From NCBI GenBank assembly GCA_947166385.1, contig CAMVEB010000004.1:1-64000 (forward strand): a stretch of DNA of 64,000 nucleotides, read 5' to 3'. The stretch comes from an uncultured Clostridia bacterium (GTDB lineage: Bacteria; Bacillota; Clostridia; Christensenellales; Aristaeellaceae). The notes below the pieces were generated by a model that made no database searches, was not told where the DNA came from, and saw nothing but the letters and a program-made list of their open reading frames with translations. Positions within the stretch are counted from its first letter, which is position 1, and each line of letters begins with the position of its first letter. Positions 1 through 64,000 of the stretch are shown here, one piece after another. The position numbers were made by a program, and so were the translations under genes.

Positions 1-102
1 GCTCTATGGCTTGGGCATATCATTTTTCTTGTCCGCCCATCCCGTGAACAGTAACATACATGAAACACCTTGAAACAAAATCACCGCAGCAAATCAGACA
101 AT

Positions 103-118
103 CCTTTCCGCGGAAAGG
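103..118. promoter_or_regulatory. Perfect 16-bp palindrome, possible operator
   Basis: CCTTTCCGCGGAAAGG reads the same on both strands and ends 10 bases before a plausible -35 box. The position would suit a regulator-binding site for the protease gene downstream. No regulator gene is visible next to it, so the role is inferred from symmetry and position only. Confidence 0.35.
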
Positions 119-127
119 CAGGCAAAC

Positions 128-156
128 TTGATACGATCTAATAAATGTAGTAAACT
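128..156 (+). promoter_or_regulatory. Sigma-A type promoter for the M48 protease
   Basis: TTGATA (128-133) and TAAACT (151-156) are separated by 17 bases. The predicted transcript would start near 163 and carry a short hairpin (CGTGCT at 169-174 with AGCACG at 184-189) before the start codon at 246. The boxes fit reasonably, but nothing else tests the call. Confidence 0.4.
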
Positions 157-245
157 CGTTTTGCAAAGCGTGCTCTTATCAATAGCACGATCTATATGCG
201 GAACGGCATTGGCTGGTTAAGAACACGGGAGGTTTATAAGAGGTT

Positions 246-1490
246 ATGAATTTTAAGCCTTTGATTCTGGTCATTATCACAATCGTTTATCTGTACAACC
301 TGCTGCTGACGGTTATCCACATGAAGTCGGCGAAAAATCCCATTCCAGAGAATGTGACTGATGTCTATGACGAAGAGACCTACCGGAAATGGCGATCCTA
401 TCATGCGGATAAGTCCCGGTTTGCGATCATTACCTCAACGGTCTCTTTTGTCATCGATTTTCTTCTGCTTGCGCTGAATGTGTACTCGATGTTCGCAGAG
501 CTTTTCCCTGAAACGCTTTTTATGCAGATGTTCGCGGTTGTTCTGCTGTCCGCACTCTCGTCTCTCCTGATGATTCCATTCTCCTGGTATCATACCATGG
601 TAATCGAGGAAAAATACGGCTTCAACAAAGCTACAACAAAAACATTCTGGACAGACCAGCTCAAGGAGTTCCTGATCGAAATCGTTTTGACGACCGGAAT
701 CGGCGCGCTGCTCCTATGGGTACATCAGGCGCTTGGCGACTGGCTGATTCTGGCCTTTGCCATTCTGATGACCCTGTTTGCCCTGTTCATCTCTTTCCTG
801 TATCCGGTGCTGAGTAAGATTTTCAATAAGTTTAAGCCGCTTGAGGACGGTGAACTGAAAGAGAAAATCACAGCGCTGCTTGAGAAAAACGGCTATCGAG
901 TCCGGGCAATCAAAGTCATGGACGCTTCCCGGAGAACCACAAAATCCAATGCTTATTTCTCCGGCTTCGGCAAGATGAAAACCATCGTCCTGTATGACAC
1001 ACTGATTGAAACGATGACCCCTGATGAGATTTGCGCCGTATTTGCGCATGAGATGGGGCATGGAATTCATAAGGATACGCTGCGGAATCAGGTCTTCTCC
1101 TTCCTCCAGATGGCGGTATTGGGCGTGCTTGCATGGCTGACCCTGCGGACACCGGAGTTGTTTGCTTCCTTTGGATTTGATGAGATCAATTATGGATTTG
1201 CGATGATCCTGATCATGAGCGCGGAGTTTGCCCTGATCTCTCCGCTGTTCGGGCTGCTGATCAATTATTTCTCCCGCAAAGCGGAATATCGGGCAGATGC
1301 CCAGGCTGTAAAGGAAGGGTACGGTCAGGAGCTGATCAGTGCGCTGAAAAAGCTGGCGCGTCAGAACTATGCGGATCTTGCGCCTTCACCGCTGCTGGTC
1401 AAACTGGAATACTCCCATCCGACACTGAGCCAGCGTATTAAGGCTATTCAGGATCAATCATCAGCATATGTTTCTATGCTACAGAAGTAG
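246..1490 (+). CDS. M48 family membrane zinc metallopeptidase (Ste24-like)
   Basis: This is an integral-membrane zinc peptidase of the Ste24/CAAX-protease type, 414 residues. Hydrophobic segments lie near residues 5-20, 60-85, 95-115, 145-190 and again around 285-340. The zinc site HEMGH is at residues 268-272, and the third ligand is the Glu of EYRAD near residue 347. Full length for the family. Bacterial members are thought to process membrane or misfolded proteins; no substrate can be read from the sequence. A GGGAGG lies 13 bases before the ATG and an AGAGGT only 2 bases before it, so the ribosome site is not ideal. The gene stands alone behind its own promoter and ends before a hairpin terminator. 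Confidence 0.85.
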   Translation: MNFKPLILVIITIVYLYNLLLTVIHMKSAKNPIPENVTDVYDEETYRKWRSYHADKSRFAIITSTVSFVIDFLLLALNVYSMFAELFPETLFMQMFAVVLLSALSSLLMIPFSWYHTMVIEEKYGFNKATTKTFWTDQLKEFLIEIVLTTGIGALLLWVHQALGDWLILAFAILMTLFALFISFLYPVLSKIFNKFKPLEDGELKEKITALLEKNGYRVRAIKVMDASRRTTKSNAYFSGFGKMKTIVLYDTLIETMTPDEICAVFAHEMGHGIHKDTLRNQVFSFLQMAVLGVLAWLTLRTPELFASFGFDEINYGFAMILIMSAEFALISPLFGLLINYFSRKAEYRADAQAVKEGYGQELISALKKLARQNYADLAPSPLLVKLEYSHPTLSQRIKAIQDQSSAYVSMLQK

Positions 1491-1546
1491 AAGGCATGAA
1501 AGGGGAAACGATATTGCTCTCAGCAACCGGTCATGATTATGAAAAG

Positions 1547-1578
1547 AAGCCGGCTATCCACGGAGGATAACCGGTTTT
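1547..1578 (+). terminator. Hairpin terminator after the M48 gene
   Basis: AAGCCGGCTATCC (1547-1559) pairs with GGATAACCGGTTTT (1565-1578) through a 5-base loop, with G-U pairs. The T run is short. The hairpin closely resembles the one beside tRNA-Ser at 22333-22363. Confidence 0.5.
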
Positions 1579-1587
1579 CCGAAACCA

Positions 1588-2163
1588 AAGGTCCCTGAGA
1601 ACACAGCCGCGCGGCTGGCAACGGAAGCGCCGGCTGAATCCGTGCACACACCCGATCCCGCGCCGACATCCACGGTTTTCGTTACTCCGGAACCCACGCA
1701 GGCGCCGAAGGTGTACAATACGGACGGATTGGTGCTGGAGGCGCAGAACGTGCTGCTGGTCCGGCTTGCGGACGGAAACCGCGGTGAGCAGGCCATCTAC
1801 GCCGTGAACAGCGATGAACTGATTTATCCGGCCTCCACGCTGAAAATGATCACCGCGCTGACTGCGCTTGATATCGTAAATCCAGATGAAACCGTACAGG
1901 TGGGGCTGGAGGTCTATATTCCTCCGCTGGATTGTTCCCGGGCCGGCCTGGAACCCGGGATGACCCTTACCGTGCACGATCTGCTGGAAGGTCTGCTGCT
2001 GCCCTCCGGCGCGGACGCGGCCTATGTCCTGGGCGTATACTGCGGGAGGCAACTGGAAGAAAACGACGACCTGTCCTTTACAGATGCCATCCACGCATTC
2101 GTGGCGGCTATGAACCGAAAAGCGGAGGATATCCATCGGCAGCAGCTCAGAGAAAAGGGGAGT
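1588..2163 (+). pseudogene. D-alanyl-D-alanine carboxypeptidase fragment, truncated at both ends
   Basis: The frame encodes the central part of a serine-type D-Ala-D-Ala carboxypeptidase (penicillin-binding protein 5 class). The Ser-x-x-Lys site appears as STLK in PASTLKM, with the nucleophile codon at 1834, and an SGADAA segment stands where SGN is usual. The signal peptide is missing: the frame opens at a stop near 1540 without a leader. The end with the KTG motif is also gone, because the coding similarity stops after FVAAMNRKAED and runs in frame into the next gene. A GTG at 1642 could start translation, but the product would lack export signal and active-site parts. I read it as a decayed remnant left by two deletions. 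Confidence 0.7.
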
Positions 2164-2169
2164 GGCGCG

Positions 2170-2910
2170 ATGAGCCTGTTTGCAATCGGAGACCTGCACC
2201 TTCATTTTCAGTCAGAACTGAAGGCCCCCGGCCAGCTTCATGAGCCGGTCTGGAAAAACCATGACGTGAAATTCAAGCAGAACTGCGAAAAGCTGGTCAA
2301 ACCGGATGACACCCTGGTATTGGTCGGAGATCACAGCTGGGGAAAGAAACTCCCGGAGTGCGAAAAGGATCTGGAATATATCTGCTCCCTCCCGGGAAGG
2401 AAAATTCTGCTTCGCGGGAACCATGATATGTTCTGGGACGCAAAGAAAACAGAGGCGCTGAACAAGCAGTACGCCGGGAAACTGTTTTTCCTCCAGAACA
2501 ATTATGCTTCCTATGAGGATTACGCGATTGTCGGCACCAAAGGATACACTTTTGAAGGCCCGTTCTATATGCGTGGAAATAAAATCGCAGGCTGGGACGG
2601 AGTTGCGGAATCAATCGCTGTAAAGCGGATTGAACGGGAAATGGAGCGCCTGAGGCTTTCCTTTGAAGCAGCACTGAAAGACGGCTACAGCCGCTTCATT
2701 ATGTTCCTGCATTATCCGCCGACCAATGTCATGGAAAGGAACAGCGAATTCACCGCCATGGCTGAAAAGTATAAGGCGGAGCAGGTCATCTATGCCCACT
2801 GCCATGGCGAGCATCGGTTCCACGACAGCCTTGAAGGCCGGCATCATGGAATTATGTACCGATTGGTTTCCGGCGATTATCTGAGATGGGTACCTCAGCA
2901 AATACTGTGA
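2170..2910 (+). CDS. Metallophosphoesterase
   Basis: This is a calcineurin-like metallophosphoesterase of 246 residues. It has the metal-binding blocks of the fold in order: GDLHLH at the N-terminus, a GDHSWG block, GNHD, LHYPP and a final AHCHGEH in place of the usual GHxH. The ATG at 2170 follows AGGGGAG with 7 bases between, and the resulting length fits stand-alone members. The reading frame is nevertheless open upstream, through the truncated carboxypeptidase, so a 422-residue fusion starting at GTG 1642 is formally possible. The substrate is unknown; related proteins act on phosphomonoesters or phosphodiesters. Confidence 0.8.
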   Translation: MSLFAIGDLHLHFQSELKAPGQLHEPVWKNHDVKFKQNCEKLVKPDDTLVLVGDHSWGKKLPECEKDLEYICSLPGRKILLRGNHDMFWDAKKTEALNKQYAGKLFFLQNNYASYEDYAIVGTKGYTFEGPFYMRGNKIAGWDGVAESIAVKRIEREMERLRLSFEAALKDGYSRFIMFLHYPPTNVMERNSEFTAMAEKYKAEQVIYAHCHGEHRFHDSLEGRHHGIMYRLVSGDYLRWVPQQIL

Positions 2911-2932
2911 AACACACAGGAGAAGACCAGGT

Positions 2933-3094
2933 TTAAACGACCCAGTCTTCCAACTGTATTCCCGGTACGCGCTCAAATTCCCGGATGTTGTGCGTCACAA
3001 CAGTCATATTTCTTGATACTCCCTGGGCGGCAATCAGTACATCATATGAACCAATCGTCTGCCCGCACTGACTGAGATATGCCCTAATCTTCAT
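2933..3094 (-). pseudogene. C-terminal fragment of a PIN-domain (VapC-type) toxin
   Basis: The reverse strand encodes 53 residues that match the C-terminal third of a PIN-domain ribonuclease: IGSYDVLIAA, then VVTHNIREFERVPGI and LEDWV. This is the part holding the last acidic metal ligands. The N-terminal half with the first catalytic Asp is absent. Its ATG overlaps the stop of the upstream alpha/beta hydrolase as ATGA, which looks like coupling but probably marks a deletion junction. No antitoxin gene is beside it, so the toxin should be inactive. Confidence 0.7.
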
Positions 3095-3801
3095 GTGTTA
3101 TTCCTTCTCAGGAAGTCAATGAGGAGATTCCCCATGATCTCACTATTGACGATGTAGCTTCCATGGTCTTCATTCTCCACAATGATCATTGTGGAGTTCG
3201 GGATTGCGCCTGCAATCTTTTCCGTTTCAGAACGCAGAATCAGATCGTTTTCACCGGCTGTAACAAGCACAGGAATCCGGATACTCTTCAATGCTTCCGG
3301 ATTGATCTGAGGTTCCGTCAACATCAGGGTGATCAGCGGATCCGGGCGTTCTTTATTGAGCACCGAGTATTCCTCGATAAAGGAAGGAATCAACCCTTCC
3401 GGGGACAGATTTGTTCCGCTGATTGCAAGCACACCCACCGTTCCAGGGTGCCTGATCTCCAGCAGCAGTCCAATAATTCCGCCATCACTGAAGCCATATA
3501 AAGCAGGCTTTGTAAGACCCATTGCCCGGATAAACTCATATACATCCTCTGCCATATCAGCATAATGGTACTCCGGCAGCGGTTCGTTTGCCCCGTGTCC
3601 TCTGGAATCCGGGGCATATACTCTGTATCCGGCAGCAACAAGCTGATCAATTTCAACGCTGAAGATGCTGTGATCCTCTCCATTTCCGTGTATCAGCACA
3701 ATCGGTTTGCCTTCTCCTTTGACGGCGTAATGCAAGGTAACGCCATTCACTGTTACTGTGCAAAAACCTTTACGATGATCCATTTTCTGATTCTGACTCA
3801 T
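3091..3801 (-). CDS. Alpha/beta hydrolase
   Basis: This is an alpha/beta-hydrolase-fold enzyme of 236 residues. The oxyanion-hole segment is VLIHGNGED near residues 35-44. The nucleophile elbow is YGFSDGG, giving a GxSxG-like site with Ser near residue 105. A late Asp (AGENDLI) and His (ENEDHGSY) complete the triad. The usual second Gly of the elbow is kept as SDGG. The likely activity is hydrolysis of a small ester or amide; the substrate cannot be told. The gene is transcribed away from the remnant region downstream, and its stop overlaps the PIN fragment. Confidence 0.8.
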   Translation of the reverse strand: MSQNQKMDHRKGFCTVTVNGVTLHYAVKGEGKPIVLIHGNGEDHSIFSVEIDQLVAAGYRVYAPDSRGHGANEPLPEYHYADMAEDVYEFIRAMGLTKPALYGFSDGGIIGLLLEIRHPGTVGVLAISGTNLSPEGLIPSFIEEYSVLNKERPDPLITLMLTEPQINPEALKSIRIPVLVTAGENDLILRSETEKIAGAIPNSTMIIVENEDHGSYIVNSEIMGNLLIDFLRRNNT

Positions 3802-3920
3802 AGGTTTATACCGCCTTTTGTCCCGGAATTCTTTGCTGGTTCCAGATCATAAATACCATTTTTCCGTCGTGGAATCAACAGATTATTCGAAAAAGCAGGG
3901 AATGTGCTCCGCTGTGGACA

Positions 3921-4165
3921 ATGCGGACGCTAGACGAAGGAGGGCTCGACCGTCCGGAGCAGATGCTTGTTCCCGGTGTATGGGAATCCCATCCCACGCT
4001 TGTGAACTATCGGGGGCGGGCAGCCTTTGAGCAATGAATGGGTCGTCTGCGGTGACAATGTACGCGTATGGCTCGACGGTGTCAGTTTTCAGGCGGAGGT
4101 GTCCCTCCTCGCCTTCGCTCTTCTGACAGTATCGATGCGGTCAAGGCGATAATAGCGCATAATCT
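3921..4165 (+). pseudogene. Glycoside hydrolase family 2 remnant
   Basis: One frame from ATG 3921 to the TGA at 4035 reads MRTLDEGGLDRPEQMLVPGV followed by WESHPTLVNYRGRAAFE. This resembles the N-terminal sugar-binding domain of family 2 beta-galactosidases and beta-glucuronidases, where VPGxWE and YRG are conserved. After the stop, another frame continues with NVRVWLDGVSF, also typical of that domain. No catalytic domain follows. I take it as a frameshifted, heavily deleted remnant. The name rests on short motifs. Confidence 0.5.
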
Positions 4166-4193
4166 TGCCATCTGGATGACGATGATTTCACGG

Positions 4194-5264
4194 CTACTTC
4201 ATATACAGAATATACTTTCCGAATTTGGGAATCCTTCGGAGCATTGCTGATGCCGCAAGCCCGCCGCCCAGGCAGCCAAGGAAAAGCAACAGCATCTGCC
4301 AAAATACGCCGATGGGCAGACTTCGGATTGGCTCTTTCATAAGTTCCCGGGCAAGCATATGGGTCAGATAGACAGGAAAGGAGTAATCGGAAATAAGCCG
4401 GATGATCCGGTTCTGCCGGGTTCCTGCGAAACGGGAAGCCAGCTCAAAAACGCCAAGTGAAGTAACCAGCAACAGCAGATTATTATACCATGTTTTAAAC
4501 TTGATGCCATCTATTACCGCCCATACCTGCAGGAATACCAGCAGGACAAAAGATAAAAGGGCGGCGCCGGCTATCACAGAAGTTCGGATTTTTCTGAAGG
4601 ATCCCTTTCGCACCAGGTATCCATAAACGATGAACAATCCATATACACCTCCGGAAAAACCGAATGAAAGCTGCACGTCCAGCGGTTCCGTCCTGTAAAA
4701 TACCATGCTGATGTCATTGGCAAGCGGAATGCCAAAGCAATAAATGGTGAAGATCAGCATGGGCAACAACAGAAGACGCGGGTGTGAACTGTCCGCTTTC
4801 AATGCGATAGCCACAAACGGAAGCAGGATATACAAACCCAGGATTTCCGGCATATACCACACATGCGGAAGATCTACTTTATCCAGCAGGAGCAGCTCCA
4901 GGGCCAGTTCCTGCAATGTCGTTGATTCATTGCGAAAATTGAGAAAAAGATAATATACTGCGAACCAGAAAAGCGTGCACACCAACAAGTGGGTCCAGTT
5001 ATATTTCCAGAAATGACGGATTTTTTCCGCGTCATAATCCCTGTGAAGCAGCAGCGCACCGGAGATCATCAGGAATAAGGGAACACCAAGACGCCCTGTT
5101 GTGAAGCACACAAAGCTGAAGACTTTCGATATCATCGGCAGCACTGCTTCATGCTGCGGGTCCAGCCGGTAAATAGACTCCGTTGCATGGCACAGAACAA
5201 CACAGAGGATCGCCAGCGCTCTGACTGTATCAATCCATTGCAATCTCTTTCCATTTACCTGCAT
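4194..5264 (-). CDS. Acyltransferase family 3 membrane protein
   Basis: This is a polytopic membrane O-acyltransferase of about 356 residues from ATG 5264. It starts with the family signature QWIDTVRALAILCVVLCHAT, which carries the conserved Arg and His. About ten hydrophobic segments follow, and the C-terminus is short and basic. Such proteins move acetyl or other acyl groups onto sugars of surface polysaccharides or secreted glycans. An upstream in-frame start at 5318 would add 18 polar residues; I prefer 5264 because the family begins close to the RALAIL block. There are no polysaccharide genes nearby, so the acceptor is unknown. Confidence 0.8.
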   Translation of the reverse strand: MQVNGKRLQWIDTVRALAILCVVLCHATESIYRLDPQHEAVLPMISKVFSFVCFTTGRLGVPLFLMISGALLLHRDYDAEKIRHFWKYNWTHLLVCTLFWFAVYYLFLNFRNESTTLQELALELLLLDKVDLPHVWYMPEILGLYILLPFVAIALKADSSHPRLLLLPMLIFTIYCFGIPLANDISMVFYRTEPLDVQLSFGFSGGVYGLFIVYGYLVRKGSFRKIRTSVIAGAALLSFVLLVFLQVWAVIDGIKFKTWYNNLLLLVTSLGVFELASRFAGTRQNRIIRLISDYSFPVYLTHMLARELMKEPIRSLPIGVFWQMLLLFLGCLGGGLAASAMLRRIPKFGKYILYMK

Positions 5265-5500
5265 TGATTTAAATCTCCATTCACTGATATTTGAAAGCCT
5301 TTTTTCCGTTCTTGCCACATGGAAAAGGTATTATTATATTTATTGCTGACTCTCCTCATTCATGGAACGGCCACCTTTTTGGATTGATCAAAACCGCAAT
5401 TGATTATAACCGGGGATGGAACAGAACACAATATTCATTCTGGTTTTTTTACGGAGACGGGGGATTGTTTATCTGTTTGCCACGAATCTCTACGTTCCGC

Positions 5501-6067
5501 TTACAGCTTTTGTACGGTGAAGCATTCCGGGGCGCCGGGGGAGGCGTTAAGGAACCGCTGATGGAGGACGTTGTATACCCGGTTGGAAAGGCCGGACAGG
5601 AAGGCGGTCAGCTCTAGACGCTCCCGATCCCCTTCCGGATGGCCGGGATAGGCGCAGACTACCAGCACTCCACCGGGGAGCAGCAGATCCAGAGCAGCCA
5701 GGAGAGCTTCATGGGTCGTTTCCCACCGGGTGGTGACGGAATGATCCCCGCCGGGGAGCCATCCCAGGTTGAAGACCACGGCCCGGACGGGCTCCGGAAC
5801 CTGCTCCCGCATATGCTCATGGCCCAGACAGAAGAGCTTCGCCCGGCCCCAAACCCCCGCTTCCCGGAGGCGCTCCTCCGTCCGCTGCACCGCCGCAGGC
5901 TGCAGGTCAAAAGCGTACACCCGGCCCTCCGGCCCGACGGATTCGCACAGAAACAGGGTATCGTGCCCGTTGCCCATGGTGGCATCTATGGCGGCGTCTC
6001 CGGGGGCCAATGCTTTCTCCAGCACTTCCCGGGCCAGAAAACGGGCGGATTTCAGTTCGTATGCCAT
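5501..6067 (-). CDS. mnmM: MnmM (YtqB) tRNA mnm5s2U34 methyltransferase
   Basis: This is a small class I SAM-dependent methyltransferase of 188 residues in the YtqB family. In Bacillus subtilis that family methylates nm5s2U34 to mnm5s2U34 in tRNA. The SAM loop is ATMGNGHDTLFL near residue 30, followed by YAFDLQ (acidic ribose contact). The family-specific NLGWLPGGDHSVTT, LLPGGVLVV and AYPGHPEG blocks come next. ATG 6067 follows GAGGTGG with 5 bases between and removes 25 unconserved residues from the longer frame, which starts at 6142. Length fits the family. It stands alone on the reverse strand. Confidence 0.85.
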   Translation of the reverse strand: MAYELKSARFLAREVLEKALAPGDAAIDATMGNGHDTLFLCESVGPEGRVYAFDLQPAAVQRTEERLREAGVWGRAKLFCLGHEHMREQVPEPVRAVVFNLGWLPGGDHSVTTRWETTHEALLAALDLLLPGGVLVVCAYPGHPEGDRERLELTAFLSGLSNRVYNVLHQRFLNASPGAPECFTVQKL

Positions 6068-6203
6068 TTTGGCCACCTCACCATATAAAAAGCATCCAGT
6101 TTGTTTTTGAGAATAACGTATAGAAACATCGGAAATTCTCAAGATAAATACTCAAATGCATCATAACATACTATTAAAATATGACAATATGTTTATGTGA
6201 TTT

Positions 6204-6266
6204 TGCCTTTAGGAATTCGAGATAAGTTGCCTTTAGACCGCCTTTAGACTTTAGACTTTGACTTTT
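6204..6266. repeat. Clustered CTTTAGA/GCCTTTAG repeats
   Basis: The block contains several copies of GCCTTTAG and CTTTAGAC at irregular spacing in an AT-rich stretch before the promoter at 6343. It is probably replication slippage or a protein-binding array; no coding potential is seen here. Confidence 0.5.
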
Positions 6267-6342
6267 CTTGACAAGTAGTTGCAAAAATGTTGATTTCTTA
6301 TAAATTCAGGTTGCATTTTTGTCGGAATTAAACGATTGTTGG

Positions 6343-6371
6343 TTGAAAAAATGCAAACGATCTGCTATAGT
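6343..6371 (+). promoter_or_regulatory. Promoter of the DUF4143 ATPase
   Basis: TTGAAA (6343-6348), 17 bases, TATAGT (6366-6371). Transcription would begin near 6378, downstream of the ATG at 6336. This supports the GTG at 6405, with its GGGAGG, as the true start. Confidence 0.6.
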
Positions 6372-6404
6372 GATAAAAATCAGATAGTTGGGAGGAAAAA
6401 CTCT

Positions 6405-7748
6405 GTGTTGTCAAGACAAGCCGAATCCAGAATCCTGGATTGGATACAGGATAGGAATCAGCAATCTGCCTTGTTGGTCAGCGGTGCAAGGCAGGTCGGA
6501 AAAACATGGCTGATTCGGGAGTGTCTTCAAAAAACCAACAGTCATTATCTGGAAATCAACCTCATTGCGGAGCCGGAATTGATTCCCGTACTCGAAAAAA
6601 CGAAATCTGTCGAAGATCTTGTGATTAACCTGACCGCTGCCAAAAACTTCAGGTTTGAAAAGGGAAAAACGATCCTCTTTATCGATGAAGTGCAGGAAGT
6701 AAAGGATTTTGTGACCCGGATAAAGTTCCTGGTTGACGACAAAAGCTTTCGATATATCCTGAGCGGATCGCTCCTCGGAATAGAGCTGAAAGGTCTCCGA
6801 TCGGCGCCAGTTGGCTATCTGTCAGAAATACAAATGTTTCCGCTGAATTTTGAAGAATTTCTTTTGAATTCCGGCGTTCCGGAATCAACAATTCAGTATC
6901 TTTCCGATTGCTTTGCCCAAAGGATTCCGGTCGAGGAACTGGTGCATCAGAAAATGATGAAGCATTTCATCCGCTATCTTGTCGTTGGCGGCATGCCCGC
7001 TGCTGTTCAGGAGTATGTTAATTCGTTTGACATCGCAAAAGTGAATGAGATTCAGCGGAATATTATCGAACTGTATAAGCTGGATTTCACAAAATACGAA
7101 ATAGAGAACAGAAAACTCATGCTGATTGCCGTATATCAGCAGATTGCGTCGCAATTGCTGAAGCAAAACCGCAGATTCAATTATCAGGACATGCAAAAAG
7201 GCCTGCGCTTTGAACGTCTGGAGGACAGCTTTCTCTGGCTGTCGGCTGCCGGGGTGGCCATTCCCGTCTATAACGCAAAAGAGCCAAGAGTCTCTCTGAG
7301 CCAAAATAAGAAAAGCAGCCTGCTGAAGCTGTACGCTTCGGATGTCGGCCTTCTCACCTGCCAGTATGGTAATGCTGTGCGCATGAATATTCTAATGGAG
7401 GATCGTCATGTGAACCTTGGCGGTATTTATGAAAATGCTGTCGCTCAGGAGCTGAACAGTCATCTTTTCCCTTTGTATTACTATAACAGCCATAAGATGG
7501 GTGAATTGGATTTCATTTTGGAAGAGGGTTTCTCCGTCATTCCTTTAGAAGTAAAAAGCGGTAAAGACTATAAGATTCATTCAGCAATAACCAATGTTTC
7601 TCAGAATCCGGAATATGAAATCGAAGAGGCGTTTGTCCTTGGAAATTGTAATATCCAAAAAGAAGGTAAGATCACGTACCTTCCCGTTTATCTGACAATG
7701 TTTATTCGCGAGCATGTCACTCTTCCAGTTCTTGAACCGATTTTGTAA
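6405..7748 (+). CDS. AAA ATPase with DUF4143 domain
   Basis: This is an AAA-type ATPase of 447 residues. The P-loop GARQVGKT is at about residues 27-34 and the Walker B block is ILFIDEVQEV near residue 85. A C-terminal DUF4143 part reads GGIYENAVAQEL and then GELDFIL...IPLEVKSG, which resembles a PD-(D/E)xK nuclease core. GTG 6405 is chosen because GGGAGG lies 9 bases before it and the promoter at 6343-6371 would leave the longer frame's ATG untranscribed. Members are very common in anaerobe genomes, often at the edge of mobile regions; their role is unproven. It borders the mobile strip on the right. Confidence 0.85.
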   Translation: MLSRQAESRILDWIQDRNQQSALLVSGARQVGKTWLIRECLQKTNSHYLEINLIAEPELIPVLEKTKSVEDLVINLTAAKNFRFEKGKTILFIDEVQEVKDFVTRIKFLVDDKSFRYILSGSLLGIELKGLRSAPVGYLSEIQMFPLNFEEFLLNSGVPESTIQYLSDCFAQRIPVEELVHQKMMKHFIRYLVVGGMPAAVQEYVNSFDIAKVNEIQRNIIELYKLDFTKYEIENRKLMLIAVYQQIASQLLKQNRRFNYQDMQKGLRFERLEDSFLWLSAAGVAIPVYNAKEPRVSLSQNKKSSLLKLYASDVGLLTCQYGNAVRMNILMEDRHVNLGGIYENAVAQELNSHLFPLYYYNSHKMGELDFILEEGFSVIPLEVKSGKDYKIHSAITNVSQNPEYEIEEAFVLGNCNIQKEGKITYLPVYLTMFIREHVTLPVLEPIL

Positions 7749-7836
7749 ATGACTTCCTTTGCCGGAGGAAGGCCAGGAATAGAAATTGAAGAAATCAGCT
7801 CATGATTGATAAAAGATTAATCCGGAATGGCTAATC

Positions 7837-8487
7837 ATGTATCATAACGGTCAGGAGGACAGGAAAACGAAAACGAGGAGGCACGCAAAAGACACCCGCG
7901 AAGAACTGGTAAAGCAAAGGAAGGGCCAGTGGTCGCAGGGGAAGGCTGACAGCAGACCAGCTGCCAGTCCGGTTCGCATACCTTCACGCACTCCGGAGCG
8001 TAATCCCGCTCCAGTGAAGGCAGTCTCCACCGCAAAAACACCGGAGGAAGAGGCACGGGAGTTCCTTGATTATCTGGAGAAAGAATCCTTCCGGATTATC
8101 AAGGATGACAGCGGAGAACCTGTCAGGAGAAAGAAAATCAGGAAACAGACTGTTGCTGTCGTAAATCTGGAGAACGGAATGCCCACGGTGGAGGAAGCAC
8201 TGACCGAAATGCGCCTCAGCCTGCAAAGCATGCGGCACAACGGGATCCGGTTTGTTAAGCTTATCCATGGATACGGCAGTACCGGCCGGGGCGGAAAGAT
8301 CTGTATCGCGGTCAGAAATGAACTAGCAGCGATGGTCCGACAGCGATTGATCCGGGACTTCGTAGCAGGGGAGGACTTTGGACCGTACAGTGACAGCGCA
8401 CGGAGAATGGCAGATCAGGACCGTGAGATCACCCGGGATCCGGACTATGGAAAGTGCAATCATGGGATAACGATCGTTGCTCTGTAG
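7837..8487 (+). CDS. Smr domain protein
   Basis: This is a 216-residue protein with a basic, low-complexity N-terminal third and a C-terminal Smr domain. The domain shows the core VKLIHGYGSTGRGGKI near residues 145-160, matching the HGxGxG loop of MutS2 and small MutS-related nucleases. The central AVVNLENGMPTVEEAL stretch is the first strand and helix of the fold. Smr domains bind or nick nucleic acids and also act on stalled ribosomes; which applies here is unknown. There is no good ribosome site at ATG 7837, so the start is uncertain. It shares no operon with the gene upstream. Confidence 0.75.
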   Translation: MYHNGQEDRKTKTRRHAKDTREELVKQRKGQWSQGKADSRPAASPVRIPSRTPERNPAPVKAVSTAKTPEEEAREFLDYLEKESFRIIKDDSGEPVRRKKIRKQTVAVVNLENGMPTVEEALTEMRLSLQSMRHNGIRFVKLIHGYGSTGRGGKICIAVRNELAAMVRQRLIRDFVAGEDFGPYSDSARRMADQDREITRDPDYGKCNHGITIVAL

Positions 8488-8544
8488 TATCTTCAACAAC
8501 TGGCAAAAGAAAAGCAGTATGATTGAGCATAATATCTACAAAAA

Positions 8545-8571
8545 GCAGGTTGGATCCTTCATCCAACCTGC
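8545..8571 (-). terminator. Terminator of the DUF1492-like gene
   Basis: A perfect 11-bp stem (GCAGGTTGGAT with ATCCAACCTGC) around a 5-base loop is followed on the reverse strand by TTTTT. It ends transcription of the gene at 8594-9097. Confidence 0.8.
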
Positions 8572-8593
8572 AGTATACATATGAGAAAAAACA

Positions 8594-9097
8594 TCATGCC
8601 GCAATGTTGTGATGAACGATCCAGATTGCATCTTCCGGAAGCATGATCTTATCCATGCCTTTTCTGGCAATCCTGCGAAGCTGTTTCGGGCAAAGGTTAT
8701 CCACTTCTTTCGATATCTGAAGCCATTCATAGCCTTCCAGATAACGGAGGATCAGAATCGTCCGCTCTCTTCCGGAAGTATATTGATCCATCAGGCCGGA
8801 TGCCTGACTGATCAGTGACTGCAACAACATGATCCGGGCAGAAAGACGCTGACGCAGATCATCCCTTTTCTCCAGCCTGCGAACGAACGCAGCATCCGAA
8901 CGGGAAGAGGACTGCACCCTTGAATTCGAAAAAGCAGACGCGGAAGCAGGACTATAGGCACGGGCAGCAGCCTTCCGCAGCTGCCAGTTATGGTTATCTA
9001 GCTCCTCGTTTGCATGGGACAGCTGCTCCAGATACAATTCTACCAATGATTTCTTCCAGACCGGGGTCATTTTGTTTTCGCTTTTTTTCTCCTTCAT
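8594..9097 (-). CDS. DUF1492/ArpU-like phage regulator (copy A)
   Basis: This is a small basic, helical protein of 167 residues. An N-terminal coiled stretch ends near residue 45. A helix-rich core follows: RRLEKRDDLRQRL, then ARIMLLQSLISQASGLMDQY. The C-terminal part, ERTILILRYLEGYEWLQISKEV, resembles sigma region 4 as in phage DUF1492 and ArpU late-gene regulators. ATG 9097 has AGGAGG 8 bases upstream; a TTG just before it gives the longer frame. A broken second copy lies at 17900-18048. It is divergent from the leader RNA and small gene, so it is a good candidate to control them. Confidence 0.6.
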   Translation of the reverse strand: MKEKKSENKMTPVWKKSLVELYLEQLSHANEELDNHNWQLRKAAARAYSPASASAFSNSRVQSSSRSDAAFVRRLEKRDDLRQRLSARIMLLQSLISQASGLMDQYTSGRERTILILRYLEGYEWLQISKEVDNLCPKQLRRIARKGMDKIMLPEDAIWIVHHNIAA

Positions 9098-9198
9098 CAA
9101 TCACACCTCCTGTTCATCTTCAGCATTATTATATTTAAATTAGCATAAACTGTCAACGGTTTTTTGTATTAAATTTTATCAACAAATAAATTAAGTAC

Positions 9199-9227
9199 TT
9201 GTGTCCCGTTGAAATTTGTGATATGAT
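9199..9227 (+). promoter_or_regulatory. Promoter of leader RNA, copy A
   Basis: TTGTGT (9199-9204), 17 bases, TATGAT (9222-9227). Both boxes and the spacing are unchanged in copy B at 18130-18158, although several spacer bases differ. This supports a working promoter. Confidence 0.65.
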
Positions 9228-9233
9228 ACAGTT

Positions 9234-9306
9234 GCGGAACCGTGGGAACAGTTCCTGAAGAAAAGGCAATCACCGGCTGAAAACAAGCAGCCGGCGTTCT
9301 TTTTGC
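9234..9306 (+). ncRNA. Leader RNA with intrinsic terminator (copy A)
   Basis: Between the promoter and the small gene lies a stretch of about 70 nt with two hairpins. The first is GGAAC/GTTCC (around 9236-9254). The second is a strong CCGGCTG (9273-9279) with CAGCCGG (9288-9294), followed by a T-rich run ending at 9304. Copy B keeps both stems: the first has a G-U pair, and the loop of the second shrinks from 8 to 4 bases. Unchanged stems with variable loops point to a real RNA, either a small RNA or an attenuator for the gene at 9341. Confidence 0.55.
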
Positions 9307-9340
9307 CAGTCGATTCATATAAAAGAAAGGTGGTTCTACA

Positions 9341-9636
9341 ATGAGCGAAATTATTACCAACCAGAGCCCGAAGGAAACAGTCGACCGAAAAGCATCATCT
9401 GTTATTGAAGAAAAGATCGTATCTTTTAATGAAAAGCTAAAAAACCTTTGTGAAAAAACTGATGCTATATGCACACTGCTAGAAAACAAAATCGAGGAAA
9501 GAGATATCGACGAAACAAAACCGGCCGATACTTCAACGTAATAACCAGCGCGTACAGGCCCAAGGAACCGGATTATAAGGATCTTGGCAGAAAAATCATG
9601 GAAAAACGCAATCCAAATTATTCGCCTAAAGCCTAA
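9341..9636 (+). pseudogene. Small phage gene with internal deletion (copy A)
   Basis: The first 50 codons match the intact 145-residue gene at 18280 (MSEIITNQSPKE against MSELITNQHPKE, then a shared Glu/Lys-rich helix). At about 9508-9515 the sequence jumps to the region equal to 18590 onward. This removes roughly 165 bases and shifts the frame, so translation stops at 9541. The rest of the 3' end is still recognisable (ITSAYRPKE, then KIMEKRNPNY) in another frame. An AAAGGTGG ribosome site is kept before ATG 9341. Confidence 0.75.
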
Positions 9637-9648
9637 AATGTGAAATGA

Positions 9649-9678
9649 TAGACAAAAGCTTCATCCTCATGATAGAAT
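9649..9678 (+). promoter_or_regulatory. Candidate promoter of hsdRMS
   Basis: TAGACA (9649-9654), 18 bases, TAGAAT (9673-9678). It lies 58 bases before the GTG preferred for hsdR and just after the remnant small gene. Confidence 0.4.
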
Positions 9679-9735
9679 ACCCTTTGAACAGTTTTGATCA
9701 GGGAAAACAAAAAAGGATTCCGGGGAGTGATGATT

Positions 9736-12141
9736 GTGAGCCCGATTCTGGATAAATCTCAGATGACTGAAGAGGATATCAAGCTTCAGTTCATTACTCC
9801 TGCGATTATGGAAAAGTGGTCCAGAGACCTGATCACCATGGAAACCAGGATCACGGACGGAAAAATCAACCTGAAAGGGAACCTGGTCGTCCGGGAAAAG
9901 CCGAAGAAAGCCGATTATGTCCTCTATCTCCGGGCCAATCAGCCGATCGCGATCGTCGAGGCCAAGGATAACCACCACAGCGTTTCCCATGGCTTACAGC
10001 AGGCCATGACCTACGCGGTGATGCTGGATGTGCCGTTTGCCTACAGTTCCAACGGCGATGCCTTTTACGAGCATGATTTCCTGACCGGGAAAGAGCGGGA
10101 AATCCCGCTGGACGCGTTTCCGTCCCCGGAGGAGCTGAAGGCCCGCTTCCTGGGGGAGGTTCACGACGGCCAGGGCCTGACCGAAGCGGAACAGACCATC
10201 CGGGATCAGGCCTATTATTCCGGCACGAAAACCTATGTTCCCCGCTATTATCAGCGGAACGCGATCAACCGGGCGGTGGAAGCGGTCGCCAGGGGAGAAA
10301 AACGCCTGCTGCTGGTCCTGGCCACCGGCACCGGCAAGACCTATGTGGCTTTCCAGTCGATTTACCGCCTGATCACCAGCGGCCTGGTGAGGAAAGTTCT
10401 GTACCTGGCGGACCGGAATATCCTGGTGGATCAGTCCATTCAGCAGGATTTTGCCCCGCTGGAGAAGGTGATTCACAAAGTCAATTTTGCCAAGGATGAT
10501 CCGACCACCGTCACCTCCTACCAAGTGTATTTCTCCCTCTATCATCAGCTGTCCGGCAGGGAAGAGGAGGATGATGAGGACGAGAATGAAGAGGATACCG
10601 GGACGGAAAGCGATGTGCTGAAGCGCCTGTCCTCCCTTTTCCAGCCGGACTTTTTCGATCTGATTGTCGTGGATGAGTGCCACCGCGGTTCCGCCAAGAA
10701 GGACAGCCGGTGGCGAAAGATCCTGGAATACTTCTCTTCCGCCGCGCAGATCGGTATGACAGCGACCCCGAAGGAGACGAAATATATCTCCAATATCGAT
10801 TACTTCGGGGATCCGATCTATACCTACAGCCTGAAGGAAGGCATAGAGGACGGATTCCTGGCTCCCTTCAAGGTGATCAATGTCAAAACAAACATCGGGG
10901 AAGGCTGGCGGCCGTTCGCCGGCCAGAAGGATATCCACGGAAACCTCATTGAAGACCGGATATATACCAACAGCGATTATGACTATAACATTGTCCTGCA
11001 GGACCGGATCGATGAAGTCGCCGGAGAAATTACAGAATACCTGAAATATACCGACCGGATGCAGAAAACGATCGTCTTCTGCGCAACGGAGGAGCACGCG
11101 GAGCGGATGCGGGTCGCGCTGGTGAATCATAACGCGGATATGGTGCAGCAGAATCCGGATTATGTGGTCCGGATCACCGGCAGCGACGCCTACGGCAAAA
11201 ACAAACTGGATTATTTTATTTCCGTCTCTTCCCCGTATCCCGTCATTGCCACGACATCCAAGCTGCTGACCACCGGCGCGGACTGCAAAATGACCAAACT
11301 GATCGTGCTGGATCAGATGATCGGCTCCATGACGGAGTTCAAGCAGATCATCGGCCGCGGCACCCGCATCCGGGAAAAGGAAGGGAAGCTGTCCTTCGTC
11401 GTGATGGATTTCCGGAATGTGACCCGGCTCTTTGCCGATCCGGACTGGGACGGCCCCATCGAGCAGGATGAGGATTTTGATCCGAACCGTCATCCGGACG
11501 AAGGGAAAGAGAAGCCCCCGCAGCCCTGGCCGCCGGACGTAACGCCGAATCCGCCGCCGGTCCTGACGGAGAAGCCCATTGTGGATGAGAACGGCTGTCC
11601 GGTGAAGATTCTGGGGAAGATTGTCTCTGTCTACGATGCCAACGGAAAACTCCTCCGTCAGGAGAGCATTGTCGATTATACCAAGTCCAACATCCTGGGG
11701 CAGTATGCCTCCCTGGAGAAGTTCATCCGCCAGTGGACGCAGGAGGAGAAGAAGGAAGCCATCCGGGATGAGCTCCGGGAGAAGGGCATTGACCTGGATG
11801 CGATGAAAGCGGATCAGCATCTGGAAGATATCGATGATTTCGACTTTATCTGCCACGTGGCGTACGACAAAAAGCCGCTGACCCGGAAAGAGCGGGCCGG
11901 CAATGTCCGGAAGCGGGATTTCCTGAGCCGGTACAGCGGCGTGGCGAAGGAAGTTCTGGAGGCGCTGCTGGATAAGTATATGAACACCGGGATCTATGAG
12001 ATTGAAAAAACGGAGATCCTGAAGCTGGATCCCTTCAGCCGCTACGGCAAGCCCGCGAAGATCGCCCAGGCTTTCGGCGGGAAGGAAGGATACCTGCGGG
12101 CGGTCCGGGATCTGGAAAATGAATTGTATGAGGTTATGTGA
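9736..12141 (+). CDS. hsdR: Type I restriction enzyme, R subunit
   Basis: This is the motor and nuclease subunit of a type I restriction system of the EcoEI kind, about 801 residues. An N-terminal nuclease core ends in PIAIVEAKDN. Helicase motifs follow: ATGTGKT near residue 195, DECH in VVDECHRGS, GMTATP, and QIIGRGTRIRE (motif VI). An acidic, proline-rich linker then leads to the EcoEI_R C-terminal domain that docks on the methylase. GTG 9736 has GGGGAG 8 bases upstream; an ATG at 9730 and the frame start at 9694 are alternatives. Its TGA overlaps the hsdM ATG by one base. It cleaves DNA lacking the host methylation pattern after ATP-driven translocation. Confidence 0.93.
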   Translation: MSPILDKSQMTEEDIKLQFITPAIMEKWSRDLITMETRITDGKINLKGNLVVREKPKKADYVLYLRANQPIAIVEAKDNHHSVSHGLQQAMTYAVMLDVPFAYSSNGDAFYEHDFLTGKEREIPLDAFPSPEELKARFLGEVHDGQGLTEAEQTIRDQAYYSGTKTYVPRYYQRNAINRAVEAVARGEKRLLLVLATGTGKTYVAFQSIYRLITSGLVRKVLYLADRNILVDQSIQQDFAPLEKVIHKVNFAKDDPTTVTSYQVYFSLYHQLSGREEEDDEDENEEDTGTESDVLKRLSSLFQPDFFDLIVVDECHRGSAKKDSRWRKILEYFSSAAQIGMTATPKETKYISNIDYFGDPIYTYSLKEGIEDGFLAPFKVINVKTNIGEGWRPFAGQKDIHGNLIEDRIYTNSDYDYNIVLQDRIDEVAGEITEYLKYTDRMQKTIVFCATEEHAERMRVALVNHNADMVQQNPDYVVRITGSDAYGKNKLDYFISVSSPYPVIATTSKLLTTGADCKMTKLIVLDQMIGSMTEFKQIIGRGTRIREKEGKLSFVVMDFRNVTRLFADPDWDGPIEQDEDFDPNRHPDEGKEKPPQPWPPDVTPNPPPVLTEKPIVDENGCPVKILGKIVSVYDANGKLLRQESIVDYTKSNILGQYASLEKFIRQWTQEEKKEAIRDELREKGIDLDAMKADQHLEDIDDFDFICHVAYDKKPLTRKERAGNVRKRDFLSRYSGVAKEVLEALLDKYMNTGIYEIEKTEILKLDPFSRYGKPAKIAQAFGGKEGYLRAVRDLENELYEVM

Positions 12142-13619
12142 TGAGCAATTTATCGACGTTTGTCAAACGGGTGCGGGATATTATGCGCAACGACGCCGGC
12201 ATTAACGGTGACGCGCAGCGGATTGAGCAGATCGCATGGATGTTGTTCCTGAAGGTCTATGATGCCAAGGAACAGGACTGGGAATTCAACGAGGATGATT
12301 ATGAGTCCATTATTCCGGAAAACTGCCGCTGGAGCAGCTGGGCGGCGGATGATCATTCCGGCAGGGCTATGACCGGGGACACCTTGCTGAACTTTGTGAA
12401 TAACACGCTGTTCCCGACGCTGAAGAATCTGCCGGTCACTCCGGAAACCCCGATCAAGAAATCGATTGTCCGCACGACCTTTGAGGATGCCAATCAGTAT
12501 ATGAAGGACGGCGTCCTCCTGCGCCAGGTGATCAGCATCATCGATGAGCTGGATCTGACGGACACGGAGGAGAGCCACGCCTTCGGCGAAATCTATGAGT
12601 CCATCCTGCGGGAGCTGCAGAGCGCCGGCTCCTCCGGTGAATTCTATACGCCCCGGGCGGTGACGGATTTCATGGTGCAAATGATTCAGCCGAAGATCGG
12701 GGAGAAGATGGCGGATTTTGCCTGCGGCACCGGCGGGTTCATCACAAGCTGGCTGAAAGCGCTGGCCCCACAGATCAGGACGACGGAGGATCAGAAGGCT
12801 TACAGCGAGTCCATTTACGGCATTGAGAAGAAACAGTTCCCCTATATGCTCTGCGTGACGAACATGCTCCTGCATGATATCGACATCCCGCAGATATATC
12901 ACGATAACTCCCTTTCCCGGGATGTTCTGGATTACACCGAGGAGGACCGGACGGACGTCGTTCTGATGAATCCCCCTTACGGCGGTTCGGAGAAGGCGGA
13001 TATCAAGTCCCATTTCCCGGATGATCTGGCCTCCAGCGAAACGGCGGATCTTTTCATGTCCGTGATCATGTACCGGCTGAAGAAAACCGGCCGCGCCGCG
13101 GTGATTCTCCCGGACGGCTTCCTCTTCGGCACGGATAACGCGAAGATCAGTATCAAAAAGAAGCTGCTCAGCGAATTCAATCTGCATACGATCATCCGGA
13201 TGCCGTCCAGCGTGTTCTCCCCGTATACCAGCATTACGACGAATATCCTCTTCTTCGATCAGAGCAAGCCGACGGAAACGACCTGGTTCTACCGCCTGGA
13301 TATGCCGGAAGGCTACAAGCATTTCAGCAAAACAAAACCCATGAAGCTGGAGCATTTTGCCCCGGTCGTGGCCTGGTGGAACAACCGGCAGGAGATCACG
13401 GAAGACGGCTTTGACAAGGCGAAGCAGTTTACCGCCCGGCAGCTGTCCGAGGAGCTGGGATACAATCTGGATCAGTGCGGCTATCCCCATGAGGAGGAGG
13501 AAATCCTGGCCCCCATGGATCTGATCCAGCGATATCAGGAGGAGCGCGCCAGCCTGAACGCGGAAATCGACCGGGTGCTGGCGGAGATCACGGAGAAGCT
13601 GGGAGGTGTCCGGCCGTGA
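12141..13619 (+). CDS. hsdM: Type I restriction system adenine-N6 methyltransferase
   Basis: This is the modification subunit, 492 residues. An N-terminal helical HsdM_N domain is followed by the SAM-binding FACGTGGF near residue 192 and the catalytic NPPYGG near residue 276, the pattern of gamma-class N6-adenine methyltransferases. Two HsdM with one HsdS form the methylase; adding HsdR makes the restriction complex. Start ATG 12141 overlaps the hsdR stop (TGATG), and its own stop overlaps hsdS (GTGA). This tight coupling keeps subunit ratios. Length and motif order are normal. Confidence 0.95.
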   Translation: MSNLSTFVKRVRDIMRNDAGINGDAQRIEQIAWMLFLKVYDAKEQDWEFNEDDYESIIPENCRWSSWAADDHSGRAMTGDTLLNFVNNTLFPTLKNLPVTPETPIKKSIVRTTFEDANQYMKDGVLLRQVISIIDELDLTDTEESHAFGEIYESILRELQSAGSSGEFYTPRAVTDFMVQMIQPKIGEKMADFACGTGGFITSWLKALAPQIRTTEDQKAYSESIYGIEKKQFPYMLCVTNMLLHDIDIPQIYHDNSLSRDVLDYTEEDRTDVVLMNPPYGGSEKADIKSHFPDDLASSETADLFMSVIMYRLKKTGRAAVILPDGFLFGTDNAKISIKKKLLSEFNLHTIIRMPSSVFSPYTSITTNILFFDQSKPTETTWFYRLDMPEGYKHFSKTKPMKLEHFAPVVAWWNNRQEITEDGFDKAKQFTARQLSEELGYNLDQCGYPHEEEEILAPMDLIQRYQEERASLNAEIDRVLAEITEKLGGVRP

Positions 13620-15115
13620 CACCGCAGGAACTGAAAAACAGCATCCTTCAGCTGGCCATCCAGGGGAAGCTGGTGGAGCAGCGCCCGGAAGAGGGAACGG
13701 CGGAGGAACTGTATCAGCAGATTCAACAGGAAAAACAGAAGCTGATCCGGGAAGGGAAGATCAAGAAGGAGAAGCCGCTGCCGGAGATTACGGAAGAGGA
13801 AAAGCCGTTTGATATTCCGGAAAGTTGGAGATGGGTCAGAATGTCATCTATTATTGACATGCTATCGGGGTATGCATTTAAAAGTGATGATTTTAAATCG
13901 AATGGCAAATACAAACTACTTCGTGGTATTAATCTAGGCATTAACACAATACGATGGAAAGAAACAGTATATATCGATACAATTTCTGAGAAAATAGAAG
14001 ATTACAGACTGGAAAAAGGAGATGTCTTGCTTGGAATGGATCGCCCGTGGATAACTGGCGGAACAAGAGCAGCTCTGTTTTCCGGTGAAGAAGATGTTTA
14101 CTTAGTACAACGGGTATTGCGTTTTCGAAGTCATGGTTATATGAACAATACGTTTATTTTGCTGTTATTGCATTCTTCCTTAGTTAATTCAATTGGTGGA
14201 GAAACAACTGGTATCAGTGTTCCACATATTAGTCAGAGTCAAGTCGGATCTATAGCTATTCCCCTCCCACCCCTCGCAGAACAAAAACGCATCGTTGCCA
14301 AAATCGAAGAACTCCTCCCGCTGATTGACCGCTATGAAAAGGCCTGGAATCGCCTGGAAGCATTCAATAAGCGTTTCCCGGATGATCTGCAGAAATCCCT
14401 TTTGCAGATGGCCATCCAGGGAAAACTGGTTGAACAGCGGCCGGAAGAAGGAACCGGAGAAGAACTGTATCAGCAAATTCAGCAGGAAAAACAGAAACTG
14501 ATCCGGGAAGGAAAGATCAAGAAGGAGAAGCCGCTGCCGGAGATCACGGAAGAGGAAAAACCATTTGTTATTCCGGAAGGTTGGAAGTGGGTTAATATAC
14601 AGGAAATCATCACCGGAATTACTGCAGGAAAGAGTAGTAAATGCTATGAAATTGTTCCAGAAAATAATAAACCCGGGATTATTAAAGTAAGTGCTGTGAC
14701 ATGGGGCATATTTAATCAAAGAGAAAGCAAAACTTGTATTTTTGAAGACGATTGGATAGAAGAATATAGGATTCATTATGGAGACTTTTTAATCAGTAGA
14801 GCTAACACAAAAAAACTTGTTGGTGCTTGTGCAATTGTTAACTGCATAACTAAAAAACTTATGCTGTCTGACAAGATTCTTCGTATGGATTTTTATCCAC
14901 ATATTGATCCACGCTTTATACTATACATCTTAAGAAGTCCAGAACTCAGAAAACAGATTGAAGCAGTTGCTACTGGTACATCAGAGTCAATGAAGAATAT
15001 TTCTCAAAACAGTATAAAAGCTTTATTAGTCCCCCTCCCACCCCTCGCCGAACAAAAACGCATTGTCGCCCGTTTGGAAGAGCTTTTGCCGCTGTGCAAG
15101 AGCCTGAAATCATAA
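13616..15115 (+). CDS. hsdS: Type I restriction system specificity subunit
   Basis: This is the DNA-recognition subunit, 499 residues, built as two half-repeats. Each half has a conserved lead-in (QLAIQGKLVEQRPEEGT and the near-identical QMAIQGKLVEQRPEEGT), a target-recognition domain, and a conserved helix (PLPPLAEQKRIVAKIEELLP and the related PLPPLAEQKRIVARLEELLP). Each recognition domain (about 13840-14260 and 14595-15030) is clearly richer in A+T than the conserved parts. This suggests they were acquired or shuffled separately. The start is GTG 13616, with GGGAGGTG 7 bases upstream, overlapping the hsdM stop. The target sequence cannot be predicted by eye. Confidence 0.92.
   Translation: MTPQELKNSILQLAIQGKLVEQRPEEGTAEELYQQIQQEKQKLIREGKIKKEKPLPEITEEEKPFDIPESWRWVRMSSIIDMLSGYAFKSDDFKSNGKYKLLRGINLGINTIRWKETVYIDTISEKIEDYRLEKGDVLLGMDRPWITGGTRAALFSGEEDVYLVQRVLRFRSHGYMNNTFILLLLHSSLVNSIGGETTGISVPHISQSQVGSIAIPLPPLAEQKRIVAKIEELLPLIDRYEKAWNRLEAFNKRFPDDLQKSLLQMAIQGKLVEQRPEEGTGEELYQQIQQEKQKLIREGKIKKEKPLPEITEEEKPFVIPEGWKWVNIQEIITGITAGKSSKCYEIVPENNKPGIIKVSAVTWGIFNQRESKTCIFEDDWIEEYRIHYGDFLISRANTKKLVGACAIVNCITKKLMLSDKILRMDFYPHIDPRFILYILRSPELRKQIEAVATGTSESMKNISQNSIKALLVPLPPLAEQKRIVARLEELLPLCKSLKS
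13650..13835 (+). repeat. hsdS internal direct repeat, first copy
   Basis: This 186-bp segment matches 14406-14591 without gaps at a fixed offset of 756 bases, with scattered, mostly third-position changes. It encodes the conserved lead-in to the first recognition domain. Confidence 0.85.
14406..14591 (+). repeat. hsdS internal direct repeat, second copy
   Basis: Second copy of the 186-bp repeat, leading into the second recognition domain. A shorter repeat pair, 14261-14325 and 15032-15097, marks the ends of the two domains, so each domain is bracketed by homology. Confidence 0.85.
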
Positions 15116-15178
15116 ATATGAGGGAATCAGTTTGAAGTGCATGTGATGGAGAGGAAACCCGGAATCTTTGCAAGGCGC

Positions 15179-15207
15179 TTGACAAAGTGTTCATTTTTCT
15201 GTACAGT
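15179..15207 (+). promoter_or_regulatory. Promoter of the yefM-yoeB operon
   Basis: TTGACA (15179-15184), 17 bases, TACAGT (15202-15207). It sits 35 bases before the antitoxin start codon, which has AAGGAGGG before it. Confidence 0.65.
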
Positions 15208-15241
15208 TTTGATGACAGAATAGTGTAAGGAGGGTTTTCTG

Positions 15242-15487
15242 ATGGTCGCTGTGAACTATACTACTGTCCGAAATAATCTGAAAGAATTCTGCGATATGGC
15301 TACCGAGGACAATGAAACTGTCATTGTTACCAGGAAGGCGAACAAAAATGTGGTTATCGTTAGCCTGGAACGCTTTGATTTCATGGAAAAGGCCATTCGT
15401 AATTCGGAATATCTTGCCAAACTGGACCGGTCTTTTGATCAGCTCTATGCCGGCAAAGGGCATGAACATGAACTGATCGAGGATTAA
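15242..15487 (+). CDS. yefM: YefM-type antitoxin
   Basis: This is an antitoxin of the Phd/YefM family, 81 residues. It has the typical N-terminal DNA-binding fold (VNYTTVRNNLKEFCD), then ETVIVTRKANKNVVIVSLERF, and an acidic, likely unfolded tail that would bind and block the toxin. It should also repress its own promoter together with YoeB. The toxin gene begins 4 bases after its stop. The pair sits right behind the restriction system, which fits a module that stabilises the locus. Confidence 0.9.
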   Translation: MVAVNYTTVRNNLKEFCDMATEDNETVIVTRKANKNVVIVSLERFDFMEKAIRNSEYLAKLDRSFDQLYAGKGHEHELIED

Positions 15488-15491
15488 TGCC

Positions 15492-15746
15492 ATGAGAAAA
15501 GTATGGTCTGATGAAGCATGGGAAGATTATCTGTATTGGCAAACGCAAGACAAGAAAACGCTAAGAAAGATCAATGAACTGATCAAAGATATTGACAGAA
15601 ATGGTCTTCAGGGCGTAGGGAAATCCGAACCGTTGAAATACAGGCCTGGATGGAGCAGGCGGATTGATAAAGAAAATCGCCTTGTCTTTGATATCAAAAA
15701 CGGAGAATTGCTGATTGCGTCATGCCGCGGACATTACGAAGATTAA
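15492..15746 (+). CDS. yoeB: YoeB-type mRNA interferase toxin
   Basis: This is an 84-residue toxin of the Txe/YoeB family in the RelE superfamily, which cuts mRNA in the ribosomal A site. The family pattern is complete: WSDEAWEDYLYWQ at the start, KINELIKDI, then the catalytic core KYRPGWSRRIDKENRLVF, and the C-terminal CRGHY with the conserved His and Tyr. Length is normal and the gene looks intact. It is co-transcribed with yefM. Confidence 0.92.
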   Translation: MRKVWSDEAWEDYLYWQTQDKKTLRKINELIKDIDRNGLQGVGKSEPLKYRPGWSRRIDKENRLVFDIKNGELLIASCRGHYED

Positions 15747-15855
15747 GATCCTGGCCGGGGAATCCGTGGATAAGACCCAGCTCGAGGGCACGGTCATCTA
15801 TGTTTCAGCGAGCGAGGCTCTTGAACGGATCACTGCATTCTTGAATACTTTGTAA
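15745..15855 (+). pseudogene. Unidentified C-terminal coding fragment
   Basis: The frame following the yoeB stop reads KILAGESVDKTQLEGTVIYV and then SASEALERITAFLNTL before a TAA at 15853. It has the feel of a real protein C-terminus, with an even mix of residues and a final amphipathic helix, but there is no start or ribosome site. I cannot name the family. It probably marks a gene cut by the insertion to its left. Confidence 0.3.
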
Positions 15856-16017
15856 CAATATAGGCATAACACAATTCCCCCAGCGGCTATCATCACTGCC
15901 GGGCTTTTCTATTTCATAAACGATCGGCTATCACGCTGGCCGTTTTCTTAAATAACGAGAAGAAGGAGAATACGAATTCTTTCTTCATCATTGAAAGCTG
16001 TTCCAAATCTCGAAAAT

Positions 16018-16047
16018 TTGACATATACCGGTATCTTCCTTTATAAT
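16018..16047 (+). promoter_or_regulatory. MarR-gene promoter with operator palindrome in the spacer
   Basis: TTGACA (16018-16023), 18 bases, TATAAT (16042-16047). The spacer holds ATACCGGTAT (16025-16034), a perfect 10-bp palindrome between the two boxes. This is where a self-repressing MarR dimer would bind. Leader length before the TTG start at 16067 would be only about 13 bases. Confidence 0.6.
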
Positions 16048-16066
16048 ATCTCACGAGGTGAGAAAC

Positions 16067-16534
16067 TTGGCCGATGAGATATTCTATTCTGAAGCAGCAG
16101 CCTCCCTTATGAAACTGCTTGCCCGAACCCGCCAGAATCCGGATCTGAAAAATGTGCGAGAGATATCGATTGGGGAAAAAGGCGTACTGCTGTACCTCGT
16201 TTCGAGACCGGAAGGCGTCCATTCCGGAGAATTAAGCAAAGCGCTCGGAATCGGGTCCGGCGGTGTGGCAAACCTGCTTTCTGTCCTGGACAGAAAGAAA
16301 TATATAAGCCGGAATATAAGCCCGAAGGATCGCCGCATCATCATCGTTTCGATTACGGAAGCGGGGAAACAAGCGATAACCGATCTCCGCAGCCGGATTC
16401 AAACGCGGTTGGAAGATCTGCTAAAAGAGCTGGGAGAAGATGATACCCGCGAACTGATCCGCATTTATGAACGGATTGTCCGGATCAGCCATGACGGAAT
16501 CCCATCCGAACACACAGAGCAAAAAGGAGTTTGA
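16067..16534 (+). CDS. MarR family transcriptional regulator
   Basis: This is a winged-helix regulator of 155 residues. The DNA-binding part reads HSGELSKALGIGSGGVANLLSVL (recognition helix), followed by a wing with the family signature SPKDRRIIIVSIT. Helices at both ends form the dimer. TTG 16067 has GAGGTGAG just upstream; GTG 16058 would add three residues. The citrate synthase gene begins 1 base after its stop, so both are one transcript, and the palindrome in the promoter suggests control of the pair. The effector is not known. Confidence 0.85.
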   Translation: MADEIFYSEAAASLMKLLARTRQNPDLKNVREISIGEKGVLLYLVSRPEGVHSGELSKALGIGSGGVANLLSVLDRKKYISRNISPKDRRIIIVSITEAGKQAITDLRSRIQTRLEDLLKELGEDDTRELIRIYERIVRISHDGIPSEHTEQKGV

Positions 16535-16535
16535 A

Positions 16536-17894
16536 ATGGAAAAGAGAAACTATGCGGAAATAACGCCGGATATCGTCCGGCTGACGAATGTACTTGAGAG
16601 CAACGGATTAATCGACCGTGAACTGTATGATCGCTATCAGGTTAACCGTGGTCTGCGTGACCTGAACGGCAAAGGTATTCTGACCGGGCTGACGGAAATC
16701 AGCGAAGTCAACGGCCTGGACAAGGACGGAAAGCCCATCCATGGGGAACTGTTTTATCGCGGTTACAATATTCGGGACCTGGTGGACGGATTTCTTCAGG
16801 AAGGTCGGTACGGGTTCGAGGAAATCACATATCTGCTGCTATTCGGTTCACTTCCGGATCAGGAGCAGCTGAAAAGCTTTGAGCAACTGCTGGGCAGCTA
16901 CCGTTCGCTTCCCAATTCATTTGTCCGGGATCTTATCATGAAGGCGCCGAGCACCAACATCATGAATTCCATGGCGCGGAGCGTCCTTTCCCTGTACGCG
17001 TATGACAACAATCCGGACGATATCAGACTGCCGAACGCTCTCCGCCAGTGCATCCAGTTGATTGCCATGTTTCCTCAGCTGGCTCTGTACAGTTATCAGG
17101 CATATGATTACTACCGCACAGACAGCACCAGTTTCTTCATTCACGACCCGATCCCGGAACTCTCCACCGCGGAGAACATTCTGCATATGCTCCGGCTGGA
17201 CAGCAAATATACGCCAACAGAGGCAGCCGTACTGGACATGGCGCTGGTTCTGCATGCCGAGCATGGAGGCGGCAACAACTCCACCTTCACGACCCATGTG
17301 GTCACTTCCACCGGTACAGACACCTATTCCGCAATTGCCGCATCGCTGGGTTCTCTGAAGGGACCAAAGCACGGCGGCGCGAACATCAAAGTTGTCCATA
17401 TGTTCGACGAAATCAAGCAGAACGTGCGCGACTGGTCTGACGAAGACGAGATTACAGCGTACGTGCATAAAATTCTGAACAAGGAAGCCTTCGACCGCAC
17501 TGGGTTGATTTACGGAATCGGACATGCCATTTATTCCAGGTCGGATCCCCGGGCCGTAATATTCCGTCAGTTTGTTGAGAAACTCGCAAAGGAAAAAGGA
17601 CTTGATCAGGAATATAAACTTTATACAACTGTGGAAAAAGCCGCGCCGATGCTGATCAGCGCGCAACGAAAGATGTACAAAGGCGTCAGTGCAAACGTGG
17701 ACTTTTACAGCGGCTTTGTGTATCAGATGCTGGGGATCCCGGAAGAGCTTTTCACGCCAATTTTTGCAATTGCCAGAATTTCCGGATGGAGCGCTCACAG
17801 AATCGAAGAACTGATGAACGGGAACCGGATTATCCGTCCCTCATATAAAGCGGTGCAGAGTCAGCGGAAATATGTCAGAATGGAAGACAGGTAG
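16536..17894 (+). CDS. gltA: Citrate synthase
   Basis: Condenses acetyl-CoA and oxaloacetate to citrate; 452 residues. The catalytic His pair and Asp are present: HAEHGGGNNSTF (His near residue 240), GIGHAIYSRSDPRA, and NVDFYSGF near the C-terminus. The N-terminal GLRDLNGKGILTGLTEIS block and the length fit the long citrate synthases of Clostridia. AAAGGAG precedes the ATG, which lies one base after the MarR stop. In anaerobes the enzyme usually feeds glutamate synthesis through a partial cycle. No aconitase or isocitrate dehydrogenase is nearby. A 2-methylcitrate synthase cannot be excluded. Confidence 0.88.
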   Translation: MEKRNYAEITPDIVRLTNVLESNGLIDRELYDRYQVNRGLRDLNGKGILTGLTEISEVNGLDKDGKPIHGELFYRGYNIRDLVDGFLQEGRYGFEEITYLLLFGSLPDQEQLKSFEQLLGSYRSLPNSFVRDLIMKAPSTNIMNSMARSVLSLYAYDNNPDDIRLPNALRQCIQLIAMFPQLALYSYQAYDYYRTDSTSFFIHDPIPELSTAENILHMLRLDSKYTPTEAAVLDMALVLHAEHGGGNNSTFTTHVVTSTGTDTYSAIAASLGSLKGPKHGGANIKVVHMFDEIKQNVRDWSDEDEITAYVHKILNKEAFDRTGLIYGIGHAIYSRSDPRAVIFRQFVEKLAKEKGLDQEYKLYTTVEKAAPMLISAQRKMYKGVSANVDFYSGFVYQMLGIPEELFTPIFAIARISGWSAHRIEELMNGNRIIRPSYKAVQSQRKYVRMEDR

Positions 17895-17899
17895 CAGGT

Positions 17900-18048
17900 C
17901 AGCTCAATCAGTCCGGTGGCCTGACTGAGCAACGACTGCAACAACATGATACGGGCAGAAAGAAAGACGCTGACACAAATCATCCCTTTTCTCCAGCCTG
18001 CGAACGAACGCAGCATCCGGACGGGAAGAGGAATGCACCCTCCCTTCA
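17900..18048 (-). pseudogene. DUF1492/ArpU-like remnant (copy B)
   Basis: The reverse strand aligns with the gene at 8594-9097 over RPDAAFVRRLEKRDDL and SARIMLLQSLLSQATGL. It is broken in three ways. The C-terminal half is missing and joins the end of the citrate synthase gene. A 4-base insertion (GAAAGAAAGA against GAAAGA) shifts the frame. Most of the N-terminal part is deleted, so that TGCACCCTCCC runs into the promoter side. It cannot make a working regulator. Confidence 0.75.
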
Positions 18049-18129
18049 TCTTCAGTATTAAAATATTTAGACTGAAATAAACTGTTAACAACCAAAATAT
18101 TAAAATTATATTAAATGATAAAATAGCAC

Positions 18130-18158
18130 TTGTGTCCCATCAAAATTTGTGTTATGAT
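18130..18158 (+). promoter_or_regulatory. Promoter of leader RNA, copy B
   Basis: TTGTGT (18130-18135), 17 bases, TATGAT (18153-18158). The boxes are identical to copy A, with changes only in the spacer. Confidence 0.65.
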
Positions 18159-18164
18159 ACAATT

Positions 18165-18246
18165 GCGGAATCGTAGGAAGAGTTCCTGAAGAAAAATCCT
18201 GAAGAAAAGGCAAACACCGGCTGAATACAGCCGGCGTTCTTTTTGC
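18165..18246 (+). ncRNA. Leader RNA with intrinsic terminator (copy B)
   Basis: This is the counterpart of 9234-9306. The first stem is GGAAT/GTTCC with one G-U pair. A 13-15-base segment around TCCTGAAGAAAA is duplicated in tandem here. The terminator stem CCGGCTG (18217-18223) with CAGCCGG (18228-18234) is kept with a shorter loop and the same T run. It lies before the intact small phage gene and could regulate read-through into the portal and terminase genes. Confidence 0.55.
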
Positions 18247-18279
18247 CGGTCGATTCATTAAAAGAAAGGTGGTTTCACA

Positions 18280-18717
18280 ATGAGCGAACTCATTACCAAC
18301 CAGCACCCGAAAGAGGCAGACAACCGCAAAAAACTATCTTTTCAAGAAAAGGCAAAAATCATTTGTGAAAGACTTGATGTAATGATCAGACTGCTAGAAG
18401 AAAGAATCGAGGAAAAAGATATCGACGAGTGCATGGAGCTGATCATCACGACGGTTGAACATGCATCGGACCGCAAAGTAGCGCTTGATGCTGTGATGCA
18501 AGCGTTTCGCCCTGCCATCCGGGATATGGAGCCGGAGGACCGGCGACAGTGCTGCGCCAATATGGAAGCGGCCTTTTCACCCTTATATGGAAACAAAACC
18601 GGCCAGTTCTTTAACGGAATAACCAGCGCGTACAGGCCCAAGGAACGGGATCCCAGGGAACTTGGCAGAAGAATTATGGAAAAACGCAACCCGCATTATC
18701 GCCCAAAGGATAAATAA
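18280..18717 (+). CDS. Small phage protein of unknown function (copy B, intact)
   Basis: I do not recognise this 145-residue protein. It has a short polar N-terminus, a Lys/Glu-rich helical region (residues 20-48) ending in ERIEEKDIDECMEL, a second helical block around ASDRKVALDAVMQAF, and a basic C-terminus ending RNPHYRPKDK. AAAGGTGG precedes the ATG. It lies 18 bases before the portal gene in one direction, so it is probably part of the packaging operon. A deleted copy is at 9341-9636. Confidence 0.65.
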   Translation: MSELITNQHPKEADNRKKLSFQEKAKIICERLDVMIRLLEERIEEKDIDECMELIITTVEHASDRKVALDAVMQAFRPAIRDMEPEDRRQCCANMEAAFSPLYGNKTGQFFNGITSAYRPKERDPRELGRRIMEKRNPHYRPKDK

Positions 18718-18735
18718 GGAAGGAGAAGCATCTTT

Positions 18736-20139
18736 ATGAATAACCAGTCCATCAACCGACCCACAACAATTGACCCGGAAAGGTCACTCTTTGTGGATAT
18801 TCCTTTTCCGGAAAAAAAACCGGGCCCCCAGATGATCACTGTCCCCGCGCAGATTACGATGATGGCAAACGATGGATATGCCAACCAGCTGGCCAGCCTC
18901 GGCGCCTCTTCTCCGATCATGTCAGCCGGAACCTTCGTCCGATCCGGCCTGACCAGCCTGACAGAGGAACTGGCCGTTGCCTACCGGGAGTGCGCCATCG
19001 CCAAGCGGATTATTGATATGCCGAGCGAAGACATCACACGGGCCTGGTACACACTGACAAGCGCCCAGGTGGACGAGACAGATCTGAACAACCTGAAAGC
19101 GGTGGAGGCAAAGCACATCATTAAGCAGGAGCTGACGAACGGCATTCGATGGGCGCGCCTGTTCGGCGGAGCGATCGCCATTATGATCATCAAGGGAGAG
19201 GAAGACAGGATGGATCAGCCGCTGAACATCAATACCATTAAGTGCGGATTCTTCAAAGGACTGCTGGTAGCAGACCTGACACAGGGGATCACGCCATCCA
19301 TCGAGCTGGAGGACGATCTGGATGATCCGGATTTCGGGCTTCCGAAATACTACGATATCAATATGGAAATGGGAGAACTCCGAACCGCGCGGATTCATCA
19401 TTCCAGGGTGCTTCGGTTTACCGGGCGGGAGTTGCCGCACACGGAAACGGTCCGGAACAGCTTCTGGGGCGCGAGCGAACTGGAACACCCCTGGGACGAG
19501 ATCAGGAGATATCTTTCCACGTGCGAAAACATTGCCCAGCTTGTGTTCCAGGCCAATCTCATCACGCTGAAAATCGGAAATTTCGGATCGGACCTGGCAT
19601 ACGGATCCGACAGGTTGAAGCAATCGGTTGAACAAACCGTTCAGCAGGAAAACCGGATGCGGACTTCCTACGGCGTACAGATTCTCGGCGCAGAGGACTC
19701 CATGGAGAACCATTCCTACAGCTTCACCGGCATCGCTGACGTCAAGGAGTCCTTCATGATCGACGTGGCCGGGGCAGCGGAGATTCCCGCGACAAAACTG
19801 TTCGGCCGCAGCCCGCAGGGCATGAACGCCACCGGAGAAGAAGACCTGCGGAACTACTACGACATGATCGCCCAGCAACAGGAACGGATGCTCCGGCCGG
19901 CTCTGGAGAAACTGCTGCCGATTATGGCGATGAGCTGCTGGGGCTTTGTGCCGGACGATCTGAAGATCGTATTCAATCCGGTGATGACAAGAAGCCCGGA
20001 AGAAAGCGCCAGAATCTCCAAAGATATCGCCGATGAGATCATCGCCCTGGTGAACAGCGGACTGATTACCATCGAGGAAGGGCGGGCCGAACTGGCCAGA
20101 AGAGGAAAGCAGCTGGGCAACTGGGGGAACATCGCATGA
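18736..20139 (+). CDS. Phage portal protein (DUF1073 family)
   Basis: This 467-residue portal protein resembles the Phage_portal_3/DUF1073 family, which forms the dodecameric ring at the capsid vertex through which DNA enters. Features are the early ECAIAKRIIDMPSEDITR helix, LFGGAIAIMII, RVLRFTGRELP, and the late PATKLFGRSPQGMNATGEED signature. Length is normal. GGAAGGAGAAG lies about 7 bases upstream of ATG 18736. The stop overlaps the terminase start (ATGA). Proteins of this family are sometimes labelled anti-CBASS Acb1 in databases; the length and motifs here suit a portal. Confidence 0.82.
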   Translation: MNNQSINRPTTIDPERSLFVDIPFPEKKPGPQMITVPAQITMMANDGYANQLASLGASSPIMSAGTFVRSGLTSLTEELAVAYRECAIAKRIIDMPSEDITRAWYTLTSAQVDETDLNNLKAVEAKHIIKQELTNGIRWARLFGGAIAIMIIKGEEDRMDQPLNINTIKCGFFKGLLVADLTQGITPSIELEDDLDDPDFGLPKYYDINMEMGELRTARIHHSRVLRFTGRELPHTETVRNSFWGASELEHPWDEIRRYLSTCENIAQLVFQANLITLKIGNFGSDLAYGSDRLKQSVEQTVQQENRMRTSYGVQILGAEDSMENHSYSFTGIADVKESFMIDVAGAAEIPATKLFGRSPQGMNATGEEDLRNYYDMIAQQQERMLRPALEKLLPIMAMSCWGFVPDDLKIVFNPVMTRSPEESARISKDIADEIIALVNSGLITIEEGRAELARRGKQLGNWGNIA

Positions 20140-21386
20140 GCGATATCGCGGAAATCATCGAGTTCTATGTGGAACACCCGGAGGAGCTGGGGCGGCAGGT
20201 CGGATTCAAAGACCTGACGCCGATGCACGGGGAATGGATCCGGGAGATGATCAACGGAGAGGGCGATTATACCCTGCAGGCGCACCGGGGAAGCTACAAA
20301 TCCTCCTGCCTGGCGGTGGCGATTGCCATGCTGATGATCCTGCGGCCGAAGCGGAACATCATTTTCCTGCGGAAGACCGACAGCGACGTGGCCGAGATGC
20401 TGGGAATGGTCAGCAAGATCCTGCGGCAGCAGATGATGGGAGATCTTGTATCCCGATACTGGCGCAAGCCGCTGGTGATCCTGAGCGAATCCGCAAGCCA
20501 CCTGAGCACCAACCTGTGGCAGTCGCCGATGGGCGCGCCGCAGCTGCTGGGGCTGGGCATCCGCAGCTCCATTACCGGGAAACACGCGTTCTATGTGATC
20601 ACGGATGATATCTGCAACAAAGACGACCGGGAAAGCCGGGCAGAGCGGGAGCGGACCAAGAAACAATACGACGAGCTGCAGAACATCCGGAACAAGGGCG
20701 GGCGGATTATCAACCTTGGTACGCCTTGGCACAAGGACGACGTATTCACCAAGATGCCAAACATCCACCAATACGACTGCTACCAGACCGGGCTGATCAC
20801 AAAGGAGCAACTGAACCAACTGCGGCAGAGCATGGCACCAAGCCTGTTCGCCGCGAATTATGAGCTGAAGCACATCGCCTCCTCGGAACTGATCTTTGAA
20901 ACGCCACCGCGGTTTACGGATGATCCGCTGACGCTGCGGGACGGGATCGCCCATGTGGACGCCGCCTACGGCGGCAGCGATTATACGGCCTTCACCTGCG
21001 GCCGACGGGACTGGGACAACGACATCATCTATCTGTACGGAAAGATCTGGCACAAAGCGGTGGACAAGGTGATGGAACCCATCATCGAGGACGCGCAGCG
21101 GCTGATGTGCGAGCCGATCAAATGCGAGAAGAACGGAGACAAAGGCTTCCTGATCCGGGAGTTCTTCGAACGGGGTGTTTATGCCTCCGGATATACGGAA
21201 TCGCAAAACAAATTTGTCAAAATATGCACCTATCTGAAGAAGTGGTGGCCGAGGATCATTTTCCTGGAAGGAACCGATCCGGAATATATTGACCAGATTC
21301 TGGACTATACAGAAAACGCGGAGCACGACGACGCGCCGGACAGCGCGGCATGCGTGTGCCGAATCCTTGAAAAGGGATACCGATAA
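20136..21386 (+). CDS. terL: Phage terminase large subunit
   Basis: This is the packaging motor and nuclease, 416 residues. The ATPase part has a Walker A-like AHRGSYKSS near residues 48-56 and a Walker B block FYVITDDI near 150-158. The nuclease part begins with HVDAAYGGSDYTAF near residue 271, the first acidic site of the RNase H-like fold, and ends with EHDDAPDSAA, a typical terminal acidic site. Overlap with the portal stop implies translational coupling. The order portal then terminase is the reverse of the usual one, and no small terminase, capsid or tail gene is in view. Confidence 0.85.
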   Translation: MSDIAEIIEFYVEHPEELGRQVGFKDLTPMHGEWIREMINGEGDYTLQAHRGSYKSSCLAVAIAMLMILRPKRNIIFLRKTDSDVAEMLGMVSKILRQQMMGDLVSRYWRKPLVILSESASHLSTNLWQSPMGAPQLLGLGIRSSITGKHAFYVITDDICNKDDRESRAERERTKKQYDELQNIRNKGGRIINLGTPWHKDDVFTKMPNIHQYDCYQTGLITKEQLNQLRQSMAPSLFAANYELKHIASSELIFETPPRFTDDPLTLRDGIAHVDAAYGGSDYTAFTCGRRDWDNDIIYLYGKIWHKAVDKVMEPIIEDAQRLMCEPIKCEKNGDKGFLIREFFERGVYASGYTESQNKFVKICTYLKKWWPRIIFLEGTDPEYIDQILDYTENAEHDDAPDSAACVCRILEKGYR

Positions 21387-21404
21387 GAAAGGAAGGGAAA
21401 GAAA

Positions 21405-21683
21405 ATGGATAAGAACGAAAGGGAACAAATGAACGAGATCAAGGAGCAGATGAACCGGGAATGCATTCAAATGCTGCCGGGGGCTCTTGACGCGCTGGGA
21501 GACATTATCGACGATCCGAGCATCAATCCGATTGCCCGGGTTCAGGCGATCGCCCTGATTATGGACCGCGGAATGGGCAAACCGGAGGAGAGCATCCGGA
21601 TCCGGAACGCGGAAGATGACATGGAGGCGGCGCAGGAACGGCTGGACGCCATTTTTGCCAAAGTCAGCCAGAAGCAAGAATGA
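21405..21683 (+). CDS. Small phage protein of unknown function
   Basis: This is a 92-residue, strongly helical and charged protein. Its middle (LDALGDIIDDPSINPIARVQ) and end (ERLDAIFAKVSQ) recall small DNA-binding or terminase-associated proteins, but I cannot place it in a family. It starts 18 bases after terL with GAAAGG...GAAAG before its ATG and belongs to the same transcript. A role in packaging is a guess from position. Confidence 0.5.
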   Translation: MDKNEREQMNEIKEQMNRECIQMLPGALDALGDIIDDPSINPIARVQAIALIMDRGMGKPEESIRIRNAEDDMEAAQERLDAIFAKVSQKQE

Positions 21684-21693
21684 GCGTGGCAGA

Positions 21694-21725
21694 AAAAAAG
21701 TTCCTCTCGAAAAAAGTTCCTCTCG
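21694..21725 (+). repeat. Perfect 16-bp tandem repeat
   Basis: AAAAAAGTTCCTCTCG occurs twice back to back (21694-21709 and 21710-21725), just after the 92-residue gene. It looks like a recent duplication in the short gap before the next gene. Confidence 0.9.
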
Positions 21726-21771
21726 AAAATGTTTCGCCAATCAGACACAGAATGAAAGGAGGCGACCGGCC

Positions 21772-22332
21772 ATGCTGACACAGGATCCGGTGAAGATCCC
21801 CGATATTCCCCAAAGAATCCGGGTGAAGGAAAAAGACGGTCATTCATATGTCCAGTATTTAGCCGCGCGTCCGTATGACGCCGATAAGAAATATGTCATT
21901 CCGAACTGGGTGAATATCGGCAAACAGGCTGAGACAATGCCCGGCCTGATGTATCCCAACGATAACTATGAAAAGATTTTCTGCAGGGAGGATGAGCAGA
22001 TGGAAGAAAACATGACGGCCGAGGAGGCGCAGTATGTGCAGGAGAACGCAACATACGGAATGTACGCTCCTTTTTTCACAGGACTGTACAACGAATTCAA
22101 ACAGCAGACGCGGAAGAAGGCGGATGAACCGATCAACCGGTACAAAGCGGAGAACATCAACAAGGTGCTGCTGCCGCTGAGGGACATGATGAAAGGCGAG
22201 GATTACGCAGAACTGCTGGGCCTGATCAGCACCGCGGAGGACGGGGAAGAAGGCATGAACTACGGCGATGTGATGATCCTGCTGACCCAGTACAAGAGCG
22301 CTCTAACCAAATTCCACAGAAACCACAAGTAA
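21772..22332 (+). CDS. Phage-related protein of unknown function
   Basis: I do not recognise the family. The 186-residue protein has an N-terminal beta-rich part (RIRVKEKDGHSYVQYLAARP, then KKYVIPNWVNIGK) that could be a small SH3-like or Tudor-like fold. An acidic helical middle and a C-terminal helical stretch with LLPLRDMM and ILLTQYKSALTKFH follow. ATG 21772 has AAAGGAGG upstream; the open frame begins earlier at 21616 but overlaps the preceding gene. It is the last gene of the island before the terminator and tRNA-Ser. Confidence 0.6.
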   Translation: MLTQDPVKIPDIPQRIRVKEKDGHSYVQYLAARPYDADKKYVIPNWVNIGKQAETMPGLMYPNDNYEKIFCREDEQMEENMTAEEAQYVQENATYGMYAPFFTGLYNEFKQQTRKKADEPINRYKAENINKVLLPLRDMMKGEDYAELLGLISTAEDGEEGMNYGDVMILLTQYKSALTKFHRNHK

Positions 22333-22363
22333 AAACCGGTTATCCACGAAAGATAACCGGTTT
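22333..22363 (-). terminator. Terminator of tRNA-Ser
   Basis: A perfect 12-bp stem (AAACCGGTTATC with GATAACCGGTTT) has a 7-base loop. On the reverse strand it is followed by a run of T, so it ends tRNA-Ser transcription. It may also stop the phage operon coming from the left. Confidence 0.7.
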
Positions 22364-22367
22364 GCGA

Positions 22368-22458
22368 TGGCGGAGAGTTAGGGATTTGAACCCTAGGTGA
22401 GGTATCACCCCACACACGATTTCCAGTCGTGCGCCTTAGACCACTCAGCCAACTCTCC
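22368..22458 (-). tRNA. tRNA-Ser (GGA)
   Basis: A 91-nt class II tRNA with a long variable arm. The acceptor stem GGAGAGT pairs with ACTCTCC. The anticodon stem CACGA/TCGTG encloses CTGGAAA, giving anticodon GGA. The T arm carries GGTTCAAATCC. The 3' CCA is encoded (TGG at 22368-22370). The phage island ends right beside its 3' end, a common integration site. Confidence 0.95.
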
Positions 22459-22530
22459 ACACTATGGTCACGGACAATTATTATATATTCTTTCCTCCAT
22501 TTGTCAAGAGTGAAAATCAAAGAAGAAAGA

Positions 22531-23238
22531 TCAGAGGCTTCTCAGACGCGCGATTTCTTCCGGCGTCAGGCGGCGCCACTGACCGAGCGGAAGATCTCCC
22601 AGAGAGATGGGACCGAACTCGACCCTTTTCAGGCTGACCACCTGATGGCCAATGGCATCAATCATTTTGCGGACCTGGCGGTTGCGGCCCTCATGAATGG
22701 TGATCAAGAGAACGGTGTCAAAGGTTTCCCGGCGGATCAGGCGGACGGAAGCAGGGGAGGTCATTTTGCCATCGATCATGACGCCCCTGCGGAGAGATGC
22801 CATTTCATCATCTGTGACCTGATTGGAGACCTTGGTTAAATAAACCTTCTTTACCTCATGGCTGGGATGGAGGACATGATTCATCATTTCTCCATCATTC
22901 GTCAGAAGGAGAAGACCTTCGCTGTCATAATCAAGACGTCCAACCGGGTAAAGACGAGCCGGGAAATTCTGAAATTTATCCATCACGGTGGCACGGCCTT
23001 CCGGATCGGAAACGGTTGTGACTTCGCCCATCGGCTTATGATAGGCGAGATAGTATTTCTCTGCTTCGGGATGAACAAGGGTCCCGTCCACATAAACCTG
23101 GACCTTTGTTTCATCTACCTGATAGCCCATTTCCGTTACCGTGAGGTCGTTGACACGGATGCGGCCCTCCGCGATCATTTTCTCCGCTGTACGGCGGGAA
23201 GCCACGCCACACAGGGCCAGGTATTTCTGAAGTCTCAT
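22531..23238 (-). CDS. rluB: 23S/16S rRNA pseudouridine synthase (RluB/RsuA family)
   Basis: This is a pseudouridine synthase of about 235 residues. An N-terminal S4 RNA-binding domain (MRLQKYLALCGVASRRTAEK) precedes the catalytic domain. The active Asp sits in GRLDYDSEGLLLLTNDG, and HEGRNRQVRKM is the conserved C-terminal motif. RluB modifies 23S rRNA; RsuA relatives act on 16S, and sequence alone separates them poorly. ATG 23238 was chosen because the family begins MRLQKYL; the frame extends to 23271. The gene lies downstream of proA on the same strand. Confidence 0.85.
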   Translation of the reverse strand: MRLQKYLALCGVASRRTAEKMIAEGRIRVNDLTVTEMGYQVDETKVQVYVDGTLVHPEAEKYYLAYHKPMGEVTTVSDPEGRATVMDKFQNFPARLYPVGRLDYDSEGLLLLTNDGEMMNHVLHPSHEVKKVYLTKVSNQVTDDEMASLRRGVMIDGKMTSPASVRLIRRETFDTVLLITIHEGRNRQVRKMIDAIGHQVVSLKRVEFGPISLGDLPLGQWRRLTPEEIARLRSL

Positions 23239-23319
23239 CATATTTGCATATCCCTTTGCTTTCTCAGACAATATCTTGCTTTCATGCCGGCGTCATTACA
23301 CGTCACGACGGAAGAAGCA

Positions 23320-24618
23320 TCAGAAGGGGCACTGTTTCTCCAGGGGACGATGGGTATACACGGCGGCACCGCTTTTGATATCCGCCATCGTCTGGCCGGA
23401 ACCGATCAGCTTGTACTTATAAGTTGTGAGTCCTTCCAACCCCATCGGGCCGCGGGCATGCAACTTGCCGGTGGCGATACCGACCTCGGCTCCGAATCCA
23501 TAGACAAAACCATCGGCAAAACGAGTGGAGACATTCCAGTAAACGCCGGCACTGTCAACCCTGTTCATGAACACCGAAGCAGCAGCCTGATCGGAGGTAA
23601 TAATACAATCCGTATGATGGGAACCGAAGCGGTTGATATGCGAGACTGCCTCCTCCAGCGAGGGAACAATCCGGATGGAGACGATATAATCCAGGTATTC
23701 CGAAGCCCAGTCTTCCGGAGATGCCGGCACGCAGGAAATCAGACCGCAGGCGGATTCATCCCCACGGATTTCCACGCCGGAAGCAGAAAGGGCTTCCGCC
23801 AAAGCAGGAAGCACAGCAGGGGCGGCTTTTTCATGGATCAGGATCGTCTCCGCGGCATTACAGACAGATACATTCTGAACCTTGCTATCCACTGCTACGC
23901 GAACCGCGAGGGCCGGATCGGCCGCCTGATCGATATACACATGGCAGATCCCATCGGAATGGCCAAGAACCGGAATCCGGCTATGATCCATGATATAACG
24001 GACAAATTCATTGCTGCCGCGGGGGATAATCAGATCGATCAGTTTGTCTTCCTTCAGCATGGAGCTGACATCTTCCCGGGACTCCAAGAGCTGGGCACAG
24101 TCCGGGGAAAAGCCGCAGGCGGACAACGCCCGGCGCACACAATCGCAGAGAATCTGATTGGAACGGAGTGCCTCGCGGCCGCCCTTCAGAAGGACTGTAT
24201 TGCCGCTCTTGATGCAGAGAGAGGCGATCTGGATCAGCGCATCGGGACGGCTCTCAAAAATAATCCCAATCACGCCGATCGGGCAAACGACCCGGTAAAG
24301 CTCGAGACCCTGCTCGATTTCCTCCGCGTACGTCGTGCGGCTCAGGGGATCCGGCAGGGTGGAGAGCGCATCCAGACCAGCCGTGACCTGGGCGAGCTTA
24401 TCCCTGCCGAACTTCAGCCGATGGAGCAAAGGGGCGGGAAGGCCGGACTTTTCCGCATCGGCAAGATCCAGCTGATTCTGTGCAAATATTTCTTCCGCTC
24501 TCTCCTTCAGGATCTCTGACAAGGTCAGGAGAACGCGGTTCCGGCTCTGGAGATCGGAAACGGAAAGATCATAATACGCATTTCTGGCCCGGAGGGACAT
24601 ATCATGCAAATCATTCAA
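23320..24618 (-). CDS. proA: Glutamate-5-semialdehyde dehydrogenase (gamma-glutamyl phosphate reductase)
   Basis: Second step of proline synthesis: NADPH-dependent reduction of gamma-glutamyl phosphate. The protein is about 432 residues. Family blocks are VCPIGVIGIIFESRPDA, KSGNTVLLKGGREA, the catalytic Cys in VQNVSVCNAAETIL, and the C-terminal GPMGLEGLTTYKYKL. TTG 24618 has AAAGGA about 10 bases upstream and gives a typical N-terminus; GTG 24627 is the alternative. proB is not in the window, so glutamate 5-kinase must lie elsewhere. A strong promoter for smpB lies divergently upstream. Confidence 0.93.
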   Translation of the reverse strand: MNDLHDMSLRARNAYYDLSVSDLQSRNRVLLTLSEILKERAEEIFAQNQLDLADAEKSGLPAPLLHRLKFGRDKLAQVTAGLDALSTLPDPLSRTTYAEEIEQGLELYRVVCPIGVIGIIFESRPDALIQIASLCIKSGNTVLLKGGREALRSNQILCDCVRRALSACGFSPDCAQLLESREDVSSMLKEDKLIDLIIPRGSNEFVRYIMDHSRIPVLGHSDGICHVYIDQAADPALAVRVAVDSKVQNVSVCNAAETILIHEKAAPAVLPALAEALSASGVEIRGDESACGLISCVPASPEDWASEYLDYIVSIRIVPSLEEAVSHINRFGSHHTDCIITSDQAAASVFMNRVDSAGVYWNVSTRFADGFVYGFGAEVGIATGKLHARGPMGLEGLTTYKYKLIGSGQTMADIKSGAAVYTHRPLEKQCPF

Positions 24619-24666
24619 GAGGAACACATCCTTTCTTCTTCCTCATTATAACAGACAAAAGAGGAA

Positions 24667-24695
24667 TTGAAAAGGAAGGTATAACATGATATAAT
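24667..24695 (+). promoter_or_regulatory. Promoter of smpB
   Basis: TTGAAA (24667-24672), 17 bases, TATAAT (24690-24695), a near-consensus sigma-A promoter 19 bases before the ATG. Confidence 0.7.
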
Positions 24696-24714
24696 CAAGG
24701 AAGGGGGAGTGAGG

Positions 24715-25182
24715 ATGCCACACCAGAAAGGGATCAAGACGATCGTTACGAACCGCAAGGCTTACCACGATTATTTCGTTGAAGAGAAATATGAATGCGG
24801 GGTCGTTCTCTTCGGGACGGAAGTCAAGAGTATCCGCCAGGGGAGAGTCAACCTGAAGGAAAGCTGGGCCCAGATCCGGAACGGCGAAATCTGGACAGAG
24901 GGAATGCACATCAGCCCCTACGACCAGGGAAACCAGTTTAACCGGGATCCGCTGCGGGGGAAGAAACTGCTGCTGCACAAGAGCGAGATCCGGAAACTGA
25001 ACCAGGCCGTCACCAAGCAGGGATACACCCTGATTCCGATCGATCTGTACTTCAAAGAAGGGAGAGTGAAAATGACGTTGGGCCTGTGCCGCGGAAAGCA
25101 GCTGCATGACAAGCGGGACAGTATCGCCAAACGCGACTCGGACATGGAAATCCGCCGGGCTTTGCGTCAAAAGCAAAAATAA
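24715..25182 (+). CDS. smpB: SsrA-binding protein SmpB
   Basis: SmpB binds tmRNA and brings it to stalled ribosomes for trans-translation. The 155-residue product has the OB-fold blocks NRKAYHDYFVEEKYECGVVL, GTEVKSIRQGRVNLKESW, HISPYDQGN, and LLLHKSEIRKL. The Lys/Arg-rich tail (RDSIAKRDSDMEIRRAL) enters the mRNA channel. ATG 24715 follows GGGGGAG with 5 bases between; GTG 24709 overlaps that site and is less likely. The tmRNA gene follows 20 bases after the stop, so the two partners sit side by side. Confidence 0.96.
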   Translation: MPHQKGIKTIVTNRKAYHDYFVEEKYECGVVLFGTEVKSIRQGRVNLKESWAQIRNGEIWTEGMHISPYDQGNQFNRDPLRGKKLLLHKSEIRKLNQAVTKQGYTLIPIDLYFKEGRVKMTLGLCRGKQLHDKRDSIAKRDSDMEIRRALRQKQK

Positions 25183-25202
25183 CGGCTTCACCGTCAGAAC
25201 AT

Positions 25203-25543
25203 GGGGATGATCCGGTTTCGACGGGGACTACAGAAGATGGATAAGCGAGCCGCAGACCCTGGACTGCGTAACAACGGGGAAAAACAAGAACTGACAATAC
25301 ACAGTTCGCTTTCGCGGCGTAATGCCGTGCGTCGGCCCTGACCACCTGCGGATCAGGTTACCGGCGTCATGATCGCAGGGAACGAGTTTCGGTTAAGCTT
25401 TGCGCCTAAACCCGTAATGATGAAGCTACTTTCAGGGCCGTTTTTCCGCGGACTGTTCTGAAAGGAAATTTAATCACGGAATGCGCTCGGAGAAAGTCTG
25501 TTGGACGAGTTTTCGGACAGGGGTTCAACTCCCCTCATCTCCA
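25203..25543 (+). ncRNA. ssrA: Transfer-messenger RNA (tmRNA)
   Basis: The tRNA-like ends are clear: GGGGATG at the 5' end pairs with CATCTCC at the 3' end through one G-U pair. The T arm GGGGTTCAACTCCCC precedes it. CCA is not encoded. The 5' stretch CCGGTTTCGACGGGG is typical. The tag reading frame ends at TAA 25320-25322 with the codons for DNTQFAFAA; where the tag begins is uncertain. Confidence 0.95.
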
Positions 25544-25552
25544 CTTTGATCC

Positions 25553-25587
25553 AGGATCGTTTCTTAACGAAGAGACGATCCTTCTTT
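25553..25587 (+). terminator. Terminator of ssrA
   Basis: AGGATCGT (25553-25560) pairs with ACGATCCT (25575-25582), extended inside by TTCTT/AAGAG, followed by TCTTT. Confidence 0.75.
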
Positions 25588-25602
25588 ATATCCGGCAAAA
25601 AC

Positions 25603-25636
25603 AAAAGCCCTGTGAAAATCAATCCACAAGGCTTTT
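25603..25636 (-). terminator. Terminator of tRNA-Leu
   Basis: On the reverse strand AAAAGCCTTGTG pairs with CACAGGGCTTTT, followed by GTTTTTG, just after the tRNA-Leu 3' end. Confidence 0.65.
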
Positions 25637-25640
25637 GCAG

Positions 25641-25722
25641 TGCGGTCGACGGGACTTGAACCCGTACCTGTTGCCAGACACGCCCCTCAAACGTGCGCGT
25701 ATGCCGATTCCGCCACGACCGC
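25641..25722 (-). tRNA. tRNA-Leu (GAG)
   Basis: An 82-nt class II tRNA. The acceptor stem GCGGTCG pairs with CGACCGC. The anticodon stem CACGT/GCGTG encloses TTGAGGG, giving anticodon GAG. A variable arm (TGGCAACA) and T arm GGGTTCAAGTCC follow. CCA is not encoded, unlike the tRNA-Ser in this window. Confidence 0.93.
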
Positions 25723-25854
25723 ATAGACAACAGAGCTATTATAAAGCTCTCACTGTGCTTTGTCAAGCAGATGAAAAAAACATTGAAATTGTATTTGACG
25801 TGACGGAAAGATCCTGATAAGCTTTTGAATGCTCAGAAACGCAGGAGGCGAAAA

Positions 25855-28302
25855 ATGATCAGGAAACCGCTTCAAAGGATTCTATTCATTTTTATTCTAT
25901 TAGTTTTTTTATTTGTTCAGGAAAACGCTCTGTGCAAAAACTCAGACGAAGGGACATCCTACTTCAAAATCAGAAGAATCGGACAGATTATTCCCTATGA
26001 CCGGAACGCCTTCGCTGTTGAAGCACCGGAAGCGGGAAAACTGACGATCACCATCCGGGATGATTACAGTGTGTTCCGCATCCTGGAAGAGGAGATTGAC
26101 GCGGGGGAATCCACCATTGAATGGGACGGATGCGGATTCAACAGGGAAAAGCTGGCGATTCAGAACTACCACATCCAGGCGGAACTGAGCGGAGAGAGCG
26201 GAAAGAGCTATTCCATGCTGTTTGACTCCGCCGTTGAATACTGCAAACAGGCGCTGGAGTTTTTTCTCCCTTCCAGCGGGACGGCCTCGCTCGCAGAAGC
26301 TGACGAATGGTTCGTGGAATGCAAGACAATCCTGACGGGAACCGTGATGATCGCGTTTTATCCGGAGGATTCCGAAGAGGCTGCGCTTGTCGCAAAGAAA
26401 GCGGCTGCACCCGGGAAGATTACGCGATATACGCTGGCACAACTGATGGGGAAAAAGAAGCTTGAGGAAGGAAATTACCGCGTGGAAGGATGGGAGGTCA
26501 GCTGCAGGGAAACGCCCTTCTCCTTCCAGCTTGCGGTGGTGAACTACTCTCCGGAAGACGAGAAAAAGATACCGATTACCGGCGATATCCGTCCGAAGGA
26601 AGGATGGACGGACGCACAGGTCTGGGAAGCGATGATGAAAGAATCCGTTGTGGTGGATATCGGTTATACCGATCACCAGGCGGTTTATCCGGCGGCCGAA
26701 ATATCCAAAGAGGTCCTGGGGACCCTGCACGGGCAGACACAATGCTTATCCGTATTCGAGATTACGGACGGATGGGCCCGGATCGGCGCATACAACCACG
26801 AAGAAGGAGAATATATCGAAGGATGGGTGCCTGAGAACAAACTGAAACGCGTGATGCCGGAAACAGAATACGGTCTGCTTGTTGACAAGCAAAAACAGAC
26901 TCTGGCCGTATTCCGGAACGGAGAAAGGATCGAAACGCTACTGGTTTCCACCGGGAGAATGGAAGAAAAGGCCCTTTACCAGGAAACGGCTGCCGGCAGC
27001 TATCTGACCGGACTGCACCGGGTTGATTATTCGACCCAGGGACAGAAATACGACTTTGTGATCCAATACGACGGCGGAAACCTGATGCACCAGATTCCCT
27101 ATGCCTGGGGAGGGAAAAAGGATTTTTCCTACGGAAAAGCTCACCTGGGGACCAAGGCTTCCCATGCCTGCATTCGCATCCAGGCGGAGCCGGGAACACA
27201 ATCCGGCATCAATGCCTACTGGATCTGGACGCATATTCCGCATCATACCAGGGTCATTATCCTCGACGATCCCGACGAAAGAAGGAAGGAGAAAACACGT
27301 CTATCGGAGGAATCACCCGAATACGAAGACCTGAAAGACCGCAGCAAACAGGACATCAATCCGGAAGAAAAGCCGGAAAAAATCATCATGACTTTCTGCG
27401 GGGACGCGGCGCTGGGCGGAAGGGAAAACTATTACGGAAGAGAAGACTCCCTCATGGCCTATGTTGAAAAAAACGGCATGGAATACCCGTTCAGCGGGAT
27501 TCTTCCTTATACCTCCACCGACCAGCTGACAAGCGTGAACCTGGAATGCGTCCTTAAGGACAGCAAAGCCGGGGAAGACAAAAAGAAGACATGGCGGTTT
27601 CGCGGGATGACGACCTATTCACAGATCCTTGAGGACGGCTCCGTGGAAATGGTGAACCTGGCCAACAACCACACCATCGACTACGGCGAGGAAGGATATA
27701 CATCCACGATCGGAGCCATTGAAGGCCATACCGAATGGATCGGAAACGAACACAGCGTGACGATGGAAATCGGGGGTCATCTGTTCGGATTCGCCAGCTG
27801 CCGGGAAACCACTTTTCTGCAGGATCCTGATATCATCCGACGGGACATTGAAGCGCTGAAAGCATCCGGATGCGAGGCGGTCATCTATCAATGCCACTGG
27901 GGGACCGAATATGAACCGAAACACAACAGCCTGCAGGAAGCCGTGGCCAGGGCCTGCGAACGCGCGGGGGCCGATCTTGTGATCGGGCACCACCCGCATG
28001 TTGTTCAGGGGATTGATTATATCGGAAAAATGCCTGTGGTTTACAGCCTAGGGAACTTCATCTTCGGCGGGACGATTGACCTGAAAACTTATGACGCGTG
28101 CATGGCGCGGGTTACCTTCTTCGCGGACGGCACGGCGGCAGAGCCTCAAATCGAACTGATTCCCATTCTGACCAGCTCCTCCGCCGAAAAGAAGATCAAC
28201 GATTACCGGCCTGTTGCCGCGAAAGGCGAAGACCGGCAGCGGATCCTGGACGCCATTCAGGCGGATACACCTTTTGCCATTACCGCGTACACCGGTCAAT
28301 AA
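25855..28302 (+). CDS. SH3 - L,D-transpeptidase (YkuD) - CapA fusion, membrane-anchored
   Basis: This is a large surface protein of 815 residues joining two wall-related enzymes. One hydrophobic segment (residues 9-25, RILFIFILLVFLFVQ) anchors or exports it. An unassigned beta-rich part follows. Next come an SH3-like domain (about 265-335, GWARIGAYN and EGWVPENKL) and a YkuD domain (about 340-470) whose catalytic Cys is in SHACIR near residue 435 instead of the usual SHGC. The C-terminus (about 510-800) is a CapA/PgsA-like metallophosphatase: GDAALGG, LANNHTIDYG, YQCHWG, IGHHPHVVQG and YSLGNFIF. GGAGG lies before ATG 25855. It may cross-link peptidoglycan and act on capsule-type polymer; this is inferred. 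Confidence 0.85.
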   Translation: MIRKPLQRILFIFILLVFLFVQENALCKNSDEGTSYFKIRRIGQIIPYDRNAFAVEAPEAGKLTITIRDDYSVFRILEEEIDAGESTIEWDGCGFNREKLAIQNYHIQAELSGESGKSYSMLFDSAVEYCKQALEFFLPSSGTASLAEADEWFVECKTILTGTVMIAFYPEDSEEAALVAKKAAAPGKITRYTLAQLMGKKKLEEGNYRVEGWEVSCRETPFSFQLAVVNYSPEDEKKIPITGDIRPKEGWTDAQVWEAMMKESVVVDIGYTDHQAVYPAAEISKEVLGTLHGQTQCLSVFEITDGWARIGAYNHEEGEYIEGWVPENKLKRVMPETEYGLLVDKQKQTLAVFRNGERIETLLVSTGRMEEKALYQETAAGSYLTGLHRVDYSTQGQKYDFVIQYDGGNLMHQIPYAWGGKKDFSYGKAHLGTKASHACIRIQAEPGTQSGINAYWIWTHIPHHTRVIILDDPDERRKEKTRLSEESPEYEDLKDRSKQDINPEEKPEKIIMTFCGDAALGGRENYYGREDSLMAYVEKNGMEYPFSGILPYTSTDQLTSVNLECVLKDSKAGEDKKKTWRFRGMTTYSQILEDGSVEMVNLANNHTIDYGEEGYTSTIGAIEGHTEWIGNEHSVTMEIGGHLFGFASCRETTFLQDPDIIRRDIEALKASGCEAVIYQCHWGTEYEPKHNSLQEAVARACERAGADLVIGHHPHVVQGIDYIGKMPVVYSLGNFIFGGTIDLKTYDACMARVTFFADGTAAEPQIELIPILTSSSAEKKINDYRPVAAKGEDRQRILDAIQADTPFAITAYTGQ

Positions 28303-29408
28303 TAAATATAGAAATTACACTCCAGACGGCCGTTATAAAGACGCCTTTTCCGGTCCGCCTTTTTGCCATAATACCGCTCGAAAGACGGATCGGAAGAGAT
28401 CGCACAGAGAGACCAGCCGGGGTGCCGCTCCTTCAACAGCCGCAGATCGCGATATAAGGCATGACAGGTTTCCCGGTCAGAGAGTCTTTCCCCATAAGGC
28501 GGATTGCAAACAAAGACCCCTTTATCCAGCGAAAGATTCAAAGACTGCAAAGGCAGATTCGAAACGGAAATCTGATCCTCCAGACCGGCCTGGCGGATGT
28601 GGCGCGAGGCCAGAATCAGCGCATCCGGATCGATATCGGAGCCAAAAATCAGGCCCGCAGGGACCTGCGTGACTTCTGAGCCGGCCTTTTCCCGGAGTGC
28701 GGCAAAGGGAACGGACTTTGAAAAAGAAAAACCTTCCATGGCAAAGGAACGAAACAGGCAGGGGGCCCGGTGGGCGGCGTAAAAGGCGGCTTCCACCAGA
28801 AGCGTACCGGAGCCGCAGGCGGGATCGCAGAAGGGGATACCGGGCTTCCACGGACTGAGAGAGATCAGAGAAGCCGCGAGCGTTTCCCGGAGCGGGGCCT
28901 CGCCGTTCCAGGTCCTGTAGCCCCGACGGGAGAGAGATTCCCCGGAGGTATTCAGCAGAATCCGGCAACGATCGGAATGAATGGAAACCAGGACAGGGAA
29001 CGCAGCGCCGTTTTCCGGGAAAACGGAAATATGCTTTTCCCTCTTCAATTTTTCCAGAATAGCCTTCTTCGTGATGGACTGGCAATCGCGCGGGCTCATC
29101 AGGGTGCTGCGGGCACATTTCGCCGATACATTGATCGCCTCTGTTCCCGCCAAATAATCCTGCCACGGAACAGAGGAGACCAGCTGAAACAGATCCTCAA
29201 AGGAGCGGCAGGTCTTTTCCGCCAGCAAAAGAAAGACCCGATCACAGCAATGAAGACGGAGATTGAGATTGAAAACCTGATCCAGAGAGGCTTCAAAGCG
29301 AACACCGCCGTTTTCCACCTGCACCGAATCCAGATGAAACGCACGGATTTCCGCGGCTACCAACCCTTCCAAACCGAAAGCCGCTGAAGCATAACACTGA
29401 TATTTCAT
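28296..29408 (-). CDS. THUMP-domain RNA guanine-N2 methyltransferase (RlmL/YpsC type)
   Basis: This is a class I rRNA methyltransferase of 370 residues. An N-terminal ferredoxin-like and THUMP region (residues 1-155) is followed by the catalytic Rossmann fold with DPACGSGTLLVEAAF (SAM loop), GSDIDPDAL, and the catalytic NPPYGERL. It resembles the N-terminal half of RlmL, which forms m2G2445 in 23S rRNA, and Bacillus YpsC; the second RlmK half is absent. GGAGGGAT precedes the ATG. Its stop region overlaps the end of the CapA fusion gene by 7 bases in convergent orientation. Confidence 0.88.
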   Translation of the reverse strand: MKYQCYASAAFGLEGLVAAEIRAFHLDSVQVENGGVRFEASLDQVFNLNLRLHCCDRVFLLLAEKTCRSFEDLFQLVSSVPWQDYLAGTEAINVSAKCARSTLMSPRDCQSITKKAILEKLKREKHISVFPENGAAFPVLVSIHSDRCRILLNTSGESLSRRGYRTWNGEAPLRETLAASLISLSPWKPGIPFCDPACGSGTLLVEAAFYAAHRAPCLFRSFAMEGFSFSKSVPFAALREKAGSEVTQVPAGLIFGSDIDPDALILASRHIRQAGLEDQISVSNLPLQSLNLSLDKGVFVCNPPYGERLSDRETCHALYRDLRLLKERHPGWSLCAISSDPSFERYYGKKADRKRRLYNGRLECNFYIYY

Positions 29409-29499
29409 ACCAAATCCCTCCGCAAGAAAGTTTACAGGGAAAAGGCCGCGTTGTCAAAGCAAACAGGAAAGGACAATGGGACCGGATTTTGAATAAAAC

Positions 29500-29528
29500 T
29501 TGATTTACGTACCCATGTAAGTTATACT
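29500..29528 (+). promoter_or_regulatory. Promoter of pstA-holB-ricT
   Basis: TTGATT (29500-29505), 17 bases, TATACT (29523-29528), placed 36 bases before the pstA start. Confidence 0.6.
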
Positions 29529-29563
29529 AAAGAGTCAGCAACACAGAAGGATGGTGCTCATTG

Positions 29564-29896
29564 ATGAAGTTGATTATTGCAATCGTTCAGGATGAAGATT
29601 CTTCCAGACTGCTTTCCAAACTGATGCTGCAGGGATTCGGGGTTACGAAACTGGCGACGACAGGCGGTTTTCTGAAGGCCGGAAATACGACTCTTCTGCT
29701 GGGCGTGGAGGAAGAAAGAATTCAGGAAGCGATCCAAATCATTGAAAAAGTATGCAAGAGCCGGAAACAGATGACTTCCGCGCCGACTGCCGTCACAGGC
29801 GTTGCCCACGGAGAATACAGCACATATCCTGTGGAAGTGACCGTCGGCGGAGCAACGCTGTTTGTGCTTTCGATTGATCAGTTTATGAAAGTTTAA
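29564..29896 (+). CDS. pstA: Cyclic-di-AMP receptor PstA/DarA (PII-like)
   Basis: This is a small trimeric PII-like protein of 110 residues that binds cyclic di-AMP. The family pattern is present: MKLIIAIVQDEDSSRLLSKL, FGVTKLATTGGFLKAGNTTL (ligand-binding Thr/Gly stretch), and the C-terminal VGGATLFVLSIDQF. ATG 29564 is preferred over the TTG just before it. It is followed after 4 bases by holB, the same order as in Bacillus (darA-yaaR-holB-ricT) with yaaR missing here. Its downstream target is unknown in most species. Confidence 0.93.
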   Translation: MKLIIAIVQDEDSSRLLSKLMLQGFGVTKLATTGGFLKAGNTTLLLGVEEERIQEAIQIIEKVCKSRKQMTSAPTAVTGVAHGEYSTYPVEVTVGGATLFVLSIDQFMKV

Positions 29897-29900
29897 AAAC

Positions 29901-30923
29901 ATGCTGACACCAAGATTGGAAGACTATATACAGCAGGGAAAGGATTTCCAGATTCTTCTGTCCCAAATCCAGGATAAGACGGTTTCCCAATCCTACCTGT
30001 TTACGGGGAACCGGGGACTCGGGAAAAGGACTTTTGCCCGGCTGGCAGGGAAGGCGCTGCTTTGCACCGGCGACGGAAAGCGCCCCTGCGGGACATGTCC
30101 GAGCTGCGTTATGGCTGAAAGCCGGAACCATCCGGATCTGATCATCATAGAACAAGGGAAACCGATTGCTGCCGATGTCAAAAAAGACAGGGCAACTATT
30201 CCTGTCGACGATATCCGGGAGATGATCCGCCTATGCTCTGTGCAGACAACGGACGGCAATCTACGGATCGTGCTGATCTATGACGCGGACAAAATGACCG
30301 TTCAGGCGCAGAACTGCCTGCTGAAAACGCTGGAAGAGCCGCCGGAACAGACGTGCATCATCCTGGTGACAGAGCACATGGAAGCCATTCTTTCCACGAT
30401 CATCAGCCGGTGCAGAATTATCCGATTCAAACCGTGGAAAGAAGAGTTTATCCTGCAGATCCTGGCGAAAGAGGGAACTCCCGCCGAGCAGGCCCACGAT
30501 ATTGCGCGGGTCTGCAACGGATCCATCGGGAAAGCGCTGGATCTGGCAGGGAACAATGAATACTGGGAACTGCGCGACGAAGTTGTCAAGGCTTTTTTCC
30601 GCAATACGAAATACAGCGAGATTCTGAAGTATTCCAATCAATGGAAGGACCGGAAAGGCGAGGCGGAGCAGATCTTCCAGATCCTTGAATTCCATGTGCG
30701 GGAGATGCTTGATATCCGCCTGCAGGGCAGAAATGACCAGGGGATTGAACAGTTTCCCGCTCATTGGCAGCGGTTTATCAGAGAGGGCGACATCCGGAAG
30801 ATGCTTGCCCTGCTGGATGCCATTGCAGACGCACGGAAGCAAATCAAATTCTCCACGAATTTTCAGGCTGTGGCAGAAAAACTTTTATTCTTGTTTACGG
30901 GGGAAGGTAACGCATGGTTATGA
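29901..30923 (+). CDS. holB: DNA polymerase III, delta' subunit
   Basis: This is a clamp-loader subunit of 340 residues. The AAA fold has a P-loop variant TGNRGLGKRTFARL near residues 34-47, a zinc knuckle CGTCPSC near residues 65-71, and the LLKTLEEPPEQT and SRCRIIRF blocks typical of HolB. The C-terminal helical domain would join the pentameric loader. The ribosome site is weak, so it may rely on coupling with pstA. The ricT start lies inside its last codons. Confidence 0.93.
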   Translation: MLTPRLEDYIQQGKDFQILLSQIQDKTVSQSYLFTGNRGLGKRTFARLAGKALLCTGDGKRPCGTCPSCVMAESRNHPDLIIIEQGKPIAADVKKDRATIPVDDIREMIRLCSVQTTDGNLRIVLIYDADKMTVQAQNCLLKTLEEPPEQTCIILVTEHMEAILSTIISRCRIIRFKPWKEEFILQILAKEGTPAEQAHDIARVCNGSIGKALDLAGNNEYWELRDEVVKAFFRNTKYSEILKYSNQWKDRKGEAEQIFQILEFHVREMLDIRLQGRNDQGIEQFPAHWQRFIREGDIRKMLALLDAIADARKQIKFSTNFQAVAEKLLFLFTGEGNAWL

Positions 30924-32080
30924 TTGTTGGGGTTCAATTCCAGAAAAACGGGAAAATCTATGACTTTGACAGTAATCAACTGGATGTACGATATGGAGAC
31001 TATGTCATTGCCGATACACAGCGGGGAGCCGACCTGGGGCAGGTTGCAACCGGCATCCGGGAAGTGGACGAGAGCGCAGGCCCCAAGCCCACCAAAAAGC
31101 TGATCCGCCTTGCAACGAACGAAGACCTGCAGCGCAGCGCCGACAACCGCGTCCGGGAGCGCGAAGCATACGACATCTGTCAGAAGAAAATTGCCGAACA
31201 TCAGCTGGATATGAAGCTGGTATCCGTTGAATATGCTTTCGACAACAGCAAAGCCGTATTCTATTTTACCGCCAACGGGCGGGTTGATTTCAGATCCCTG
31301 GTCAAGGACCTGGCCGGCGTATTCAAAATGCGGATTGAACTGCGGCAGATCGGCGTGCGGGATGAGGCCAGAATGCTGGGAGGGCTCGGGCCGTGCGGAA
31401 GGCAGATCTGCTGCGGATCTTTCCTGGAAGAGTTCCAGCCGGTATCCATCAAAATGGCTAAGGAACAGAACCTTTCGCTGAATCCGACGAAGATCAGCGG
31501 CGTTTGCGGGAGACTGATGTGCTGCCTGAAATACGAGCAGGATCATTACGAACAGACCAGAAAAAAGATGCCGAAAGTCGGCAGGGAAGTCATGACGCCC
31601 GACGGGAGCGGGATCGTCACAGACCTGAACATTGTGAAAGAAACACTGATGGTGAAAATCGCAAACGGCGACTCGAACGAGATCAAAGAGTATTCCCTGG
31701 AAAGCATTGAACGAATTGCCGGCGGAAACGAAGCGCCCCCTGTCAGAACGACCGCGCCCGCTACCGCCGCGGAAGAAACGGACGAGAGCGAACTGCCGGC
31801 AGACGAGATCAGAAACATCCCGGAGCAGCAGAGCGAACCGGAACAAAGCCGGCCAACCAGGCCGCCGAGAAACAACCGGAACAGACCAGGCGGAAAACCC
31901 AAGGAAAACAGAAATCCCGAGAAGAGCGACGCGCCGAGGAAAGAAACACGCCAGTTAGGCAAACCCGTCATGCGTGAAAACCCGAACAGAAACTCCGGCA
32001 GCTCTGCGGAGCAGAGCAAGCCGAAAAAGCAGACCAACTGGGCGACCGCACTGCAGGAAGCGATGGATTCTCTTGAATAA
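30914..32080 (+). CDS. ricT: RicT (YaaT), PSP1-domain regulator
   Basis: RicT is part of the Ric complex (RicA-RicF-RicT) that carries Fe-S clusters and helps RNase Y mature mRNAs. In Bacillus it also affects sporulation and competence. The product has 388 residues. The PSP1 domain spans residues 1-270 and holds the Cys set GGLGPCGRQICCGSFLEEF and SGVCGRLMCCLKYE. After residue 270 comes a long, low-complexity, Glu/Pro/Arg/Asn-rich tail that is probably unfolded and is longer than in Bacillus. GGGGAAGG precedes the ATG, which overlaps holB by 10 bases. Confidence 0.92.
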   Translation: MVMIVGVQFQKNGKIYDFDSNQLDVRYGDYVIADTQRGADLGQVATGIREVDESAGPKPTKKLIRLATNEDLQRSADNRVREREAYDICQKKIAEHQLDMKLVSVEYAFDNSKAVFYFTANGRVDFRSLVKDLAGVFKMRIELRQIGVRDEARMLGGLGPCGRQICCGSFLEEFQPVSIKMAKEQNLSLNPTKISGVCGRLMCCLKYEQDHYEQTRKKMPKVGREVMTPDGSGIVTDLNIVKETLMVKIANGDSNEIKEYSLESIERIAGGNEAPPVRTTAPATAAEETDESELPADEIRNIPEQQSEPEQSRPTRPPRNNRNRPGGKPKENRNPEKSDAPRKETRQLGKPVMRENPNRNSGSSAEQSKPKKQTNWATALQEAMDSLE

Positions 32081-32114
32081 ACGAAGAACAAGCGAATAAC
32101 AGAAAAATGACAAC

Positions 32115-32143
32115 TTGCAAGATTGGACGGTCAATGCTATAAT
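32115..32143 (+). promoter_or_regulatory. Promoter of the ferredoxin gene
   Basis: TTGCAA (32115-32120), 17 bases, TATAAT (32138-32143), with a perfect -10 box and about 40 bases of leader before ATG 32191. Confidence 0.7.
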
Positions 32144-32190
32144 AGCAGAAATAAAGCGTTATCTTAACGCAAATTATTTGGAGGTAAAGT

Positions 32191-32361
32191 ATGGCTTACA
32201 AAATTTCCGATGAATGCATCAGCTGCGGCGCCTGTGCTGCTGCGTGCCCCGTTTCCGCGATCGCGGAAGGCGATGCAAAGTATGAGATCAATCCTGAAGT
32301 CTGCATCGAATGCGGCGCTTGCGCTGAGACCTGCCCCGTCGGCGCTCCTGCCCAGGAATAA
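32191..32361 (+). CDS. 2[4Fe-4S] ferredoxin
   Basis: This is a 56-residue clostridial ferredoxin carrying two [4Fe-4S] clusters. Both cysteine sets are complete: CISCGACAAACP and CIECGACAETCP. It is a soluble low-potential electron carrier for anaerobic metabolism. It has its own promoter, a clean GGAGG ribosome site (TTGGAGGTAAAGT before the ATG) and its own strong terminator, so it is a single-gene unit, probably highly expressed. The gene is just long enough to be missed by length cut-offs. Confidence 0.97.
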   Translation: MAYKISDECISCGACAAACPVSAIAEGDAKYEINPEVCIECGACAETCPVGAPAQE

Positions 32362-32380
32362 GCTGATTGATTTCTGAAAG

Positions 32381-32410
32381 AAAAAAGACCGGATGATCCC
32401 GGTCTTTTTT
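32381..32410 (+). terminator. Terminator of the ferredoxin gene
   Basis: AAAAAAGACCGG (32381-32392) pairs with CCGGTCTTTTTT (32399-32410). It is symmetrical enough to work in both directions and could also stop the tRNA-Lys transcript from the right. Confidence 0.85.
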
Positions 32411-32469
32411 CTTTCACGGTTCAGATTCATTCAGGCAAGAAAAAAAGCCTGTCGATAAACAGGCTTCTG

Positions 32470-32542
32470 TACACCATTAGGGACTCGAACCCTAGACACC
32501 CTGATTAAGAGTCAGGTGCTCTACCAACTGAGCTAATGGTGC
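32470..32542 (-). tRNA. tRNA-Lys (CTT)
   Basis: A 73-nt tRNA. The acceptor stem GCACCAT pairs with ATGGTGT (first pair G-U). The D arm is AGCTCAGTTGGTAGAGC. The anticodon stem CCTGA/TCAGG encloses CTCTTAA, giving anticodon CTT. The T arm carries GGTTCGAGTCC. CCA is not encoded. Confidence 0.95.
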
Positions 32543-32651
32543 TCAAGCGAACAGGTGTTATTATACACGAATTTACAGGTTTGTCAACATATGTTTTATT
32601 CAAAAATCAGATTTTCAGAATTTAAAATTTGGCGGAAAGGAGAAAGACCTG

Positions 32652-32680
32652 TTCTCAAGGAAATGCAAAAATGATATAAT
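32652..32680 (+). promoter_or_regulatory. Promoter of mrnC-thyX-rlmB-sigH
   Basis: A perfect TATAAT (32675-32680) with a weak -35 box TTCTCA (32652-32657) 17 bases upstream. It lies just before the AAAGGAGG of mrnC. Confidence 0.45.
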
Positions 32681-32711
32681 CATGTGTGGTTTGATAAAGG
32701 AGGTAGCCGGA

Positions 32712-33128
32712 TTGAGTCTCAGCTTTCACGATCCGATGAGCGAAAAGGAAGCGCTGCTGCTGAACATGCTGCAGCTGGCGTATGCCGGGGATGCCGTATG
32801 GGAACTGATCGTACGGACAGAACTGATCCGGAAAGAGTATAATGTTCACCATATGCACAGCGCATGCATCAAGCTGGTCAACGCGCATGCGCAGGCCGGA
32901 TTTGTCAGCCTGATTTACGACGCACTGAGTGAAACAGAACGGGACCTGATCCGCAAGGGAAGAAACGCACACGCCCGGCATCCCGCACCCAGGAACCAGA
33001 ATCCGGAGGACTATTCCGCATCCACGGGATTTGAAGCTTTGATCGGTTTCCTGTACCTGACCGGGAACGAAGAACGGCTCATGCAAATATCAAAAATGAT
33101 CATCGAAGGAGAAGCGAAAAATGGCTGA
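32712..33128 (+). CDS. mrnC: Mini-ribonuclease III
   Basis: Mini-III trims 23S rRNA precursors; it is an RNase III catalytic domain without the dsRNA-binding part. The product has 138 residues from TTG 32712. The acidic active-site blocks are LAYAGDAVWELIVRTEL near residue 25 and STGFEALIGFLYLTGN near residue 105. A K/R-rich loop (KGRNAHARHPAPRN) contacts RNA. TTG is chosen because AAAGGAGG lies 7 bases before it, while the ATG at 32682 has no site. In Bacillus the gene also neighbours rlmB and sigH. Its end overlaps thyX by 8 bases. Confidence 0.92.
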   Translation: MSLSFHDPMSEKEALLLNMLQLAYAGDAVWELIVRTELIRKEYNVHHMHSACIKLVNAHAQAGFVSLIYDALSETERDLIRKGRNAHARHPAPRNQNPEDYSASTGFEALIGFLYLTGNEERLMQISKMIIEGEAKNG

Positions 33129-33876
33129 AAAGAAAAAACTGAAAGTCGAGCTGATCCGGCATACGCTGCAGCCAGAGGAGACCATCGCTCTGGCCGCCAA
33201 GCTGTGCTATTCAAAATCCACGATCGAAAACCTGAACGAAAAAATCAGCGCAAAGGATCAGTCGGATTTCATCGAAAGGCTGCTGCATATGGGGCATGAA
33301 TCCACCTTTGAGCACGCCTGCTTTACCTTCGGAATCGAAGGCGTGAGCCGTGTGCTGCTCGCGCAGCTTACAAGGCACAGGATTGCCAGTTTCTCCGTTC
33401 AGAGCCAAAGATACGTCTCCTATGAAAAAGGATTCGGATACATTCTTCCGCCGAGCATCGAAGCGCTGGGAGAAGAGGCGGCTCAGGAATATCAGAAGCA
33501 GATGGATCAGATGGAACAATGGTATGTTGAATGGCAGAAGCGGCTTGGGAATGCGGGGGAGAAATCCAACGAAGACGCCCGATTCGTATTGCCAAACGCA
33601 TGCGAAACCCGAATCCTGATGACGATGAATGTCCGCGAACTGCGGCATTTCTTCTCGCTGCGGATGTGCAACAGGGCGCAGTGGGAAATCCGATCGATGG
33701 CAGAGCAAATGTTTCGGCTATGCCTGGAGACCGCGCCGGCTCTGTTTGCCGACGCCGGACCGGCCTGTCTACGCGGCGGATGCCCGGAAGGGGAGAAAAG
33801 CTGCGGAAAAGCAGCGATCAAACGGAAAGAAAGAGCTGAACTGTTACAGAAGGCACAGGAGGATCGACGGCCATGA
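33121..33876 (+). CDS. thyX: FAD-dependent thymidylate synthase
   Basis: Makes dTMP from dUMP using methylene-tetrahydrofolate, FAD and NADPH. The product has 251 residues. The ThyX signature RHRIASFSVQSQRY (RHR-x7-S) is intact near residues 81-94. RMCNRAQWEIR near residue 180 is the dUMP-contact block. AAGGAGA precedes the ATG, which overlaps mrnC. Here it sits inside the mrnC-rlmB-sigH cluster, as in several Clostridia. No thyA is seen in the window. Confidence 0.95.
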   Translation: MAEKKKLKVELIRHTLQPEETIALAAKLCYSKSTIENLNEKISAKDQSDFIERLLHMGHESTFEHACFTFGIEGVSRVLLAQLTRHRIASFSVQSQRYVSYEKGFGYILPPSIEALGEEAAQEYQKQMDQMEQWYVEWQKRLGNAGEKSNEDARFVLPNACETRILMTMNVRELRHFFSLRMCNRAQWEIRSMAEQMFRLCLETAPALFADAGPACLRGGCPEGEKSCGKAAIKRKERAELLQKAQEDRRP

Positions 33877-34748
33877 GCGCAGGATACAAAAATACACCCA
33901 AAAGCTTCAACAGAAAACCGCCGATGGGCTCCGGAAAAGATCCGGCGCCGCGTCGGTCCTACCAGGAGTTTGAGTATAAACCACAGGCAGCCGAATCAAG
34001 ACCCGAGGAAGAGAAGAACGAATATATCCTGACCGGCCGGAATCCCATCCGCGAAGCACTGAAAAACAACAGAGATCTTGAAAAGCTCATGGTCCAGAAA
34101 GGGGAGCTGTCAGGATCGGCAACGGAGATCGTGCAAAAAGCCAAAGAGCGGAAAATCATGGTGCAGGTCGTGGACAAAAGCAGACTGGACGAGATTGCGC
34201 CCAATCACCAGGGATTGATTGCCTTTGCGAGCGCCTACCAGTATTCCACGGTTGACGATATGCTGCGGCTCGCGGAAGAGCGGGGAGAGGCCCCCTTCCT
34301 GATCCTGCTGGACGGCGTCACAGATCCCCACAATCTGGGGGCCATTATCCGCAGCGCCGAATGCAGCGGGGCACACGGGGTCATTGTGCCGACACACAGG
34401 AGCGTCGGGCTGACCTACGCGGCCGTAAAAGCTTCCGCCGGGGCTGTTGAATACCTGCCGATAGCCCGCGTTGTGAACCTGAACAGAACCATCGAGGAAC
34501 TGCAGAAAAAGGGAATCTGGGTGTATGCACTGTCCATGAACGGGCAGGACTATGAGACCGTTTCCTTTGACGGCGGGGTTGCGCTTGTGATCGGCGCCGA
34601 AGGGAACGGAATCAGCAAACTGACAGAAGAGAAATGCGACATGACTGTCAGCCTGCCGATGAAAGGACATATCGACAGTCTGAACGCTTCCGTGGCGGCC
34701 GGGGTGATGATGTACCGCGTCATGTCCTCACGCAAAGAAAAGAAATAA
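33873..34748 (+). CDS. rlmB: 23S rRNA 2'-O-methyltransferase RlmB (TrmH/SpoU family)
   Basis: This is a SPOUT-class rRNA ribose methyltransferase of 291 residues. A basic, unfolded N-terminus (1-45) is followed by the L30e-like substrate domain (LTGRNPIREALKN). The knotted SAM domain follows: LDGVTDPHNLGAIIRSAEC (motif 1), VIGAEGNGIS (motif 2) and LPMKGHIDSLNASVAAGVMMY (motif 3). In E. coli RlmB forms Gm2251 in 23S rRNA. The start overlaps the thyX stop (ATGA). It is part of the cluster that ends with sigH. Confidence 0.93.
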   Translation: MSAGYKNTPKSFNRKPPMGSGKDPAPRRSYQEFEYKPQAAESRPEEEKNEYILTGRNPIREALKNNRDLEKLMVQKGELSGSATEIVQKAKERKIMVQVVDKSRLDEIAPNHQGLIAFASAYQYSTVDDMLRLAEERGEAPFLILLDGVTDPHNLGAIIRSAECSGAHGVIVPTHRSVGLTYAAVKASAGAVEYLPIARVVNLNRTIEELQKKGIWVYALSMNGQDYETVSFDGGVALVIGAEGNGISKLTEEKCDMTVSLPMKGHIDSLNASVAAGVMMYRVMSSRKEKK

Positions 34749-34762
34749 AGGCGGGATCTTGC

Positions 34763-35434
34763 ATGAACGATATTCCCATGCAACTATACGACGAAAATGA
34801 CAACAACATGGAGGACGGCAGTCCGTATGCCGCCTGCAGCGATGAACAGATTGTCGAAATGAGCCATCAGGGCGATTCAGCCGCGGAAGAATACCTTCTG
34901 GATAAATATAAAAACTTTGTCCGATCAAAAGCGAGAAGCTACTTCCTGGTCGGAGCTGACCACGAAGACATCGTTCAGGAAGGGATGATCGGCCTGTATA
35001 AGGCGATCCGGGACTACCGCAACGACAAGCTCAGCTCTTTCCGCGCCTTTGCCGAACTGTGCATTACCCGCCAGATTATTACCGCCATCAAGACTGCCAC
35101 GAGGCAGAAACATATTCCGCTGAACAACTATGTGTCCCTGAACAAACCGCTGTACGACGAAGAAAGCGACAGAACCCTGCTGGATGTGATTGTTGAGGGG
35201 AGAACGGCGGATCCTGAAGAACTGATTATCAACCGGGAAAACGTTGGCAACATTCACACGAAAATGAACGAAATTTTATCCGGACTGGAACAGGAAGTTT
35301 TAAACGCCTACCTGGACGGCAAAAGCTATCAGGAAATCGCCGCAGCGCTGGGCAGGCATGTTAAATCCATTGACAATGCTTTGCAGAGAGTCAAGAGGAA
35401 ACTGGAAAAATATCTGGAAGAAAACAGACTGTAA
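34763..35434 (+). CDS. sigH: RNA polymerase sporulation sigma factor SigH
   Basis: This sigma-70 family factor has 223 residues. Region 2 contains YKNFVRSKARSYFLVGADHE and then DIVQEGMIGLYKAIRDY, which binds the -10 element and core polymerase. Region 4 contains LDGKSYQEIAAALGRHVKSI, the helix-turn-helix. In Bacillus it directs early sporulation and stationary-phase genes, and its place after rlmB is conserved. ATG 34763 is chosen over the longer frame, which overlaps rlmB. The presence of SigH does not prove that this organism sporulates. Confidence 0.93.
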   Translation: MNDIPMQLYDENDNNMEDGSPYAACSDEQIVEMSHQGDSAAEEYLLDKYKNFVRSKARSYFLVGADHEDIVQEGMIGLYKAIRDYRNDKLSSFRAFAELCITRQIITAIKTATRQKHIPLNNYVSLNKPLYDEESDRTLLDVIVEGRTADPEELIINRENVGNIHTKMNEILSGLEQEVLNAYLDGKSYQEIAAALGRHVKSIDNALQRVKRKLEKYLEENRL

Positions 35435-35439
35435 AGATT

Positions 35440-35871
35440 TTATTCAGCAAGAGGGGCCGGATCTTCAGACGGCTCGGCTGACGGCCCGGCTGCATCAGCG
35501 GCAGGAGAAACCGTCTCCTCCGGAAGATCGGAAAGGGCCTGATTCTGGACGGTATTCATCTGGGAAAGCAACTGCTTGAGCCGGACCGGAGAAGAGGAAT
35601 GATAAGCACCCGCGGCGATATCCCGGATGGCAGGATTCGAATCCGCCACCGGGGACGGGGAACCCGAAATCGATATGCAGAGCAAAACCACACAGGCAGC
35701 CAGACAGCACAGCGCAAATACAGACCGATTGAATCCCCGATTATATTTTCCGCTGGCTTCATGACCGGAAGCGGCAGAAAGAAGAATGCGCTGCTTCAAC
35801 GAATCATCCGCTTTCAGATTCGCCAATGTGACAGAAGTCATCTGCGAAAGCTGATCCAGTTTATTCATCAA
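35440..35871 (-). CDS. Putative anti-sigma factor, one membrane segment
   Basis: This is a 143-residue protein with a cytoplasmic N-terminal part (residues 1-47), one hydrophobic segment (SVFALCCLAACVVLLCISIS, about 49-68) and an extracytoplasmic tail rich in Pro, Ala, Ser and Glu. Its start overlaps the stop of an ECF sigma factor (ATGA), the classic arrangement for an anti-sigma factor. The HxxxCxxC zinc motif of ZAS-type anti-sigmas is absent, so the role is inferred from context and topology only. Confidence 0.6.
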   Translation of the reverse strand: MMNKLDQLSQMTSVTLANLKADDSLKQRILLSAASGHEASGKYNRGFNRSVFALCCLAACVVLLCISISGSPSPVADSNPAIRDIAAGAYHSSSPVRLKQLLSQMNTVQNQALSDLPEETVSPAADAAGPSAEPSEDPAPLAE

Positions 35872-36392
35872 AACAATTCTCCTTTCAATTCTTTCTGGAG
35901 CCTTGACCGGGCGCGACTCAGGCGGGAGGAAACGGTGCCTTCCGCTATTTCCATCATTTCCGCGATTTCGGAAACACCGTAACCCTGGTAATAATGCAGG
36001 AGGACAACTTCCTTAAAATCAGCAGGGAGGCGATTGATCGCTTCGGAAAGAGCCAGCTCATCGGAGAGATGGCCGATTTCATCATCCGCCGGAAAAAGCT
36101 CAAAAGCCGGATGGCCAAGGACGACTTTCTTCATCCAACTGCTGCGCCACAAATCCCGGCAACGATTCAGCGCGACTTTCAGAAGCCAGGACTTCTCCTT
36201 GCCCTGGAGGAGGACAGGCTTTGTCAGCATGAGCTTCACAAAAACATCCTGGGTCACATCCTCGGCACGCTGCCGATCCCCCAGATAATAATATGCTACG
36301 CGAAGAACATCCGTTGCAAACTGCTCGTACATCTCATCAAAGGAGAGTGAAGAAACATCAGTCCTCTCGCTACTATTCAACGAATTAAGCAA
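35868..36392 (-). CDS. ECF-type RNA polymerase sigma factor
   Basis: This is an extracytoplasmic-function sigma factor of about 174 residues. Region 2 is FATDVLRVAYYYLGDRQRAE and DVTQDVFVKLM; region 4 is LHYYQGYGVSEIAEMMEI followed by EGTVSSRLSRARSRLQ. It belongs to the SigW/RpoE class and likely responds to an envelope signal through its neighbour. The start is uncertain: TTG 36392 has GGGGGA 9 bases upstream, while the frame extends to TTG 36419. The pair lies convergent to sigH. Confidence 0.85.
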   Translation of the reverse strand: MLNSLNSSERTDVSSLSFDEMYEQFATDVLRVAYYYLGDRQRAEDVTQDVFVKLMLTKPVLLQGKEKSWLLKVALNRCRDLWRSSWMKKVVLGHPAFELFPADDEIGHLSDELALSEAINRLPADFKEVVLLHYYQGYGVSEIAEMMEIAEGTVSSRLSRARSRLQKELKGELF

Positions 36393-36448
36393 GCCCAATC
36401 TTCCCCCAAATCCAAACAAAATACGGAAGAAATTTCAAAACACAAAAT

Positions 36449-36476
36449 ATTATAACATAACGGAAAGAAACGGCAA
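36449..36476 (-). promoter_or_regulatory. Promoter of the ECF sigma operon
   Basis: On the reverse strand: TTGCCG (36471-36476), 16 bases, TATAAT (36449-36454). This is a housekeeping-type promoter rather than the AAC-type boxes expected for self-activation by an ECF factor. Confidence 0.5.
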
Positions 36477-36595
36477 CGATAAAATTTGCTCTTGACGAAT
36501 AATACAATATATGTAAAAATAGGCTTAAACAAAGGATACAAGTCAGTTTGGTTCATCTGGAGTATCATATTATTGTTTAAGGAGAGTGTGGATTT

Positions 36596-37780
36596 GTGTT
36601 AAGAAAGAAAACTTGTGTTGCAATGCTCCTTGCCGGCGGTCAGGGAAGCCGACTGGGAATCCTGACCAAGAATGTGGCGAAACCGGCTGTTCCGTATGGC
36701 GGGAAGTACAGAATTATTGACTTCCCTCTGAGCAACTGCACCAACAGCGGAATCGACACGGTGGGCGTGCTGACCCAGTATCAGCCGCTGGAACTGAACG
36801 CCTACATCGGCAGCGGCGCCCCTTGGGATCTTGACATCTCCAATGGCGGCGTGTTTGTGTTGCCCCCCTATCAGAAAGGAAAGAGCGGTGAATGGTACCG
36901 CGGAACAGCCAACGCAATCTATCAGAATATCGCGTTCATCGAGCAGTATAATCCGGATTATGTGCTGATTCTCAGCGGAGACCACATCTATAAAATGGAT
37001 TATAACGCGATGCTGAATTACCACATCCGGCACGGCGCGGACGCGACGATCGCCGTGCGCGAAGTTCCGTGGGAAGACACATCCAGATTCGGCATCATGA
37101 ACACCGACTCGGAAGACCGGATTACCGAATTCGAGGAAAAGCCGAAGAATGCGAAGAGCAACAAGGCTTCGATGGGCGTTTACATTTTCACATGGGAAAA
37201 GCTGCGGAAATACCTGGAGCAGGATGAGGCAGACAAGAAGAGCAGCAACGACTTCGGGAAGAACATCATTCCCAACATGCTGAACGACAAACAGGTGCTG
37301 GTCGCCTACAACTTCAGCGGATACTGGAAAGATGTCGGTACGATTGAAAGCCTGTGGGAAGCCAACATGGATCTGCTGGAAACCCCGATGCCGATCGATA
37401 TGCACGACAAAAAGTGGCGCATTTATGCCAAGAACCCCGGAATGGCTCCCCATTATATCGCCGATGGCGCCAAAGTGACGGACTCCCTGATTACAGAGGG
37501 CTGCGAAGTATACGGAAACGTCAATCACTCGGTATTGTTTGCGGGCGTTATCATTGAAGAAGGCGCCAAGATCGAATCCTGCGTCATCATGCCGGGCAGC
37601 GTCATTAAACGCGGAGCCATCGTCCGCAGGGCCATTGTGGCGGAAAACGCGGTTGTCGGCCCTGGAGCCATTATCGGCGAAGAGACAGGCAATATCGCGG
37701 TGATCGGCAACAAAATGACGATTCCTGCCGGGGTCAGCATTCCCGCCGGAGAACAAGTTGATGAAACATACACTTTTTGA
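36596..37780 (+). CDS. glgC: Glucose-1-phosphate adenylyltransferase
   Basis: Makes ADP-glucose from ATP and glucose-1-phosphate, the committed step of glycogen synthesis; 394 residues. The nucleotide-binding [20 protein letters not shown] and [15 protein letters not shown] blocks, [11 protein letters not shown] and FEEKPKN are intact. A left-handed beta-helix of hexapeptides forms the C-terminus ([19 protein letters not shown]). The start is GTG 36596, with AAGGAGAG 9 bases upstream. It is the first gene of glgC-glgD-glgA. A weak promoter (TTGCTC 36486-36491, 16 bases, TATATG 36508-36513) lies before it. Confidence 0.95.
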
Positions 37781-37809
37781 ATAAACTGGGTTGAAAGGAT
37801 GTAGCTGAT

Positions 37810-38931
37810 ATGAAAGAAATCATGGGACTTATTTATACCGGCGAGAATGATGCCCGACTGCGCGAACTGACCGTTACCCGCGCGATTGCCGCCATGCCCG
37901 TTGCCGGCAGATACCGCGTGATTGACTTCCTGGTCTCCAGCATGGTCAACGGCGGGATGAAAAACATCGGCGTCATTACGCAAAAAAACTACCACAGCCT
38001 GATGGACCACCTGGGATCCGGAAAAGAATGGGATCTGCACGGAAAAAATGACGGACTGCATATCCTGCCCCCGTTCCTGACCCGCGAGAATGTCGGCCTT
38101 TATCCGGGACTGCTGGACGCGCTGAGATCCAACAGCAATTTCCTGGTGCGGAGCAAGCAGGAATACCTGGTTCTGAGCAACAGCAACATTATATACAACG
38201 CACATCTGGATGAGCTTTTCCGGTACTACAAAGATACAGGAGCGGATATCACGTTGCTGTACACCAAGGATCCAGATATGAAGCGGGATGAGTTCGGAAC
38301 CTACCTGGCGATCGACAAAACCGAGATCGTAACGGATATCGAAGTTGAGCCGACACATCCCTCGTATGACAACACGTATATGCAGGTGATGGTGATCAGA
38401 CGGGAACTGCTGAAAGAGCTGGTGGACAAAGCCGTTTCCCACGGACAGCATTCGATGGACCGCGATATTCTGCTGAGACTTGTGCAGGACAAGACCGCAA
38501 AGATCAACGCCTTTGAATACAAAGGAAAGTGCTGGCAGATTGATTCCGTACAGAGCTATTTCCGCTTCAATATGGAAATCCTGGATCCCAAGATGCGGAA
38601 GGGCCTGTTCCGGGACGAACTCCCCGTATTCACAAAGGTCCGCGATGAGATGCCCGCATACTATGGGGATGACTGTACCGTCATCAACTCTCTTGTGGCA
38701 GACGGATGCCAGATTGAAGGAACGGTTGAAAACAGCGTTCTTTTCCGCGGAGTGAAAATTGCTCCCGGAGCCCATGTGAAAAACTGCATCATCATGCAGG
38801 ACGGACAGGTTCACGAAGGCGCATACATTGAGAACTGTATCCTTGACAAGCAGTCTGTCATCAAACGGAATGCCAAACTGATCGGACCGGAAGCTTATCC
38901 GATCGTGATCGGTAAAGATGTTGTCATCTAA
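37810..38931 (+). CDS. glgD: GlgD, regulatory subunit of ADP-glucose pyrophosphorylase
   Basis: This GlgC paralogue of 373 residues pairs with GlgC in Bacillota to make the full enzyme. The fold is kept, but the catalytic Gly-rich loop is altered (LIYTGENDARLRELTVTR instead of GGxGxRL), so it is thought to be non-catalytic. RYRVIDFLVSSMVNGGM and the C-terminal beta-helix (GAHVKNCIIMQDGQVHEGAY) are clear. It follows glgC after 29 bases with GAAAGGATG before the ATG. Confidence 0.93.
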   Translation: MKEIMGLIYTGENDARLRELTVTRAIAAMPVAGRYRVIDFLVSSMVNGGMKNIGVITQKNYHSLMDHLGSGKEWDLHGKNDGLHILPPFLTRENVGLYPGLLDALRSNSNFLVRSKQEYLVLSNSNIIYNAHLDELFRYYKDTGADITLLYTKDPDMKRDEFGTYLAIDKTEIVTDIEVEPTHPSYDNTYMQVMVIRRELLKELVDKAVSHGQHSMDRDILLRLVQDKTAKINAFEYKGKCWQIDSVQSYFRFNMEILDPKMRKGLFRDELPVFTKVRDEMPAYYGDDCTVINSLVADGCQIEGTVENSVLFRGVKIAPGAHVKNCIIMQDGQVHEGAYIENCILDKQSVIKRNAKLIGPEAYPIVIGKDVVI

Positions 38932-38945
38932 CGGGAGGGAATCAC

Positions 38946-40442
38946 TTGAAAATACTGTTTGTAGCCAGTGAGTCAGTACCTTATGTCAAAACCGGCGGAC
39001 TGGCTGATGTTGTCGGAGCACTTGCGCCTGTACTGGCTTCCCAGGGACATGATGTGCGGGTTATTATTCCTGAATTCGGGGCCATTCCGAATGAATATCT
39101 TGCCCAGATGAGCCATGTATGTGATTTTGAAGTTCAGCTGGGATGGCGGCGTCAGTACTGCGGAATTGAAAAAATTGAAAAAGACGGCGTTACCTGGTAC
39201 TTTATGGACAATAAGTACTACTTCGGACGCCCCTACATCTACGGTATGGGCGGCGATGAATACGAAAGATTCGGGTTTTTCTGCCGCGGCGTCCTGAATA
39301 TGCTGCCGCTGATTGATTTCCAGCCCGATGTGATCCATGCGCACGACTGGCAAAGCGGCATGGTTCCGGCCCTGCTGAAAATCCAATACGCGCATCTGCC
39401 ATTTTACGAGAGAATCAAAACGGTTTATACCATCCACAACCTGCAGTATCAGGGAATCTTCGGGATCCGTGAGGTTCAGGACGTGCTCGGACTGGGCGAC
39501 AGCCTGTGGACTGAGGACAAACTGGAATGCTTCGGATGCGCCAACTTCATGAAAGCGGCGCTGGTTTACTCTGACCTGATTACAACCGTCAGCCCTTCCT
39601 ATGCAGAAGAAATCCAGACAGCCTATTACGGAGAGCGGCTTGACGGGCTGCTTCGCGCCCGAAAGGAAGATCTGCGCGGTGTGCTGAACGGGATTGACAT
39701 GGACGACTATAACCCGGAGACCGACCAGCGGATCGCTCAGACTTTCAGCCTTGATAACCTGAACGGAAAAGCGGAATGCAAAAAAGCATTGCAGGAAGAG
39801 CTGGGACTGGATGTGAATCCGGATGTTCCGATCATCGGAATGGTCGGAAGACTGAGCAACCAGAAGGGCCTTGACCTTGTTGACTATGTGATTGCCGATA
39901 TCATGCGGCAGGATGTTCAGCTGGTTGTACTCGGAATGGGCGAAGGGCGATACTTCAACCTTTTCAGCTGGGCTGAAGGAGAATACAAGGGCCGGGTCGC
40001 TGCCAGATTTACGATGGACCATGTGCTGGCCCACAAGATTTACGCCGGGACGGATATGTTCCTGATGCCGAGTCAGTTTGAACCCTGCGGACTGAGCCAG
40101 ATGATCGCCATGCGGTATGGCAGCGTGCCAATCGTCCGCGAGACCGGCGGGCTGCGTGATACCGTGCTGAGCTACAATGAATTCAGCGGAGAGGGGAACG
40201 GTTTTTCCTTCTTCAACTATAACGCTCATGACATGCTGCACGTGATTGAGCGGGCAGTCGGTTACTACAAAAACAGGAAGGATGTCTGGAATACGCTGCA
40301 ACAGCGCGGCATGAAAGGCGATTACAGCTGGACTCATTCAGCGAGCGAATACATCAAACTGTACGAAAGTCTGTTTGAAGAGAAAAAAGCTGCCAGTGCA
40401 GTTTCCGAAGAACAGACCAATCCTGTTGTCGTGGATATTTGA
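38946..40442 (+). CDS. glgA: Glycogen synthase (ADP-glucose)
   Basis: This GT5-family synthase of 498 residues extends alpha-1,4-glucan from ADP-glucose. The N-terminal KTGGLADVVGALAPVLA carries the KxGG motif. ASESVPYVKTGG, HAHDWQSG, and the C-terminal MPSQFEPCGLSQMIAMRYG with the catalytic Glu complete the family picture. The start is TTG 38946, preceded by GGGAGGG. Branching enzyme and phosphorylase are not in the window. A strong terminator closes the operon at 40482-40510. Confidence 0.95.
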   Translation: MKILFVASESVPYVKTGGLADVVGALAPVLASQGHDVRVIIPEFGAIPNEYLAQMSHVCDFEVQLGWRRQYCGIEKIEKDGVTWYFMDNKYYFGRPYIYGMGGDEYERFGFFCRGVLNMLPLIDFQPDVIHAHDWQSGMVPALLKIQYAHLPFYERIKTVYTIHNLQYQGIFGIREVQDVLGLGDSLWTEDKLECFGCANFMKAALVYSDLITTVSPSYAEEIQTAYYGERLDGLLRARKEDLRGVLNGIDMDDYNPETDQRIAQTFSLDNLNGKAECKKALQEELGLDVNPDVPIIGMVGRLSNQKGLDLVDYVIADIMRQDVQLVVLGMGEGRYFNLFSWAEGEYKGRVAARFTMDHVLAHKIYAGTDMFLMPSQFEPCGLSQMIAMRYGSVPIVRETGGLRDTVLSYNEFSGEGNGFSFFNYNAHDMLHVIERAVGYYKNRKDVWNTLQQRGMKGDYSWTHSASEYIKLYESLFEEKKAASAVSEEQTNPVVVDI

Positions 40443-40481
40443 CGGAGCCGGCTGAAAAACACGATCAAAATGGAGGAAAAG

Positions 40482-40510
40482 GGATGTGCCTGGCGGCGCA
40501 TCCTTTTTTT
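40482..40510 (+). terminator. Terminator of glgCDA
   Basis: GGATGTGC (40482-40489) pairs with GCGCATCC (40496-40503), one pair being G-U or mismatched, followed by seven T. Confidence 0.8.
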
Positions 40511-40524
40511 GAGGGTTTATCACG

Positions 40525-41277
40525 ATGAATGATTTGCTTCACGAGGACGAAACCATCGAAGACCTGCAGCTGAACAACCTGATGCTGCTGCAGAAAAAGA
40601 AGGGATTCCGATACGGAATGGATTCCGTATTGCTGTCTGAGTTTGCCTGCATCGGAGAAAATGATCATGTGGCAGAATTCGGAACCGGCAGCGGGGTCAT
40701 TCCGCTGCTCCTGATCGGCCGGGGAAAGGGGAAAGATTTCTATTGCATCGAGATCCAGGAAGAGATTGCTGACATGGCCAGGAGATCCGTGCAACTGAAT
40801 CGACTGGAAAACAGGATTACGATTGTGTGCGACGATGTGACAAAGGCGAAGGATAAAATGCCGCCCTGCCAATTCGACTGCGTCATATGCAATCCTCCAT
40901 ACGGCATTACCGGGAAAGTGCTTGAAAGCCCGGACCAGAACAAAGCTGTTTCCAGGAGCCATCGAACTGACGAACTTCACCTGTTCTTCAAGAACGCGCA
41001 TTACCTGCTGAAAGGAAAAGGGAAAATGATCCTGGTCTATCCTGCTTCCCAGATGCTGTTTGTGATGGAGAAACTGCAGGAGTGCCATCTGGAACCGAAG
41101 AAATTCCAATTGGTCTATCCATACAGGAACAAGGCCGCGAACCTGGTTCTGATTGAAGCGGTGAAAGATGCCAAACCAACTTTGCACCCCTGTCCGCCGA
41201 TGATTATCTATGAAAGCAACGGAGAGTTGACAAACGAACTGAAGTCTGTTTATCATATAAACGAGAATTCGGTTTGA
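40525..41277 (+). CDS. tRNA1(Val) adenine-N6 methyltransferase-like (TrmN6/YfiC)
   Basis: This is a class I methyltransferase of 250 residues. The SAM loop is VAEFGTGSGVIPLLL near residue 50. The acidic ribose contact is in FYCIEIQEE and the catalytic site is CNPPYGITG near residue 130, as in N6-adenine enzymes. The N-terminal QKKKGFRYGMDSVLLSEFA is the YfiC/TrmN6 signature, and in E. coli TrmN6 methylates A37 of tRNA-Val. The Gram-positive relatives often sit beside a YraL-type gene; that gene is not here. The stop overlaps the next gene. Confidence 0.85.
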   Translation: MNDLLHEDETIEDLQLNNLMLLQKKKGFRYGMDSVLLSEFACIGENDHVAEFGTGSGVIPLLLIGRGKGKDFYCIEIQEEIADMARRSVQLNRLENRITIVCDDVTKAKDKMPPCQFDCVICNPPYGITGKVLESPDQNKAVSRSHRTDELHLFFKNAHYLLKGKGKMILVYPASQMLFVMEKLQECHLEPKKFQLVYPYRNKAANLVLIEAVKDAKPTLHPCPPMIIYESNGELTNELKSVYHINENSV

Positions 41278-42530
41278 TGATGCGAGGACAGCGTTGCATG
41301 GATGAGAGGGTCTGGGATCTGGCGGTGGTCGGCGGGGGAGCTGCCGGGCTGGTTACAGGAATTACCGCGGCGTCTTGCGGGGATCGTGTGATTATACTTG
41401 AAAAAGGTCCGGCTCTGGGCAGAAAAATCAGTGCATCGGGAAACGGACGATGCAATATCATGAACAAATCCGGGTTGAAATACTACGGAGAGTCTGCTTT
41501 TGCCGAAAAAGTATTTCAGCATTGTTCACAGGAACGACTGATCCGATTCTGGAACTCTATCGGACTGATGCTATGCGAAGATCAGGACGGAAGATTATAC
41601 CCCTTTACCTATCACAGCGGAACCGTAATGGATACGCTGAAAACAGCGCTTCAAAAATTCCAGGTGAAGACACTGCTGCAGAGCTGCGTTACAGGATGCA
41701 CGTTCAGCGATCCTTTCTTTACTGTATCCACTGAAAAAGAATCCCACTCTGCGCGAAGGCTGCTGATCGCAACAGGCGGAGCCGCCCAGCCCCGGCTTGG
41801 CGGAAATCCGGACGGATACAGAATGCTGCAAAACTTCGGACATAGCATGGTTCCGGTCTTTCCCGCTTTATGCCCTGTCGTGACCGACGCGAAAAGCATA
41901 TCCGGTTTATCCGGCACAAGAGTACGGTGCTCCGTGCAACTTATCGATCAAAAAAGAGAAGTTGTCCGAAGGGAAAGAGGGGAAGTCCTGTTTACAGATA
42001 CCGGGATCAGCGGGATCTGCGCCATGCAGATGGCCAGATTCATCCAAAAAGATGATTATGATATCGAACTGGATTTCCTGGACCGGCTTGACAGAGGGCA
42101 GGAAGAGCTGACTGAACTGCTGAAAGAGCGAAAGAAAATTTTTCATGAAATGTCGGCGGTTTCTCTGCTGTATGGTATGCTGGTGCCGAAACTGGCGTTT
42201 GCCGTGATGAAACAGGCAGGAATCGAGGTTGGCAGGAAAACAGCCGGAAGCCTGAGCGACCAGGAAATTCAGAACGTTGCTGAAAAACTTCGTCACTACA
42301 CGCTGCATGTCCAACATGCCAAGGGGCTGGATGACGCGCAGGTCACAGCCGGGGGGATAATGTGCGAAGAATTTTCCGATATCAACATGGAATCAAAGGT
42401 TGTTCCCGGGCTTTATGCCGCGGGAGAAGTGCTGAACGTTGACGGAGACTGCGGCGGATACAATCTGATGTTTGCATGTGCGAGCGGTTTGCTGGCGGGG
42501 ATGAACGGACGAAAGGGGACGGACCTATGA
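41274..42530 (+). CDS. HI0933/YhiN-family flavoprotein
   Basis: This is a FAD-binding protein of about 410-418 residues. The dinucleotide fold starts with LAVVGGGAAGLVTGITAA, followed by a GRKISASGNGRCNIMN block that defines the HI0933 (BaiN-like) family. GEVLFTDTGISG, and the C-terminal VVPGLYAAGEVLNVDGDCGG for the second FAD contact, complete it. Relatives reduce double bonds in bile acids or act as NAD(P)/FAD oxidoreductases; the substrate here is not known. Two starts are possible: 41274 overlapping the previous stop, or ATG 41298 with GAGGACA upstream. Confidence 0.88.
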   Translation: MMMRGQRCMDERVWDLAVVGGGAAGLVTGITAASCGDRVIILEKGPALGRKISASGNGRCNIMNKSGLKYYGESAFAEKVFQHCSQERLIRFWNSIGLMLCEDQDGRLYPFTYHSGTVMDTLKTALQKFQVKTLLQSCVTGCTFSDPFFTVSTEKESHSARRLLIATGGAAQPRLGGNPDGYRMLQNFGHSMVPVFPALCPVVTDAKSISGLSGTRVRCSVQLIDQKREVVRRERGEVLFTDTGISGICAMQMARFIQKDDYDIELDFLDRLDRGQEELTELLKERKKIFHEMSAVSLLYGMLVPKLAFAVMKQAGIEVGRKTAGSLSDQEIQNVAEKLRHYTLHVQHAKGLDDAQVTAGGIMCEEFSDINMESKVVPGLYAAGEVLNVDGDCGGYNLMFACASGLLAGMNGRKGTDL

Positions 42531-43222
42531 AAAAAGGAGAACTGAAAAAACAGGAAATCCTTCAAACTGCTGAAACATTATTCTGTAAAAACGGATTCGA
42601 GGCAACCAGCGTCCAGGATATTCTGGACATCCTGAAAACCAGCAAGGGCAGCTTTTATCATCATTTTGTGAGCAAGGAATCGGTTCTGGAAGAGATCTGC
42701 TCCAAACGCGTCGAGAGCGGAGCGGAAGCTGTGATCCAACAGATCAGCGAAAGCAACCGGAGCGTCATCCAAAGCCTGAATATCCTTCTATCCGGCATAA
42801 TTCCGATCCAAGGGGAGAGGCTTCAATTCCTGCTGATGCTGCTGCCCGTATTCCGCATGACGGAAGGCGTTCAGATCAAAAACCGATACTGTGTAGAGCT
42901 TTCGAAGACTTACAGTCCGCTGATCGAGGAAACCATCAGAAAAGGAATGGAAGAAGAAGTGTTCTTCTGCTCCGACGCAACTCTTGGCGCTTATATTCTA
43001 TGTCAGATCGTCAATGATTACTGGATGAAAATATGCGATATGATCCTTGAAAAAGAGGAGATCGGCCAGATCGCAGATCCGACCGATCTCCTGTATGTGA
43101 CGGATTTTTACAGAGAAACCCTGGAAAGAATTCTGTTTGCACCGTATGGCAGCATTCATCTGACGAACATCCCCGAACTGCAGGCATTAACCGGGCAGAT
43201 TCATCTGCACTGGAAGAAATGA
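42527..43222 (+). CDS. TetR/AcrR family transcriptional regulator
   Basis: This is a 231-residue regulator. The N-terminal helix-turn-helix reads ILQTAETLFCKNGFEATSVQ then DILDILKTSKGSFYHHFVSK, matching the family closely. The C-terminal ligand domain is helical and not conserved. The ATG overlaps the stop of the flavoprotein gene (ATGA), so the two are coupled and it may control this short operon. The effector cannot be predicted. Confidence 0.9.
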   Translation: MKKGELKKQEILQTAETLFCKNGFEATSVQDILDILKTSKGSFYHHFVSKESVLEEICSKRVESGAEAVIQQISESNRSVIQSLNILLSGIIPIQGERLQFLLMLLPVFRMTEGVQIKNRYCVELSKTYSPLIEETIRKGMEEEVFFCSDATLGAYILCQIVNDYWMKICDMILEKEEIGQIADPTDLLYVTDFYRETLERILFAPYGSIHLTNIPELQALTGQIHLHWKK

Positions 43223-43235
43223 TTCATTGGGACGT

Positions 43236-43868
43236 CTATATCGTCCAATCGGCATAATCTTCCTTCAGCAGCGTACAGGACAGCCGGCGGCCGGTTCTGT
43301 TCTGCAGGGATTCCAGAACGCTCTGGACATCCTCCATTCTGACATACAGATGAAAAGAAATCGACTGTCCATACTGAACCGAATCCATCCGGGCCGGAAG
43401 AGACTGAATGCTGTAATTCAGAGAGTCCCAGACCGAATACGGAACTTCACACTGAAAAACGGAGGTCATTTCCATCCGAACGATTTCCGATGCTTTGAGG
43501 GCAAGTTTCGATGCTTCGGTATAGGCTCTTACCAGGCCTCCGGTTCCAAGGAGAATCCCACCAAAATACCGTATGACGACGACGCAACAGTTGACCGCAC
43601 CCGTTGACCGGATGACATCCATCATGGGGAGGCCGGCTGTGCCGGACGGTTCTCCATCATCACTATATCTCATGATGCCGCTGTTCTGGCCGATAATATA
43701 GGCATAACAATGATGCCTTGCGTCTCGATAGTTCTCCTTCAGAGACTGAATAAAGCGCTGCGCATCGTCATTCGAAGCGCAGGGTGTTGCATAGCCGATA
43801 AAGCGGCTCTTCTGGATGACGATTTCATCATGCGCTTCCCTGCGCAAGGTAATATAAGAATCACTCAT
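43236..43868 (-). CDS. yigZ: YigZ/IMPACT family protein
   Basis: This is a 210-residue protein of the UPF0029 (IMPACT) family. Residues 1-120 carry the signature [31 protein letters not shown] then [10 protein letters not shown], and [22 protein letters not shown]-terminal ferredoxin-like domain follows ([19 protein letters not shown]). The role is debated; eukaryotic IMPACT affects GCN2 signalling. It is the last gene of the T-box operon; the start overlaps the tyrS stop (ATGA), so it is probably co-regulated by tyrosine supply. Confidence 0.92.
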
Positions 43869-45094
43869 TGCAGAACGATCCGGCAGAAGCCCTTTTTGCC
43901 CTTCTTCAGCAAGAGAGACTGACTCCGGAAATCATCCAGGGAGAGGGCAGCAGAGGGATCCGTCACTTTCTGATCATTGACAGAGACTGCATTCTGTTCA
44001 ATCTGCTTTCTGGCATCACTCTGGCTCTTGCAGAGGCCAGAACGAACCAGCATCGTTGAAACTCTGGCATCCTCCAGGAGTGATTCTTTCGTCAGGGTCA
44101 AAGAGGGGATATCCGCCGACTGAGCGCCGCCGCCGAAGAGCGCTTTTGCTCCTTCTTCGGCCTTTCTGGCGGCCTCTTCCCCGTGAACAAGCTTCGTGAC
44201 CTCAAAAGCAAGGACCTTTTTTGCCTCGTTAATCTCAGCGTCCTTCAGGCTGCCCAGACGGCGGACCTCATCCATCGGGAGGAAAGTCAGCAAGGCCAGG
44301 CATTTCTCCACATCCTTATCATCCACATTTCTCCAGTATTGATAGAAATGATAGGGAGAAGTTTTCTCCGGATCCAGCCAGAGGGCACCGGCTTCGGTTT
44401 TCCCCATTTTCCGGCCGTCATGCGTCAGAAGGAGCTGGAAGGTGCAGGCAAAAGCTTTTTCCTGCTCTTTGCGCCGAACAAGATCCGCTCCGCCGAGCAT
44501 ATTGCTCCACTGATCATTACCGCCCATTTCGAGCCTGCAACCATAACGATGGAAAAGCTCGAGGAAGTCATAGCTTTGCATCAGCATATAGGTGAACTCC
44601 AGAAAACTCAAACCGTTTTCCGTAGCCATACGCGCTTTATAACACTCGGCCGTCAGCATTTTGTTGACCGAAAACATGGAGCCTATATCCCGCATAAACT
44701 CAATGAAATTCAGATGACGCAGCCAGTCTCCGTTATTGACAATGATCGCCTGATTCTCCGAAAAATCCAGGAAACGGGACATCTGCTTTTTAATGCATTC
44801 CACATTATGGTCAATCGTTTCCGTTGTCATCATTTTTCTCATATCGGTTTTGCCCGAGGGATCTCCAATCATGGCCGTGCCTCCACCCATCAGGGCAATG
44901 GGCTTATGACCGGCTTTCTGCATATGGGCCATGGCCATAATCGGAATATAATGACCGATATGAAGGCTGTCCGCAGTCGGATCGAAACCGACATAGAAAG
45001 TCGTCGGGTTTTTCAACTGTTCATACAGCTCGTCCTCAAACGTCATCTGGGCAATGAAGCCGCGTTCCTTCAAAATATCAAGGATATGTTCCAT
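43865..45094 (-). CDS. tyrS: Tyrosyl-tRNA synthetase
   Basis: This is a class I synthetase of 409 residues that charges tRNA-Tyr. The HIGH-type site is [14 protein letters not shown] near residues 42-55. The tyrosine-binding [12 protein letters not shown] and [12 protein letters not shown] follow, and the KMSKS-type loop reads [10 protein letters not shown]-terminal S4 domain ends the protein ([20 protein letters not shown]). GGGAGGAATGG precedes the ATG. It lies 18 bases downstream of an aminotransferase gene and shares its T-box leader, which has a tyrosine specifier. Confidence 0.96.
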
Positions 45095-45112
45095 TTTCCA
45101 TTCCTCCCTTTA

Positions 45113-46294
45113 TTATAAATTGTTTTTGATGATTTCATTCAGAATGCTCATGCCGGACTCGATCTGTTCCGGAGTGCTGTTTGAAAAATTCAGCCTGATG
45201 GTGTTTTCGTGGCCGCCGTTCACGCAGAAATGAGTTCCGGGGACATAGGCCACTTTCTTTTCTATCGCCAGATTCAGCAATTCCTTCGCATTCATATTCT
45301 GCGGCAGTTCGGCCCAGATGAAAAGACCGCCCTGCGGATGCGTATACCGGCAGCCATCAGGAAACTCCGAGAGCTTCTTCAGCATGAGGGACATCTTCGA
45401 ACCATAGGAAGCGCAGATATTACGAATATGATCAGGGAGCAGATTCCTGCGCAGAAACTGGTCAACGATTGCCTGATTCAGATTGGCCGTATGCACATCC
45501 GTCGATTGCTTCCCCACGGTACATTTGCGGATAATATCGGGATCGCCGGCCATATAGCCCACACGGAGGCCCGGGGAGATGATTTTCGAAAAGCTGCCCA
45601 GAAAAACGACCCATCCATCGGTATCAAAAGACTTTATGGCCGGAAGGGGAGTCCCTTCATACCGCAAATCACGATAAGGATCATCCTCCGCCACAATAAA
45701 ACGGTAACGATTGGCCAATTCCGCGATGGCCTTTCTCCGATCCTCGGGCAATGTTTTCCCTGATGGATTCTGGAACGTCGGGATTGTATAGAGCATCTTG
45801 GGATGATACTGAATGATCTTCTCCTCCAGATCGGAGATGATCATGCCATCCTGATCGCTCTCTACAGGAACCAGGCTGGCCTGGTAAAGCTTCATGCACT
45901 GCATATTTCCAAGGAAAGAAGGATTCTCCACGAGGATCACATCTCCCGGGTCAATCATGGCCTTGCAGAGCAAATCCATCGCCTGCGTCGAGCCCGTGAC
46001 AGGCAGCACGGCGGGAATCCTGCAGCGCAGGGCGGCCTCCACATAAGCAGAGAGACTCTCCAGGAAGGACGGATATCCCTCTGTGGCCCCATACTGAAGG
46101 ATTTGCTTTCCTTTATCCCGCAAAACTTCCGACGAGATTTCACGGACGATATCATCGGGCAGGGCGTCCGGAGAAGGATTGCCGCCGGCAAAAGAGATCA
46201 TTCCCGGCTGAGCTATTACCTTGAAAATCTCACGAATAGCACTGCCGGTAACCTGATCAAAACGATGCGCGAACTGATATTTCCTGCATTCCAT
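45113..46294 (-). CDS. PLP-dependent aminotransferase (class I/II)
   Basis: This is a fold-type I aminotransferase of 393 residues. The start contains MISFAGGNPSPDALP. TGSTQAMDLLCKAMIDPGD is the PLP phosphate region. YTIPTFQNPSGKT and VAEDDPYRDLRY contain the pyridine-binding Asp, and the Schiff-base Lys is in GSFSKIISPGLRVGY near residue 235. It resembles 2-aminoadipate/aromatic aminotransferases of the MocR-type catalytic domain without the DNA-binding part. Being behind a tyrosine-specific T-box and before tyrS, an aromatic substrate (tyrosine formation or use) is likely but inferred. AGGAGG precedes the ATG. Confidence 0.88.
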   Translation of the reverse strand: MECRKYQFAHRFDQVTGSAIREIFKVIAQPGMISFAGGNPSPDALPDDIVREISSEVLRDKGKQILQYGATEGYPSFLESLSAYVEAALRCRIPAVLPVTGSTQAMDLLCKAMIDPGDVILVENPSFLGNMQCMKLYQASLVPVESDQDGMIISDLEEKIIQYHPKMLYTIPTFQNPSGKTLPEDRRKAIAELANRYRFIVAEDDPYRDLRYEGTPLPAIKSFDTDGWVVFLGSFSKIISPGLRVGYMAGDPDIIRKCTVGKQSTDVHTANLNQAIVDQFLRRNLLPDHIRNICASYGSKMSLMLKKLSEFPDGCRYTHPQGGLFIWAELPQNMNAKELLNLAIEKKVAYVPGTHFCVNGGHENTIRLNFSNSTPEQIESGMSILNEIIKNNL

Positions 46295-46315
46295 GTGTGC
46301 AAACCTCCTATGTAT

Positions 46316-46556
46316 AAAAAATCACCGCGGTCTCTTCGGAAGGCGAAGAAACGCGGTACCACTCCCATTCTGCAAATTCCGACTGACGAAACCTGCACTC
46401 TTCAAGCTGTAACCGGCAAACCGGGCTGCCCCTACACAGAACCCCTTCAAAGCAGCGGCTCAGAGATGTACTTCACACAGGACCTGCAGCTTCCTTGCAC
46501 CAACCGAAAGCTCTCTGCATTGCAAAGTCCGGGCTACTCTTCCCCTCATTGCTATT
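46316..46556 (-). promoter_or_regulatory. T-box riboswitch leader, tyrosine specifier (UAC)
   Basis: The reverse strand shows the parts of a T-box leader in order. Stem I has AGAG pairing with CTCT and the GGTTGGTGCAAGG apical stretch. A specifier loop GTGAAGTACATC holds UAC (46468-46470), the tyrosine codon, followed by A. The T-box sequence is TGGGAGTGGTACCGCG (46350-46366). The terminator pairs ACCGCG and TTCTTCG with CGAAGA and CGCGGT, ending in T6 (46316-46321). Uncharged tRNA-Tyr should open transcription of the aminotransferase, tyrS and yigZ. Confidence 0.88.
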
Positions 46557-46562
46557 GCGTTT

Positions 46563-46591
46563 ATTATGATGGATTTATCAGGCAATGTCAA
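46563..46591 (-). promoter_or_regulatory. Promoter of the T-box operon
   Basis: On the reverse strand: consensus TTGACA (46586-46591), 17 bases, CATAAT (46563-46568), placed directly before the T-box leader. Confidence 0.7.
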
Positions 46592-46603
46592 GTTTTTTTC
46601 GGC

Positions 46604-46632
46604 TTGATTCTCCATTTAATCTTTAGTATAAT
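46604..46632 (+). promoter_or_regulatory. Promoter of the Asp23-fakA operon
   Basis: TTGATT (46604-46609), 17 bases, TATAAT (46627-46632), divergent from the T-box promoter with 12 bases between the two -35 boxes. Confidence 0.7.
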
Positions 46633-46689
46633 ATTTTGTAACTGGAATGGTAATGCCATTTCCAGGAACGCTCAGGAGGAATGAACCAG

Positions 46690-47040
46690 ATGGAATGCAA
46701 GATTAAGAACGATCTTGGAACAATCTATATTGCAGAAGATGTGATGCTGAAAGTTGTCGGATACGCAGCACTGGAATGCTACGGTATTGTCGCCATGTCC
46801 GGGAAAAAAGCAACAGACGGCATCGTTGAATGGCTCGGCCGGGAGAATCTTTCAAAGGGCGTTCAGATCCGCAACGTCGGAGATATGCTGGATGTTGATC
46901 TGTACATCATTGTTGAATACGGCATATCCATTTCCGAAGTGTGTAAGACGATTGTGGAAACTGTTCGCTATAAACTGGAGAGCATGACGGGCGTGAAAGT
47001 CCGCAAGGTCGGAGTTTCCGTAGAAGGAATCCGGATCTGA
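46690..47040 (+). CDS. Asp23/Gls24 family protein
   Basis: This is a small DUF322/Asp23 protein of 116 residues. The family pattern is visible: GTIYIAEDVMLKVVGYAALE, CYGIVAMS, a central VDLYIIVEYGISI strand and the ending KVRKVGVSVEGI. Homologues are YloU of Bacillus, placed just before yloV (fakA), which matches the order here. ATG 46690 is preferred, because AGGAGGA lies 9 bases before it and touches the earlier ATG at 46681. The function is unclear beyond an envelope or stress link. Confidence 0.9.
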   Translation: MECKIKNDLGTIYIAEDVMLKVVGYAALECYGIVAMSGKKATDGIVEWLGRENLSKGVQIRNVGDMLDVDLYIIVEYGISISEVCKTIVETVRYKLESMTGVKVRKVGVSVEGIRI

Positions 47041-47082
47041 TATTCATTCAACTGAATTCTTGTTTAACGGAGGAATATTTCC

Positions 47083-48777
47083 TTGATACAGTTCAAAACA
47101 ATTGACGGTCTTCTTTTAAGAGATATGGTCATGGCAGGCACTGCCCTGCTGGAAAAGAACAGAGAGGCTGTTGATGCGTTAAATGTTTTCCCGGTTCCGG
47201 ACGGTGATACAGGAACCAATATGTCCCTCACGATGCAAAGCGCCACGCGGGAAATCAACAGCAAAGAATTTCTTCGCGCGGACGAGGCAGCGAGTGCCCT
47301 CTCCAAGGGCGCTCTGAAAGGCGCCCGCGGAAACTCCGGTGTTATTACCAGCCAGCTGCTGCGCGGCTTCGCAAAAGCATTAAACGGTGTCGAAAAGATT
47401 ACCCCTGTTCAGTTTGCACAGGCTCTGACAAAAGGCGCAGAGATGGCCTACAAAGCCGTGATGAAACCCAAGGAAGGCACCATCCTGACTGTGGCCCGGG
47501 TCATTGCAGAAGACGCGATGAAGCAGGTCAAAAAAGATCCGGACGACTATGATCAGCTATTCAACGTTATCCTGAAGAGCGGAGAAGCCATCCTGAAAAA
47601 GACCCCGGATATGCTGCCTGCGCTGAAACAGGCCGGCGTTGTTGACTCCGGCGGCCGGGGATTAATGCTGATCTATCAGGGGTATGCCGCCGTTCTGCGG
47701 GGAGAAGATATCAATCTGACAGAGACGGGAATGGAAGAAGATTTCTCTGCTGTTTCCGATGACTGTCATGATCTGAGCAGAGAACTGACCTATTGCTATT
47801 GCGTCAATTTTACTCTGGACCATTTCCGCGAAGACTGCGATGAGCATGACATTGACTCCTTCCGGCGTCGGCTGAACAGAATCGGAGACAATGTGACCGT
47901 GAACGGCGATCTTTCCAAAGCCGTTGTTCATGTTCACACAGACAATCCGGGATCGGCTATCGAATACGGGATAGAGCTTGGCGAAATCAGCGAAGTCCGA
48001 ATTGATAACCTTCTGCAGATGAAACGCAAGTATGATGCTGAGAATTCTCCCGCCGAAAGCCCTGAAGACGAAGAAGCGACAGATGATCAGGCTGCCGACG
48101 ATCCGCCTGCAGAACCGGAAAAGCAGTACGGTTTTGTTGCTGTTTCGCTGGGATCCGGGTTCTCTCAGTTCTTCTCTGACCTGAATGTCGACCGTATCGT
48201 TGAAGGCGGACAGACAATGAATCCCTCTGTGGATGATTTGCTTGTTGCGGTGAACAAGGTTCCCGCCGAATGCGTATTTATTCTTCCGAACAACGGGAAT
48301 GTGATTTTTGCAGCCAACCAGGCCGCTGAATTGTCCAAGAAGGACGTCCGTGTTATTCAGACGAAAAATGTCGCGATGGGCATCGCGGCGGCCATCGCTT
48401 TCCAGAATGATCTGAGCCCCGAAGAAAATGTTGCCAGGATGGAAGAGGCGTCTCAGCATGTGAAAACCGGTATGGTCACCTATGCGATTCGTGACAGTGA
48501 ATACAACGGGATCGAGATTAAGCAGGGCGACATTATCGGTCTGCACAACGGACAGATCGAGTTCTCCGGATCCTCCATCCACGATGTCGTGATGGACATG
48601 ATGAAGGAAATCGTAACAGACGAAGACGAACTGATTACCGTTTATTACGGGTCCGATGTCAAAGAAGAAGACGCTCAGATGATTTCCGCCGATATCGAAA
48701 AGGAATATGATTCCTGCGATGTTGAATGCCACAATGGAGGACAGCCGCTGTATTATTACCTGATCTCTGTGGAGTAA
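47083..48777 (+). CDS. fakA: Fatty acid kinase catalytic subunit FakA (DAK2/DhaL domain)
   Basis: This ATP-dependent kinase of 564 residues phosphorylates fatty acids bound to FakB (DegV proteins). The N-terminal DhaL domain holds FPVPDGDTGTNMSLTM (Asp ligands for Mg-ATP) and KGARGNSGVITSQLLRG. The middle domain has VHVHTDNPG, and the C-terminal part has FILPNNGNVIFAANQAAEL. An acidic, Pro/Ala-rich linker splits the two halves near residues 320-345. TTG 47083 follows GGAGGAATATTTCC. No fakB is in the window. recG follows 3 bases after the stop. Confidence 0.93.
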   Translation: MIQFKTIDGLLLRDMVMAGTALLEKNREAVDALNVFPVPDGDTGTNMSLTMQSATREINSKEFLRADEAASALSKGALKGARGNSGVITSQLLRGFAKALNGVEKITPVQFAQALTKGAEMAYKAVMKPKEGTILTVARVIAEDAMKQVKKDPDDYDQLFNVILKSGEAILKKTPDMLPALKQAGVVDSGGRGLMLIYQGYAAVLRGEDINLTETGMEEDFSAVSDDCHDLSRELTYCYCVNFTLDHFREDCDEHDIDSFRRRLNRIGDNVTVNGDLSKAVVHVHTDNPGSAIEYGIELGEISEVRIDNLLQMKRKYDAENSPAESPEDEEATDDQAADDPPAEPEKQYGFVAVSLGSGFSQFFSDLNVDRIVEGGQTMNPSVDDLLVAVNKVPAECVFILPNNGNVIFAANQAAELSKKDVRVIQTKNVAMGIAAAIAFQNDLSPEENVARMEEASQHVKTGMVTYAIRDSEYNGIEIKQGDIIGLHNGQIEFSGSSIHDVVMDMMKEIVTDEDELITVYYGSDVKEEDAQMISADIEKEYDSCDVECHNGGQPLYYYLISVE

Positions 48778-48780
48778 ACG

Positions 48781-50793
48781 ATGATTGAGCTGTTAGACCT
48801 GGAAGGAATCGGCCCTGTCAGAGCAGAAGCTTTACGCGCAATGGGGATTAACTCATTGCGCGATTTGCTATATACTCTACCTGTCCGATACGAAGATCAC
48901 AGCACGATTACTCCATGCAACACAAAAACACCCGGGATGATCCTGGTGTGCGGAGCCTTCCGCGAAGATCTTAAAGCATCCTATTTCCACGGAATCTCCC
49001 GTGTGCAGGGCACCATCTATGATTCTTCCGGGAAACTGCCGGTATGCTGGTACAATGAACCATGGATTTCAAAACAGATTGAGCCGAATCAAACAGTACG
49101 CCTGTATGGACAGCTATCCATCAAAAATGGCAGGCGAATCCTTCAGAACCCCAAAATATCCATGGAAACAGGATGGATTCCGGTTTATAAATCTTTCCAG
49201 CATTTTCCCGCAAAATCTTTCCGGAAATTGGTCGCTGAAGCACTGGATCATCTGGAGGACTGCTGTCCCGAAACAATACCGCATGCATTCAGAATCCAAA
49301 ACAGATTGTGCGAACTGAATTTTGCCATTCGCCAGGCTCATTATCCATCCAGCATGGAGAATCTGGGAATTGCCAGAAGACGGTTAGCCTATGAGCAGAT
49401 TCTGATTTACTTACTGTATGTTTCCTCGATCGGGAAAAAACGTCATACGTCTCATGCTTTTCAGATCACGGACGAGCAGATTGATACTTTCTGGTCATCG
49501 CTGCCTTTTCATCCGACCAAAGCACAGGAAAAGGTTCTGCTGGAAATCTCCACAGATATGAGAAAGCCGGTTTCCATGGCACGGCTTGTTCAGGGAGATG
49601 TGGGAAGCGGTAAAACGGCTGTGGCCTTTGGGGCTATCTATCTTGCCGTTTCCGCCGGATTCCAGGTTGCCATGATGGCACCGACGGAAATCCTTGCAGC
49701 GCAGCATTTTGATGCGGCCAGAAAAATCCTGGAACCATTGGGGGTTCGCTGCAGACTGCTGACCGGAAGCACCAAAAAGAAAGAAAGGCAGAGCATTCTG
49801 AACGAAATGCAGGACGGGACCTGTCACGCTTTGTTCGGAACACACGCATTAATCAGTCAGGATGTTATCTATCATCAGCTTGGGCTTGTTATCACAGACG
49901 AACAGCATCGATTCGGTGTCAGACAAAGAAATCTGCTGCATGAAAAAGGCGTGACGTCTGACCACATTTCCCCCCATGTACTGGTTCTGAGCGCGACACC
50001 CATTCCGCGCACGCTCGCGCTTATTCTGTTCGGTGATCTGGACATTTCCATTATCGATGAATTGCCTGCCGGAAGAATACCCGTGAAAACGCGGATTGTT
50101 CCCGAAAACAAACGGGACGGACTGTACGATTTTCTGCGTAAACAGGCTGAAAAAGGCAGACAGGCATATATCGTATGTCCGGCTGTTGAAGAATCCGAAA
50201 ACTCCGGCAATCTTCGAAACGCCAAGACCATGTATGAGGATCTGAAAAACGGAGCGTTGTCTGATCTGAAGATTGCTATCACATGGGGCGGACAGAAAAG
50301 CGATGAAAAAAAACAGGTGCTACAGGATTTCAACGACGGCAAATATGATATACTGATTGCGACAACAGTCATTGAAGTCGGTATTAACAATCCGAACGCA
50401 ACGATTATGATCATTGAAAACGCTGAACGATTCGGGCTCAGCCAGCTTCATCAGCTACGCGGACGGGTCGGGCGGGGAGTGGAAGAAAGCTGGTGCTTTC
50501 TTCTGTCGGAATTAACGGAAAAGACCCAGGTCCTGTGCAGCACAAACGATGGTTTTCTGATTTCACAAAAGGATCTGGAACTGCGTGGGCCAGGGGATCT
50601 GACAGGAATTCGACAATCCGGAGATGTTTTCGGTAACTTGCTTTTCGGGGGTGACGCAAAACTGATTGAAGAAGTGTCCAAGGCGGTCCAGGAATTGTAT
50701 AACAGTCTAGAACAGAAGCAGATTCTTCATGAATTATCCGAATATGCATTAGCATGCTTCTCGAAATCAGGAAGATCCATTTCGCTGAATTGA
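48781..50793 (+). CDS. recG: ATP-dependent DNA helicase RecG
   Basis: RecG remodels stalled replication forks and Holliday junctions. The product has 670 residues. An N-terminal wedge/OB domain (1-230) is followed by helicase motifs: QGDVGSGKTAVAF near residue 275 (Walker A), MAPTEILAAQHF, TDEQHRFGVRQR (DEQH box), VLSATPIPRT, and the C-terminal QLRGRVGRG. The TRG region near the end is present as DLELRGPGDLTGIRQSG. The order fakA-recG matches yloV-recG in Bacillus. Length is typical. Confidence 0.95.
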   Translation: MIELLDLEGIGPVRAEALRAMGINSLRDLLYTLPVRYEDHSTITPCNTKTPGMILVCGAFREDLKASYFHGISRVQGTIYDSSGKLPVCWYNEPWISKQIEPNQTVRLYGQLSIKNGRRILQNPKISMETGWIPVYKSFQHFPAKSFRKLVAEALDHLEDCCPETIPHAFRIQNRLCELNFAIRQAHYPSSMENLGIARRRLAYEQILIYLLYVSSIGKKRHTSHAFQITDEQIDTFWSSLPFHPTKAQEKVLLEISTDMRKPVSMARLVQGDVGSGKTAVAFGAIYLAVSAGFQVAMMAPTEILAAQHFDAARKILEPLGVRCRLLTGSTKKKERQSILNEMQDGTCHALFGTHALISQDVIYHQLGLVITDEQHRFGVRQRNLLHEKGVTSDHISPHVLVLSATPIPRTLALILFGDLDISIIDELPAGRIPVKTRIVPENKRDGLYDFLRKQAEKGRQAYIVCPAVEESENSGNLRNAKTMYEDLKNGALSDLKIAITWGGQKSDEKKQVLQDFNDGKYDILIATTVIEVGINNPNATIMIIENAERFGLSQLHQLRGRVGRGVEESWCFLLSELTEKTQVLCSTNDGFLISQKDLELRGPGDLTGIRQSGDVFGNLLFGGDAKLIEEVSKAVQELYNSLEQKQILHELSEYALACFSKSGRSISLN

Positions 50794-50819
50794 CTATTAA
50801 TGTGCAGGGAGATATGTCC

Positions 50820-52859
50820 ATGGAATACTATGTTAACAGAGAAATCAGCTGGCTGGAATTCAATGAACGCGTTTTGAAAAATGCCGAGTTTCAACATGTC
50901 CCCTTATGCGAAAGGCTCAATTTTTTCTCTATATTCCAATCCAATCTTGATGAGTTTTTTATGGTCAGAATCGGCAGCTTGCACGACCAGCAGCTGCTGA
51001 ACAACGGCGTGCGGGAAAACAAAACAGGCCTGACGCCGTCACGACAGATTGACGCCGCACTTGAAAAGATCAGAGAAATATGTCAGAAGCGGGATAAGGT
51101 TTATCTTGACCTGCTGAATGATCTCAGCGAACAAAATATCCATATCGTTCGGTTTTCCGAGATATCAAATTCATCGGAAAGAAAACTGCAAAGCGTTTTC
51201 CAGGATGATGTACTTCCTTATCTTTCCTTCTACAACATCAAAAAGAAACAGGAACTTCCATTCCTGAACAATCGGGAAATATACGCCATCGCTGAACTGC
51301 AGGATCTCCATGCAGAAAAATCGATCGCTGTGATTCCGTGTTCCGCGTCTGCGCTTTCCAGACTGATTACCGTTCCCGATGAAGACGGATACTACATCCT
51401 GCTAGAAGAATTCATCCTTCATTATCTTCCTCTTTTGTTCCCCGATCATCAGGTTATGGGAAAAACGCTGGTGAGAATCACCCGGAACGCAGATATTGAT
51501 GCGGACTCGGTGTACGATGAAGACCTGAATTACCGGGATCACATGGCGGACATCATCAAGCAAAGAAAGAGGTTATGTCCTGTAAGGCTTGAACTGAGCA
51601 GACAGATTAATCATGAAATTATCACTTTGCTTTGCGATGCACTGAATCTGAGCGAAAACCAGGTTTACGAATATGATACACCGCTGGAGCTTTCATTTCT
51701 CTATCAGATCAGCGACAAGCTGAGGCAAAACCCTTCTCTGTTTTATCCTCCCAGATATCCGAGGAAAATCCTGGCCTGCTGCGAAGATAACAGAATGCTG
51801 GAAGAAATCAAAAAAGCGGACCTGTTTCTATATTATCCTTACGATCATTTCAACAACTTTCTGCGCCTTCTTCAGGAAGCATCCCATCACCCAAAGGTAA
51901 AAACAATCCGCATCTCCCTCTATCGCGTGGCAAGAGACAGTAAAGTTGCCGAGACGCTGGCAGAAGCCGCAGAGAACGGGAAAAAAGTGGAAGTGTTTGT
52001 TGAACTGAAAGCGCGATTTGATGAAGAAAACAATATCGAATGGAGCCGCCGCCTTGAGCAAGCCGGATGCAGAGTAAAATACGGAATTGAGCACATCAAA
52101 GTGCACAGCAAACTATGTATCATTCTAATGGAAGATGAACAGGGGAACGATTTTTGTATCACGCAAATCGGGACCGGAAATTACAACGAAAAGACAAGCA
52201 GAATCTATACGGATTTCTGTCTGATGACAGCAAATCAGGACATCGGAAAAGACGGATGGGCTGTATTCGACGGCTTGTTCAGCGGAACGACTGTTCCGAG
52301 CGCCAAATTGCTTCTTGTGTCTCCCCAGCACATGGAAAAGCCGCTGATTCGACTGATTGACCGGGAAATCAATAAAGGAACCCGCGGACGAATCAGATTA
52401 AAGCTGAACAGCCTGACTGACAAAATCCTGATGGACAAATTAATTGAAGCCAGTTGCGCCGGAGTCAGAATTGAGATGGTCATCCGCGGAATCTGCTGTC
52501 TGCTGCCACAGGTCAAAGGCGTCACCGATCACATTCGTGTGATCAGTATTGTCGGAAGATATCTGGAGCATTCGAGAATCTATCTGTTTGGTGAAGATGA
52601 TGAAATGACGGCTTATATCTCCAGCGCGGACTGGATGACCAGAAACATGTCCAGGCGCGTGGAAATTGCCTGTCCGATTATTCACCCGGCTCATATCAAA
52701 TACCTGACACGAATCTTTGATACATGCTGGCAGGACACAGCTCAGAGCTGGGAACTGCAGAGCAACGGATGCTATCAGAAACGAACCTCGGAGAATGACT
52801 GCAGATTTAATGCACAGGAAGCTTTTTACGCATTGGAATTCAGCCGCGATAATCCATAA
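50820..52859 (+). CDS. ppk: Polyphosphate kinase 1
   Basis: Builds polyphosphate from ATP gamma-phosphates; 679 residues. The N-terminal domain begins EYYVNREISWLEFNERVL, and the head holds FFSIFQSNLDEFFMVRIGSL. The catalytic phospho-His is in YGIEHIKVHSKLC near residue 425. ATG 50820 has AGGGAGA 7 bases before it; the open frame from 50754 overlaps recG. Its last 20 bases overlap the end of the convergent hemW gene. No ppx exopolyphosphatase is visible nearby. Confidence 0.94.
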   Translation: MEYYVNREISWLEFNERVLKNAEFQHVPLCERLNFFSIFQSNLDEFFMVRIGSLHDQQLLNNGVRENKTGLTPSRQIDAALEKIREICQKRDKVYLDLLNDLSEQNIHIVRFSEISNSSERKLQSVFQDDVLPYLSFYNIKKKQELPFLNNREIYAIAELQDLHAEKSIAVIPCSASALSRLITVPDEDGYYILLEEFILHYLPLLFPDHQVMGKTLVRITRNADIDADSVYDEDLNYRDHMADIIKQRKRLCPVRLELSRQINHEIITLLCDALNLSENQVYEYDTPLELSFLYQISDKLRQNPSLFYPPRYPRKILACCEDNRMLEEIKKADLFLYYPYDHFNNFLRLLQEASHHPKVKTIRISLYRVARDSKVAETLAEAAENGKKVEVFVELKARFDEENNIEWSRRLEQAGCRVKYGIEHIKVHSKLCIILMEDEQGNDFCITQIGTGNYNEKTSRIYTDFCLMTANQDIGKDGWAVFDGLFSGTTVPSAKLLLVSPQHMEKPLIRLIDREINKGTRGRIRLKLNSLTDKILMDKLIEASCAGVRIEMVIRGICCLLPQVKGVTDHIRVISIVGRYLEHSRIYLFGEDDEMTAYISSADWMTRNMSRRVEIACPIIHPAHIKYLTRIFDTCWQDTAQSWELQSNGCYQKRTSENDCRFNAQEAFYALEFSRDNP

Positions 52860-54000
52860 AATCCAGCAGGATGCTATTCTGGATATCCATGCCACGACGT
52901 GTAAGCTTCCACGAAGCATCCTGATGGATCATCAGTCCATTTTCTTCCATTTTTTTCAGGCTAGGTCCGTAACAATCATCTATATGGATTCGGTGCAGAT
53001 CGAAAAATCTGCTTTCGCTGATGCCACGATTCATTCTGAGCGCCAACATCATTGTTTCAAATCTTGCTTCTTCCGGAGAAATGAAATCTGTATGCAGACG
53101 ATCTGATTCGTGATTTTTCACTAAAAGCATATAGCCATCCAATGTTTCCGGATTCGTCTTTCGAACGCAGTTTAATCCATTTTCTGTTTTGCCGATGATC
53201 TGCATGGATGCAGCCGATACTCCTAGCCCCATATAAGGCGTCTGATCCCAGTAACCAATGTTATGAATACACTCCCGGTTTTCCCTGGCAAAATTCGATA
53301 TTTCATATTGCCTATATCCGGCTTTTTCCAACATGGTCAGCGCTGTATCATACATATCCCTTTCCAGGTCCGGAGAGGGGAGAGATGTTACGCCGGACTG
53401 CAGCGCGCGGAAGAGGGGAGTACCTTCTTCCGGAATCAGGCCGTAGGCACTGATATGAGCCGGTTTCAGGGAAATTGCCTTGTTCAATGTATCCGTCCAG
53501 ATTTCCATCGTTTGAGATGGGATGCCGAACATCAAATCCAGATTATAATTATTCACATTCAGTTGGTTCAACAATCGGACTGAATTGATAACATCCGCAT
53601 AGGAATGGATTCTTCCAAGATTTTTCAAAATACCGTTATCAGCGGATTGCATCCCCAATGAAAACCGATTGATTCCAAGAGCTATGCACGTTCTGATAAA
53701 ATCTTCAGTCAACGTGCCCGGATTTGATTCAATTGTGAATTCCTGTATGCTTTCCAATGGCAATATAACTTTCAGATGATGAATAAACGAATCAAGCAGC
53801 GACGGCAATATCAGGGAAGGTGTTCCTCCGCCGATATATACAGAAGTAAATGGTTCTGTTACTTCCCGGATTCGCTGCTCCGCTTCCATGAGCACTGTTT
53901 CAAGATATTCGGGGATCCGGTTTTCCGACTGGGGAAAGGAGACAAATGAACAATACTCGCATTTCCTTGAACAGAACGGGATATGTATATATAATTCCAT
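52840..54000 (-). CDS. hemW: HemW-type radical SAM heme chaperone
   Basis: This radical SAM protein of 386 residues is often annotated as oxygen-independent coproporphyrinogen III oxidase. The cluster motif is HIPFCSRKCEYCSF, with Cys spacing CxxxCxxC. YIGGGTPSLI, the SLGMQSADNGILKNLGRIHS block and LMFGIPSQT follow. The extra N-terminal Cys and motif of true HemN is missing, so HemW, which delivers heme, is the better name. ATG 54000 with AAAGGAGA upstream is chosen; it lies inside the end of the upstream SLOG gene. Confidence 0.9.
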   Translation of the reverse strand: MELYIHIPFCSRKCEYCSFVSFPQSENRIPEYLETVLMEAEQRIREVTEPFTSVYIGGGTPSLILPSLLDSFIHHLKVILPLESIQEFTIESNPGTLTEDFIRTCIALGINRFSLGMQSADNGILKNLGRIHSYADVINSVRLLNQLNVNNYNLDLMFGIPSQTMEIWTDTLNKAISLKPAHISAYGLIPEEGTPLFRALQSGVTSLPSPDLERDMYDTALTMLEKAGYRQYEISNFARENRECIHNIGYWDQTPYMGLGVSAASMQIIGKTENGLNCVRKTNPETLDGYMLLVKNHESDRLHTDFISPEEARFETMMLALRMNRGISESRFFDLHRIHIDDCYGPSLKKMEENGLMIHQDASWKLTRRGMDIQNSILLDFMDYRG

Positions 54001-54521
54001 AAGTTCTCCTTTAATATGCACGTTTCTTCAGGGTGTGTCATGGCCAGATTTTTGATTTGCAGTCCCTGGTGAAGCGCATATCGAACAGTCGACCAGGTAC
54101 CGCCTTTCATCTGGGTCATATAACATATGCACATGGAAGAATGGTCAACCATAAAGCGGTTTCTGGTCTGCATGCAACCGGCATAATAAAAATCAGACAA
54201 AATGATCACGTCATCAGCCTGTTTCAGAATATCCTGGTATATTTTTCTGTCTTTCGGATTCCATCGGTCCGCCTGGCTTGAGCAGGGAATCACAATCACC
54301 AATTTAATATCCGGATATTCTGATCTTGACTGAAGAAGTACGTTTTCCGCCAGTGTATCAAATCCCAAAGCTCCACCACACAGGAAATAACGATATCCAA
54401 GATGATAACATTTTTCCACTGTATCATGAAGTGTATGCTGCAGTATCTGTACCTCCTGCGGGAGAATCATCCGGTGCCCCGTCAGGCAGACAGACTCGGA
54501 AATATTGAAATCCTGAAGCAT
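53859..54521 (-). CDS. SLOG-domain protein (DUF1273, YpsA-like)
   Basis: This 220-residue frame has a SLOG (Rossmann-like) domain in residues 1-150: SVCLTGHR at the start, FLCGGALGFDTLAENVLL, then WNPKDRKIYQDILKQADDVI and GTWSTVRYALHQGL. The family includes YpsA and DprA-like nucleotide-binding proteins. About 47 residues at the C-terminus are read from DNA that also encodes the hemW N-terminus in another frame (142 bases of overlap). The natural stop may therefore have been lost, or the overlap is real. The role is unknown. Confidence 0.75.
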   Translation of the reverse strand: MLQDFNISESVCLTGHRMILPQEVQILQHTLHDTVEKCYHLGYRYFLCGGALGFDTLAENVLLQSRSEYPDIKLVIVIPCSSQADRWNPKDRKIYQDILKQADDVIILSDFYYAGCMQTRNRFMVDHSSMCICYMTQMKGGTWSTVRYALHQGLQIKNLAMTHPEETCILKENLWNYIYISRSVQGNASIVHLSPFPSRKTGSPNILKQCSWKRSSESGK

Positions 54522-54541
54522 GAGATTTAATCCTTCTGCAA

Positions 54542-56341
54542 TTAATCCATTTTCAGAACGGCCAAAAAAGCCTCGCTCGGAACCTGTACCGTTCCAAACT
54601 GCCTCATTCTCTTTTTACCTTCTTTTTGCTTTTCCAGCAATTTCTTTTTCCGCGTAATATCTCCGCCATAACACTTTGCCAGGACATCTTTCCTCATGGC
54701 TTTTACGGTTTCTCTGGCTATTACTTTTCCTCCGATTGCAGCCTGAATCGGTATTTCAAACATTTGCCGGGGGATCACGTCCTTCAGTTTCTCAGCGATT
54801 CCGCGGCCTCGCTGATATGCTTTGTCGCGATGAACAATGATCGAAAAAGCATCACAGAGATCTCCGTTCAGAAGAATATCAAGCTTTACAAGATCGCTTT
54901 CGCGATAATCCTTTAATTCATAATCAAAAGAAGCATATCCCCGACTGCGGCTCTTGATCTGATCAAAGAAATCGAATATGATTTCATTCAGCGGCATATC
55001 ATAATTCAATTTGACCCGGTTTCCTTCATATTGCATATCAATAAAGATGCCGCGTTTTTCCTGGCATAATTCCATGATTGTTCCGACTGAATCCTGCGGC
55101 GTATAAATCACAGCATGGACAAAAGGTTCTTCCATTTTTGCGATTTCACCAATGGGAGGAAGATTGGTCGGATTATCAATAAAAACTTCAGTACCGTTTG
55201 TTTTCGTAATTTTATAGATAACACTCGGCGCTGTCGTAACAAGATTCAGATCGAATTCCCGTTCCAGCCGTGTTGTGATGATATCCATATGAAGCAAACC
55301 AAGAAATCCGCAACGGAAACCATAGCCAAGAGCCACCGATGTTTCCGGTTCAAAAGAAAGTGCCGCGTCATTCATACGCAGTTTTTCCAGAGAATCCTTC
55401 AACGCCGGATAATCGGCACCGTCAGCCGGGTATATTCCGCAATATACCATGGGTGTTACATTTCTGTAACCCGGAAGCGGGGTTTCCGCCGGATCGTCAG
55501 CATTGGTAATAGTATCGCCTACACGGGTATCCCGGACATCCTTGATCGAAGCAGCCACATATCCGACATCTCCCGCCTGAAGAACATCACACGGTTTGTA
55601 TCCCGGAACAAAATGGCCAACTTCCACAACATCAAATTCGCGTCCTGTTGCCATCAGACGCATCTTCATTCCAGGACGTATGGATCCTTCTTTTACCCGT
55701 ATAAAACAAATTGCTCCTTTGTAATTATCATAAAAGGCATCGAAAATCAAAGCCTGCAACGGAGCGTGATCATCCCCGGAGGGAGATGGAATGTATTTCA
55801 CTACCGATTCAAGAACATCCTCAATATTCAAGCCGGTTTTTGCAGAAATGCAAGGGGCAAAACTTGCATCCAGACCGATTACATCCTCAATTTCACGACG
55901 AACTTCCTCAGGGCGGGCCGAAGGAAGATCTATTTTATTGATCACCGGAATGATTTCCAGATTGTGATCCAGAGCAAGATATACATTCGCAAGCGTCTGC
56001 GCCTCAATTCCCTGGGTTGCGTCAACAACCAGCAATGCTCCTTCACAGGCGGCGAGAGCTCTGCTGACCTCATATGAGAAATCGACATGACCGGGCGTAT
56101 CTATGAGATTTAGGATGTATTCTTCTCCATCCTGAGAGCGATACTTCATATGAACCGCTTTGCTTTTGATGGTTATACCGCGTTCACGCTCCAGCTCCAT
56201 GCTGTCAAGAATCTGTTCCACCATTTCACGCGACTCGAAAACGCCTGTTTTTTCCAGAATGCGATCCGCCAATGTGCTTTTTCCGTGATCAATATGTGCA
56301 ACGATGCAAAAATTCCTGATTTTCGTGATTTTGTCGTTCAT
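54542..56341 (-). CDS. lepA: Elongation factor 4 (LepA)
   Basis: This is a ribosomal GTPase of 599 residues that back-translocates or remodels ribosomes under stress. G1 is [15 protein letters not shown]3 is DTPGHVDF, G4 is NKID and G5 is SAKTG. The C-terminus carries the LepA-specific domain with [18 protein letters not shown] then [20 protein letters not shown] precedes the ATG. It follows plsY after 25 bases and lies 20 bases before the SLOG gene, all on the reverse strand. Confidence 0.96.
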
Positions 56342-56366
56342 ATGGTCTCACCTCTGCGATTCGGAT

Positions 56367-56996
56367 TTATATCTTTTTCCCCAGCTTGTTCTCATTTCCC
56401 TTGAGCAGGCGTCCTATATTGGCATGATGTCTGATAATGCAAAGCGCGGCAAGAACGATCGACCAAAGAATAACGAATACTTTCCAGGGGCCTGAATATG
56501 TTACGGATACCAGAACCGCATATGAAACAAGAAGGAACATACTTCCAAGGGAAATATAGCGTTTCCAGGCAATGAGCAATGCGGCAAGAACATAACATAT
56601 GACAGCAGGAAGCGGAAAACAGAAGCACATTACACCGCAGCTTGTTGCGACACCTTTCCCCCCCTTAAAAGAGAAGAACACAGGCCAATTATGCCCTATC
56701 ACGGCAAAAAGGCCAGCCAGCAAGGCTCCCATATGGTCTCCCGTGAGGAGGATACCGATCCAGCAAGACAATACCCCTTTCAATATATCACCGAAGAATG
56801 TGATGAGCCCATATTTCCATCCCATTGTTCTTTGTACATTACTGGCACCCGTGTTTTTACTGCCAACCGTTCTGAGATCCGGCCCGTTTGCCGCTTTAGA
56901 CGTAAGAATTCCAGTCGAAACGGAACCGATCAAATATGAAATGACACACGCGAGCAACGTCATCCAGGGTTTCTCTGAAAAAACTGTTGGAAACAT
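56367..56996 (-). CDS. plsY: Glycerol-3-phosphate acyltransferase PlsY
   Basis: This membrane acyltransferase of 209 residues moves the acyl group from acyl-phosphate to glycerol-3-phosphate, the first step of phospholipid synthesis. Five hydrophobic segments are seen. The family motifs are SYLIGSVSTGIL, SKNTGASNVQRTMG, and a glycine-rich FFSFKGGKGVATSCG. AAAGGAGA precedes the ATG. The order der-plsY matches Bacillus and many Clostridia. Confidence 0.95.
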   Translation of the reverse strand: MFPTVFSEKPWMTLLACVISYLIGSVSTGILTSKAANGPDLRTVGSKNTGASNVQRTMGWKYGLITFFGDILKGVLSCWIGILLTGDHMGALLAGLFAVIGHNWPVFFSFKGGKGVATSCGVMCFCFPLPAVICYVLAALLIAWKRYISLGSMFLLVSYAVLVSVTYSGPWKVFVILWSIVLAALCIIRHHANIGRLLKGNENKLGKKI

Positions 56997-57001
56997 GATG
57001 A

Positions 57002-58342
57002 TTATATCTCCTTTTTATTTTTTTCACGAAGAATAAAGCGGATCGGAGTTCCATCAAGGACAAAGGATTTTCTGAAATAGTTTTCCAGATAACGCTTGTA
57101 AGAAAAGGGCATAAGTTTTTCATCATTAACGAAAAAAACAAACGTCGGAGGCTGAATGCCTGTCTGTGTTGCATAGTATATTTTCAACCTGCGAGTGCCC
57201 TGAACAGGCGGCTGAAGGTCCCTGATTGCATCATTCAGGACATCATTCAGTATGCCGGTTTTTATTCTGCGGATGGATGTCTCATAAACTTCTTTCACCT
57301 TTGGCAGAACCGAAGTGACACGCTGACCGGATTTTGCAGATATGAATAATACAGGGGCATAGTCCATGAATTTCAGGTCTTCCATCACTTTTTTCTGATA
57401 CTTTTCAAGGGTTCCGGTTTCTTTATCCAGCATATCCCATTTGTTCACGATCACAACGATCGCTTTTCCTTCTTCAAGGATGAGGCCGGCTATCTTGGTA
57501 TCCTGCTCCGTTACTCCCTGATTCGCGTCTATCATTAAAAGAGCAACGTCACAACGCCGGATCGCTGCAATGGATCTGATGACACTGTAATGCTCGAGAC
57601 TTTCCTGTTCAATGTCCCTTTTTCTCCTCATTCCGGCTGTGTCAATAATCAGGTATTCCGTACCATCATAATCTGTATATAATGAATCAATCGCATCTCT
57701 CGTTGTGCCCGGAATATCCGAAACCATGGTTCGGTTTTCGCCTAGAATGCGATTTGCCAGAGAGCTTTTGCCAACATTTGGTTTACCAACAATGGCAATC
57801 TGAATGGGTTTTGTCTGCTCTGATTCTGCAATATTTTCAGATTCAGGAAACAAACTGATGATATGATCAAGCAGATCGCCAAATCCCAGCATATTCACAG
57901 AGCTGATGCCGATAGGATCACCAAGCCCTAACTCGTAGAATTCAAACAGGGAATCATTTAGTCCCAAATAATCCACTTTGTTGACAACCAAAACAACCGG
58001 CTTCCCGGTTTTTCTGAGAATATTGGCAACATCTCTGTCATCAGCGGTAACCCCATCACGGGCATCGGTGAAAAAGCATATTACATCTGCCAAGTCCATC
58101 GCTGTTTCTGCCTGGGATCTCATCTGGCAGAACAGAGCATCATCGCTTTTCGGATCAATACCTCCTGTATCAATTAAGGTAAAAGGATGTCCAAGCCATT
58201 CGGCATCCGCATGGATCCGGTCCCGCGTTACTCCGGGAACATTTTCCACAATACTGACACGTCTGCCGGCCATTTTATTAAAGAAGGTTGATTTCCCGAC
58301 ATTAGGCCTGCCAACAATCGCAACTAATGGCTTATTAATCAT
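57002..58342 (-). CDS. der: Ribosome assembly GTPase Der (EngA)
   Basis: This is a double-GTPase of 446 residues needed for 50S subunit assembly. Two G domains are complete: GRPNVGKSTFFNKM with DTGG and NKVD, then GKPNVGKSSLANRI with DTAG and NKWD. A C-terminal KH-like domain (PTFVFFVNDEKLMPFSYKRY) follows. The start overlaps the stop of the upstream DUF512 gene by 8 bases, and plsY follows closely. Confidence 0.96.
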   Translation of the reverse strand: MINKPLVAIVGRPNVGKSTFFNKMAGRRVSIVENVPGVTRDRIHADAEWLGHPFTLIDTGGIDPKSDDALFCQMRSQAETAMDLADVICFFTDARDGVTADDRDVANILRKTGKPVVLVVNKVDYLGLNDSLFEFYELGLGDPIGISSVNMLGFGDLLDHIISLFPESENIAESEQTKPIQIAIVGKPNVGKSSLANRILGENRTMVSDIPGTTRDAIDSLYTDYDGTEYLIIDTAGMRRKRDIEQESLEHYSVIRSIAAIRRCDVALLMIDANQGVTEQDTKIAGLILEEGKAIVVIVNKWDMLDKETGTLEKYQKKVMEDLKFMDYAPVLFISAKSGQRVTSVLPKVKEVYETSIRRIKTGILNDVLNDAIRDLQPPVQGTRRLKIYYATQTGIQPPTFVFFVNDEKLMPFSYKRYLENYFRKSFVLDGTPIRFILREKNKKEI

Positions 58343-59672
58343 TTATGCAATCCTCCAAACTGTATAACGAACGAATCAGTGACTCGCCATTGTTTTTCAC
58401 AACCCTGATTGGCTTTCCGAGAATGCGTGTGATCTCCTCCAAAGTCATGCCATCCAGAAAACAATCCGTGTTCTCTCGAAGCATATTCTCCGATATCAGC
58501 ACAATATCAAAGATTTTATCTGAAAGAGCGGAAAGCAAATCCTGCCCGACAATCAAACCTGTGACCGTGATACTTTCTCCAAAAAATTTGTTTTTTACAG
58601 GGATTACTTCCAAATCAACCCAATCAGGCTTGTATTGATTCACGATTCTCTCAAGATGCGGATAAGCGGATTGTCCGGTTGGAATAATCATTCTTTGATG
58701 CTCTTTTGGGGAGGGTGGGATTCTGCTGATTACAGGAGAAAGATCTTCCCAGGCGAATTTACACTCATCTTCCAACTGCCGAATCATTCCGACACCGTTT
58801 TCAATCTGAGGATATCCCTCATATGCAGACTCTTCCGGTAAATTTTCATTACTAAGGCAATAAAACTCGTCAGACAGAAAAACAAACCGTGTCCCAAACC
58901 GTTGCAAATAAATGGTTTGATATTCCTCAATCATTTTAATCAGGTCTTTTGCCATCTCAGGGGTTACAGCCGGAATGCTGGTCAGTCCATCCCTGAATTT
59001 TGTCATTCCAATCGGCACAATGGCCATCGATAAAGCTGCCGGCCATAAAGCAGCCAAATCCTCTATTGTCTTTTTTAGTACATCGCCGTCATTCCATCCC
59101 GGGCATAGTACAATCTGTGCATGAAACTGAAGATTGTGATTCTTCAGAGCGGTTAATCTGTCAAGAATCTTATCGGCATTCGGATTCCTGAGCAATCGCT
59201 TCCTCACTTCTCCGTCCGTAGCATGAACAGAAATATATAAAGGAGAAGCCTTCCTGCGAAGAATCCGTGAAAATTCCTGATCATTTACATTGGTCAGCGT
59301 CACATAGTTACCCATCATCAGACTTAAACGCCAATCATCATCCTTTACATAAAGAGAGCTTCTCATTCCCGGAGGCATTTGATCAATGAAGCAGAAGAGG
59401 CAATGGTTCTGGCAAGAGCGAGGTTTCATAATATTGGATTCATCGAGTCTGATCCCGAGCGGTTCCCACTTGGATTTCGCAATGCTGACCTGACGCTTAT
59501 TCCCGTGTTCATCTGAAAGAATCAACTCCAGATGAGGGTGCTGAATCAAATCCTGATAATCAATCTCATCGATGACGGATTCACCATTGATGGAAACGAT
59601 TATCTCATTAGGATGAATACCGGCTTTTGCGGCAGGGGAGGACGAAGCAACGTGCAGAATCTTTATTGCCAA
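58335..59672 (-). CDS. DUF512 / PDZ-domain iron-sulfur protein
   Basis: This 445-residue protein belongs to a conserved family seen next to der in Clostridia. A short N-terminal PDZ-like part (residues 1-65, SSPAAKAGIHPNEIIVSING) is followed by a radical SAM-like Cys motif CQNHCLFCFIDQMPPGMR, a TIM-barrel-like part (PLYISVHATDGEVRKRLLRN) and the C-terminal DUF512 region. Reported names include Fe-S oxidoreductase and NrdG-like; the function is unproven. TTG 59672 with GGGAGGGG upstream is the start. Confidence 0.88.
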   Translation of the reverse strand: MAIKILHVASSSPAAKAGIHPNEIIVSINGESVIDEIDYQDLIQHPHLELILSDEHGNKRQVSIAKSKWEPLGIRLDESNIMKPRSCQNHCLFCFIDQMPPGMRSSLYVKDDDWRLSLMMGNYVTLTNVNDQEFSRILRRKASPLYISVHATDGEVRKRLLRNPNADKILDRLTALKNHNLQFHAQIVLCPGWNDGDVLKKTIEDLAALWPAALSMAIVPIGMTKFRDGLTSIPAVTPEMAKDLIKMIEEYQTIYLQRFGTRFVFLSDEFYCLSNENLPEESAYEGYPQIENGVGMIRQLEDECKFAWEDLSPVISRIPPSPKEHQRMIIPTGQSAYPHLERIVNQYKPDWVDLEVIPVKNKFFGESITVTGLIVGQDLLSALSDKIFDIVLISENMLRENTDCFLDGMTLEEITRILGKPIRVVKNNGESLIRSLYSLEDCIND

Positions 59673-59776
59673 ATAAACCCCTCCCTTGCTCCATAAAATC
59701 CCAAAATATTATGCGAAAAATACTCATGAATGTCAAGATTATCAAAAGATCTATTCTTCAGTTCCTTGTCAGTAAG

Positions 59777-59805
59777 TTGTCTTTTTTTCCAGTTGATGTT
59801 AAGAT
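59777..59805 (+). promoter_or_regulatory. Candidate promoter of the mreB paralogue
   Basis: TTGTCT (59777-59782), 17 bases, TAAGAT (59800-59805), about 38 bases before ATG 59844. Confidence 0.4.
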
Positions 59806-59843
59806 GTTGAAGAAACCATTCGTGAGGGTAGGAAGGGAAAGGT

Positions 59844-60851
59844 ATGCCGCAAGCAGGAGATATCGGAATAGATCTTGGAACATCCAACGTTGTTATTTTT
59901 ATGAAAGGGCACGGTATTATTTTCCGTGAGCCATCTATTGTGGCTGTTGATCATGAAAGCCACAACATTATTGCATTTGGCACGGAAGCAGCCCGTATGA
60001 TTGGCCGTACTCCATCCAATATCAATATCATCAGGCCTCTTGCTCAGGGCGAAATGCTTGATTTTGAAATGACAATTTCGATGCTAAGGTTTTATATTTC
60101 AAATGTGATTGGACGGCATTTTTTTGCCAGGCCAAGAGCTATTATGTCAGTACCTTCCGGTGTTAAGGACATGGAGAAAAAAGCATTAGTCACTTCTCTT
60201 TTTGATGCCGGACTTCGAAGAACTCAGATTCTTGACAGAACAATCGCAGCCGCACTGGGTGCCCAATTGAATTTTCTCGGTTCATACGGTTGCATGGTTG
60301 CAGACCTGAGTTCCGGCGGTACTGATCTTGCTGTATTATGCAATGGGGTAGTCAATGTCGTGAGTTCTATCCCGATCGGCGGCGATCAATTTGATGACGC
60401 TATTATCCGGTACATCAGGAGAAAATACAATCTGCTGATTGGCGAAAGAACTTCTGAAGGAATAAAAACTACTCTCGGCGGTGCTATGATCAAAAATCCG
60501 AGAGTAGAAATGGATATTACGGGAAGAAATCTTATCTCCGGACTACCGAAAACAATTACGATCGACTCCGATGAAATTTATGAAGCATTGACTGACAGCA
60601 TAAATGAACTCATTGAAGGCGTACAGACTGTGATTGAAAAGACTCCGCCGCAAATTGCTTCCGATATCTTTGAAGGAGGCGTTACGCTGACAGGCGGAGC
60701 TTCCATGCTATACGGACTGGCCGAGGCGATCAGCAGTGTTCTGAAGATTCCCTGTCAGGTTGCTCCGGACGCCAGGGACTGTGTTGTTCTCGGATGCGCG
60801 AGAGTTTTGTCGGATCCGGTTGGTATGCGCCATTTACTTACGACATCATAG
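59844..60851 (+). CDS. mreB: MreB-family rod shape protein
   Basis: This actin-like filament protein of 335 residues guides cell-wall synthesis. The phosphate loops are IGIDLGTSNVVIFMKG near residue 8 and VADLSSGGTDLAVL near 155. The ATP-binding GGVTLTGGASMLYGLAEAI lies near 280. The N-terminus is short and the second loop has SSGG in place of the usual IGGGTT, so it is probably an Mbl/MreBH-like paralogue. mreC and mreD are not adjacent. AAGGGAAAGGT precedes the ATG. Its stop overlaps that of the convergent ligase gene by 6 bases. Confidence 0.88.
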   Translation: MPQAGDIGIDLGTSNVVIFMKGHGIIFREPSIVAVDHESHNIIAFGTEAARMIGRTPSNINIIRPLAQGEMLDFEMTISMLRFYISNVIGRHFFARPRAIMSVPSGVKDMEKKALVTSLFDAGLRRTQILDRTIAAALGAQLNFLGSYGCMVADLSSGGTDLAVLCNGVVNVVSSIPIGGDQFDDAIIRYIRRKYNLLIGERTSEGIKTTLGGAMIKNPRVEMDITGRNLISGLPKTITIDSDEIYEALTDSINELIEGVQTVIEKTPPQIASDIFEGGVTLTGGASMLYGLAEAISSVLKIPCQVAPDARDCVVLGCARVLSDPVGMRHLLTTS

Positions 60852-63374
60852 TTTTTTGCCTTCAAGACTCTTGGCGGTATCTATGCCGGCTGCGCCAACA
60901 AGCCCCAACCTTTGTGCTGCATCCTCCCTCATTTTATACTTCAATACTTTTCCGGCGGCATTCATGGGGAAAGAATCCATAAATTCAATATACTGCGGCA
61001 GTTTGTGCCGGGCCATATGATCCCGAATATAGACAGACATTTCTTCCTCTGTCAAAGAAGATCCTTTTTTCTTGATGATGCATGCCATGACAGCTTCGCC
61101 GTAACGGGCATCCGGAACGCCGATTACCTGAACATCTTCCACATCCGGATGGGTATAGATAAATTCTTCGATTTCTTTTGGATAAATGTTTTCTCCACCC
61201 CGGATAATCATGTCTTTCAGCCGGCCTGTTATCAAAAAAGTTCCATCCGGATTCCTGCGGGCCAAGTCTCCTGAATGCAACCAACCATCCTTATCTATGG
61301 CAGAATTGGTTGCTTCCGGCATTTTGTAATATCCCTTCATAATATGATATCCGCGCGAACAGAATTCACCATCCTGACCATCCGGGACTTCTTCTCCCGT
61401 CTCCGGATTAATGATTTTGCACTGAACATGCGGAAATGCATAGCCGACTGTTTCAGTCCGCAACTCAAGAGAATCTGTCCAGGCAGACATGGTGCTGCCG
61501 GGAGAAGATTCCGTTTGCCCATAGACGCTGACAATTCCCCTCATATTCATTTCATCCGGCTGAGCTGCTCTTTTCATAAGTTCCGGAGGGCATCCTGATC
61601 CCGCCATGATTCCGGTGCGCATATGCGAAAAATCCGTTTTCCGATAATCAGGATGATTGAACATGGCAATAAACATCGTCGGTACGCCATGGAAACATGT
61701 TATTCTTTCCTGGTTGATGCAAGCAAGGGAATTCTTAGCGGAAAAATAGGGGAGTGGACACAACGTCGTTCCGTGAGTCATGGAGGCTGTCATCGCAAGA
61801 ACCATGCCGAAGCAATGGAACATCGGGACCTGAATCATCATCCTGTCCGCCGTTGACAATCCCATTCGATCCCCAATACATTTTCCGTCATTCACAACAT
61901 TATAATTTGTAAGCATAACACCTTTGGGGAAACCGGTTGTTCCTGACGTATACTGCATATTGCAGACATCATCCGGCTTAACACGCAGCATCATCGATTT
62001 TAATGTTTCGACCGGAACAGAATCTGCTCGCTGCATTGCCTGTGCAAATGTCAGGCAACCCGGTTGGGTGAAATCCACGGTGATGACATTCCGAAGAAAA
62101 GGCAGCCGCTTGCAATGCAAAGGTTCTCCGGCTTTGGATTTCATTATCTCCGGACAAAGCTCATTGATAATATCCTTATAGTTGCTGTCAAGAGCCTTCT
62201 CTATCATAATCAAAGTATGGGTGTCGCTTTGCCGAAGAAGATATTCTGCCTCATGAATCTTATAAGCAGTATTGACCGTTACAAGCACCGCGCCGATTCT
62301 GGCGCAGGACCAGAAGGAAATATACCAGGCCGGAATATTCGTAGCCCAGATTGCCACTTTTGATCCCTGACGTACTCCCAGGGAGATCAGGCAACGAGCA
62401 AAACGATCCACATCGTCTCTGAACTCAGAATACGTTCTCGTATAATCCAAGGTAGTGTATTTGAAAGCATATTGATCAGGAAACTCAAGGACCATTCTGT
62501 CGAGCACCTGGCTGAATGTTTCATCAATCAATTCATCCTTTTTCCAGACATAACGGCCAGTTCCATCAAAATTGTAATATAGATTCTTCTTCTTCCCTTT
62601 GGGATTGTCAAAACGATTCATATAATTGATAAAATGGGAAAAAATAATCTCACGATCCGTTAAGTCCTCCATCCATTCCGGTTTCCATTCGAGTGAAATG
62701 AAACCATCATAATCAATGGAATACAGGGCGTTCATCATTTCCTGTATGGGGAGCGTTCCCTCACCAATTAAATTATATTGTTTATTTTCGTCAGAATCCC
62801 GCAAATGAACATGCTTCACATAGCCGCCAAGGTTTCTGATCGTCGTATCCGGGGTTTCAGAAAAGTCACGGTACGGATGATGCATATCCCATAAAGCTGC
62901 CAGTTCATCACAGGCATACTCATCCAGCAAAGAACAAAGGCGTTTTGTGTCCGCATAGATTCCCGTGGTTTTCATCAAAACCGTAACGTTCTGCTTTTTG
63001 GCCAAAGGAAGTACGGTATCAAGGCTTTGCCGGACCTGCACTTCGTTGTCTTTCAATGCACACACAGCAATATACGGAATGTGCATATTGCCGGCAATAT
63101 CTATCAGCTCTGCGATTGCCTGCAGCCCGTCTGAAGAAAGCTCACTGAAATCCTCGGAAGTATCCAAACATGGAATTTTCAGGTTCCTTTCTTTCAGGTT
63201 TCGTTCCGTCTCATTTCGGCTATATTTGTGAAAAGGTGCACCACGATCTGTAAGGGAGGGGATTCGATGAAGATTATACAGTTCTATGCCCTGAAATCTC
63301 ATCTCAGAAGCATCGTTCATCTGCAACATCCAGTCTGCCTCACGCCAGCCGCGGGTCGAAAAAGAAAGATTCAT
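60846..63374 (-). CDS. TIM-barrel epimerase/isomerase fused to acyl-CoA synthetase
   Basis: One frame of 842 residues joins two enzymes. Residues 1-255 look like a sugar phosphate isomerase/epimerase TIM barrel (AP endonuclease 2 family), with metal-ligand positions in GIELYN, LWDMHHPYRD, HVHLRDSD and FISLEWKPEW. Residues about 265-842 are an AMP-forming acyl-CoA synthetase: P-loop YTSGTTGFPKG near 476, VYGQTESSPG, GWLHSGDLARRNPDGTFLIT then GRLKDMIIRGGENIYPKEIE, and the catalytic Lys in AAGKVLKYKMRE near 806. The start overlaps the stop of the LeuA-type gene (ATGA). No frameshift is visible at the join. The pathway is unknown; I infer activation of a short or branched acid linked to the neighbour's product. 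Confidence 0.85.
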   Translation of the reverse strand: MNLSFSTRGWREADWMLQMNDASEMRFQGIELYNLHRIPSLTDRGAPFHKYSRNETERNLKERNLKIPCLDTSEDFSELSSDGLQAIAELIDIAGNMHIPYIAVCALKDNEVQVRQSLDTVLPLAKKQNVTVLMKTTGIYADTKRLCSLLDEYACDELAALWDMHHPYRDFSETPDTTIRNLGGYVKHVHLRDSDENKQYNLIGEGTLPIQEMMNALYSIDYDGFISLEWKPEWMEDLTDREIIFSHFINYMNRFDNPKGKKKNLYYNFDGTGRYVWKKDELIDETFSQVLDRMVLEFPDQYAFKYTTLDYTRTYSEFRDDVDRFARCLISLGVRQGSKVAIWATNIPAWYISFWSCARIGAVLVTVNTAYKIHEAEYLLRQSDTHTLIMIEKALDSNYKDIINELCPEIMKSKAGEPLHCKRLPFLRNVITVDFTQPGCLTFAQAMQRADSVPVETLKSMMLRVKPDDVCNMQYTSGTTGFPKGVMLTNYNVVNDGKCIGDRMGLSTADRMMIQVPMFHCFGMVLAMTASMTHGTTLCPLPYFSAKNSLACINQERITCFHGVPTMFIAMFNHPDYRKTDFSHMRTGIMAGSGCPPELMKRAAQPDEMNMRGIVSVYGQTESSPGSTMSAWTDSLELRTETVGYAFPHVQCKIINPETGEEVPDGQDGEFCSRGYHIMKGYYKMPEATNSAIDKDGWLHSGDLARRNPDGTFLITGRLKDMIIRGGENIYPKEIEEFIYTHPDVEDVQVIGVPDARYGEAVMACIIKKKGSSLTEEEMSVYIRDHMARHKLPQYIEFMDSFPMNAAGKVLKYKMREDAAQRLGLVGAAGIDTAKSLEGKKL

Positions 63375-64000
63375 GCTTCTTCCTCCTCATACACGATTTT
63401 GTTCAATGCATTAATGTACGCCATGATGCTTGAACCGATAATATCTGTAGAGAGACCTCGACCTGAAAACAGCTTTCCGTCTGAACGCAGTTTAATCAGA
63501 GTTTCTCCCATTGCTTCGCGGCCTTCTGTAATTGACTGGATTTGAAAATCGTCCAGTTCATAATGTCTTCCTGTTGCTGTTTCAATGGACTTGAATGCCG
63601 CATCAATCGCTCCGTCGCCGGCAGAGATTCCTTCCAGCGGTTTTCCATGAAAAGTCAGTTTCATGTGGGACATTGCTCCAAAATGACTGCCAGTATTAAT
63701 CACATACTGAACATCGGAATAAACCGGCGGAACCTGCATTGATTCCGTTGCAATAATCGCTTCAAGCTCCTTGACAGATATTTGCTCTTTTTTCTCGGAG
63801 AGAGCAGAAAAACGAAGCCATACTTTCTCATGATCTTCTTCTGAAAGATCATAACCAAGCTTTTCAATTGCCTTTTTAACTGATTCCTTCGATTCGTGCG
63901 CATTGAGCGTCAAATTGCCATACATTGCGTTTTCCGCATTGTCATCCGTAATCATCCTGTGTCCCAGTCCAGCCCTGCAGAGGTTCTCTATTTGATTGGT
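63371..64000 (-). CDS. leuA: 2-isopropylmalate synthase family enzyme, C-terminal part
   Basis: The frame is open to the window edge, so the 5' part lies outside. The visible 209 residues hold the end of the catalytic region (QIENLCRAGLGHRMITDDNA) and a linker helix. The LeuA C-terminal allosteric/dimer domain follows: SHFGAMSHMKLTFHGKPLEG, AGDGAIDAAFKSIETATG, then GRGLSTDIIGSSIMAYINAL. This fits 2-isopropylmalate synthase; citramalate or homocitrate synthases share the domain and cannot be excluded without the barrel. The ending ATGA couples it to the fusion gene downstream. Confidence 0.75.
   Translation of the reverse strand, partial: TNQIENLCRAGLGHRMITDDNAENAMYGNLTLNAHESKESVKKAIEKLGYDLSEEDHEKVWLRFSALSEKKEQISVKELEAIIATESMQVPPVYSDVQYVINTGSHFGAMSHMKLTFHGKPLEGISAGDGAIDAAFKSIETATGRHYELDDFQIQSITEGREAMGETLIKLRSDGKLFSGRGLSTDIIGSSIMAYINALNKIVYEEEEA

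Follow-up and report, generated by a model that had tools for sequence, protein, structure and literature searches.

The window, a 64,000-nucleotide stretch of DNA from an uncultured Clostridia bacterium, contains two related stretches, copies A and B, whose features are listed in Table 1. Copy A consists of a regulator gene, a leader and a small gene, followed by type I restriction-modification genes, recognised by PADLOC, and a YefM/YoeB-type pair, recognised by Pfam, as the initial annotation had assigned them. Copy B lies between gltA and a tRNA-Ser gene, and the cargo annotated behind its small gene was likewise recovered, with the portal and both terminase subunits identified by profile and followed by gp200.

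Table 1. Features of copies A and B, in positions of the window
Feature	Position	Strand	Basis
ArpU/RinA-like regulator of A, intact, 168 aa	8594..9100	-	PHROG 36 'transcriptional regulator', E 2.4e-11
Perfect sigma-70 promoter match TTGACA-17-TATAAT, into A regulator	9128..9156	-	sequence match
A leader: ACTTGTGTCCC box, -10 TATGAT, hairpin terminator 9273-9294 ahead of first gene	9197..9294	+	fold z -1.7
A small scaffold-like gene, broken by ~160-bp deletion	9341..9637	+	alignment to B
hsdR, hsdM, hsdS, type I restriction-modification, behind head A	9694..15115	+	PADLOC REase_I, MTase_I, Specificity_I
yefM-yoeB type toxin-antitoxin pair	15242..15746	+	Pfam PF02604, PF06769
B regulator remnant	17904..18041	-	88% to 8787-8920 over 138 columns (blastn)
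B leader: ACTTGTGTCCC box, -10 TATGAT, hairpin terminator 18217-18234	18129..18234	+	fold z -3.0
Small protein, 145 aa, like C-terminal scaffold part of DUF2213 protease/scaffold proteins	18280..18717	+	sequence matches
Portal protein	18736..20139	+	PF06381, E 3.4e-98, 329 bits
Terminase large subunit (TerL)	20136..21386	+	PHROG 38, E 1.2e-68; dN/dS 0.11 vs G013
Terminase small subunit (TerS)	21405..21683	+	PHROG 10899, E 6.7e-8
Tandem 16-bp-period site GTTCCTCTC-N7-GTTCCTCTC, candidate packaging start (pac/cosB-like)	21700..21724	+	position, paired variation
gp200, 186 aa	21772..22332	+	N-terminal beta part + long helices
tRNA-Ser(gga), right boundary of B	22368..22458	-	tRNA call

Comparison of the window with itself by blastn joined the heads of A and B in three pieces at 73-88%, namely the regulator remnant of Table 1, 9113-9513 with 18045-18428 (73% over 415) and 9512-9637 with 18590-18714 (84% over 126). 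Both heads have the ACTTGTGTCCC box, the -10 TATGAT and the terminator stem CCGGCTG/CAGCCGG, and their small genes start with MSEIITNQ in one copy and MSELITNQ in the other, confirming the earlier description of two related, phage-derived heads with identical promoter boxes, the same terminator stem and a common small-gene start. The claim that each copy is damaged in a different part also held: the regulator is full-length in A and reduced to a remnant of ~138 bp in B, and the small gene of A has lost ~160 bp of its middle compared to that of B. Terminator-like matches were in mild excess in the region (23 vs 15.7 in shuffles), and the leader folded clearly better than shuffles in B but not in A; the relatedness of the heads is independent of both measures. 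The alternative foreseen by the initial annotation, that a simple insertion had divided a single prophage, was rejected because A and B share regulator, leader and small-gene content and differ by 12-27%. The A regulator gave no Pfam or NCBIfam match, and PF07374 fell below the cut-off for a relative in L142; the A regulator shares 70% amino acid identity with the G013 homologue (dN/dS 0.17).

In 13 of the 61 genomes searched, long frames end in a C-terminal stretch that the small protein of B matches, and the three such frames that were read are DUF2213-type protease/scaffold proteins or can be aligned with one; by these matches, the gene is best read as a scaffold-like C-terminal part without its protease. 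The start of gp200 is best placed at 21772; the protein gave no family match at E 0.001 in Pfam or PHROG profiles, and its structure model (pLDDT 86.6), compared with PDB and BFVD, resembled no fold at an E value of 0.001 or lower. Comparison of B with G013 yielded dN/dS values of 0.14 for gp200, 0.16 for TerS and 0.18 for portal, which, along with that of TerL, indicate that these four genes are under purifying selection; the small gene was the least constrained (0.41). TerL is conserved along its whole length, including stretches that we take to be the ATPase and nuclease motifs. Profile searches of B's genes revealed neither coat or tail genes nor an integrase or replication gene between gltA and tRNA-Ser; 15700-22480 contains no second copy of the tRNA end, and an att site was not found. 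The flanks available for 29 other rluB loci gave no cassette match, and the place of B is empty there. A and B are copies of a small phage-derived gene set, a DNA-packaging machine without a virus shell; B is whole from its promoter onward, and A is a broken, probably dead second copy.

Coat-less packaging sets like that of B occur in several gut bacteria of other species, and B is a member of a family of coat-less packaging cassettes of gut Clostridia. In a TerL tree of 33 rows (two partial rows, G014:C48 and IMG/VR L071, left out; the VR69 row trimmed by match coordinates; six rows in no group), six rows in B's order TerL-TerS-gp200 formed one clade (98/96), and the five rows in which TerS comes first (TerS-TerL-gp200) grouped likewise (100/100). 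As initially defined, this second layout took in seven rows, which are not a single clade; only its five-row core is. The other two, G067:C19 and G013:C32, read portal-TerS-TerL-gp200 and do not have the tandem site. 'Mirror gene order' was dropped as the mark of a new element, since the portal precedes the terminase in phage-like operons of G013:C32 and of IMG/VR contigs. Cassettes adjoin tRNA-Ser, tRNA-Met and tRNA-Trp genes, and one short copy adjoins tRNA-Arg. Integration at a tRNA end was rejected: no tRNA was found at four TerS-TerL-gp200 loci (L140, L142, L143, L144) and only a distant one at L147, and a repeated tRNA end was not found.

A tandem site with a 16-bp period stands beside gp200 in all 12 cassettes compared, and in each of them both repeats carry the same triplet (expected 3.7; 0 of 200,000 shuffles). 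No tandem pairs were found in 40 prophage and syntenic-cluster loci covering 682 kb. The site pattern, which misses G034:C169 owing to its spacer, was matched 22 times across 10 of 45 genomes and never by a control, and site-bearing cassettes occur in nine of the 45. By its place and paired variation, the site is a candidate packaging start of the pac/cosB kind. It may be regulatory, since 7 of the 22 matches stand away from any cassette and four of these seven have equal triplets; an orphan site in G004:C47 lies, with a promoter-like stretch, right before a gene without Pfam match. Four elements of ~300 bp in this genome hold leader and site only, with the leader joined to the terS 3' end, and are probably leader-plus-site derivatives or remnants.

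Our best reading, to which the sequence evidence leads us to give a probability of about 0.43, is that B is a satellite-like packaging cassette, which would bring its own scaffold, portal and terminase and obtain its coat from elsewhere in the cell. As in phage satellites, a coat gene of its own is absent; the integrase with att site and the replication genes of a satellite were not found between gltA and tRNA-Ser, and neither were the coat, tail and integrase genes of a complete prophage. B does not have the make-up of an ordinary prophage late operon, and this absence, along with the same coat-less set in other species, speaks against an 'old tandem prophage' in the plain sense, the alternative named in the initial annotation; what was found elsewhere is the coat-less packaging cassette, and not only a normal late operon. 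The promoter of B is attenuated by a terminator-like hairpin between promoter and first gene, and in relatives and in copy A it is divergent from regulator genes. Under the proposed mechanism, regulators would release this promoter and the cassette would be expressed. The scaffold part and portal would enter procapsids whose coat protein comes from a resident prophage or a genus-wide PBSX/GTA-like cluster, TerS would bind the tandem site, and TerL would fill the borrowed shells with DNA from the cassette onward, whereby the cassette and neighbouring genes could be transferred.

The main rival, a possible reading that we hold less probable, is that the cassettes are right-hand ends of decayed prophages, left by a phage with a late operon closing in the order lysis-small-portal-TerL-TerS-gp200, the middle of which was deleted in several lineages so that leader and packaging end remained. 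Portal, terminase and gp200 do end tail operons in G013:C32 and in IMG/VR contigs L069 and L070, where the cassette lies behind a tail and lysis operon; the leader-to-terS junction of the short elements is such as deletions would give, and copy A is broken. The cassette at G011:C44 and its phage-like neighbours (helicase-loader and phosphohydrolase PHROGs) are convergent, and because of these neighbours we weighted the satellite-like reading slightly down and prophage ends slightly up. Since that cassette has phage-like neighbours and those of G014:C66 and G034:C147 run to the contig end, the three are not provably free-standing (most genomes compared are fragmented assemblies). However, decay fits poorly with intact frames at dN/dS 0.11-0.18, with divergent HTH and ArpU genes at five loci of four other genomes, with one TerL clade per gene order, with the lack of the tandem site in the 40 prophage and syntenic loci and with the position of the G012:C9 cassette near a ribosomal L4 gene.

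It is unlikely that the cassettes are alternative portal/terminase modules of a dispersed GTA operon, that is, of the PBSX/GTA-like cluster that the genus keeps. The cluster itself is conserved by descent in the taxon, as a GTA would be: its coat gene is present in 31 of 45 genomes, it is syntenic in G002, G036, G023 and G008, where it is interleaved with host genes, and coat distances are correlated with host distances (Mantel r 0.67, n=19, being the genomes with both full coat and rluB-proA out of 24 coat loci given; r 0.68, n=18, without this genome). The cluster and a cassette are ~116 kb apart in G002, and Faecalibacterium GTA operons are reported to be split, ~125 kb apart (PMC12946183). 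Against this reading, the cluster already encodes a TerL (in G023 one of the PBSX family), site-bearing cassettes are limited to nine of the 45 genomes and, unlike the cluster, are not conserved by descent in the taxon, and the neighbours of this genome's three coat loci gave no match to the syntenic host genes. For the satellite-like reading, those three coat genes are possible donors, and the cluster of rumen and gut Clostridia is a possible shell donor; such a cluster would join the small number of GTA-like systems described from Gram-positive bacteria, for which PBSX and FpGTA are named (PMC12946183).

We also regard as improbable a distributed form of packaging, in which B would supply a sequence-specific terminase along with portal and scaffold part, and packaging would start in trans at the tandem sites of B and of the four ~300-bp elements, so that chosen chromosome stretches, including defence genes, would enter the coat shells of another element. 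Very doubtful is a decoy defence, in which portal, scaffold part and terminase would spoil the assembly of infecting phages: the cassette is coat-less, regulated and near defence genes, and assembly-blocking defence is described (PMC10884400), but a decoy would not require a TerL conserved over its full length, presumed motifs included, and the tandem DNA site is conserved. The least probable reading is the one proposed by the initial annotation, a regulatory head reused as a platform for the exchange of defence or packaging genes; although hsdRMS and yefM-yoeB stand behind A, three orphan HTH genes of the regulator family and the orphan G004:C47 site adjoin other genes (none for packaging beside the HTH genes), and defence genes adjoin the G013, G002, C25 and C18 loci, we set it low because packaging genes stand behind six of the seven regulator heads with genes behind them (B, as a remnant, G013:C21, G034:C147, G011:C44, G004:C52 and G034:C169), the sole exception being A with its restriction and toxin-antitoxin genes and broken small gene, and elsewhere the head has defence genes at its side rather than behind it.

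Among the matches listed from the open-access literature, there was no description of coat-less packaging cassettes of B's kind. The satellites SaPIpT1028, P4 Sid and PLE, which redirect capsids, resemble B in being small chromosomal elements with their own capsid-assembly protein and, on the satellite-like reading of B, in needing a foreign coat (PMC12409344, PMC7552001, PMC10945586); B differs in adding portal and TerL, in spanning ~4.4 kb and in that no integrase or replication gene was found. The Streptomyces satellites Mulch and Flayer likewise encode encapsidation machinery, while B has no coat or tail gene (PMC10690885). FpGTA of Faecalibacterium and PBSX share with B phage-derived packaging genes in separate operons and an occurrence in gut Firmicutes, but in FpGTA the coat and terminase genes sit in one operon (operon I), whereas B is patchy and coat-less (PMC12946183). 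The repeated R1-R3 sites of lambda cosB, also near terS, bind TerS and set packaging specificity (PMC4669245); the candidate site of B, which lies between terS and gp200, differs in being a direct pair with a 16-bp period. The closest annotated phage TerLs to that of B include those of Enterococcus phages phiFL2A and phiFL4A (54-55% over 95-96%), which come from phages of ~36-38 kb, unlike B. The satellites compared contribute either a capsid-assembly protein or complete encapsidation genes; if the satellite-like reading is true, a scaffold part, a portal and a whole terminase without coat would represent a different division of labour, and the tandem site would make the packaging specificity of the cassette readable from its sequence.

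The initial annotation had described two related phage-derived heads, A (from 8594) and B (from 17900), and self-blastn of the window joined them in three pieces of 73-88% identity. As it had also stated, a different part is damaged in each: A has a full reverse-strand regulator and a broken small gene, and B has a 138-bp regulator remnant and an intact small gene encoding 145 aa. The cargo was likewise as annotated, with type I RM genes and a yefM-yoeB type pair following A, and the portal, TerL, TerS and gp200 (a 186-aa protein) following B. Between A and B sit a MarR-type gene and a citrate synthase gene, the latter found in 9/45 genus genomes (this genome counted). The names rluB, proA and smpB were assigned by eye; Pfam gives pseudouridine synthase for rluB. 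The hsdS gene behind A contains a direct repeat of the kind expected in two-domain specificity subunits.

Similar gene sets were found in other genomes in two layouts, one of which is listed in the table. The second layout, TerS-TerL-gp200, was found in G004:C52, G034:C169, G011:C44, G012:C9 and G002 (G numbers denote compared genomes and C numbers contigs, those without a G number being from this genome; L numbers denote locus records). In a 33-row TerL tree, the six TerL-TerS-gp200 rows (B, G013:C21, G004:C19, G014:C66, G034:C147 and one IMG/VR contig) grouped in a single clade (98/96), and the five rows of the second layout made up a separate clade (100/100); the TerLs of two portal-protease prophage loci, G016:C32 and G034:C178, adjoined the first clade and the remaining rows fell elsewhere. 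The nearest TerLs among annotated phages are 54-55% identical to that of B. Four genes compared between B and G013 have dN/dS values of 0.11-0.18, against 0.41 in the small gene. Cassette-type HTH genes occur in 6/45 genomes; a cassette lies next to five of the eight strong matches, and the other three are orphans. Repeated TerS-TerL or TerS-TerL-TerS-gp200 arrays at L157, L158 and L248 suggest that terminase genes have been shuffled.

Features, coordinates and records
Feature	Location	Description
Cassette locus	G013:C21	divergent HTH and ArpU; small-portal-TerL-TerS-gp200; type I RM set on left
Cassette locus	G004:C19	similar set, order TerL-TerS-gp200
Cassette locus	G014:C66	similar set on 4.6-kb contig; portal frame broken
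Cassette locus	G034:C147	similar set without small or portal gene; contig end
Doubled leader	L145 2187-2720	cassette leader of G034:C147, doubled in tandem (by eye)
Terminator-like match	9273-9294	leader of A; terminator scan
Terminator-like match	18217-18234	leader of B; terminator scan
hsdS direct repeat	13622-13836 and 14378-14592	215 nt, 84%
Recombinase-like genes	L033 46-6189	two sets of three consecutive tyrosine-recombinase-like genes adjoining short copy C47 (named by sequence look)
Syntenic cluster	L226-L227	G036
Syntenic cluster	L228-L229	G023
Syntenic cluster	L141/L159/L160	G002
Syntenic cluster	L232-L233	G008

We rank first the reading of this coat-less set as a packaging cassette that borrows its coat, with a probability of 0.43. 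Ranked second, and possible, is that the sets are decayed prophage ends; the strongest evidence for this comes from the IMG/VR contigs L069/L070, where the cassette comes after tail and lysis genes at the contig end, and the phage-like neighbours at G011:C44 (helicase loader, phosphohydrolase). Ten neighbour genes across the loci were checked against PHROGs, and matches were also obtained for a helicase-like gene beyond the G013 RM set, an AraC-type gene at G004:C52 and one gene at G034:C147, those at the latter two loci (AraC by eye) being of kinds common in hosts. A ribosomal L4 gene lies near G012:C9.

The small protein was matched in 15/61 genomes searched, and in 13 of these 15 its C-terminal part (approximately residues 67-143, more in some) aligns with the final stretch of longer open frames (412-553 residues). 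Three such frames, all of this genome (C18, C23 and C25), were aligned, and that of C23 carries DUF2213 at its N-terminus (160 bits); on these matches, the small protein corresponds to a scaffold-like portion lacking the protease. Parts of gp200 match pieces of longer open frames (425-589 residues) in G034:C79, G018:C3, G004:C39 and G004:C1. The C23 coat gene, a possible source of the borrowed coat, has relatives in 31/45 genomes (a single match in 21) and in 12/13 near-complete genomes. In G002, G036, G023 and G008 the coat gene is part of a syntenic cluster (TerS-TerL-portal-protease/scaffold-cement-coat-tail) in which host genes of the opposite strand are interspersed. The G023 cluster TerL belongs to the PBSX family (198 bits, cut-off 105), and coat distances track host distances (Mantel r 0.67, p 0.0001, n 19). 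No matching host neighbours were found for the three coat loci of this genome. The cluster looks domesticated and GTA-like, a candidate gene transfer agent of the genus. GTA-like packaging has been reported from gut Firmicutes, in Faecalibacterium with two operons separated by ~125 kb (PMC12946183). That the cassette is a GTA accessory operon, the third-ranked reading, is unlikely.

Near codons 101-128, the coat gene is broken in two or truncated in G010:C40 (L239-L240), G011, G001, G004:C57, G063 and L178; in G010 the halves are separated by ~21 kb that includes two large serine recombinases (Pfam), and recombinases that resemble these by eye stand close to a truncated coat gene in an IMG/VR contig.

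Beside gp200 lies a candidate packaging-start site, the direct pair GTTxxxCTC-N7-GTTxxxCTC, found between TerS and gp200 at seven loci and right behind gp200 at five. The triplet takes six forms over these 12 loci and is equal in both repeats at 12/12 (expected 3.7; 0/200,000 shuffles). A script scan of 2.3 Mb of loci (locus records of 3 kb or more, with overlaps) yielded 19 matches, namely the 12 loci, a third repeat at G011:C44, a G013-like IMG/VR record, four short copies (~300-bp elements of this genome with leader and site only) and one orphan. With a slightly narrower pattern, 45 genomes gave 22 matches in 10 genomes and control matches numbered 0; 11 were at cassettes (9 genomes), 4 at short copies and 7 elsewhere. 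Among these seven, triplets are equal in four, a promoter- and hairpin-like stretch lies upstream of three (by eye), and some are in repeat-rich intergenic DNA, a picture compatible with short elements belonging to other lineages or with a role in regulation. The pair was absent from 40 prophage or syntenic-cluster loci (682 kb) and from nine loci where terminase or gp200 genes are arranged differently (two of the nine are also among the 40).

Eight leaders were aligned: A, B, the four short copies and C44, all of this genome, and one in G013. They have in common a TTGTGTCCCATC-like box, least kept in C44, a TATACT-like -10, and a hairpin with a T-rich stretch behind it. For six leaders, fold z-scores ranged from -1.7 (A) to -4.9 (G013). 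The region holds 23 terminator-like matches versus 15.7 expected, so the terminator scan alone proves little. The leader looks like an attenuated promoter, off by default, that would need activation or antitermination; a perfect sigma-70 promoter match for the regulator of A lies on the opposite strand. In the short copies C2, C17 and C13 the leader is joined to the 3' end of terS, the terS-side starts falling within three bases of one another, and in C47 to the stretch just behind terS. The gp200 start lies within a few bases of the short-copy end in 3/4, C13 ending somewhat earlier. These copies may have arisen by deletion and then spread, or they may be remnants.

Type I RM genes occur at both A and G013:C21; in the latter, the methylase and specificity subunit were confirmed by PADLOC and the large subunit was without a match at E 1e-40. 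G002 has ThsA and a large gene with a sub-threshold NACHT match only, C25 a DrmD-type (DISARM-like) gene set between portal and protease, and C18 (L170) BrxC and two PglX (BREX genes) upstream of a prophage-like cluster. On C25 (L165-L166, L036), ~38 kb, DrmD included, separates terminase-portal from protease-coat genes. Defence genes lie beside phage-derived genes, and behind the leader at A only. Since defence genes carried by phages or lying next to them are well known, this neighbourhood alone is not new. In contrast to known satellites, the coat-borrowing cassette would bring its own portal and TerL and is without integrase and replication genes, and for these reasons we did not file it as a PICI.
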